This document shows positions 1 through 64,000 of a stretch of 64,000 bases of DNA, one piece after another (within the stretch, counting starts at the first letter, position 1; each line of letters begins with the position of its first letter). This stretch comes from Agelas oroides (Eukaryota > Porifera > Demospongiae > Agelasida > Agelasidae): NCBI GenBank assembly GCA_949130485.1, contig OX422190.1, positions 3,462,281 to 3,526,280 on the forward strand, given 5' to 3'. The position numbers and the translations under genes were made by a program. The notes under the pieces were generated by a model, which saw only the letters and a program-made list of their open reading frames with translations, did no database searches and was not told the DNA's origin.

Positions 1-760
1 ATTACTACTGAGTTGATCCTGTTTGTATAAGACCATTGTAGTGTCAAGTGGCTGTAACAGTGAAACATGTCCACTTGCTTTAGGCTATAACCACTATAGG
101 ATGCAGTTGTAATTTCAACTTGAGTCTTCACTCCAATACACAGAAGTGGGAGAGTGGCAAAAAATGGAGAAGGCCTGGGAACACCCATCACATGAATGAT
201 GTCAGATGGGCCCGAGGTGGACGTAGGGATGATGATGGCCGACTACACTTGATTGTGTGAACATATGAGCTCCTGCCTAGTGGCGGAGTGCTTGATGAGG
301 AAGTTTAGTGTGTTACTGAATGTGGACCCTACCTCCCCTACCTCCCCTACGTTCACCTCACGCCCATTTGATGTTATTCATGTGGTCAGTGTTCCCAGAC
401 CTTTCTATTTTTCGCCACTCTTCCGCTTCCATATATTATTGTGAACACAAACAGAAGAATAAAAACAAGGCAGGTCTGGGAATAAGGCTTAGGAAGAATA
501 GTTGTGGAGGTTGGAAGCTAGTAGTTAGTGGTACACACAAGATACTAATTATAGTGCTACATATAATGACACAGTGCCATGATCCCATAACAGCCCATAG
601 TGGAAGGTGAACTCAGTTTACAAAAGCAGCCCTTGTTTGTTTTGAATTAAACTCACTCAGTGGATACTGCCAGGTGAGTTCTAAATAGATGGCTACATTG
701 TATGACATTTTATGAGGTACAAAAGTTACTATGGACATTCCCAAGGAATTACCATAAATT

Positions 761-1289
761 CTGGTTATTAAGCGCACCTTGATAATTGGCACATATTATT
801 AGGCGTATTCGTCCTTCCCGGTACATGGCATCATTTATTAAGCGCTTGTGCATTAAATAGAGTACACAATGGCGGTAATAGAAACACCGACTAAAAACTA
901 TGAAAAGCCATAGCATCATGAGCACACAGCACACTCGATGGTCATTCTGAAGTGAACCAAAGAAGAGCTAAACAGGTTTTCTTCCGCTACTGGCTAACAC
1001 AAGCTAGGAAACCACACCCTTCGCAGACTACGAGACTAAAAGTGTGGAGCCCCTTGAATACATAATGGCACTGCTAACTACGATATTTTTGAGGAGTCTT
1101 TCTGATTTTACGTTGATATTCGCCAGGTGAGCGTGTGGAACTATCTTCTGCACAGCGCCAGTGTGCAGCGTATCATGCTAATACCTGTTGGGCATGGCTT
1201 TAATTGCATCCCTTGTTTAGTGCATATCCTCTATTAGGCGCATGTTTCCTTACCACTTACGCTCATAAGTGCATGCGCTTATTAACCAG
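761..1289. mobile_element. MITE-like element with short terminal inverted repeats
   Basis: The ends CTGGTTATTAAGCGC (761-775) and GCGCTTATTAACCAG (1275-1289) are inverted copies with one mismatch. The interior has further AAGCGC / GGCGC motifs near each end and no transposase-like reading frame. A related fragment with the same TTATTAAGC character is seen near 6410-6490. Family assignment is not possible from sequence alone. Confidence 0.5.
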
Positions 1290-1526
1290 AGTTCAAAAAT
1301 GAGGGCTGTTTTGTAGCTTGAGTTCACCCTTCACTATGGTCCACTATGGTAGCTTGTATGTTTTCCTAGCACTACTTGCTACCTTGCATGTACCACTAAA
1401 TACTAGCTTCCAACCTTCTCTAGGAGAACAGTGCCTTGTACACACTGTGCATACGTCATGGGAGAAGTCTGGGTGTGAGGCTAGAGAACTTGTATCCTTT
1501 TACTGAATGGCAGGTATTGTGGTTAG

Positions 1527-1675
1527 TCTCATTCCCAGGCCTTCCCCACCTCCAGTTTTTGATCACTTTCAGTATGCAAGAAAAGGTGGGAGAAGGCCCA
1601 TCACATGGTAAGAATAACCCAGGCCTTCTTCCTCCATTACTGTATATTGTGAGCGATCAAAAACTGGAAGCACTA
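1527..1675. mobile_element. Foldback repeat of the CATTCCCAGGCC family
   Basis: It begins GTCTCATTCCCAGGCCTTCC, followed by CTCCAGTTTTTGATC, and the complementary GATCAAAAACTGGA lies at 1657-1670. Similar inverted-repeat units recur at least a dozen times in the window (for example 38290-38366, 38565-38645, 39680-39886, 41350-41411, 44524-44580, 51481-51563, 63100-63680), in intergenic DNA and introns. Confidence 0.55.
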
Positions 1676-2545
1676 GGAGCAAAGCTACTTGAGGTTGTGT
1701 TGGAAGAAAATGCTGTGGTACTGTTATTACGCAACAATGTTAGCACATGTATTGCAAAAGTGGCACATTTTATGATACATAGCAGGTCACAATTTGTTCC
1801 ATAATCTGACATGTGTGTGGTATTGACCAACACGTGTCCTGTGCAGTGGGTGACTTCGCATAACATGCGCTTTTTATTTATGGAGATGTGGTGCATTGAT
1901 TGTACAACGTACGCACTAATCATATACAACAAGGTACAAGGCCGATCTTGTGAAGTATAGTTACTGTACAAGGCCGAGGGTACAAGACTGAGGGTAATGT
2001 CTTAGATACAGGCCTTGAGAGACTAGACCTTTGTTAGGGCTGTACGTATCTGAGGTATTCCCCGTGAGTGGCAGGTATACGATAACTAATATGTGGTGTG
2101 TTCTGAATGAATCTATTCTGAGCAACAAACCAGTGGCTATTTTAAGAGAGGTGCATGGTGTTGGAGGCTGGAGTAGCACAGGCCTCCTGTCTCCATTGGG
2201 ATTATGTGTTTACACGTACCTGTATACATCATTCTAATTGATGCACACTCCATGCAACCTTGTACATACTGTTATATGGCTACTAGTGAAGCATCCCAAG
2301 TGACTTAGCATTGTCTACAGTGAAGTCTGACAGTTTTGTTGTCTTCTTGCAAGTATTAGCACGAATGTACCTGTGATGTTTAGTTGCATGGTTTTCACCA
2401 TCTACATGTGATGACATCACAGCTACCGTACCTAGACTATGCTAGATGTCAGAGGCACTGTACTTCAGATACAGTATCTCTGACATAAAGAGATACAACC
2501 ACCTCTAGTTGGCAACAAATGTGGTACATTAACTATGATCCACCT

Positions 2546-2624
2546 CAAGAGTGCATGATGACATCATTTTATTGCAGAGGGAGGAGTAATAACAATTTTT
2601 AAATGATGTCATCATGCACTCTTG
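2546..2624. mobile_element. Short palindromic MITE (CAAGAG..CTCTTG family), copy 1
   Basis: The terminal repeat is CAAGAGTGCATGATGACATC followed by ATTTT, with its inverted copy ending CATCATGCACTCTTG. The centre is a short purine-rich spacer (GAGGGAGGAG). The same element is found at 52431-52514 with a 7-bp target duplication, and a half-element lies near 26003-26025. Confidence 0.75.
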
Positions 2625-3204
2625 TCCAAGTATGTAACATGCCACAAGTGCATTTTCAGTTTTCAAGTTATGTTTTTCAGGGAATTTACATGTTTGTCAC
2701 TATGATGACTATTTTATGCTTTATTACTGTGTGGCAGGTACGATAACTAATTTGTAATGTGTTCTGAATGAATCTATTCTGAGCAACAAACCAGTGGCTA
2801 TTTTAAGAGAGGTGGTGTTGGGTGTTGGAGTAGCACAGACCTCCTGTCGCCATTAGGATTATGATGTGTTTACATCTACCTGTATACATCATTCTAATTG
2901 ATGCACACTCCATGCGACATTCTACATACTGTTGTATGGCTACTAGTGAAGCATCCCAAGTGACTTAGCATTGTATACAGTGGAAGGTCGGACAGTTTTT
3001 GTTGTCTTCTTGCAAGTAAAGCTAATTAGCACTAATGTACCTGTGACATTTTGTTGCATGGTTTTCACCGTCTACATCTGATGACATCACAGCTACTGTA
3101 CCTAGACTATGCTAGATGTCAGAGGCACTGTATTCGGATACAGTGTCTGGGATACAACCACCTCTAGCTAACAACAAATGTGGTACATTAACTATGATCC
3201 GCCT

Positions 3205-3284
3205 CAAGGGTGCATGATGACATCATTTTATTGTGGAGGGAGGAGTAATAACAATTTTTAAAATGATGTCATCATGCACTCTTG
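3205..3284. mobile_element. Short palindromic MITE (CAAGAG..CTCTTG family), copy 2
   Basis: This copy sits inside the second copy of the 0.66-kb tandem duplication and has the same termini as the 2546 copy, with CAAGGG in place of CAAGAG at the left end. Confidence 0.7.
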
Positions 3285-4280
3285 TCCAACTATGTAACAT
3301 GCCACAAGTGCATTTTCAGTTTTCAAGTTACGTTTTTCAGGGAAGTTACATGTTTGTCACCATGATGACCATTTTATGCTTGTTACTGCTCAATTCTTGC
3401 CAAGTTGTTGAAAAGTGCATGTCACTAGAACAAAGTACTAGTACCTGAGCTACATGTGGAAGGTATACTAACAATGGCACTGTTTTGTTGGACCATGTAA
3501 TAATTGTGTACACATATATCACTGTTTAATCTGGTTGTAAGTGTTTCTGTCGGAATTACTTTTTTGACTTATGAATATTTTTAGTGCACTTGTTTTCACA
3601 AGCCTGTACATGCAAGGTATCTTCAGTCCCGTGAAATATTATGTTTTCTTTGTTGGGCCACTTTACAATGGTCTTCATCGCTTGTGCATTGCCTTAGTGT
3701 TTTTGATTGTCAACTGTGATGTATATACATTTTGTATGCAAGCATTTTGTATACAAACTGAGTTTTGACTGAATATTTCCCACTGTGTTGAAACAGCTTT
3801 GTAAATCTATGGACCATGTACAACATATTGTACTCTGACACAACAACCAACATCCATTCAAGTGTTCTTGTATCCACATGCTCACTTGATTTGGTATCAC
3901 CATTTTGCGCATGTACGTGCATGGTTATAAGTGAGTGTTTTCATAGGCCGATAGACTGGTACCACTGCTGCTATGAGCATGTTATGCCAGACTGTACAAT
4001 GTTTTGTCTCAACTTTTCTGTGCTAGCTTCAACTTACACAACCAAATGTTTCTACCCAGTGTGACTGTGTCATATCTGCATGCTCCTGATGTGTTGTTTC
4101 TTGTGGACTCTCTTGTAGAAACAATGAAGTGGAAACATTGTTGCACTACATGTAAACAGCAGTGTTGTTTATATGGTGTACAGTGTACATGATAGACATG
4201 TACAATTACATGTACATGCTGACATAGTGCATGACATGTGTGTGCAAATTACAGTTTCTTCCTCTTGTCTCCCCACCCAG

Positions 4281-4550
4281 CTGACCCCACTCTCACCACT
4301 GAGAATCTCATGGAGGTGGTGAGGGGTGTGGAGGGTCACTGGAAGGCTCTGAGTGACAAACTTGTAGTGCGATCTTCTGAGGAGCAGAAAATCCAACGCC
4401 TCTACCAGAGTGACCAACAGAAGATGGAGGCCCTCATAAACCACTATGTGAGTCACCACCACACCCGCTCTTGGATGTGGGTTGCCAGTGCACTAGGGAG
4501 GATGAAGCTACCCCAGCTGGCAGAGGTGGTCACCACCAAATACGTCAGAG
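4281..4550 (+). CDS. Death-domain exon (probable upstream exon of the Roc-COR-like gene)
   Basis: A 90-codon open stretch sits between a strong acceptor (TCTTGTCTCCCCACCCAG, ending 4280) and a donor (GAG|GTATGT at 4551). The peptide starts DPTLTTENLMEVV and includes VEGHWKALSDKL, SSEEQKIQRLYQ, and SWMWVASALGRMKLPQLAE. This is the six-helix Death-fold pattern, with the conserved tryptophan and the ALxRMxLPQLAE helix. Both ends are phase 1, the symmetric arrangement typical of shuffled domain exons. The next convincing coding exon on this strand (17325) needs an incoming phase of 1 and so fits directly. Joining them gives Death, Roc-COR-like, Death. I infer one gene; an independent gene cannot be excluded because the intervening 12.8 kb is unusually long and the 5' exons are not visible. 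Confidence 0.75.
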
Positions 4551-5008
4551 GTATGTGGCAGGGATTACCACTGGCAAGTGGTGGGTAACTTCACATATGT
4601 ATCTTCCTGAAGAGGTTCGACATGTTTTCTGTGCATGTGACTATGTGCTGGCTCTGCATATAATTACATTCCTACCTCAACAGCTTCATATGTAATCTTA
4701 CTCGTGGAAGCCCTTTTTCTTCGACGATGGGGAGTTTCAAAGGTAGTAGTGTCTCAAATACACTTCCAGTTGATCATGCTTCCAGTTTCAGTAGTGGCTT
4801 TATCAAGCAGCCCTACAGCCTAAGTGACCTGGGAGTAAAAATAAGGTTGATGGGATATTTGGAATCTGCTCAACGAGAGATTTTGATTTCTTTTGTGAAT
4901 ACCCACAAACACTACTGAGAAAACTTGAGTGCTTTTCAGTACAGAAATTCTGTGTACAAATTTGACTATGCACATGTGCCACATGATTGTGTCCAACCTT
5001 CTCTTAGT

Positions 5009-5094
5009 CTCGTCCCCAGACCAAATTTTTAGTGCGTACCCTACGGCCTTGTTGAAAAATAGGATCTGGACACTTCCACTAGGAAAACTTGGGC
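5009..5094 (+). repeat. Foldback-family repeat, inverted partner of 6259-6343
   Basis: AGTCTCGTCCCCAGACCAAA followed by TTTTTAG..GGCCTTGTTGAAAAATAG..TCTGGACACTTCCACT matches, in inverse orientation, the segment 6259-6343. The two copies lie 1.2 kb apart in opposite orientation. Confidence 0.7.
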
Positions 5095-6258
5095 CAGTTG
5101 ACATGACGCTGTCAGTAATTGTAGGTGTTAATTGCTGAGCACATTAGTGTGAGACTCTGAATGAGGGATCTATTCTCGGGATGTGCGTATGTATGTATGT
5201 ACATACGTGTTGGTCACGCTTAGGAAATGTCAATTTGCGGTCATGCTCAGAATGTCAATTTGCGCTCACCCTCAGAAACCCAGGTGTCACTAATACGTGC
5301 ATTACATGAGGCCGTCGATGGAGGATGGAGTTGGGGGGGGAGGGGGAGGGGGAGGGGGGGGGGGACAATGTTTCTTGGTGATGGAGGATGGTGAGGACAG
5401 TGCGGCTGGGCCTTCACAATGTACGTATTTGGCCGAGTCAAGCAAGTGCAGAAATGAGTGCTGAATGCAGCCGATGGCTGGTGACTCTGAGGGAAAGAAC
5501 TCAGGACAATTAAGGCATGGGATTTTATTTCACGTAAGCACAACATAAAGCTCACGTGACTAACAGAAGTGGGTGTAACTATAAAATGCAAGCAAGGTAT
5601 CGTAGTTTTCTACATTGTGCTCTGTGACTATATCGTTGTCCTATCCTCGTGAATGAGTTCCGCGGCTTGTAAGTTGGACATAGGACACAAAAGCGTGGTA
5701 TTTATATGCCACAAGTGACCTTTGTACTCTGTGAGTACCAACCGTGCACATGAGAACTGTTTGTGTCGAGGCCGAACAGAAGAACGCCAAACAAAACAAT
5801 TGGACACGGCTCGAAGGATTGCTTACCATCAAAATTTTCTGTAAGAAGGTAAGTTTGCTGTTGTTGGTGGTGCTTCTGTAGCATGTGTGGTGTCTCACCG
5901 CTATCCAATATTTATGATTTTTGGCATCATGCAGGAATAGGAGGTAATTGTTAGCCATGCCCAACAAATGCAGTTTCCAAGGTACTCCCACTAAACCAGC
6001 TGCTAACAATTTCTGACACCTGCTCCGCGCGCCCCACCCACATGAGCAATGCACAGACACAATGGCGTATGGCGTGGCATGAAGCATCATACGCATGCAT
6101 ACTCCTAGTTGCATTAATAACTGTTACTAGTAGCATAAGGTTTGGCGCACAGAAATCTGCAAGCTGGCTTTCTGTGATGATGTATAAATGTAATTTACTT
6201 CCCTCAGCAATCTGATTGGTGTGACAACATCCCGATATGTTTTATAATTAGTTTCCAG

Positions 6259-6343
6259 TTTCCCCAGTGAAGGTGTCCAGACCCTATTTTTTGACAAGGC
6301 TGCAGGACATGCGCAAAAATTTTGGTCTGGGGATGAGACTAAG
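6259..6343 (-). repeat. Foldback-family repeat, inverted partner of 5009-5094
   Basis: Read on the minus strand it starts AGTCTCATCCCCAGACCAAA and continues with the same GCCTTGTCAAAAAATAGGG and GTCTGGACACC blocks as the 5009 copy. Confidence 0.7.
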
Positions 6344-6952
6344 CTTTTCTGTGTATCTTCTGATCGTGTAGGTCTTTCAATTGGCACACTAGATCAGTGA
6401 TTACCATAATGTTGGGATATTAAGCACTGGTGGCTGTTAGGGGCCAAAATGGGTGCTTATGATTGTGGGATGCTTATATTTATAGGGCGCTAATAAATGC
6501 ATGAAACCATATGATAGGTACAGTAGTATATGAAAACATATTAGCTGTGATATGTTTTAGGCATACAGTTTCTCTCCATAATAATTTACCCATGATCATA
6601 GCATTCCAAGAACCAGAGGTACTGTCGGGAATCAACTGAGGGTGTGTCTATTTGCCATACTGGAATATGAAACAATATTGGAATGGAATGACAACAGTTA
6701 CAGCTAACTGGCGCTGACTAGGCTGAACTACCATCTACTATAGCTATGGCTCTTACCTCATTGCAGGCGCTTTATGAGCAAGTTGTTGCTGACGTACTGT
6801 CTCATCTGGTACGTACACTGCTAGTGATATTGTGGTTGGTTGGGTCTGGCTTGCTGGACTACTAAACATGGCTCTCTAACAACCACGTCTCTTGTCTGAA
6901 ATTTAACCACAGTATATGTGGAATATAGTCATATATTCAAAAATACTTCATA

Positions 6953-7368
6953 TACCGTAATCTCCCAAAAATGTGCCCATGGGCGATGAACTTAAGTGAC
7001 TCCTCAAAGAGGGGGTTGGGCGTAGCTACTTTTGAAAGTTGTGATATTTCTCTCAAAAATACGCCCACCTCAAACACAGTTCAGCCCTAGTTAACGTAGC
7101 CATGCAGGTGATTCTGCAATGCCTCTTTTGTCATGCGCTTGCTTATGCAGTAACAGCAAATGGTGTCTGCCTTCATTTGTTAGTCCCTCCTCTTGCACAG
7201 TCCTGGCTTGTTTGGTGCTTCTTGCTTATAATAACATAACCGCATGTACTGCAGCATAAATAGGTGGGTATACTTTCAACAGAGAAAAGCACCCATTGCA
7301 ACAACTTCATTCAAAAAGGAGGATGGGCTTATTTTCAAGGGTGGGCCTATTTTCAGGAGATTATAGTA
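6953..7368. mobile_element. TA-flanked MITE with ATAATCTCC-type termini
   Basis: The left end is TACCGTAATCTCCCAAAAAT and the right end, read inverted, is TACTATAATCTCCTGAAAAT. Both are followed by a GCCCA block. TA at both outer edges fits a Tc1/mariner/pogo-type target site, which is known biology of that superfamily. The interior has several more copies of AAAAATACGCCCAC-like words in both orientations and no transposase frame. Confidence 0.7.
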
Positions 7369-7931
7369 TTGCACAGTAACAGTGCAACTTGCAATGTTTT
7401 GGATCAATATGAACCTTTGTCAGGCTAGGCTAGGACTATCTGTACAACACAGGATAAAAACTAAAATGTTAACTAGCTGTTTAAATGGTGTGGCTGTATA
7501 GCGTCATGCATACTAGTATGTGTCTGTGTCGCCATGCTAGACACTCCTTTGTGGCATCCTATGCATGTTGTGTTTGTGGTATGTTAGCAGCCTACCACAT
7601 AGAAGAGTTAATGTTCTAATATCGCGGTGTGAGTCATTATGATCAAGTCTGTCCGCAATGTTTATACATTTCCTGCATTATATCGCACATCAAAATTTTG
7701 TTGTTGAAGTAATTTTGTGCTTCCTACCGACAGTGAAGTTGTAACAAATAAATGTTAATTACAGTCGCCAGTGAATATTCATTGGCCACTGTAAATAACA
7801 CATCCCAAGATACAAGACAACAGATATAATGAACAATGACGTAAGTAAATAATTGCCCGGCCAGAAGAAACATTGGATATCCAATCTGAATGTATATTAG
7901 TTAGTGGCATGCTGCACTTACCTCATGAACT

Positions 7932-8504
7932 ACAGTCAAACCTCCGAACAAAGGACACTTTGGGAATGGGTCATTTGTCCTTTATTCGGAGGTTGTCCCT
8001 ATCTCGGAGGTTCAATTGTATAATCCTCAAAATAATATATGGGTAAAATGCATGATTGTGAGCATATATTGAATGTTGAAAAACAGTGATTATGATTAGC
8101 CAAGTTGTAGCTGAAAATCTTGAAGTTTTACAAATCTTAAAAAACTTGTTGACAACAACATATTTAATATTGAAGTTTATCTGTCTACATGCGTTCATGT
8201 GTATGCGTGCATGTTTATGTATAATCGCTTGTGGTTAAATTCCTGATTGTCCTCAAAATGTGGTGGTGTGCTACAATTTTATAGGTGTGGTTTCCTGGGT
8301 GTCCGTTATTTAGAGGCGAGTTTGTATTGAAAAGTCACGTTGGGAGTTCAAATCTTGTCCGCTGTCCGGAATCAAGAAGCGTCTGCCTCTCGGAGGTTAT
8401 TTATGTATTAGTACTATAGTAATTTCAATCCGTAACACAGCGTTTGTCCGCTGTAGAGAGGTTGTCCGCTTCTCAGAGGGTCTGCTATAGGAGGTTCGAC
8501 TGTA
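7932..8504. mobile_element. TA-flanked pogo/Tigger-like MITE
   Basis: The left terminus TACAGTCAAACCTCCGAACA and right terminus GGAGGTTCGACTGTA are inverted repeats beginning CAGT and flanked by TA. The interior repeats words such as GTCCGCT and TCGGAGGTT. No transposase ORF is present, so it is non-autonomous. Confidence 0.7.
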
Positions 8505-11500
8505 ATACCTTGTTCACCAACAAACCTATACTGTGTACATGTATGCTCACAGCGCGCTACTTTGTAACAAAAGACCGGTTCACTTTTGCACTAAGATATG
8601 TCTTGGGAAAGTGTTGGAGTAAGCTCATGTCTGACTCCACCATTGAACCTGAGAGTGAAGCAGCATTACTAAAATGAACTGTACCACTTAACTCTGAGGT
8701 CACAGGGAGCATCTTGGAGTGCTGTTTAGACATGAGTTATGCCAAAAGATTGTTTGTTGTGCTCAACCACTGTATTTCACAAATTAGTCTGAAAAGCCCC
8801 CTAGGTTTTAGTTTGGATTAATTGCTACATACTGCATAATTTGCACAGTTAATATTGCATGAAACTTACTAAGAAGGGAGGGGGGGGGGGGGTTGTACGA
8901 ATAAGGGTGGGCTTTAAATAGCATGCTTATTAACGACTGTGTGGGACCTTATATCTAGCGATAGTTGGCTTGTCATGGTAACAGCACACTACTGTAAATG
9001 GCCAACTTGCATTATAGGATCACATGATTACTGCCCTGCCCCTCTGGAGGTCAGCTTCCTTCTCATTCCCATACTAAAGGTATGGGAACTGACTACCATG
9101 GTCGATAAAATAGCTTGCTGCTTGTGCACATGGTGTCCTCCAACTGTGGTTTTGAGGTTATTTATCGCAGATACTATAAGCTCCACTACAACCCAGTTAA
9201 TCCTACCGCCATAATTACAGAACAATGGCCAGACTGTTAGCCGACTTACTTCTCCTTCGACTGCAAGTAAAGATGATGTTCCCAGGGCTTCACAGCAAGG
9301 TAGAACACTCACAGTTCCTAAGTTGGAAACGCTATCACGAAACTGTGACCACCACCCACAGCCCCACCCTCAAATTTTAATGAATCACACACATGCTGTA
9401 CACATGCCTGCACAACTACGTGAGTAATAATGCGCACAACAGGTGGTCCACAGAAGCTGAAACATCTGATCATAGCTCAAGTCTGTGGTCTTTGTCAATC
9501 CAGTTCATGGATTTAAATGGCTGTAGCTGCAGCAGTAATACTTGTTGAATAAATCATAAGGTTTGCTGATTATTACCCCTTGCATGCGCCGGCGGGGTTA
9601 AGCAATCGGTGTGTTTGTGTGTGTGTGTCGGTCATGCAGTGCGCCAGTTGCCCAAATTTTGGCCAGTTTGCTATGAAAAGTGCGATTTAATTACTTTGAA
9701 ACAAGAAATAAGCCATGATATCAGTATTTTATTGGCATTTAGATACTTGGTAGATGCGAAATTGGCTCAGTTCTCCAATTTGGCTGGATTTTGGCTGGAG
9801 TTATACAACACAGGCCTACTCAAAGGTCAAAGGTTGTGCCCAGAGATGGCATGACATTCTAATCATCCTGTGTTTAATAGACAGTCAGTCATTCCTTGTT
9901 CAAAGTCATTTGAGTTATCTATGAAGCCTATACGTAGCAGGAAGTCTTCACTGAAGGTAAGAGAAATGGAAGAAGCACAGAAAAGAATGTGGATAAAAGA
10001 GAAGTCAAGCGTTACAGAGAATGGCCACAACTCAATCCGGGAAACATCAATTGGAGTCTCTTGAAGAGAAGCAGGGGAGACAACAAAGAGAAGCCCTGCC
10101 ACAGACAGTTAAATGCCAGACAGAGACATTGGAAGTAAATAAGGAGAGAGATGAAGAAAAAATGTTGCCCAGACAGCCATGAATGATGGAACCAAAGCAG
10201 TAATTAGTGCCATGGTGTAAATACTGATATCAGAGTATTGGTACCATCATCAGATACAGTGTAGTCTTGAAGTGCAAATGTAGTCTGTTTTTACATGCTG
10301 GCCTGCTACTGCCAGCAAGTGCTGTGATCTCAACATGCACACATCATGTCAACCAATTAAGTACACATAAAGACTGATACGAACAAATTAAGCTAAAATG
10401 TTTGTTCAGTAACCAACTCCACCAGTCCAGCCCAGCCATCCAGTCAACGATCCAATCCAGTGATTAAAAACAACCGGAGAGTCTGACATTGACATCAGAC
10501 TCAATGTGCTCTTCCATTTGGAAATTTCTGATGCCGAAATTGCTTTCCATTTATGAGGAAAACTGCTCTTAAGATAGCAAGTGAGAACTAAATCCATCCC
10601 TCATCCACTGGGGTCAACACTCAAGAGCATACTGCATTTGCACAGACAGTGGAAATATGTCTGTTATCAACAATACCAAAAATTAATTATCCATTTTGAA
10701 TAATTCATCTCAATTTTTGATGATACATTTCAGCATTCAATTTTTTGATGATGTACTTAAAAATTCAATATTGAATTGCTATAATCATCCTACTAGCTTA
10801 TTTAGATAGATGACTTCTGTTGAAATTATTTTTGTTGTTCCCAGTGTAGTGGCTGTGTAATGTCATCCCCATGAGCTATTGCTTCCATAGTATCAAACAC
10901 CTTTTCCTTTCACATTGATTGGTGACTACAACCATCTGAGAGTGGATGCTAAATTAAAATAGTGTCATCCAAAACTGCACAATGGGTTTAAGCAACTGCT
11001 GCTGTGGTCATAGCTTTTGGGAATGTCTGAAAAATCATAGTAACACCTGTTGATTGTGAACCTCCAACAAAATGTCACTTTCCTTCCCATATCTATACTT
11101 GGAGGACTTCATGGACCAGGTGTGAACACGGATGCCTGGCACTCTTTACCAGGAGACATGGAGTGTGTTCTGCATGCATGCATGCATGTGGTTTTGAAGT
11201 GATGCAGCCACACACAAACCACCTTGGCATCCATTTGAGAATTAGTTTTATAGGTTTTGTGACCACACTCATTATGTATGACAGTGGGTACCAGCTGCAC
11301 CAGTACACAAGTTAATGAACAGACAAAATGCTGGAGTAATAAAAGATCAAATGACACATCATATACAAGAAGACTTAGTTTCATTTAAAATGATTCATTG
11401 GACTATACAAAACAGGGGATAAGCTAAAATTCATTTACATTCATTGACAATTTCATGCTGTATTGTATAATACAATATTGGAGCCACAACCACTGGGCAT

Positions 11501-11505
11501 AACTT

Positions 11506-11605
11506 TGCAGTTAAGGAGCAACAGGCATTTGGCATAACTTGACAGTCATGGAGCAGCAGGCATTAGGCATAACCAAGTGGTTACGTATGGAGCATCTAGC
11601 ATTAA
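11506..11605 (+). repeat. Left fragment of the interrupted 36-bp minisatellite
   Basis: Degenerate units of the type GGAGCAGCAGGCATTAGGCATAACCAAGTGGTTACG lie immediately left of the long-inverted-repeat element and match the array on its right side. Confidence 0.75.
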
Positions 11606-11610
11606 GCATA

Positions 11611-14037
11611 GGGGTCATTCCATGTCAAATCAACACAAAAATTACCTGACCCTCTCAGATTTGGACGAAACTTGGTTCTTACATAGTGTCTGTTGAGACA
11701 TTCACCCGTAGTCAGTTTCAGCGTTATATGTTGTATGGCTTCAGAGTTAGAACCAGCCAAAAAGTCAATTTTTCACCAATTTTTGGCTTACCCCTTGGTA
11801 CTTAATCAACCATAACTTTAAGCATGATTAACTTTATGACCTACAATTTGCACCATTTGTAGCTCATAAAATTTCCTTTCATTTGGTATAATTATCAAGT
11901 ATATCCCATAAAGTTTGGGTCAAAGGTCATCACTAGTGTACTTTGACCTTTGCTCTCTCAAAAACGGATGTTTTGATTTGAATCAATTTTTTACTAAATG
12001 TTCTTGGGGGCCTTCTCTTTAAGTGCAGTAAAATTGGTTTTGGGACTGCCATGGGATTTGGAGATACTCGACAGAATGTAATGGCAGTTAGGGGAGATGT
12101 GCAAGTAATCGACCGTGTACTTACCCGATAGGGGTGCATTTTGATCAGTATGACCTTCATAAATGTGACATGACAAAGTAGACATGATTATGTGACCAAT
12201 GGATGATGAACAAGTGGTAGTTGCCATGGTTACAAGGTAATTTATTGTAGTTAATCTCTAGCAAACAACTGAATGCTGTTCAACATGCAGAAGTGACAGT
12301 AAATTTTCATGTTACAGTTTACTTAGGTTCTTCCCACAATGACTACTTTACCCTAGGGCAGGAAAATTTTATGGTATTAAAATTAGCTCCTAGGTACACA
12401 GCTGCAATATTCTAAAATTAAGTTGGGTAGATCAATTTAGGAGTGCCTCAGTGTGTGATTATATCATAAACCTACAAAATGTTGTATCAAGACTGCAGTA
12501 GGAAGGTCCATACTAGTGATAGAAAGCTATGTCATGGGTAAGGCACTTACCAAATTGCATGGACACTGAGTTCATCTGAGGGCAGAATGGGCAAGATGGC
12601 AATTGCATGGCAGGTGCATGCACTAACTGTTAGCCTTGTACCCAGGGCATACTAACCTGTTCAATGTGAACAAGATTTAAGATTTCTAGAAAAATGGTTG
12701 CTTGCACACTATTTTTTGCTCAAGCTCTTTATTTAGAGGTGGGACTTCATTGCATATACTGAGTGCTCTTATGAGGTAAGAGCACATGTTCCCAAGCCTT
12801 CACCACCTTCTTTGATTGCATGCAGTATGCAAATAGAACACAAATGGCCTGGAAAATCTAGTCAGATAAATGACACATCAGGCACACAGAAGATAGCTAG
12901 ACACATGGGGGAGGTGGTGCCTGATGAAGGATCTCAAGGTCCTTTCTTCTAGCATCCATCCAGGGTTGGATGCGAGAGCATTCACAACGTAGGTAGTATC
13001 AATACTGCTTTGTTAAAGATTGATATATACAAAAAATGTTATTATAGATGGGTACCACCCTAAGTGTGTGTATACCCTCTGCCCACCTAATGTCACAACA
13101 TACGTATGACCACACTTCTACAGTGGTCGAGGGGTATAATGGGTTTCACGCGCGCTTTTCGAAAAAGCTGCCACCGTACACTTCATGTTTTGCATAGTGT
13201 GTAAGAACCTCGAAACTGAAGGCAGCAAAGGCCTAGGAACCACTACCTATGCTCATGGAGTTGTGATAACAAATACTAAAGGAATTCACTCGGTGTGGTC
13301 ACACATCCACCATTGTAGTGTGTAAATATGCTGCAGGAATATGACTGGGTACTAGGTTTACCTCCTACTTGTAGCATTGAGCTGCATACAAGAGGGAAAT
13401 TGCAACAAATTACCTTGTAACCATGGCAACTACCACTTGGTCATGCATTGGCCACATAATCATGTCTACTTTGTCATGTCACATTTATGAAGGTCATACT
13501 GATCAAAATGCACCCCTATCGGGTAAGTATAGGGTTGATTACTTGCACATCTCCCCTAACTGCCAGTACATTCTGTCGAGTATCTCCAAATCCCATGGCA
13601 GTCCCAAAACCAATTTTACTGCACTTAAAGAGAAGGCCCCCAAGAACATTTAGTAAAAAATTGATTCAAATCAAAACATCCGTTTTTGAGAGAGCAAAGG
13701 TCAAAGTACACTAGTGATGACCTTTGACCCAAACTTTATGGGATATATTTGATAATTATACCAAATGAAAGGAAATTTTATGAGCTACAAATGGTGCAAA
13801 TTGTAGGTCATAAAGTTAATCATGCTTAAAGTTATGGTTGATTAAGTACCAAGAGGTAAGCCAAAATTTGGCGAAAAATTGACTTTTTGGCTGGTTCTAA
13901 CTCTGAAACCATACAACATATAACGCTGAAACTGACTACGGGTGAATGTCTCAACAGACACTATGTAAGAACCAAGTTTCGTCCAAATCTGAGAGGGTCA
14001 GGTAATTTTTGTGTTGATTTGACATGGAATGACCCAT
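11611..14037. mobile_element. 2.4-kb foldback element with about 630-bp terminal inverted repeats
   Basis: The left arm 11611-12240 (GGGTCATTCCATGTCAAATC..) is repeated inverted and nearly identical at 13410-14037 (..GATTTGACATGGAATGACCC). Mirror-image pseudo-ORFs in both arms are a by-product of this symmetry. The flanks read ATAG on both sides (11607-11610 and 14038-14041 region), a possible 4-bp target duplication. The 1.17-kb centre (12241-13409) contains no recognisable transposase. The element is inserted within a minisatellite whose remnants are on both sides. Confidence 0.85.
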
Positions 14038-14041
14038 AGCC

Positions 14042-14640
14042 AAGCGTTATGGAGCAGCAAGCGTTTGGGCATAACCAAGTAGTTACGGAGCAGCAAGCGT
14101 TTGGGCATAACCAAGTAGTTACGGAGCAGCAAGCGTTTGGGCATAACCAAGTAGTTACGGAGCAGCAAGCGTTTGGGCATAACCAAGTAGTTACGGAGCA
14201 GCAAGCGTTTGGGCATAACCAAGTAGTTACGGAGCAGCAAGCGTTTGGGCATAACCAAGTAGTTACGGAGCAGCAAGCGTTTGGGCATAACCAAGCAGTT
14301 ACGGAGCAGCAAGCGTTTGGGTATAACCAAGTAGTTACGGAGCAGCAAGCGTTTGGGTATAACCAAGTAGTTACGGAGCAGTAAGTGTTGGGCTTAACCA
14401 AGAGGTTATGGAGCAGTAAGCATTGGGCATAACCTAGTGTTATGGAGCAGCAAGCGTTGGGCTTAACCAAGTTGTTATGGAGCAGTAAGCATTGGGCATA
14501 ACCTAGTGTTATGGAGCAGCAAGCGCTGGGCTTAACCAAGTTGTTATGGAGCATCAAGCGTTGGGCTTAACCAAGCGGTTATGGAGCCGTAATTGTTGGG
14601 TGGTTATGGAGCAGCAAGCATTGGGTACTTATCCATGCAA
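14042..14640 (+). repeat. 36-bp minisatellite array
   Basis: About nine near-identical 36-bp units (TTACGGAGCAGCAAGCGTTT + GGGCATAACCAAGTAG) occupy about 14049-14384. Diverged and shortened units (GCATTGGGCATAACC, GCGTTGGGCTTAACC) follow to about 14640. The unit length is a multiple of three, so frames stay open (EQQAFGHNQVVT repeated), but there is no start, splice context or codon signal suggesting a real protein. Confidence 0.9.
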
Positions 14641-14943
14641 CAAATGAATACTATGTTTTATCATCTGCAAATGAATGACTACAGTGATCCTTACATTAAG
14701 TGGTTGCCAAGTTTTATCAGCCAAGACATGCAGCATTCAATTCTAGTCAAATTATTTAGATTCCAAGTTTGGATGATCCTCGCCGACCATTTGTGGATGG
14801 CACAATAGGGTGGCTTCTGCTATTACCCAGTTCACTGGTGGCAGCATAAAGTACTTCAGTACTTATCCTGCAGAGTTAAATACCAAGCCTGAGAGTTGAA
14901 CAGTGTCTGTGCAATCTATCCTCTGCTCCACTGCCAAAGCTCC

Positions 14944-15009
14944 AGTGGCTCAGTTGCTAGGAGGATCTGACCGGAGTTCAGAAGACCCAGGTTGAATCCT
15001 GGCTGGATC
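14944..15009 (+). repeat. tRNA-like (SINE head or pseudo-tRNA) sequence
   Basis: It has a box-A-like TGGCTCAGTTGCTAGGAGGA and, 45 nt on, a box-B-like GGTTGAATCCT, the internal RNA polymerase III promoter pattern of tRNA genes. The stem pairing is incomplete, so I read it as a tRNA-derived SINE fragment and not a working tRNA. Confidence 0.45.
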
Positions 15010-17324
15010 TCAATATCTTTGTACGCCTAATTCTATCCATTTTGGGATGATCTACTTTAATCTAGCTTTTCCGACAGTACTTCTTTGGAACACATTTTAA
15101 ACTTGGATTTCTTTGGAGTTAAAAAGGACATTGAGATGTGAATAGGTGTTTTTCAGAGTTGTTGCATTTTCTTAGCCATTCATTTTGGCATCCATTTTGG
15201 ATGATTTAGATTCCAATGTTGACAGTAATGATTGTACAACTTAGCATCCGTTTCTTTTAGTGGTTTTTCAGCTGGCTAGATTGACCTGTATAAATGGAAA
15301 GGAGGCTCTGTGTTAACAATTTGAAAGAACATTTCAACTGAATACTTTAGTTATCATCATGGTGAAAGTGAAGAAAGTGTGAAACACCATTATTTTCAGC
15401 CATGCACTACTAAGAATACAGGTCATTGGAGGCCAAAGAATTGCTCCTATCTGCCTCCTCATCACTGCTATCCAGCAACCAGGAACTTCCAGTCCTACAT
15501 CTTAGTTGAAGCACTCCTACGCAGGTGTCATCTGGATGTGCAGCGCCTTCTTCACAAGTAGCTGGAATTTAGCCATTTTGAATGATTGTTTTTAAATAGT
15601 ACATTGCCTGGTCCACTTTTTGTCATTCGTTTGTAATCAGAACATACCAACCAGTTTCCTTCCAGACGGTGAGCTAGAAATTGGGCTTCTTATATCAATA
15701 TACAGCAGAACCCCAGTCCCGACCAGAGCAAGAGGGACTATCATCACAAGGATGGCATAGCACTGTCATGAAGGGAAGCTGTTCTCAAGCCTGTTAATCA
15801 TAGGAAAGTATTCTGTGCACAGAGGATCACAATAGTCATGTACAGAAACAGGGAAAATGAAAGATGACTGGAAACCAAGTTACACTATAAAACAGTGAGG
15901 TGAGGATTTTCAGTGTGGCAGGCAATGCCATGAGGTGGCCACACAAAAGCAATGAGCTACATCTAACTGCGTGGTTGTATAATTTGCTCAGAGCTCGTTA
16001 TTTCACATGATTTTCTCTTCTCCTTCCTGCAATACAGCTTGCTGACACTTCTGAATGCCAAATCAACTAACCAAGTTTAGTTTTTAGGACCACTCCTTCA
16101 GCTTTGTCTGAGGCCGAGACTAGCTCTGTTGCTCCTTTGCAGGTCGATTACCCACATAGTTGCATAGGTAAACAAAGTTTATGGTTATTGTGACTACACT
16201 TTCGAAATCTTTTGCCCAGCAGTTGGTCCAAGACAAAGTAAGGTTAACCTCTTAAACAACAGAAGAGTATATTGTTCCACGCTCTTCATTTTCTGTTGAT
16301 ATACTGGTATGCTTACCCTGCATCAGGCCACCACACAACACAGAAAGCAAACGTGTGCATAGATAACTGAAACTCCAACGTTCTCCAGTATAATGCAAGT
16401 ATATAGTGCTTATTCCAAGAAGTATACTGTGCCACGTATGTGTAGGTATGTGGTGTGCACGTTCTCATTCATACTAACAGTAGATGTCCACACATAATAA
16501 GGGTACTCACCTGATCCAAATCACATACTAGTGAAAAACATCTTGTGGGTATGGATATCATTTCTGTCTCAAATGTAACTTTATAACCGTAAATTCATCA
16601 CAACAACCATTGAAAGAGTTGATAGTTCCCTTCAGCAATAAATTTCATTTTTAGCCTTATGCCCATTGTTGTACATGCTGTCAATTATCAGTGAGTAGAA
16701 TTACACCAAACCTAAGTTGCAAGCTATATGTACTTAGTATCATTTAACGGTCACACCAAACAAATATTAAGGCACATGAAAGCATGCTAGATTAGATCAT
16801 GATAGTAATCACCTGTTCAAAATAGCAAAAGTAAAATTTCATCATCTTCCATGAAAGACTCATGTTCACTGTATCTTCATGGAGGTATGGACTCCACTGC
16901 TTGAAGTAAACCTATAGTGGTTAGCCAATAAGCCTAAAGTGATATAAGACTGACATTTGAAATACCACCATAAAGTTGTTGCCCTTCCTTGTCTAAAAAG
17001 ATGACAATCAGTCATCATTTTTTCCATACAACAATCATAATGCAACACTGACTTAGTCACCGTGCAGTCACCCTCCCATGCTAAACACTCTATATAAGTG
17101 GATGCAACATGTCAAGTTCCACATGGTTTTACATGTAATAGCAGCTGGTGGTACACTTGACAATACAGTTTACGGTACTACACTCTGAACTTGTTCAAGA
17201 AGCTACTTTTACATTTTGTGTTAATTTTGTTCATTGCACTGCCTGAGGGAAACATTTCTCACTGACAGTAGTGAATAATAAGAAGTAGAAATATTTATAG
17301 TATACATCGTTTTTACCACCCCAG

Positions 17325-20300
17325 CACGATCACAACAGGTGTTTGACAATGCAATGAAACATGGGCATGTGGAGTGTCGAGACATCAAGGCCCTAATTTT
17401 TGGGTCAGCCGGAACTGGCAAGACCCATACAATTGCGCTAATAATGGAGGAAGAGCCACCTACAGTGCGTTGTAGCACACCGTGTGCTAAAAGGCCAGTT
17501 CGAGCCGTGTCGAGGGCTAGAATTGAAAGGAAGGGTAAAAAGTGGGTTCGAGTAGACCATGCCGATCTGTCTCAGAAGATTGTCGATGAATCTACAATGC
17601 TTGCATCCGACCTTGTGCCAGACACAAGTTCTGCAGCTTCTTCCAGTACCATGACAACAGCAGGTGGGTCCGAGGCAGATGCTGGCTCTCCCACTAAAGC
17701 ACACTCATCTCCCTCCAAGGAAGGTGCTAGTGGGTCTTCCCCGTCACATGAGAAGTTTTCCTCCACACCCTCATTCGATACAGAGGAACTGCTCCGACGC
17801 ATTGAAAGATCACCTTACGGCAAATACGCCAGAAATGCCTTTGAACAAGATCGAATCAGCCTCATCGATACTGGGGGTCAGCCTCAGTTTCACGAAGTGC
17901 TCCCAATCTTTATGCGATATACTTCAGCCTCCATGTTTGTTATGAAGCTTAGTGACCGTATGAGTGACCACCCAGTTATTGAGTATTACGACGACAATGG
18001 TCACCTAGTAGGCAAGTCTTACTACTCAGCCTACACCAATCAGCAAATCCTGATGCAGTACATGAGAGTGATGCAGTCGCAGGCATCCCAAGGTCTCTGT
18101 CCCATGTCTGTCTTCATAGGCACACATAAGGATCTCGAGCACCAATGTCCAGAGAAAAGAAAAGAGAAAAATCTGAAGCTTCTTGAATTGCTTTTACCAG
18201 CTGTGCATAGCAACACCTTATTTTACGGTGAAGAAACAGAGGAACCAATATTTCCTCTGAATGTCAAAAACCCTGGGCCTGAAGAGCAGCATATTGCTGA
18301 AGAGCTGCGAAGGTTGATTGTTGAGAAGTCCTCTGTAAAACCAAGGCCTATCCCGCTTCGTTGGCATGCTCTAGAGCTCGCTCTTCAAAAGCTGATGCTG
18401 AAGCTAAAACGTGGTGTGCTTAGCAAAGCTGAGTGTTTTGAGGTAGCTCGCAGATACCATTTTGACAACGAATCATTCGAAGAGGCTTTGCGATACCTAC
18501 ACCAGCTCAACATCCTCTTCTACTATGAGGATGTGCTTCCAGATGTCATCTTCTGTGATCCTCAAGTCCTGTTGGACAAAATCACTGAATTAGTAGAAGA
18601 TAGCCACAGGTTGAAAACAGATCCTAGCAAAGGTACACCTACCGAAGGTAGCATTTGGAAGTTTCGAGACCAAGGAATCGTAACCCTAGAGTTTCTCAAC
18701 AAGCCATGCTTCACAAACCATTATGTCCAAGGTCTGTTCGGTCCAGTTGAATTGCTGAATCTTTTCAAGAAGCTCCTCATAGTGTCCCAGATCAATGAGG
18801 AAGAGTATCTCATGCCTTGCCTTTTGCCTGTAGCAGATGAGCCTGGTCTTCTCTCTCCTAGTGGTAGTGTTCCTTCTTTGCTCTTCTACTTTCCTGACAG
18901 TCCATTGTTAGGAGTTTTTTGTGGTCTTATAGCTTATCTTCTTTCTGAAGGCAAGTGGAAGTTGCTCACCAAAGCTGGTAGTCAATCTCCAGGACCAGCA
19001 AAAGTGGATCGAAATACTGTCCATTTTGAGGTTCCTGGTGGTCTTCCTGGCAAAGTCATTCTGACAGACTCTTTTTCAACTTATTTTCAAGTGGACATTC
19101 TGGTTCCCCCCAATGCTTCCAAAGTATGTTCCAAAGTATGTCCAGCAATTCAAGAGACCATCATGGCAGGGATACGCCAGTCATCCCAAAATTTACATTA
19201 CAACAACTCCGTTCCCAAACTATCGTTCATATGCAACAAACATACCGATAAAACTTCTCCCCACGCTACTGTTGTCAACAGGAGCTGCGGACTGATGAAA
19301 TGTACGGTGAATTCTGAGGTCTGCAGCACAGTGACAGATGACCACCAGGTCTGGTTTGGAGCTGCATGTGGTAAGTATATAATGGGTTAGTATTATGATG
19401 AGATGTGCAGTGATACATTTTATGACTAGCTAAGTGTTTTCAGTTTTATGACAGATTGTGAATCCTAAAGTGGGGTCCATTAGTAAATTAGTATCCCACT
19501 ACAGTTGATGCATACTTGGTCTGAGTTTCTGATGTAACTTCATTCCCAGTCCCTCCCCGCCTCCAGTTTTTGAACGCTTGCAGCATGCATATTTGCAGAA
19601 TGCCTACTGAGAATGGGGCTATTCTGATGTAGTACCAGTAGTACACTCTCACATTGACTTGTCACTGCCAAGTCTAGAAAACATCCTCTTGCTTTGCTCA
19701 AAGTAGAAACCCTAGTGACTTAGACCTTAAAGTAACTACTAACAAGTTATAGCATAACTGAACATAGTCATATAAAACATGGTTTTTAGTGTACTGAGAC
19801 GATGACCAGTCAACTATTTGCAGATTATTTATACTTATTAAGTTTCCTGCTCAAACTTCTCTGGCTTTAGCTGAAAGTACTACTGATGTACATCTCAAAG
19901 GGCAAGGAGCAAAGCCTTGCATGTGCACTGTCTTTCAATAGCCTATACCAAAGTGCTTCAAATGTACAGCTAGCAATGATAAGCTGATTAGGCCACACTT
20001 GACACACTAGGTAGCTGGAGCCCTGTTTCTGCTGCTTTACAGCAATGGTAGTTATGGCTGGAACAGTCTGAGCAGGAGACCCTGGAGAAATACTTGTGCA
20101 GTAAGTGTATGGACAAATGTGTACCAGTCATTCTTCCAGTACAGCTACAACCATCTCAGAACCACTTCTTTTGCTTGTTCATGTATATGCTACTAATTGT
20201 GGCAAGTACCACACTTGCTTGTCAATACCTATTACGATATTTTTTTCAGACACATCTTCCTCTGGTGCAGCCAGCCAGCCACCCTCCACAGCAAGTAGTC

Positions 20301-20739
20301 CTAGTGGAGCCATCACCATTGGTATGTATGATGTGTTAATACCATATACTGTGGTGTTGTTTACATGTATATTATCAGGTTATGTCTTTCTGAGCTTTCA
20401 TTCTTGAACTTCATTTTTTATTTAGACATGAAGCCCAGAATAGCACAGCTGATGAACCTAAGAAATGCTAGGGGAGAGAAGATAGAGATTATCAAGACCA
20501 TTGCACCAGACTGGATGGAGGTTGGGTTTCTGATGGACCTTGACCCAATAGGAACAAAGATTGCGAACATTGAAGCAGAACATGCACACAAGCGAAATGG
20601 TCCAGTCATCTGCTGCCGGGCGATGTTTGCACTTTGGCTAGACCGACCAGATGCCACCTGGGGAAGTCTCATCAAACTGCTAATTGATTCAGAACAAAAA
20701 CGTCTTGCTGAACAGGTTAAAGATGCTCTTAGTTCATGA
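17325..20739 (+). CDS. Roc-COR-like GTPase with C-terminal Death domain
   Basis: Exons are 17325-19370, 20250-20321 and 20426-20739 (stop TGA), with donors GTAAGT and GTATGT and phase 1 at each junction. The first exon follows the acceptor ACCACCCCAG. If 4281-4550 is joined, the visible protein is about 900 residues. Numbering from the GTG codon at 17339: P-loop GSAGTGKT at 22-29; switch-I-like block EPPTVRCSTPCAKRPVRAV at 39-57; a Ser-rich insert of about 80 residues; G3 DTGGQPQFHE at 177; G4-like THKD at 262; then a helical and winged-helix COR-like region (RWHALELALQKLML, VLSKAECFEVARRYHF, FCDPQVLLDKITELVED). A 24-residue Ser/Pro linker exon precedes the Death domain (MKPRIAQLMNLRNARGEKIE.. 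TWGSLIKLLIDSEQKRLAEQ). Roc-COR proteins are GTP-binding scaffolds and Death domains recruit signalling partners, so an apoptosis or immune adaptor role is inferred. The N-terminal exons are not identified. Confidence 0.85.
20250..20321 (+). CDS. 24-codon Ser/Pro linker exon of the Roc-COR/Death gene
   Basis: It is a 72-bp exon between acceptor TTTTTTTCAG and donor G|GTATGT. The product is TSSSGAASQPPSTASSPSGA followed by ITI, a flexible low-complexity spacer between the COR-like region and the Death domain. It is phase 1 at both ends, so it could be skipped without a frameshift. Confidence 0.75.
20426..20739 (+). CDS. Terminal Death-domain exon
   Basis: The acceptor TTTTTTATTTAG ends at 20425; 104 codons follow to TGA at 20737-20739. 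The conserved Death-domain pattern is visible: IAPDWMEVGFLMDLD (helix 2/3), AMFALWLDRPDATWGSLIKL (helices 4-5 with Trp) and a final LAEQVKDAL helix. The protein ends just after the domain, as in many adaptor proteins. Confidence 0.85.
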
Positions 20740-22283
20740 ACTATTTACTGTTCCTTTTGCTGCTTGCTTCATCTAACTGTTATTTATTGTAATTTGTTTT
20801 GAGATTTTGTTGCTTTAACTGCTGTTTAGTGGTTTTCTAATTAAAAAAACAACAAATCATATATTATGGTTGTACAGGTGGAAATGTGAAATTGGAAACG
20901 TGAAATTGGATGTGATGGCCACTCTTAAAATTGGCCTCCTATACACTCCTGCACATTGATCTGTTGTTATTGACGATAGCTAAACCGATATCAAGTGTGC
21001 AGAAGCTGAGTGCACCCATAGGGCTGAGTTCCACACAGGTTTTCATTCTAGCTAGTACTCAGGACTCATCTGGAAGTGTGACACGCAGTGATAATTAAGC
21101 CCCTGGAACATTGGTTGTTAGAGTGAGACCATTATGCCTCACGAGACTTGCAACCAGCTGTGTGGAGAGCAACAGTAAGCAGTAAGTGCACCATGCAGTA
21201 AATGTACTAATAACTTTTGGCTTTTCAGAGGCAGTGGAAGACTGGGGAGGGGGGTGAATACTTATAGGCACATTGTTACAATGATATCCCTGATCATATT
21301 TCCTTATCTTATAATTAGCTAGTGATTTTTGTTCTGTTACCTTACCAATGCCAATGTTCATTTGTATGAGAGTTAGTTAAGACGATTCCCAAACTTTGAC
21401 CTGAGCTACATTGCTTATATATATTTAGGCACAAAGTATAGAAGTTTTGGACAGTTACCCGAAAATGGAGAATTATGGCAGGAACCTTGATTATGAGATG
21501 GGTGTGCTACAAGATGCTCTGTACAGGAAGGTGGCTCTGAACAATGAAGTTAAATGTCATGTAGAATAGCTTACTCATAGTAGTTCTGAGTTAATTGTTG
21601 ATGAACATACCAACAAATTTTTGTCATGCAAAAGAATTGCTATGGCTATGTATGATATACAGTAATGCAGGTGATATTCATTTGACCAAAGCATCTTTTA
21701 AAGGAACCATATCCAAGAACTTAAGAACTTCTTGCCTCACAATGGAAATAGATTTAAGAAATTGAAAGGGTGGGCAGTCACTAGAAATCAAACCATGCAA
21801 TGAGCTGCCAGTGGTCTGCATGCCACTGAGCTATACTAAATAGACAACCACCAGCACTCGTAATCCAGAGAACTTGGCAGCTCAAGCCAGGCGTGACTAC
21901 TGGCCTAGCTTTCTACTTTCTATTTTTGCCTCATAATCCTACAACTTTAGTTCAGTTGAATGATTAAAACAGTACAGCTAAGTACTTAAAGCTCAAGGTA
22001 ATTACAGCTGCATGTCAGTTCAGAAAGGTCATGTCTTGAACTTTGAACTGCCAGAAAATAGCTGACCACACTTACCCCCAGGAAAGTAATTAACAATCCT
22101 AGATGATTATTATCCATATACTAAATGTCATCTGTTAGATATAGCAACAAACAGCCTGCATATATACAGTATACAAGTGCATATCATTAGTACACAAAGC
22201 TTCATTGACATAATACATGTGGTATAGACATTGTCAAAGATATTTAGGGAAATCTTGTGCTGACTAACACATTCAGAACTTCT
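20740..22283. other. Intergenic stretch between convergent genes
   Basis: It separates the Roc-COR/Death gene (+) from the GPCR gene (-); the two genes are convergent. A 46-codon open stretch at 21429-21569 after a TATATTTAG acceptor-like site is noted but unproven. A tRNA-like element lies at 21783-21836. Otherwise nothing is recognised. Confidence 0.6.
21783..21836 (-). repeat. tRNA-like (SINE-type) sequence, minus strand
   Basis: Read on the minus strand: TAGTATAGCTCAGTGGCATG (box A TAGCTCAGTGG) and, 25 nt later, GGTTTGATTTC (degenerate box B). The spacing suits a tRNA-derived pol III promoter, but no full cloverleaf forms. Confidence 0.4.
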
Positions 22284-23521
22284 TCAAGATGTTATTGAAG
22301 CTATTGCAGTTGGACTAATAAGTTCATGTTCAAACACCATACTTTCTCGACCAGAGTCAGAGTTATCGCATGAAAGACGTCGGCCAGTGGTGGACACAGC
22401 AGAGGAGGAGGTGTAGGGGACAGAGGTGGTAGCAGGAGGAGAGGAGGGTGGTGGAGAGGATTCGAATCGGAGTCGAAGTTCTTTGACAGTTTGTTCTGAA
22501 CCTGTTGATACAATGCTTTTTAACGTTATTTGTGGGTGGATCACAGTTGTGTCTCTTGCTGATACACTTACTGCACTGTTTGCTGACACCTCAGTTGTTT
22601 GTGAGGAAGTTGGAACACTGACGCTGACTTGAGCTTCAAGGTCTTCCTGTTGGGAGATTATTGACAATCTTTCAGGAACGTCTAGTGCTTTTGTGTCCGA
22701 GTAATCAATGTCCAGTTTATCAAAGCTTTTTCCTGAAACACTACCATCTCCTACGTCCTTTTGAACAATGCCAACAGGGAGGGTTTGTGTTGCTCTAAGG
22801 GGCTGCTTTGGACTGGAGCTTCTTATACGGGAAGGAGGAATATTCACAGATTCTGTCTTTGTTGCTGGTCTCTTTGCTTCTGGATAAGTCATGTTAGGAG
22901 GAACTGTATGATCTTGTCTCTCGCCCTGAGCTTCTTTCTCTCGTTTGGCCTTTTCAATTTCATACACTGGATTACTGAAGATTCGTCTAGCTTGTAGCCC
23001 AGCCGTAGCCTCCATAACTCCCAGCTCTGCACTGCGATCAATGTTCCCATTCACTTGCAAATCTGCGATGAGTGCTAAGGGATTGCAGGTACCACGAGGT
23101 GGGGGGCGGGGTTCTAAATCTGAATAAAAAGCATCTGTCAGGTCTTGCATTGAAGCTGAGCGCACTTTTGAGTTTAGGTCAGGCTGACTGGGATGCCGGT
23201 CCCTCCCCTGGTGGGGAATGACAACAGTTGATGACAACTCCCCAGCTGATGGAATATGTGTGGAGTGATCAGCCATTGACGTCTCCAGTCCAGTGCTCAG
23301 GAAATCATCCTCTGGAATAACATCAAGTGTAGGGAGAGAGATATTTGTGCGGGTAGTGGTCCTTGTAAGGACAGGGATGCCCGAGGTGGCCTTACTCCAG
23401 AGGCTCCCTGTGTGACTCTGTCGTCCCTGACTGGCATAGTGAGTGGACTGTAGCCTTCTCCTGCGAATTGTCTCCTCCCTGGTCTCACCATGGAGCTCAC
23501 CACCAAGTGTGCGGGCGGCAG
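22284..23521 (-). CDS. GPCR exon 4: long cytoplasmic tail
   Basis: The acceptor GTTCTCCTACAG precedes 412 codons plus stop. It has an Arg-rich start (EETIRRRRLQSTHYA), then Ser/Thr/Pro-rich sequence with many potential phosphorylation sites, a charged YEIEKAKREKEAQGERQ segment and a Ser/Pro-rich end (SSPPPSSPPATTS). No domain is recognised; about 430 residues of tail is far longer than in most class A receptors. Confidence 0.8.
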
Positions 23522-26500
23522 CTGTAGGAGAACATGGAATACCATAATATTGTATAGCTGGAAAGTGAGATTTTGGTTTGAATATCTACATGATTTTAGT
23601 GCAATTGTAATTCCCAAAGTAAGGGCTCAGCACAACATATAATCTGAGTATGAACAATCAGAACAACCACATCCCGCATAAAAAGGCAGGTCTAGATGTT
23701 GTGTAAAGTCACCCACTGTGCAGGAAGTGATTCAGCCAATACTGGGCTCATCAGCTACACTGGGGTGACTAGGAGATCTATCTAATGCACAAAATGCAGT
23801 CAGGTGGCTGGTCTTATCCATATGACAGGTAGAATTGCTTCCTCAAATGTAGCATCTCTTCATGTAGCTGTGTTTCAAAAATCGTTGCTTACAGTATGAG
23901 CAATCGTAATTGCCATGTGTTGTCGATGCGCATACACATGCAGAAGTACTGGAGGTACCAGAAGTACTAATAGCGATCACATGGATAAAATGAGGCAGAA
24001 AAATGTTAAAGCCATGTGTGGATAATAGTGTTTAAAGGTTGTGTGTCATGTATTCTATCATCAGCTATGGTAGCAGGTGTTATTGACAACATCGAGTGGA
24101 GTGTGTTTTGGGGGAAAATAATTAGTTAACTTCATTCGTATGTCTTGGTTCAATTTTATTATAAGCTTGGGTAGAGTCCTGGGAATGTGGGTGGGGGAGA
24201 CCCTGCAAACTCACCAAACACATCCTTGAGAGGGGGGTCTACACAGAAGCCACAACACTTGCTGAGCCACAGGCGAAACACATAGATGTAGGCCATGCGG
24301 TACTGGCGGGCTAGCAGGCCATAGATGAAGGGGTTGATGGCAGTGCTAATAACAGTTAGCCGGATGCCCCAGAAGAGGGCCGTCTCTAGGGTACTCTGTC
24401 TGTCAGGGTTGGCTTGGGTGATAAGAATCAATATCTGTGTGAATGCATGTGTCGGTGTTGTGGAATGAAAAGAACTGTAAGTTCACTTGCAATGAGAGGC
24501 TGACAAAGGGTAGCCATTCCCGTAAGTGCAGTGTCTAGTTTGCAACTGGGATTGATGACTCTGTAAACTGTAGAGAGGAGCAAAGCTTGCCTTGTTACAG
24601 AGTATACTACTAAAAGGTGAAAATTTCAGTTAATTTTTGTACACATGAGAGTCACCAGTAGCCACGTTTTCTAAAATCCAAGCACCTAGGAATGAGGCTA
24701 AGTCACCAGTGGCCACATAGCCATAGCCAAATGTAGATGGACTCGAATTGTTACCATAGTTGCAAACATAAGTGCTGGACTTACGGTGGGAGTGACCACT
24801 CCTCAATAGAAGCATGTAGTTTGGGAGTGAAAACAAACTTGCAACATCATGAGCTATCAAAGTTTTGGTAGTGAAAGCTTGGCTCAGCACGCAAGCTTGG
24901 TCACAGGAACGCGGGACACAAGTACACTAGTATTCATGAAAATTTGACCCTGAAAGTGTCAACAGGTGGTGAGATTATGTGTTACTCGGCACCCAACCAG
25001 CTACCCCACACAAGAACACTTCACTCAAGAACTATGTTCAGAATGCTCAGAACAGCCGGTTCATGAACACTGTCTCACACTCCTATGCAAATAATTATGC
25101 TAACCTTCTCAATAGTGCTACCCTAGTGGAAGGTTAGGTACACCCACTACTGCAGGTAGTGTAGATATTCATTCAAGGAGAGTTTGAATTCGTTATTCAT
25201 AATTGTTGACCGTATGCACTGATACTGATCATACACACTGACTGAGTGTACAAGTTGAAACATTAGCATGCATAGATTTAACCTCTGATTCCTCCAAGCT
25301 GCCTCAAGTAAGGATTGCACACGACAGACCGACATACAACAGAGGTTTGCAGGAGGCTAAAACACTTAGCCAGTATGCATGTGTACTCAGTCAGCCAGAG
25401 TAACTGCCCAGGGATGACAAAGCTGCATTGTGTGCTACATACTCCTTTATAGTAAACCGTGTAGTATAGTGAAGGTTTACTATAAAGGAGTATGTAGCAC
25501 ACAATGCAGCTTTGTCATCCCTGGGCAGAACATGTTTACCATAGTGTGGATATGCCACTTTTGAGTACAACAACTTGAAATCTTTAGTAGTACACAACAG
25601 TGGCGTAGCCAAGCTGGGGCACACTGGGGCACGTGCCGTAGCAACTAGAGACTCTGCCCCACCGGTGCAGGTGTGCCTACAAATTATCGGCGCCAAATGT
25701 ACTGTTGTAAATTGTGAATCGGGTGCTCATAATACGTAAGGTATTGAAATCGAGCTGCGCAGTATAGCTATCTGTATCTTCAGAATAATGAGGTCTCGTA
25801 TGCTCCTGTCATCTCAATGTATGCGAGCTTGCCATATGTAGTAAAGTGACTTTACACTGCACAAAGGCTTGTACTGAAGGCATGGTCGAAGTGCTACTGA
25901 TACATTGATATACTTCTAAGCTGAGGACTTGCTCATGAGGTTGATCACAGACAGTAAGCAGCGACAAATCCCAGCCCTCATTTCCCCATGACAATATCAA
26001 AAGATGACATCATCATGCACTCTTGCATTATGTACCAGGATTGGCCCACTTTCCCATATGGTGAGGGCCTGTGAACGAGGCTTGAGAAATCCTACTGCTA
26101 GCTACATGCATGGTATTTGTGCTGTTAACTGAAATTGTGCTGGTGAAGCTTAGCTCACCAAACAACTAGTTCAGTGCCGCTCTGCAGACACCTCTCACTT
26201 GGGCTCGCCCCCACATTATTCCACATTCCTCCCACAAGGCTAGTACCCAGCCTCGGTATTCACACTTGGGGAGTGTGCTGTCGAACATTAGATTTCAAAA
26301 GTAGCTTATTCATAAGTTTTGACTATAAAAACATTGGGTTCCAATGTTGACACAAAAACATGACAAGGCTCTGGGATGCACTTTACTGGAGGAGGTTGAC
26401 CTTCAGGCAATCATGTTGCACTCTGATCAAGGGCAAAAGCAACAAGCACTTTACAAAATGTCTAACAGGTGCATGTAATTTTTGACAACTCATCTGGTTA

Positions 26501-29500
26501 GCCAAAATTAATTGCCTCTTGTGACTCACCTCGCTTTATCACTTGTACATTCATATACCAATTCAAATCTAGATAAGTCATAAGACAACTTAACCCAGAT
26601 AGACAGCTTCAGTTTCAAAATAAAAAAACAAATACATTCTTCCTCATGATTTAATCCGTAGAGCACATCTTATATGTCATACTTAAAATTCTTGTCCTAG
26701 TAACATCTTAGAACATGCTTACATAATCCTAATTGCTCAAAGGACAACTGTGTCAGACCTCAACTACACTTTGCTCTTGCCAGAGGGCACTGTCTGCATT
26801 CAGGATCGAGGATATTGTCACCAGTTTTTTTCACTTGTCTTGGGTGGCAAAAGCATTCCTCTAGAGTGTTGACAAACACCTTAATTGGTTGTTTACATGC
26901 TCAAACTTGTATGTAAACAACAAGTTTGGTTAATTGTCAACTGGAAAAATGTCCCTATATAGTAGCCCACACAAGTTTTAGCTCCTTAGAACAGAGGAGT
27001 CAACAACTGCCACACATAACAGTCCAATGCGCATACCTCAGAATGGAAATATGGAAATCTGCTGATATTCATGCTCTGCTAACAAGAGTTGAATATGTGT
27101 ATGTGGGTGGTGAGTGCAGTGTACTCAGACTGTCAATAGTTTAGTTCAGCACAAACACACCCCACACTATAGTTTAGAGCTGACATACACCGAGAGCTTA
27201 TGTATAAACAACTTTACATCACTTTGTAAGTATGCGAACCAAGGAGATATCGGGTCATATACTCCTTTTATGTACAAGTTTTACAATAATAGTTTACACA
27301 AAACTTGGATGACGTACCAGACAAAAATTGAGCTTTAGTTTACTGTCTCCATGTGTGTATAAGTTGGATATACTGCCTATACTCAGAATATAAACAGGAT
27401 ATGCGCCTCAAATAAACCATCTAGCGGAGTTTATACTCCTCGTATAGGTGGTAAATTCAATACTTGTGATGCTCATATGAACTCCTGTGTGTATCTAGTT
27501 CCCACTTGAAGACATCACATGGCCAACCCTTTGAGCTTGTGGCCTCACTTACACAAGTGTATTGCTTCAGGAGTTGAATATACAAACCATGTTCCCCTCA
27601 CATCGTATGGATAGTCTTGATGATATCGACAGATGTCTTTCTTACTACTGCAGGAGCTGTAAACCATCCTACTTCTCAGGAAGTATGTGTAATTTGCAGC
27701 AGGTATTTTGAATTTTCATCTACATTCCAGTGGGATAAGGCTTATACATATTATATATACTCAATTCACCAGATCCTTTTTTTCTCTGAAGAAGTGGATC
27801 TGGCTAGTAAGAGTTATCATTCAACTACAAAAAGTGCTGACATAAGCAAGAAGGGGCTGAATACGCCCATTATAGGTACTACCAACTTAATTAAGGTTGC
27901 CATGCTTCACAATATTCGGTATATGCAATTAGCCACATACACAGGTCATAATTATAGCACACAGGATACGTGTTTCAAAAGATCACAATGAGTGACCAAA
28001 AATGGGCCCAACAGAATCAAACTGAACTATAAACACATGCGTATGTGGTAATGTGATGTCACTTCCATAGAAAATAGGAAGTCATGTACTGACTGTGTAC
28101 TGAAAGGAAGAGCAGTGTTGTGTGGGTGTCTGGACCACTGTGTGTAACGTGAAACCTTTTCCCTACACACGCACATGTACCTCTGTAATTAGGTTGTGAA
28201 ATTCTTCCTTCAGGCAGGAAGAACTTCACAAATGGAATGAACTTTGTGACAAATGCTAGAGATGCTGGGTAATACAAGCCCTCATTCTCAGCCTTTATGG
28301 CTACAAATTAGCGAAGGGGGAGCTCAGCTAGGGACAAGGCTCGAGGAAACCAGCAGAGAGAAGTGGACACTGTCTTAGGAATGAAGCTAGTGTAGCACAT
28401 TTCAAGGCACAGGGAAGCAAGAACATTTCACATGCAAAGAGCAGCAGGCAGGAAGAACTTGATCAACAGGAATGACAAAAGTGTTGCTAAAATGTTAGCC
28501 TAAACTTCACTGCTACAAAATGAGCTTGGGAGCAAGGCTGGAGTCATGTAGACTGGCACAGTAACAGAGAGAGGGTGCACATGGACACCATATCTTGAAT
28601 GAAGCTAGCATAGCAAGGCACAGTGAAGCAAGAACCTTTCACACATCATCTTGGCTCCTACTCGCTATTAATTTCCTTCATTCGCTAAGTACTTTGCAAT
28701 GCTCCATTAACCCCACCAGTGGAGTGTAGCATGGATCAAAGATGAAATCTCACGAGAGAGAGAGAAGGGCGTGTCATATTTCACTGTGGATATCAAACTA
28801 ATTAACCTTGCTAGAGTGAACACACATACTATGTGCCAGAACAAAGTTTAAAGTGCGTTGCTATGTACATAAGAACAATGTGTATCTCATTGTTACAAAT
28901 GATCAGGTATTGTAAAAAGCCACCAACTGAGGAGGATACACTTTGGCCAATACTAGGGTAACTGAAAGATGGAGACTGTCATATCTCACGCAAGAAAAGC
29001 ACTGGCCGTATCTATATACTGAGTACCTCATAACAACAGCGGCTGTCTTCTACCTTGCTGCTATGATGAATGGCAGAAGGAAATTTCATTGACAAAATGG
29101 TGGTCTCTCACAAATGTGAGGACATATGACTTTTTAAGATCCATACTGAACAAGAATTTGGTTTAACCCCTAATGCTCTATGCATGTGACTTTTGTTGTG
29201 TAGTCAAGATGACTATAATAGTAACAGAGGTAAACCTAACAAGTATTAGCATAGGCTCTGCAGCAGCGAAATAGAAAGGGTTTCGAAAAGTGCCCTTTCT
29301 TTACGTTTCCTGCTCAGGCAGCTCTGCCTCCAGCTGTAACTACCACCATAGTACACAACCACATTAATCTGGCTAGCTATAGGTTGTAATGCACTTTGGC
29401 TATCTGGAGCACCTGAAATATTTTACCAGACATGCCTCACTGGCTCTGAGATGGATGTTGCTACGCTTGAGTAGAGATGGGTACTACTTTTTTTTAACGT

Positions 29501-32500
29501 GCAGAAATTTGTGGTGGCTTTTCTCAAAAACACACAAACGCTCCACACATGTTGTTCAGTATATCATATGACTACTAGCTTCCACTCTCCATACTATAAG
29601 CAAAAACAAAACTGAGTTACAAATCACACCAAGACCAGACTCAACTACAAGTGCCCAAACCTCTCACTATTCCGTAAAGTGGACAGGTTATTTGGTCCCA
29701 CTAGTACCTGGACTGTATAAAATTCAGTGGACACTGGCATGCTTCTCACGCATGATTGTCCGCCACTGCTGATTGATTACTGGACATTACAATAGCGCTT
29801 CCCCCTGGTGTTCGAATTAGAAGGGTTCCAATGTAGTCTACACAGTTAATCCTGGGATGGGCATGACCAGTGTTGCTGTCATGCACTTGCACAAAATAGA
29901 GTTGCTTCAGTCATTTTCAGGTATGCATGCCCATAGAGACAAATTAATGTGACAGTGTATGGTTCATAAATTGCTTGTTTGAGCGACTTTTCTGACTGAA
30001 AGGCAGGTGAACATATAACCAATTGCTTCGCACATGCATGCGTTCAAAAGTAGAGAACAACTCAGTCATATCCAGAGTGAGGATTAGGTGCAGAATATCT
30101 CCAACACACTATCTAATTTGAATCTCCAGTATGCTACTACAAGTCCTCACTATGTTACTGTGTCAACCTGGTAAATCACCCACGTCCATGTATATCCCAA
30201 AGACCATCCAGGTGTGTGAGTATGCACTTAGAGGAAAATTGTTTTACATTCCTGGAAAGTCAGGAGGGAGGGTCTTGTCACACATACGAACTTCCCTGTA
30301 TGTGCCGAGTCAGGAAATTTTGTGGTTTAGCATGCATTCAAAACGAACCCTGAGCAGCTGTAGCTAAAGCAGCCACCACTATTCTGCTCATTTACACTGC
30401 ATGCATGTCTGCAAGTGATGTCAGACGTAGTATGTCTAACCACACTGCATGTCAGAGACGGTGCTCTGATGTACAAAAGCCTTAGCTTAGTAACATAGCA
30501 ATGTGGCTTGAAGCTACACTTTGATCTGCCCACACAACGTACCACAAGAAATTATATGGGTACACAGTTCACCCAGTCGTGTGTGTGCAAGTATGTACGT
30601 AGACCTACCACAATAGTGGTCCAGCTGACATAGAACAGCAGTACAACAGAGAAGAGCATTCTAACAAACTGTGCCTCCACCCCCAGCTGGAACTTCTCCG
30701 AGATCACAGGAGCAGCACGCTTTATAGACTTGCCCAGATCACTGATCCTGAGGGTGTGGGAGGGCGGAGGAAAATTTAGTTTTCACTTCTCATTGGCATA
30801 GTTGCTTTTGGCTGCACTTACATATAAACCACAGGTTAGTTTGGGGACACTGTGTCTAGTTATCAGTTTGTCACTGACTGTGCCCCATTTGGTATGCCAC
30901 CAGTGCTGTTATCAACTAAAGTTCCATTGTGCATGTAAGCATGTCAACCTGAATACGCCAGATAGGCCAGTCTAAAAATACTTGCATTGGCTAGTTTGAG
31001 ATTTTGTCCACAAGATTATGTGAAGGTAGGTGGGTTGCCATGGGTACCCTTATGAGATAAATCTCGACTTGCTTTTTTCTGTAACATGTAATGCACAGCT
31101 TGCACCTCAAACGGAATTAGACACTCTGAAAGTAGATATTAACCCTTTACACCCGATGCGCATGCGCACAATAAACACGTGATTACGAGAGAAGCAAGAT
31201 AAAAAATGGCGATTTTGTACTATGTTGATTCATTGCGTTATATCTTGTGAACTAGCAGATTTCAACAATTGGTAGTTAGGCTTAGTTAGGTTGAAAACAA
31301 ACCTGCTTTACTCGGGAAGTAGTCATACGAGTTGGCAGTGAAGTCCGAATAAGATACAGCGGTGGAAGCGCGGGTATTCGCTACATATTGGAAAATGACT
31401 GGAAATCCGTGGCAAAACTTCCAGCGAAGGTACGTTTTCACTGTTGTTTAGATGATTAGCTAGAACAAATTCGGTAGGAGCAGCAGCGCGTGGGAAACCA
31501 GCTGTTCTGTGGCAATACTAAGTACAACACGATCGAACGGTAAACTTCGAACGCGATTTCCGGGGAAAGTCCCTATAGGACCGCCCAGCTAATTATGCTT
31601 GATTCGACTTCCTGCGGCACATACTAACTATATACTACGTAGCCGCGGGGTATAGAGCGCTAACCGCTCGATAGTGGCCATGACGACTATAGTCGTCATT
31701 CGGAAATAACGTACCTATATTCATGACGACTATAGTCGTCATTCGGGTATAAAGGGTTAATGCTCAGTTTGGACATTTGTTATGAAGATGATAATGTAGC
31801 TCATACAATAACAAACTGGGCACTTTAATTTCCCCACCACAAGTACATGCACTTAGCCTAACATTTCTTCCCCTTCACACCACAATATCAATACACAGAT
31901 ACTAAGCTCACCTAGAGGTCAGATTTGGTTTGGTGAAGGTCACTTCATGATCCCTCTCTCTTGCACGAGAAGCACGGTTGTAGTTCCCTTGCACCTTCAT
32001 CTGTTTGCGACGATAGTACACCCGGATCAGCTTTGCAATCACAAGCACAAAGCATGCAAGCACGACAACATATTGCACGCCAGCATACACGAGGATCACA
32101 ATGGCGTAGCTCGTAGCAAAGTCAAACAGGCAGTAACCATTGTGATGTAAAATTGTAGTGCTACTGTCGACTGCTGGGACGATGGCCAGTATCAGTGCAG
32201 CAACCCAACAGCACAGTAGGATCATGGTGACACGAAAAGGGGTGGCATATTTGCGATAGAAAAATGGTCTATTCACTGCAAAGTATCGCTCAAGAGAGAT
32301 CAGTGTCACAATCAATGCAGATGCATAGCGTGTAAATTGTGCAACTGTGGCATAAAAGTTGCACAGGACCGAGCCTTCGTCATACTGTATCCCTGTGAAG
32401 TATGAAACAGCAGACATAGCGACGGGGATGAAGGTAGCCATCAAGTCCGTCAGTGCTACTCCGATCACTAGCACATCAGGGACCTTGTGCACTTTAAATC

Positions 32501-32723
32501 TACTCACTAGAATGATGGTAGAAACGTTGCCTACCAGCGAGGCAATAAAGATCAGGGCTAGGGTCACGCCCCTTTCTAGTTCCAACCGAGGTCCCATCGT
32601 TGCATTGGTGCAGTTCATCAGACCGTCCATTACATTCCCCGCGATGGAACAGTTCATTTGCGTCGAGTTCGCAATCATCCCTGTCGAGTTCATAATACCA
32701 CCGTCTTCGCTAACGCCATCCAT
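22284..32723 (-). CDS. Class A (rhodopsin-like) orphan GPCR, four exons
   Basis: Minus-strand exons are 31912-32723, 30609-30747, 24215-24434 and 22284-23521. Donors are GTGAGC, GTAGGT and GTGAGT; phases 2, 0 and 1 match at every junction, giving about 802 residues. ATG 32723 is the first in-frame ATG. The extracellular N-terminus (about 50 residues) has five N-glycosylation sequons (NST, NST, NCS, NCT, NAT). Seven membrane segments follow. Family landmarks: GN in TM1 (residues 65-66), Cys121 at the top of TM3 and Cys198 in loop 2 (probable disulfide), E-R-Y at 145-147 in place of DRY, a TM6 lacking the usual CWxP (FYVSWTTIV), and NPFIY at 351-355. After TM7 comes a very long Ser/Thr/Pro-rich cytoplasmic tail of about 430 residues. 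Ligand and coupling cannot be told; it acts at the plasma membrane. The 6.2-kb second intron is the largest. Confidence 0.88.
24435..30608 (-). other. Intron 2 of the GPCR gene (6.2 kb)
   Basis: No coding exon is supported within it on either strand. Contents: the palindrome at 25404-25528, a CAGTGGCGTAGCC start of a hAT-like element near 25599, a half copy of the CAAGAG MITE near 26003-26025, and foldback-family fragments near 26050 and 28300. The rest shows nothing recognisable. Confidence 0.6.
25404..25528. repeat. Perfect 55-bp-arm palindrome (hairpin)
   Basis: The arms 25404-25458 (CTGCCCAGGGATGACAAAGC..) and 25474-25528 (..GCTTTGTCATCCCTGGGCAG) are exact reverse complements with a 15-nt loop (GTGTAGTATAGTGAA). 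It lies in the second intron of the GPCR gene. Lack of any mismatch implies a very recent origin, gene conversion, or an assembly artefact. Confidence 0.95.
31139..31760. mobile_element. TTAA-flanked piggyBac-type MITE
   Basis: The element reads TTAACCCTTTACACCCGATG at the left and CATTCGGGTATAAAGGGTTAA at the right, i.e. about 17-bp inverted termini starting CCCTTTA, each abutting the tetranucleotide TTAA. TTAA target duplication with CCC-type ends is the hallmark of piggyBac elements (established knowledge). The interior lacks a transposase frame and carries two copies of the 16-bp palindrome GACGACTATAGTCGTC near the right end. It lies in GPCR intron 1. Confidence 0.8.
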
Positions 32724-33962
32724 ATCGAGCAAGCAAGCTTCAAAATGTACAGTAACTCAACTTGCCTCTTTAGAGAACTCGGCGAACTTGCTAGCTAATA
32801 CTGGTGATACACACTGATAACAGTTCAGTTTTGCCTACAGCTCATATATAACTTCAACAATTCGAAGTCAATAGTACTGCCAGTCTGCTCTAGCCTCTTC
32901 GGAGGAGACTTTCTGCACGATATATAATAAACGGCATCAATCATATTCACACTCTCGTTTAACTAATTAACCGGATATCCTATTTCACCGTTATGCCTAT
33001 AACCAAAACAGGACAAAATCTTTGGGGGGTTTGAGCACCTTTTGCCTCAACAAGTTAGGAAGGTAGTCTCCTGTTCCCAGACTATTGTGAAAAAAATAGT
33101 CTGGGAATGAGACTAGGAAGTTGAGGATGCATGCTCACTTGTTGCAATCACTACCCTCAGTGAAAGGTTTGACCGGCAACATTGAGAACATGATCTTTCT
33201 CCTGTTATGATGCAGGGGGTCACATGACTGGACTGTACATGTGGTTTCTTGCGAAAAGGTCACAGCAAAGATGGATAAAGAAAGTTTGATGCACAACAAA
33301 GATGCATACAGGATTGACAAGGTAGCTAGAAGCTAATAATGAAGCCAATCCAGAAACAAACAAATTAACAAATCGGGAGGGATAATACAGGAAAGACAAC
33401 CAACAATACCTAAGTAAGCTTAATATAAAGTGGGTGAGTAAAATAGGGGAAAGCAGGGAAGAAAAATAGAACTAGTTGTTGGTTTAAAAAGTACTGAGTT
33501 ACACGTTGCTTAAATACAGAAGGGTTAGAACTCTCTACAACAACACTGGGAATTGACACAATTGTAGAAGGTTTAATCAGTGAGTGGCTAATGAGGACTA
33601 GAGCCTAGGCTATAATGGAGAAAGTATTACTCATCACACCTTTACAGACCTACTTCAGGGGCTTACTTAGCACACTTCCAATTTATATTACTGAAGCTCA
33701 GCAAGCAACTTCAACCCATAGCAACCGAGTTAGCCCACAGTGAGAGGATGTACTATACTATATTCGCCAGACCCACCTTTCCTCTTTGGAGGGGGGTCTC
33801 AAAAGCAAAGTGGTTTGTGGTAAGGAAGCCCAGTCCAATCGCCATCAGCCAATCATATTGTGCCACCGAATTCTGTGGAGGTACAAAAATGTTGTACTAT
33901 ATTAACCAGACTCCCCCCTTTCTTCTTTGGAGGACCGATCTTGGTTCGAAACTATTGAGAGA

Positions 33963-33967
<5 letters not shown>

Positions 33968-34009
<42 letters not shown>
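33968..34009. repeat. (GT)n microsatellite
   Basis: An uninterrupted run of about 20 TG dinucleotides within intergenic DNA. Confidence 0.95.
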
Positions 34010-34010
<1 letters not shown>

Positions 34011-34091
34011 CAGACTTTAACAGGGTTGTAGCTAGTAGCAAGCAACTTTAACCATTAACTATTACTGAATTGAACTCTAGCATTGTTTTAT

Positions 34092-34178
34092 TCGATATAA
34101 CCCGTTACCCAGGCAACATCTAAGAATGTTGCCCATATCTCTCTTGTATGGTGATGTTGCCTCGGTAACAGGTTATAT
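34092..34178. mobile_element. Foldback element A
   Basis: The arms TATAACCCGTTACCCAGGCA + ACATC and GATGTTGCCTCGGTAACAGG + TTATA are inverted copies with two mismatches, separated by about 35 bp. It directly abuts the next hairpin. Confidence 0.7.
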
Positions 34179-34284
34179 AATAGTTATATCCTTCCCTGGG
34201 GTGTGGTCTTGCACATTGGTGTCGGGCTACGCCCGACACCAATGTGTTAAACGACCACCCCCCAGGGAGGGATATAACTATTAC
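34178..34284. mobile_element. Foldback element B with nested perfect hairpin
   Basis: The outer arms are TAATAGTTATATCCTTCCCT and AGGGAGGGATATAACTATTA. Inside, CACATTGGTGTCGGGC (34212-34227) and its exact complement (34231-34246) are separated by only TAC. It looks like a small palindromic MITE. Confidence 0.75.
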
Positions 34285-34630
34285 TTACAGTTACTTGAGC
34301 CTGAGTTGTCAATTAACACACATTAAGTTTACTTAGTAATGATTACAATTACAGAAACATGACAAATTACAAATTACAGGTCAATATGTACTTCAATCTG
34401 TAATTTGTAATTTGAGATGTGTAGTCTGTCATGAACTGGTTTTGATGTAAATTGACACAGCATGGTCGGCTGAGTGTACTTAAGTTTGCCAGTATTGTAA
34501 TTGAATGTGTAATTGATACGTAATTACTATCCACTTTAACCCTTTTTGTTTTAAGCATTACAGTTGTATTGGAGTGAAATTACTACGTACAAATACTGTG
34601 TTTTGGTTTTTCAATCACTATATACAACCT

Positions 34631-34631
<1 letters not shown>

Positions 34632-34698
<67 letters not shown>

Positions 34699-34743
34699 TG
34701 TGTGTGTGTGTGTGTGTGTGTGTACGTGTGTGTGTGTGTGTGT
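34632..34743. repeat. (GT)n microsatellite
   Basis: About 110 bp of GT repeats with two ACG interruptions. Confidence 0.95.
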
Positions 34744-35529
34744 ACAAGTGAGCAGAGAAGTTAGTACCTTGTTGCATCCTTAATATCACCAAATTTGGAA
34801 GTATCTCTGAAGATGCATATCCTCGTCCCCAAATCATCCTGCTAGTCAATGGTCTGTTTACAATCACGTAAAGACCTATCAGCACTCTGTATAATAATAT
34901 TTGCAACCATCAAACAATTCACAATACGTTGGTTAATGCACATGCTGTCATCACTCGTCAGGATGTAGCTAGCTGTAACTGAATCATTATTATTGTTGAA
35001 GAGGTTTCAGAACTCCAATTCATCCAGCCTTCCTTCAAAGATACATGCTTTCCAGACTTCAACCAGCTTGACTTCTCTGTAATCTCACACTTACTAACAG
35101 CAGGTTCGTACTTGGAAATACCATGCAAGCAGACTCTTAGACTCCTATAACAATGTTCAAGCAGCTGTTTGAGCATGGTGTATTGAGTAGCTATGTATAG
35201 GATCTTCTTTCAGTTAGTGCATATGGTTCTGGTTCTAAACCGTCATTATTATACAGGTTAACCAATTAGCTAGTGTTGAGTTTTGTGTGTATCAATGTAC
35301 CATCAAGCCTTGATAATCTACTTCCACAACTGTTTCTCTTTCACATTCGGGTACTTATATTGATAAACATTGCAGAAAAACACTCATCATATGTATACCC
35401 CACAAGAATGAAAATCATTTCATTGGGCTGTTTATGTTAAATCATCTACTTGAACGTCTAGCTGAGCCTGAGAGTCTGTAGCTAAACTCCATGACTGTGC
35501 CATATACTGATACAACATATGTACCTGTA

Positions 35530-35860
35530 AATGTACCGTAAAAGGTAACAATTGGATTAACATAACTGACATAAATACCAGTTGAACTTAACATTTCTGG
35601 ACTAACGTACCAGTAAAATTAGTTAGTGTGTAAAACTAACATAAAAGCTAACAACTGCATCAATGTAAACACCAGTTGACCTGAATGTACTGGCAAAATT
35701 AATTAGCTAATGTACGTACATAACTAACATAATCTTTCGACGTAAATATTACCTGGGCTGGCATTCCACTTGACTAACAAACTGGTAAAATTAGCTGCCA
35801 TGCATAACTAGTAAAAAGCTTAACGTAACAAATGCAAATACCAGTCCACATTACATCATA
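35530..35860. repeat. Diverged tandem repeat, about 3 units
   Basis: Recurring blocks CCAGTAAAATTAGTTAG, TGGCAAAATTAATTAG and TGGTAAAATTAGCTG alternate with AACTAACATAA and ACCAGTTGA-type words at roughly 100-bp spacing. The units are too diverged for exact borders. Confidence 0.5.
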
Positions 35861-37319
35861 AGGCATTTTCTTAGAGATGCATTATGTTCAGTTGCATGTC
35901 AGCAATGTAAGTTGTTTACGTAGTGAGTGTCACTTCACAATAGTAATGAAACAGTTACTGTGAGCCTACCATGCGTCACATGCTTCAATCACTATCATTA
36001 CTGCAAGCCCAACGATTGAACAAAACTAATGATTGTTGTACATTCCTATGCAGGGTGCATGCTAGTAGTGGGATATTTTCTAACGTTCACAGTTTCATTT
36101 CCAAATTTGAAGGCTACGTACTCTGACAAGACAATTAAACCCAGTTGGTAGGTGCAGCTGGATATTAGCATAAACTCATATGTATATGGAGTAGTAAAAT
36201 TGAATGAAATTGATCCTCATACTAGCTTAAAAATAATTACAGAAAGCAGTTGGTTTGTTTGCATGAAACTAAAATCTTTGAGGCCTTCATGTATAAATGC
36301 CTGCTGATTATTAGGATAAAAGGCCCAAGAAACTGTGTCTTTCCATTTAAACCTGCAGACAATATACCTGACACTTGTTACAGGCTATGTTATATACCTG
36401 GTGTAACTGCTGTGTGTATCGGTATCGGGGCATTACCAGCAGGTAGTTAGCTAGATAGGTGTGCATATATTTGGGTGTTTATGAAGTGGTAGTTTCCCAT
36501 AGTACCTGAAGTTACATGCTTGTGATATTGCATGGGTTAAACCACTCTGGATCGTAGTGTTTATTTTGAAAGTTTATGATATTTGTGTATTTGCTGACGT
36601 ACAACTCAGACTTTCATCATCATGTGTACACTTTGTAAATGATAATCAATGAAATCATTATTGTGTGTGTATATGTTATGAAGTTTTACCACACAATATA
36701 ATTATATAAGTTTTAATGTGAGAGAAAACTTAGGTGCATGACGATATCATACTCCTAATTGTTGGGCCAGGTTATGTATAATTATGTATGTGACTCGAGC
36801 ATGGTGACTCTCCGATCAAGTCTTTTCTTCTTGGAAACATCAGATTCTGCTATTTTAGATGACTGGACTATTGTCTCAACTGTACTTGATAGAATGGAAG
36901 GTACCTTCATGCACAGCAATTTTGCGTTTTGGAGGCATTTATTTGGTGGGCCTTGTTTGTGGCTAGTCTACCATATATGCATGGTCCTGAGCTTCTTTTC
37001 TTGTTTGAAAAGCCAAGCATGTCATCTCATGTACTTGCTAAATAGTTCATACTACACAAATAACCTCAGACCCAACAACAGCAGTAATGGAGAATTAAAG
37101 TACGAGAGGAGCACAACTACATGCTTGAAGGATTACTGAACATTTGCAAATGGGTACATCATTCTAAAGAGCAATAGAGTGTGGAAAAATTAATAATGAC
37201 AAGCATTAGTGCATGTGGGCAACTACTTTATGTAGCTAGCTAATTGACCTAGTAGTTTCCAAGGATACATTTAACATCATCACATTTCATTCAGAGTGCT
37301 AGTGAGTTGACATCATGTT

Positions 37320-37394
37320 ACACAATACTTGGGAAATCATGTTACTTCACACAATACTTGGGAAATCATGTTACTTCACACAATACTTGGGAAA
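37320..37394. repeat. 30-bp direct repeat, nearly three copies
   Basis: ACAATACTTGGGAAATCATG + TTACTTCAC is repeated in tandem, the last copy ending in GAAATTGG. Confidence 0.85.
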
Positions 37395-37893
37395 TTGGTT
37401 CAGAAAAGGGTGAAGTGGTTTAGGCAGGAGGAGAAGAGCACATGTAGCTAGCTGTTGTGCTGTGTTGTAGAAAGGCCTTAGTCGTTATTGGGTGGGCTTT
37501 TTTCCCCCCTGTCCACAAGTGAGGTTTAGAAAATGCTCCTTGCACTTTGTAGGGGTGGCATTAAAAAAGATCCCCTTCTGCATGGCTAGGGGTGTTTGGG
37601 TAGAGTGTGCAGGCAGGCCAATGAACCCAACTACCCATGCTGCAATGCTAGAGGGCATCTAAAGGTATGAGGTACGTCTTACATAGTCTTTCGTCAACAG
37701 CTGTGGTGTACATGCACATTATATATATACTGCCAAGTTAATGTTGAGCATAGAGTAACATAAATTATGACTAGAATTATTTAAGAATATTAGAACATCA
37801 GTCTAATAGAGCTATGGGATACACCTTCCAAACAAAGCTACAATAATACACACATGATTGACTGGATGAAAAATTGGTGAACAGCACATAATC

Positions 37894-52826
<14,933 letters not shown>

Positions 52827-52952
52827 TAGACTCAGAAAACTACTACTGAACCGACTACGTACTATAATAATGGCCCCAAAAAATAAACAGACAAAGGGTT
52901 AATTGTGTTAATGCGATAATGCGGAGGGGGTTATTAAAGTTTGTTAAGATAT

Positions 52953-52966
52953 ACGGAAGTATCCAA
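52953..52966. promoter_or_regulatory. ETS-like promoter motif upstream of CEP104
   Basis: ACGGAAGTATCCAA lies 127 bp upstream of the CEP104 ATG. The identical 14-mer occurs at 62681-62694, 65 bp upstream of another ATG. CGGAAGT is the ETS-factor core (family knowledge). A promoter role is inferred from the repeated position. Confidence 0.4.
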
Positions 52967-53101
52967 TGGCACAGCCGATCCGCGTGCGCTGGCATGAATT
53001 ACGCAGAATGTGTCCCTAGACCTAGTCAGAGTAGTCTGTACCTTCATGTAACTCATAAGACCTTTGGATTATCTATGAGGTTGCAGCTAGATGGTTGTTT
53101 G

Positions 53102-53176
53102 GCTGTCGTAGCTCAGTGATAGAGCACTGGTGGCTCAAACCAGGAGCCAGGCTGGGTTCAATTCCCAGCAACTGCC
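53102..53176 (+). repeat. Degenerate tRNA or tRNA-derived SINE
   Basis: A nearly complete cloverleaf: box A TAGCTCAGTGATAGAGCA, D stem GCTC/GAGC, anticodon stem CTGGT/ACCAG with a 7-nt loop GGCTCAA, T arm CTGGG-TTCAATT-CCCAG. The acceptor stem has two mismatches and position 33 is G where tRNAs have U, so I call it a pseudo-tRNA or SINE head and not a functional tRNA gene. Confidence 0.55.
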
Positions 53177-54104
53177 AGATTTTCTCTATTTCACCTCATA
53201 ATGTATTTGTTCCCAAGAATTCTAAGCACCAAAAAAGCATCATGCACTGGTAGCATTACCGAACAGGTATCAGACATAACAACTCAAGGAAATGTATACA
53301 TATGTATTTCCAAGAAATGAGGCTTTTCTTCTAGTACTAGTAGTATGCTCATAACAGGTGGATATCATATCTGGCTAAAAGTTACAGCTAGAAGCCCATA
53401 TAATCAGGTACATAATTATCATACTGCATGGCAGTGTCATATGGTGGTGATGGTATTACCTAGAAATGTCAGGCTGAAAGCAGTAGCTAGCTAGGAGCAC
53501 ATTTCTTCTATATGCTCACAATCATGGTAGTGATATCACAATTAGGATAGTACGATATGGTGCATGGGCTCTTTCACTCCAATATGTTACGGCAGATGTT
53601 TGAGTGGATTAAAATATGGTAGATGATCTTGTAAGAGAAGCACGTGGTAACAATTTGATGGGATTAGACCATGCACTTTGTTCTGTGCCCTTTGATTTAA
53701 CTAAAGAGAACAAGAAGAAGTAAAATATTGGCTATTGGAAGCTTCCTTTGAACTTTATGATGTTTCATGCAATTGCATAAAATGACCAAATTAACCACCA
53801 GTCCTCACTGTCCACTATTTGCACTGCACAGATGGTATAATGGTCACGTAGCTTCTTGGAAGCCACTCATGCAGTTTAACAAGCCACAACAGGATGCAAA
53901 ATCACACGCTGTTTTACATGTTACAGTGATATCATATGAATCCTAGTGTGTTGAACTCTTGTTGATACCAAAGGATGTAGCTACATGACTTTGCCAGGGT
54001 AAATATTCCACAAAGATATTCCTTCTTTGGAATTAGCAGGTATCTTAAGAGGCAAATAGCACACCCTCAGGGTACAGACAGGAAGTAAGATCAAGACAAG
54101 CCAC
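53177..54104. other. Intergenic stretch upstream of TPMT copy 1
   Basis: No gene or clear repeat is recognised here. Confidence 0.6.
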
Positions 54105-54190
54105 AGCATATAAAGGTGCTACTGCAGACAAAGAATTATTTACTGCAAGCATATAAAGGTGCTACTGCAGACAAAGAATTATTTACTGCA
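54105..54190 (+). promoter_or_regulatory. Duplicated TATA-box core promoter of TPMT copy 1
   Basis: A 43-bp unit (AGCATATAAAGGTGCTACTG + CAGACAAAGAATTATTTACTGCA) is repeated exactly twice. Each contains TATAAAG (54109 and 54152), about 150 and 107 bp upstream of the ATG. The distance suits a TATA-driven start around 54180. Promoter function is inferred. Confidence 0.55.
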
Positions 54191-54258
54191 AGCAACCAAA
54201 GCTGTAGTGGAGGCTAACCAGTGGAGGCTGACGTAAACCTGGTGTAGATCTCACAACC

Positions 54259-55020
54259 ATGGACACATTGAATGCTACTGCCACTGGATCCCCTGCCCGT
54301 CCAAATGTGCAACTTTGGGACACGCTATACCAAAAAGGAAAGGATGAATGGACAAAAGAAGCTGCAGATCAAGAGTTACTGAAGTTTCGGTCCACCCTCA
54401 CAGAGAGCAAGACGGGTTTGGATATTTTTGTCCCGATGTGTGGAAAAACCAAGGTCATGCTTTCGCTTGCAGAAGAAGGGCATCGTGTTGTTGGCATTGA
54501 GTGGTCCAAGGTAGCTGTAGAGCAATTCTTTGAAGAAAACAACTTGGAATACATGACGCAATTGTGTAGCATTGGAGGAACCGATATACCTAAGTACAAA
54601 GCAAAGGGAAAAGCGGTGACTATATATTGTGGGGATTTTTTTGCCTTCAAGCAGCACAAATTAGGTCCCTTCGACTGTGTGTTTGACCACGGAGCTCTTG
54701 GGTGTTTTGACTTCCAGATAGAGGCAAGTTCAAGAAGCACATATGCTGAAATCATCAACTCATTCACAAAAACAGGTGGAAGAATTCTGCTGTCTATCTT
54801 TGACTATGAACACAGCGAGCATCCAACAATACCATTTGCAGTCACAGAAACAGAAGTGGGTGTCCTTTTTGAAGAATACTTCAAGCTCCAGTTACTGCAA
54901 GGGTTCGATGGCAAGAAAATGCTCGATATATTCAAACATCCACAGGACACATTGCTTCCAGTTTTGAGTTTCAGCCGATTTTCTTGGAAGATTCTGCTCC
55001 TAGTTAAGCAGTTGGCATAG
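54259..55020 (+). CDS. Thiopurine S-methyltransferase-like enzyme, copy 1 (intact, intronless)
   Basis: 253 residues in one uninterrupted exon; the ATG sits in a good Kozak context (ACCATGG). TPMT-family landmarks: N-terminal WDTLYQKGKDEW (residues 20-31); SAM-binding motif I DIFVPMCGKTKVMLSLAEEG followed by VVGIEWS with the ribose-binding Glu81; YCGDFFAF (Asp126) and FDCVFDHGAL (140-147), matching the family's FDxxxDRGAL block; then GGRILLSIFDY and the C-terminal strand pair. Length matches the family (about 220-260). TPMT-like enzymes use S-adenosylmethionine to methylate thiols, halides, selenium or tellurium compounds; the substrate here is unknown. No signal peptide, so cytosolic. An AATAAA follows at 55184. 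The absence of introns among spliced neighbours suggests retroposition or transfer. Confidence 0.88.
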   Translation: MDTLNATATGSPARPNVQLWDTLYQKGKDEWTKEAADQELLKFRSTLTESKTGLDIFVPMCGKTKVMLSLAEEGHRVVGIEWSKVAVEQFFEENNLEYMTQLCSIGGTDIPKYKAKGKAVTIYCGDFFAFKQHKLGPFDCVFDHGALGCFDFQIEASSRSTYAEIINSFTKTGGRILLSIFDYEHSEHPTIPFAVTETEVGVLFEEYFKLQLLQGFDGKKMLDIFKHPQDTLLPVLSFSRFSWKILLLVKQLA

Positions 55021-55183
55021 TAAATTTAACCTTGATCCACTGCTGTTCAGGGAATTGGAAACTGTTTTGAAAATATGTATATAACCATTATAAGTAGTGT
55101 GTACATGATGTGTTGTTATGTATTAAATTTGTAGTATGGATATAAGAGTGTAAGGATATACGGCCTGGTAAAAAATGGGACAA

Positions 55184-55189
55184 AATAAA
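55184..55189 (+). terminator. Polyadenylation signal of TPMT copy 1
   Basis: AATAAA 164 bp after the stop codon on the same strand. Confidence 0.5.
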
Positions 55190-55711
55190 CTGTAGACTAT
55201 ATACCATTGGATTTAGTGCTAATCCTGATGATTAAAGGCAGAAATGCACCAGATTATGTGAGGACTGCAAAAGCCAAGGTCGGGTGCATGTAAAAACACG
55301 AAATGCAGAGACCAGAATATGTGCTTCCAGGAGAAACGTGGAAGTATTACAATATTGCATGCTGTAAGAGAGCCATTGCAATATATATACAGTGTGGAAT
55401 GATAACATGGCTATATATAGTTCTGCTTAAGGGTGGCAAGCATCTTGTGATTTGCTCAAGACCACCAGAGCAAGTGTTGACTGAGATCACCTTAGAGAAG
55501 GGTTTTGTACATATCCCGCCAAGAGCCTATTAAATGACAACACGAATTCAACTCAAATTCAATGCACTTCGGACATTGAACATTGTATATATGTCTCAAC
55601 TGCATCCACTAGTGAGTGACATGTCAGAGTGCTACAGTTGAAGAGTATCACCTTTAGGATAATATCATCCTGAAGCTTTTAACTGTAGCACTTTATTGTA
55701 TTTTTGTATAC

Positions 55712-55782
55712 GTCTAAACAGCAACCAAAATGCTCTTAGTGACATGATGTGTCACTAAGAGCATTTTGGTTGCGTTTAGACT
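55712..55782. repeat. Hairpin (TCTTAGTGAC inverted repeat), unit A
   Basis: GTCTAAACAGCAACCAAAAT + GCTCTTAGTGAC and its complement are separated by ATGATGT. The counterpart in unit B (58983-59035) has a single-base loop. Confidence 0.85.
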
Positions 55783-56887
55783 ACAAAATTAAAGAAGCAA
55801 CATGCTCCACCCGCAAACCTTCCCATGGTGTTAGTCATGCAAGTCTTCTGGAGAACCCTCTGCTGAGACAACACAGGAATGTGAAGGTGGTGCCCTGCAG
55901 ACTCTACCTGGTTGGAAAATCCTGGGTGGGCAAATCAAGCATCATTTTTTCTTATCCCACCCATCTGTTCATCGTTCCATGGGTGATAAGCCTCTGATGT
56001 TATTTGGAGTCACCAACCACATTGGTGTTCTGAAACCATAAAAGTCCGTCGACAATCTTCTTTGTCAAAGCCTTTGTTCCCAAGTCTTCTGGCAGTTGAA
56101 GATACATATATGGTCATGCACACCTGGATGGGCTGATGATTGTAAAAAACAAGAAGCTCTCCATGAACACTTAAAAAGCCTACTTGGCAGCACTTTTTGG
56201 ACTTCTGATAAATGTGTACACTAGCTGCTTCAACTAGAACATAAAGTGACCCAACAGTGTGGGGACACTATACATGTCTATGCTTAGCTACATAATACAT
56301 ACACTTTATTAACTAGATACTGCCATGAACCAGTGATTTGCACTTGTCAAAATCCACAGAGCTAGGGGCCAACACGCTCCTGTATATCACATCAGCATGT
56401 CCATTGTAAACAGCATTATAATAACTTGCTGTATCATATAAGTTGAGCTACATACACTGCATGCATATACACTGCCACAGACACTTCAAAGTCAATAATG
56501 TACTTAAGACACCCTCTAACTTCCAATTAGGTCAGGCGCATGGTCTTTAACACTTCCTGGTGTTTGAATATGCATAGCACTTGTCAGGTGTTATAGCCCT
56601 TAGCGAACTATACTTATAAACTTCCTTTGTTATGCTATACCAGCAATTCCTGGAAATGCAATTAGCTGTTATGTTCTGGAGTATGATGTATTAGGCTCAT
56701 ATTACTAACTCAAATATGTGATGGTAATTAACCTCTGTCCTCTGACCCAAAGCACGTGTCTGACTATTAAACAGTACAGGGGTGGTGAATTTGTGGATAG
56801 CGAACTAGCGAGGGAAGCTGAAAACATGCATCTACACATGGTTCATTAATTGTTCATCATGCAATTACACAGGATATATCATGCAAT

Positions 56888-56997
56888 GCTAGGAGCACAC
56901 TCCTCCAAGAAAAGTATCTCAAACTGGAATTTGAAACAATGTGTCGTGGAAATTTGAATGCATCCATTGTTTGCTTGGCATCCAATTCTTGCAGTAC
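56888..56997 (-). pseudogene. Relic C-terminal TPMT fragment, unit A
   Basis: On the minus strand about 100 bp match the last part of the TPMT copies (the TTGCAAGAATTGGATGCCAA .. CCATTGTTTCAAATTCCAGT region) but the rest of the gene is absent, and the frame is altered by small deletions relative to copy 2. It is a remnant of an older TPMT copy. Confidence 0.75.
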
Positions 56998-57915
56998 ATG
57001 GGTTCATAAGGGTTACATTGTGTCAACTGTACTTTTAGTCTCGAACCCAGACCCCCCTCCTAACCCCCTTTCCTCTTGGAGGGTTGAAGGAGGGTCTGGG
57101 TACAAGACTACTGTACTTTGAATTACCAGTGTGTTAATTAACTACAAGTCGTGTCAGCTGAATATTGAGCTGAGTCTGGTGTTATAATCCGGAGCACATA
57201 TTTAAAGGAACACATCCACTCACAGTAGCTATAAGGGCTCAGTGAACAGTAATCAGTGCTGTAGCTAGCTATAGGGTCTCATACTGAAGCTATAAGACCA
57301 CACAAGAAAGATACAATATAGACACACAATAGAGATACAATATCATACAGGTACAGCTATGTGTTTGCTTGTTTGCCTGTTTGTTTATTTATTTATTTAT
57401 GGCTGCATACGGCATAACTTACACATAATATTATGCTATAGTGTTACACGTTCCAGCTAATGCTATATCTAGCTAGTTACTTATAATTGGTCAAGTTACA
57501 ACATGTGGCACTTTCATACTGTGACAGACACACACACACTGTGCATACATACGGCTCTTTCTACAGATTTCACACATCAGTTAGTCTAATATACCCAGGC
57601 CCCCCCACCTTGAACACTTTCTTGGTCACACTAAGCATCTAGACTGAGCCTCACTGAGGAAGTCAAGTTTGCATGCATATAAAATTAATGTACTATTATA
57701 TTAAAGTGGCATGATTTTACCAAACATGATACACCCTAAAGTACAAGTCATACAAAGTAACAAACACTTATCGTGATACTGCTACGTAAAATAGCAGCAG
57801 GGAAGGATCTATATGAAACTATTTGAGAGATGTCACATTGCATGCAGCATACAATAATTAAGAGTGTCTATGTATTTCTAGCAAATATGTACATCCACAT
57901 ACATATAGGCCAGTA

Positions 57916-58650
57916 TTATGACTGCTTAACTAGGAGCAGAATCTTCCAAGAATAGCGGCTCAAACTGGAAATTTGAAACAATGTGTCATGTGGAAATTTA
58001 AATGCATCCATTGTTTGCTTGGCATCCAATTCTTGCAGTAACTGAAGCTTGAAGTGTTTCTGGTAAAGGACACCCACTTCTGTTTCTGTGACTGCAAATG
58101 GTATTGTTGGATGCTCGCTGTGTTCATAGTCAAAGATAGACAGCAGAATTCTTCCACCTGGTTTTGTGAATGAGTTGATGATTTCAGCATATGTGCTTCT
58201 TGAACTTGCCTCCATTTGGAAGTCAAAACACCCAAGAGCTCCGTGGTCAAACACACAGTCGAAGGGACCTAATTTGTGCTGCTTGAAGGCAAAAAAGTCC
58301 CCACAATATATAGTCACCGCTTCTCCCTTTGCCTTGTACATGGGTGTATCAGTTCCCCCAATGCTACGCAATTGCGTCGTGTATTCCAAGTTGTTTTCTT
58401 CAAAGAATTGCTCTACAGCTACCTTGGACCACTCAATACCAACAACGCGATGCCCTTCCGCTGCAAGCGACAGCATGACCTTGGTTTTTCCACACATTGG
58501 GACAAAAATATCCAAATCCCTCTTGCCATCCGTGAGGGTGGACCGAAACTTCAGTAGCTCTTGATCTACGGCTTCTTTTGTCCATTCATCCTTTCCTTTT
58601 TGGTACAGCATGTCCCAAAGTTGCATATTTGGATGGGCAGGGGATCCCAA
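57916..58650 (-). pseudogene. TPMT-like copy 2, 5'-truncated
   Basis: It encodes the TPMT core from GSPAHPNMQLWDMLYQKGKD to the terminal LLLVKQS without stop or frameshift. At 58651-58661 the coding sequence breaks into unrelated DNA, the start of duplication unit B, so the original ATG, the first residues and the promoter are lost. An in-frame stop lies just upstream. The only usable in-frame ATG is at 58626 (MQLWDMLYQ), which would give about 236 residues with all SAM-binding motifs kept. An upstream ATG at the junction is out of frame. It may still be translated from the internal ATG, but without its promoter I regard it as a probable pseudogene. Confidence 0.75.
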
Positions 58651-58982
58651 GGCAGCAGCATTATATAGTTCTGCTTAAGGTGGCAAGCATCTTGTGATTT
58701 GCTCAAGACCACCAGAGCAAGTGTTGACTGAGATCACCTTAGAGAAGGGTTTTGTACATATCCCGCCAAGAGCCTATTAAATGACAACACGAATTCAACT
58801 CAAATTCAATGCACTTCGGACACTGAACATTGTATATAGTCTCAACTGCATCCACTAGTGAGTGACAGGTCAGAGTGCTACAGTTGAAGAGTAGTTCTAG
58901 TATCACCCTCAGGATAATATCATCCTGAAGCTTTTAACTGTAGCACTCTACTGTATTTTTGTAGTCTAAACAGCAAACAAAA

Positions 58983-59035
58983 CAGCAACCAAAAATGCTC
59001 TTAGTGACAGTCACTAAGAGCATTTTTGGTTGCTG
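58983..59035. repeat. Hairpin (TCTTAGTGAC inverted repeat), unit B
   Basis: CAGCAACCAAAAATGCTCTT + AGTGAC and its perfect complement meet around a single A, giving a near-perfect palindrome. Confidence 0.85.
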
Positions 59036-60169
59036 TTTAGACTACAAAATTAAAGAAGCAACATGCTCCACCTGCAAACCTTCCCATGGTGTTAGTCATA
59101 CAAGTCTTCTGGAGAACCCTCTGCTGAGACAACACAGGAATGTGAAGGTGGTGCCCTGCAGATTGTACCTGGTTGGAAAATCCTGGGTGGGCAAATCAAG
59201 CATCATTTTTTCTTACCCCACCCATCTGTTCATTGATGTGATAAGCCTCTGATGTTATTTGGAGTCACCAACCACAATGGTCTTCTGAAAGCATAAAAGT
59301 CTGTCGACAATCTTCTTTGTCAAAGCCTTTGTTCTGGCAGTTGAAGATATATATCGTGCCACCTAGATGGCCTGATGATTGTAAAAAACAAGAAGCTCTC
59401 CATGAACCCTTCTTAAAGTTGATAAGGACTCCAGTAAACTTCTGCAACGTAATAGCCTATTTGGCTGCACTTTGTTGACTGTGTAACACTAGTAGAACAT
59501 GAAGTGACCCAACAGTGTGGGGACACCTACATGTTTCTATCTCTATGCTTAGCTACATAATACATACACTTTATTAACTAGATACTGCAGCTGACTACCA
59601 TGAACCAGTGATTTTCACTTGCATGCTGTCAAAATCCATGGAGCTAGAGGCCAACACGTTCCTGTATATCATGTCAGCATGTCCATTGTAAACAGCATTA
59701 TAATAACTTGCTGTACCATATAAGTTTAGCTACGTACACTGCATGCATATACACTGCCACAGACACTTCAAAGTCAATAATGTACTTAAGACACCCTCTA
59801 ACTTCCAATTAGGTCAGGCGCATGGTCTTTAACACTTCCTGGTGTTTGAATATGCATAGCACTTGTCAGGTGTTATAGCCCTTAGCGAACTATACTTATA
59901 AACTTCCTTTGTTATGCTATACCAGCAATTCCTGGAAATGCAATTAGCTGTTATGTTCTGGAGTATGATGTATTAGGCTCATATTACGAACTCAAATATG
60001 TGATGGTAATTAACCTCTGTCCTCTGACCCAAAGCACGTGTCTGACTATTAAACAGTACAGGGGTGGTGAATTTGTGGATAGCGAACTAGCGAGGGAAGC
60101 TGAAAACATGCATCTACACATGGTTCATTAATTGTTCATCATGCAATTACACAGGATATATCATGCAAT

Positions 60170-60279
60170 GCTAGGAGCACACTCCTCCAAGAAAAGTATC
60201 TCAAACTGGAATTTGAAACAATGTGTCGTGGAAATTTGAATGCATCCATTGTTTGCTTGGCATCCAATTCTTGCAGTAC
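60170..60279 (-). pseudogene. Relic C-terminal TPMT fragment, unit B
   Basis: Same fragment as at 56888-56997, carried along in the tandem duplication; it adds no coding capacity. Confidence 0.75.
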
Positions 60280-61203
60280 ATGGGTTCATAAGGGTTACAT
60301 TGTGTCAACTGTACTTTTAGTCTCGAACCCAGACCCCCCTCCTAACCCCCTTTCCTCTTGGAGGGTTGAAGGAGGGTCTGGGTACAAGACTACTGTACTT
60401 TGAATTACCAGTGTGTTAATTAACTACAAGTCGTGTCAGCTGAATATTGAGCTGAGTCTGGTGTTATAATCCGGAGCACATATTTAAAGGAACACATCCA
60501 CTCACAGTAGCTATAAGGGCTCAGTGAGCAGTAATCAGTGCTGTAGCTAGCTATAGGGTCTCATACTGAAGCTATAAGACCACACAAGAAAGATACAATA
60601 TAGACACACAATAGAGATACAATATCATACAGGTACAGCTATGTGTTTGCTTGTTTGCCTGTTTGTTTATTTATTTATTTATGGCTGCATACGGCATAAC
60701 TTACACATAATATTATGCTATAGTGTTACACGTTCCAGCTAATGCTATATCTAGCTAGTTACTTATAATTGGTCAAGTTACAACATGTGGCACTTTCATA
60801 CTGTGACAGACACACACACACTGCGCATACATACGGCTCTTTCTACAGATTTCACACATCAGTTAGTCTAATATACCCAGGCCCCCACCTTGAACACTTT
60901 CTTGGTCACACTAAGCGTCTTGTTTAATAGACTGAGGAAGTCTAGTTTGCATGCATATATAAAATTAATGTAGTAGCAAATACTATTATATTAAAGTGGC
61001 ATGATTTTACCAAACATGATACACCCTAAAGTACAAGTCATACAAAGTAACAAACACTTATCGTGATACTGCTACGTAAAATAGCAGCAGGGAAGGATCT
61101 ATATGAAACTATTTGAGAGATGTCACATTGCATGCAGCATACAATAATTAAGAGTGTCTATGTATTTATAGCAAATATGTACATCCACACATCTAGGCCA
61201 GTA

Positions 61204-61962
61204 TTATGACTGCTTAACTAGGAGCAGAATCTTCCAAGAATAGCGGCTCAAACTGGAAATTTGAAACAATGTGTCATGTGGAAATTTAAATGCATCCATT
61301 GTTTGCTTGGCATCCAATTCTTGCAGTAACTGAAGCTTGAAGTGTTTTTGGTAAAGGACGCCCACTTCCGCTTCTGTAACTGCAAATGGTATTGTTGGAT
61401 GCTCGCTGTGTTCATAGTCAAAGATAGACAGCAGAATTCTTCCACCTGGTTTTGTAAACAAGTTGATGATTTCAGCATATGTGGTCCTCAAGCTCGCCTC
61501 TATCTGGAAGTCAAAACACCCAAGAGCTCCGTGGTCAAACACACAGTCGAAGGGACCTAATTTGTGCTGCTTGAAGGCAAAAAAGTCCCCACAGTATATA
61601 GTCACCGCTTTTCCCTTTGCCTTGTACATGGGTATATCAGTTCCCCCAATGCTACACAATTGCGTCGTGTATTCTAAGTTATTTTCTTCAAAGAATTGCT
61701 CTACAGCTACCTTGGACCACTCAATACCAACAACGCGATGCCCTTCCGCTGCAAGCGACATCATGACCTTGGTTTTTCCACACATCGGGACAAAAATGTC
61801 CAAATCCGTCTTGTCATCCGTGAGGGTGGACCGAAACTTCAGTAGCTCTTGATCTGCAGCTTCTTTTGTCCATTCATCCTTTCCTTTTTGGTACAGCATG
61901 TCCCAAAGTTGCATGTTTGGATGGGCAGGGGATCCCAAGGCAGCAGCATTCGATGTGTCCAT
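61204..61962 (-). CDS. Thiopurine S-methyltransferase-like enzyme, copy 3 (intact, intronless)
   Basis: 252 residues from ATG 61962 (MDTSNAAALGSP), aligning with the start of copy 1 (MDTLNATATGSP). The SAM-binding block IFVPMCGKTKVMMSLAAEGH, VVGIEWS, YCGDFFAF and FDCVFDHGALGCF are all present. It shares with copy 2 the C-terminal half LYQKHFKLQLLQELDAKQTM, which differs from copy 1 (LFEEYFKLQLLQGFDGKKML), so copies 2 and 3 are the younger pair. A CpG-rich region lies directly upstream and is divergent to the gene at 62759. Confidence 0.87.
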   Translation of the reverse strand: MDTSNAAALGSPAHPNMQLWDMLYQKGKDEWTKEAADQELLKFRSTLTDDKTDLDIFVPMCGKTKVMMSLAAEGHRVVGIEWSKVAVEQFFEENNLEYTTQLCSIGGTDIPMYKAKGKAVTIYCGDFFAFKQHKLGPFDCVFDHGALGCFDFQIEASLRTTYAEIINLFTKPGGRILLSIFDYEHSEHPTIPFAVTEAEVGVLYQKHFKLQLLQELDAKQTMDAFKFPHDTLFQISSLSRYSWKILLLVKQS

Positions 61963-62758
61963 GTTTTTTACGCCAAATATTTGCACCGGAGAGAATCAGC
62001 ACGCCCCCATGGCAATACTAAATACGCCCAATACGCGCGCAGAAATCCGATGTACAGTTATCCGCGCGATCATTTATGATTACGTCATTCACTTCCGGAT
62101 GGCAAAAGCGCTCGAATGCCCATTAGCTGCTGTGTGTACGGGTATGGCGCAAATTTTGGGCAAAAAATCAACTGCTATTTTGGTCAGTGCTACTTGTATA
62201 ACCTCATCCATTGATAATCATTATCGATCGATTTTATCGGGTGTATGCGAGAAGAGGTAGCGTTCGGTTCTTTCGATTCTCCAAGGCCCCAAACTTGCGG
62301 GCATTGTACGAAAAGGCTGTCAAACGACACAAATAGCAGGCGAAAGCTCATACTGTCATAGTAGGATTTGTGGAAGTCAGTTCACTACTGGTACTACCTA
62401 GGGTAGCTACAGCTGGTAAAAGCGTTTGAATGGTTTATCTACTCGATAGTGAGCTAGGAACGCTTCTGCGTCATGGCTATACTCACTGTGCTGTTCGCCC
62501 TTTGCCATAGTACACAGCAATCCGGCTGCAAAACAGAGCGCCCTTCCCTAGCCCTCCTTTTACGATTTGCCATCCGGAAGTTAATGACGTAATCTCAAAA
62601 TTATCGTTCATGGATAAGGTCTATAGTATAGTAGTAGAGCTCGAGGGCCTAGGGTTATTTGAAATATCTACTATAGTTACACGGAAGTATCCAAAGTCAC
62701 ACACGACTAAAGCTACGTGCGTGCATAGTCTATGGTGCGTGGGAGTTGAACAGCGATT
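61963..62758. promoter_or_regulatory. CpG-rich divergent promoter candidate with inverted CRE/ETS modules
   Basis: It lies between the TPMT copy 3 ATG (-) and the ATG at 62759 (+). It is rich in CG dinucleotides compared with the flanking AT-rich DNA. GATTACGTCATTCACTTCCG (62078) and its inverted counterpart ending at 62594 form a 29-bp inverted pair with one mismatch. Each combines an ATF/CREB-like TTACGTCA and an ETS-like ACTTCCGG. The pair could also be the terminal repeats of a 517-bp element. Confidence 0.5.
62078..62594. repeat. 517-bp segment bounded by 29-bp inverted repeats
   Basis: The arms 62078-62106 and 62566-62594 are inverted copies (28 of 29 identical). No target duplication is obvious. 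Whether it is a MITE or a conserved promoter pair is open. Confidence 0.7.
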
Positions 62759-62891
62759 ATGGCCGCCGAAGTACTCCCAGGGCCGGGGAACGAGGGTCCT
62801 TTGTTTGCAGTCGTAGAGGGCTGGCAGCAGAAGCCCGAGGCTAGAGGCCTTATCAATGCCCTCCTCAAGAGAAACAAAAGAAGAAACTTTG
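62759..62891 (+). CDS. First coding exon of an unrecognised gene
   Basis: ATG 62759 (GATTATGGCCG) opens 44 codons: MAAEVLPGPGNEGPLFAVVE then GWQQKPEARGLINALLKRNK and RRNF, ending at TTTG|GTAGGT in phase 1. Alanine-rich start, CpG context, and an ETS-like site 65 bp upstream fit a housekeeping first exon. I do not recognise the family. The exon at 63947 is phase 0, so at least one further exon must lie between them; I could not find it. Confidence 0.6.
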
Positions 62892-63099
62892 GTAGGTTGT
62901 TGCTGAGTCAGTGGGTAGATTTCAAACTGTAGTCAGCGAACCGTACAAGGGGTAGTCACTTACCTGTCGCCTGTAGAAGCGTTTGCGACCGCGATCAAGT
63001 TTTTTGATCGGCAAAAAGTGTGCTTGATCGTTCCCTCTTGATCGCTTGATTTCCAAGGGTCAAAGGTCAATTTGATCATATATTGGGGCGAAAGGTCTG

Positions 63100-63680
63100 T
63101 TAGCCTCGTTCCAAGTCCCGTTAGTAAAATCGGAAAAAAGGGCTTGGTATCTACTGTTTGCGCATGCGCTTAATTTCCCGACATTCCGGGAATTCTGGAT
63201 AATACCATGATGCCTCCGTGTGGAGTGATGTCAGGTACGTGCCGTATATTTAATCGTACACTGCTGACAATAGCTATTTGTGTGCAACACCGGATTCTAC
63301 CGTGTTGTATGCCTTCCTGCGACTTTGAGGCGAAGCGACGGCTCTAAAACTCGAGAAAGCATCTATGAAGCATTTATCCTAGCTGCTTATGGGTTTTGGG
63401 TTATAAATTTGTGTTATGAAGTTATTGCTTACATTTGTGTAGTTCAAGCGATAAGCACTGGGGTTAGAAGGCCTGGGCGAAGGGCTAGATCAGCATTTGT
63501 CAATAAAAGCCGATACTGTATGTAACGTCATGGTTCTTTACCCACATGATATTGGCCGTCATTTGACACACCCTTGCATAATTTCACGTGAGCTTTACTC
63601 ACTAATTATGCGCATATGCGAACAATGGATACCAGGCCCTTTTCTCCGATTTTTCTCCGAATGGGCCTGGGAATGAGGCT
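63100..63680. mobile_element. Foldback-family ends (GCCTCGTTCC .. GGAATGAGGC)
   Basis: GTTAGCCTCGTTCCAAGTCC near 63100 and GGGCCTGGGAATGAGGCTAA ending about 63680 are inverted copies of the dispersed terminus, here enclosing a longer interior (about 0.58 kb) than in other copies. Confidence 0.5.
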
Positions 63681-63946
63681 AATATACTGTTTGCCCATTA
63701 TCATTGCAAACATGCATAGCTATAAAAGTTAAGAAAGAACTTGATCGTGCCCATTGTTGATGTTAAGCAGTGCTAGTTCATAAGGCCACTCCAAAATCAA
63801 TCTTTAGTTTCTGGTCCTACCATTTCTTCTTACATGTGATGCTGGCAGGTGGGAGGTGAGGACTATAGGACTACAATGACCTTCACGTAACGTCGGTCTT
63901 GTATAAAATATTGTTGCCTTTGTACTCTGTACTGATTATTGAATAG

Positions 63947-64000
63947 GTGCAATCATTCATCAGAAATGTTCACCTGCTGCTTGATGACATGGTAGTAGCC
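63947..64000 (+). CDS. Probable partial exon at the window edge
   Basis: Acceptor TTATTGAATAG at 63946 is followed by an open frame to the window end: VQSFIRNVHLLLDDMVVA. The amphipathic composition looks coding. It is probably a later exon of the gene starting at 62759 and continues beyond the window. Confidence 0.4.
   Translation, partial: MQSFIRNVHLLLDDMVVA

Follow-up and report, generated by a model that had tools for sequence, protein, structure and literature searches.

Along the plus strand of the window, by which we mean the whole analysed stretch of 64,000 nucleotides of sponge DNA, we read four exons with consensus splice borders. The first (4281-4550; 270 bases, entered and left in phase 1) encodes a Death domain and lies between an acceptor AG and the donor GTATGT. 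It is followed by a 2,046-base exon (17325-19370; acceptor AG, donor GTAAGT) encoding a complete Roc-COR module, by a Ser/Pro/Thr-rich linker exon bounded by phase 1 on both sides (20250-20321; acceptor AG, donor GTATGT), recognised from its sequence and splice borders, and by a last exon (20426-20739; acceptor AG) that encodes a second Death domain and ends at a TGA stop codon (20737-20739). A poly(A)-signal-like ATTAAA, assigned from its pattern alone, lies at 20840-20845. Joined in silico, the four exons form a single open frame of about 900 codons in which every junction falls in phase 1, as the initial annotation of this DNA had stated, and the gap of 12.8 kb that it described between the first two exons measures 12,774 bases (4551-17324), compared with 879 and 104 bases for the two introns downstream of the Roc-COR exon. 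Because the first Death exon starts in phase 1, at least one further upstream exon, perhaps lying beyond the window, is expected; none was identified in the 4.28 kb before 4281, where first-exon candidates were indistinguishable from chance and the sole frame scanned against Pfam (1424-1801) gave no match.

The large exon carries a G1/P-loop, GSAGTGKT (17402-17425), a switch-I block, EPPTVRCSTPCAKRPVRAV (17453-17509), a G3/switch II motif, DTGGQ (17867-17881), and a G4-like THKD (18122-18133), followed by the COR domain (18353-19366; model residues 344-681). Homology searches, in which the best 7,996 candidates were scored, returned at least 622 GTPase relatives, and together with the 120 of these that were listed, the window's own protein makes a set of 121 sequences. 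The DTGGQ and THKD motifs reported by the initial annotation are family features as well, the former present in 120 of the 121 and the latter, as GTHxD, in all of them, as is the G1 pattern Gx4GK[ST]. Pfam COR-A matched the exon at an E-value of 7.9e-7 (29.5 bits, under the cut-off of 35.3) and Roc at 0.008 (16.8 bits, under the cut-off of 27), and in a Pfam scan covering 47 of the 121 sequences the two profiles matched 34 and 29 members, respectively, at E<=0.01. The structure model predicts that the whole exon folds as Roc-COR, the Roc G domain leading directly into COR in one chain, so that what had been called a COR-like region can be extended to a complete COR by fold match. Mean pLDDT of this model is 65.9, with values below 50 in several stretches, including residues 27-32 of the P-loop, almost the whole of 48-151, and residues 183-194 (switch II and after).

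The exon at 4281-4550 matched Pfam Death at an E-value of 7.5e-4 (20.0 bits, under the cut-off of 22.6), and the profile was also found in 33 of the 49 sequences that were aligned, out of 93 (the window's own and 92 homologues), at E<=0.01, with a best value of 1.3e-9. Its predicted structure consists of six helices (mean pLDDT 91.5). The leading Foldseek neighbours in the PDB are mostly death domains, including those of p84, FADD, DR3, ankyrin, RIPK1 and TRADD, with TM-scores by query length of about 0.55-0.78 (0.76 to 1wxp, 0.78 to the RIPK1 death domain); Apaf-1 CARDs stand further down the list, and no neighbour had an E-value below 0.001. These results uphold the proposal that the upstream exon encodes a Death domain. 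The last exon, for which 127 homologues were found (120 listed), likewise proved to be a second Death domain, matching Pfam Death over the cut-off (E 1.3e-5, 25.7 against 22.6 bits), and its Death fold was recognised from this Pfam match alone, while that of the first exon was recognised from both model and profile. A search of the PDB by sequence with the profile of the second domain returned no death domain and one unrelated match (E 0.34), and a comparison of the two Death profiles gave a collinear alignment with a probability of 29%, so that the two types are only remotely alike. The profile check that had been proposed for Roc, COR and Death thus gave a mixed outcome: all three were matched, but Roc, COR-A and the first Death domain fell under Pfam's cut-offs.

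The downstream border of the first Death exon was identical in 92 of 92 homologues. Its upstream border was identical in all 60 homologues long enough to include it; the remaining 32 have a predicted start at an internal Met. The residue after the downstream border was a donor-like G in every homologue, as GM in 80, and therefore this exon type is an internal one, requiring a downstream phase-1 acceptor. On the other side of the gap, the predicted frames of 35 of 89 aligned GTPase relatives extend at least five residues upstream, and in 25 listed members of these 35 similarity is lost no further than two residues from the acceptor used in the window. Together with the donor shared by the Death-exon homologues, this means that the phases fit.

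The presumed intron contains a pair of inverted repeats (11609-12206 and 13441-14038; 598 bases, 98% identity), a 36-base tandem array (13974-14464) and a tRNA-like element (14939-15010). A scan for exons by codon score and splice sites ranked the GTPase exon first and the first Death exon second (14.8), and no candidate other than the GTPase exon outscored the latter; the scan is weak, since the true linker exon (9.2) was outranked by two unsupported candidates, at 6268-6367 within the gap (11.1) and at 1573-1738 upstream (10.2). The borders of the candidate at 6268-6367 would by themselves break the phase-1 frame. A second copy of the first Death domain or of the GTPase within the window was ruled out, as neither an hmmsearch run with the two profiles nor tblastn with all three proteins matched anything above noise except the known exons.

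To ask which exons accompany the GTPases elsewhere, we compared the contigs on which relatives lie, equating contigs of equal size in bases, restricting the comparison to those of at least 40 kb, and counting presence irrespective of orientation and spacing. The 120 listed GTPases comprise nine at 83-88% identity and 111 at 58-64%. Of the large contigs with exons of the first Death type, at least 10 of 19 were also among the 60 large GTPase contigs, as were at least 11 of 26 of those with the second Death type, and among listed matches neither type shared a contig below 40 kb with a GTPase. Exons of the first Death type occurred on five of the six large contigs of the 83-88% tier and on 5 of the 54 others (Fisher p 2.6e-4, with counts that are lower bounds and contigs of one genome that are not independent), and the contigs shared with close GTPases include some of only 59,754, 97,401 and 158,371 bases. 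This pattern of sharing indicates that the first Death exon type travels with the close GTPase subfamily. The second Death type was found on none of the six close-tier contigs and on 11 of the 54 others, a non-significant difference (Fisher p 0.58), and its three closest listed homologues lie on contigs no longer than 2.4 kb, on which linkage could not show. The linkage data are thus silent on the second Death domain, and the arrangement of two flanking Death domains may or may not be constant in near relatives.

The evidence above bears on a competing account of the locus as two genes, one a Death-domain gene that includes 4281-4550, the other a Roc-COR-Death gene whose start lies somewhere between 4550 and 17354. 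The gap is far longer than either of the other introns, and codon 11 of the Roc-COR exon is an in-frame ATG (17354-17356), unchanged across all 90 aligned sequences, at which translation of a shorter protein lacking the first Death domain could begin; the predicted frames of the eight closest listed relatives begin at this codon, as called by a gene finder that is not intron-aware. Moreover, every homologue of the first Death exon is an isolated exon, which leaves room for different splice partners, and among listed matches such homologues outnumber close GTPases on some contigs (for example, 7 against 2 on a contig of 731,612 bases). Against this stand the contig linkage between the exon type and the close GTPase tier, the conservation of the residues preceding the ATG up to the shared acceptor in relatives with upstream-extended frames, and the finding that the weak codon and splice scan yielded no coding exon after 4550 that would complete a separate gene. 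We therefore regard two genes as unlikely and infer that 4550 is spliced to 17325 in one transcript. An even less probable account is that the gene is a degenerate or pseudogenised copy. Pseudogenes are frequent in large clustered gene families, and this family is both large and clustered, with 25 of the 77 contigs among the 120 listed matches carrying two or more members and up to five; yet some 900 codons are open here, the splice sites are intact, all G motifs are present, and the nine relatives at 83-88% identity among those listed are predicted with long open frames.

A third alternative concerns the nature of the G domain. The switch-I block had been described as unlike that of vertebrate LRRK or DAPK proteins, and a block peculiar to the present gene can be rejected, as its STPC occurs in 121 of 121 sequences and none of the 90 aligned ones departs from S51, T52, P53, C54, P58 or R60. 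According to a review, the length and make-up of switch I differ widely from one Roco protein to another (PMC6337361), so that unlikeness to LRRK and DAPK is to be expected; since the block is also family-wide, this unlikeness is little informative and that part of the initial annotation is weakened. Could the G domain instead be a hybrid, in which a guanylate-kinase-like P-loop and GMP-binding segment precede a Roc-like switch II and G4, and which would sense GMP or another nucleotide rather than acting by GTP switching alone? With the threshold at E<=0.01, Pfam Guanylate_kin matched 20 of 47 family members (best 4.1e-4), and with the threshold at E<=0.1 it matched 11 of 13 N-terminal pieces (best 1.6e-4). 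Guanylate-kinase-fold chains made up four of the five top PDB matches to such pieces (E 0.023-0.47), hhalign against 21 bacterial guanylate kinases gave a probability of 94.6%, and with the P-loop kept and the remainder column-shuffled, the observed score was reached by 1 of 150 shuffles. However, the window's own protein had no Guanylate_kin match, either over its full length at E<=1 or when a piece of it was scanned at E<=0.1, and the P-loop itself contributes 32.2 of the 48.1 score, the remainder alone having a probability of 2.2% and being matched by 2 of 150 shuffles. Generic P-loop families come close to these scores (AAA_22 matched 13 of 13 pieces, best 7.5e-4), the hypothesis was chosen after the matches had been seen, and the structure model is unreliable across the switch-I region. 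In relatives the match is confined to about positions 6-69 of the 182 in the profile and lies under the cut-off (7 of the 10 scanned), which is a partial match and not a whole enzyme domain, the whole exon being modelled as Roc-COR. We consider the hybrid highly improbable and treat the weak resemblance of the P-loop-to-switch-I segment in relatives as a minor lead, not a result. Scans with NCBIfam (five proteins) and PADLOC (three proteins) gave nothing beyond noise save one weak guanylate-kinase match (protein P0014, E 0.037).

Our preferred reading, to which we assign a probability of roughly 0.7, is a single Roco gene that lacks a C-terminal kinase and shows no LRR. It would comprise the first Death domain, Roc-COR, a short flexible linker, the second Death domain and one or more additional upstream exons, and in its product a Roc nucleotide switch would expose or cluster the Death domains. 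The confidence of this reading is bounded by the scores of Roc and COR-A under Pfam's cut-offs, by the low pLDDT of the model and by the equating of shared contigs from equal size.

Several known systems share parts of this architecture. The Roco protein of Chlorobium tepidum (PDB 6hlu, 3dpu and 3dpt) has the same Roc-COR fold across model residues 4-681, at an identity of about 12%, but has N-terminal LRRs of its own, and the titles of the matched chains name no Death domains. In LRRK1 and LRRK2 a kinase follows COR, whereas here COR is followed by the linker exon, the Death exon and the stop codon, with no kinase C-terminal to it. DAPK1, as described in the available text of PMC6337361, is metazoan, lacks LRRs and joins Roc-COR to a C-terminal Death domain, but a kinase precedes its Roc-COR, whereas the exon read before Roc-COR in the window codes for a Death domain. 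DAPK1 also has ankyrin repeats. Toll-like receptor and MyD88-like proteins of Aplysia likewise combine Roc-COR with immune adaptor domains outside the DAPK group, in the available text of PMC9334734, and carry TIR, whereas Pfam found no TIR here in the three of four exon proteins scanned. Sponge NLRD and TRADD-N expansions are likewise large and combine Death domains with modules that act as switches or adaptors, but the NLRs use NACHT and TRADD-N is another fold, and the available portions of the two sources name no sponge Roc-COR (PMC12909245, PMC8195603). The present exon is modelled as Roc-COR and had no Pfam NACHT match at E<=1. Related ideas are already known, from Death-domain NLRs of sponges, Death and TRADD-N expansions in Amphimedon, the Aplysia proteins and the DAPK1 group. 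The GTPase family itself is very large and apparently undescribed; a partial survey of the open-access literature, by title and start of abstract, returned no description of a sponge Roc-COR/Death family, and searches of the viral_contigs and genome_contigs collections returned no relatives.

By analogy with these systems, a working scheme can be proposed. The Roc domain would bind GTP or GDP and COR would bring about dimerisation, as it does elsewhere among Roco proteins, where COR domains mediate dimers and nucleotide state has been proposed to tune the balance between monomer and dimer (available text of PMC6337361). A shift in this balance with nucleotide state might expose or cluster the two Death domains, which could then nucleate Death-domain partners such as adaptors, caspases or kinases, the outcome possibly being an apoptotic or defence response.

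More broadly, and as a tentative idea that we think will probably not hold, sponges may possess, next to their NLRs, another large set of intracellular receptors switched by nucleotides and built on Roc-COR instead of NACHT. These would have diversified as symmetric phase-1 Death exons were shuffled onto a Roc-COR core encoded in one exon, and a guanylate-kinase-like switch-I segment might serve the family as its own sensor of nucleotides or partners. If confirmed, the gene would represent a class of Roco proteins that dispense with the kinase found in LRRK and DAPK and whose Roc-COR acts as a direct gate on Death domains. Its predicted product is a GTP switch from the wider family to which LRRK2, the Parkinson's protein, belongs. 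It would offer a simple natural system for asking what the core of LRRK2 and DAPK1 does alone, and it would imply that, in early animals, a platform of GTPases and Death domains expanded alongside the NLRs.

The presumed intron separating the Death 1 exon from the Roc-COR exon of the predicted gene contains an inverted repeat at 11609-14038 of the window, with arms of 598 bases that are 98% complementary and spaced 1.2 kb apart, and which by its appearance looks like a mobile element or a recent inverted duplication. A tandem array with a unit of 36 bases and ten register positions occupies 13974-14464, forming a repetitive open frame on both strands, and a tandem duplication of about 660 bases was found at 2078-3381, where the matched blocks are 93-96% identical. 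Rfam detected two tRNA matches in the window, the first of which (14939-15010) resides within the presumed intron; ARAGORN called no tRNA at this position, and its sequence may represent a tRNA-derived repeat. The second (53102-53176) was also called by ARAGORN, as tRNA-Glu.

Additional frames occur on the minus strand, including a Rhodopsin-family GPCR frame (31908-32756; Pfam 7tm_1, E 9.6e-24) and a CEP104 zinc-finger frame (39965-40645). Pfam matched the latter in two stretches (E 9.3e-25), and a Pro/Ser/Leu segment of low complexity, perhaps a read-through intron, interrupts it. Three thiopurine S-methyltransferase-like frames, one plus and two minus, are much alike: 54232-55020 (Pfam TPMT, E 2.7e-39), 57916-58674 (E 2.8e-41) and 61204-61995, whose translation was judged alike by eye, Pfam having been run on the other two only.

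Among the database matches listed, Death-1-type hits (homologues of exon 4281..4550) outnumbered close GTPases (relatives of the Roc-COR exon) by 7 to 2 at a contig size of 731,612 bases, where hits were grouped by equal contig size, taken as the same contig. This excess may stem from alternative Death exons arranged in arrays, or from copies of the gene.
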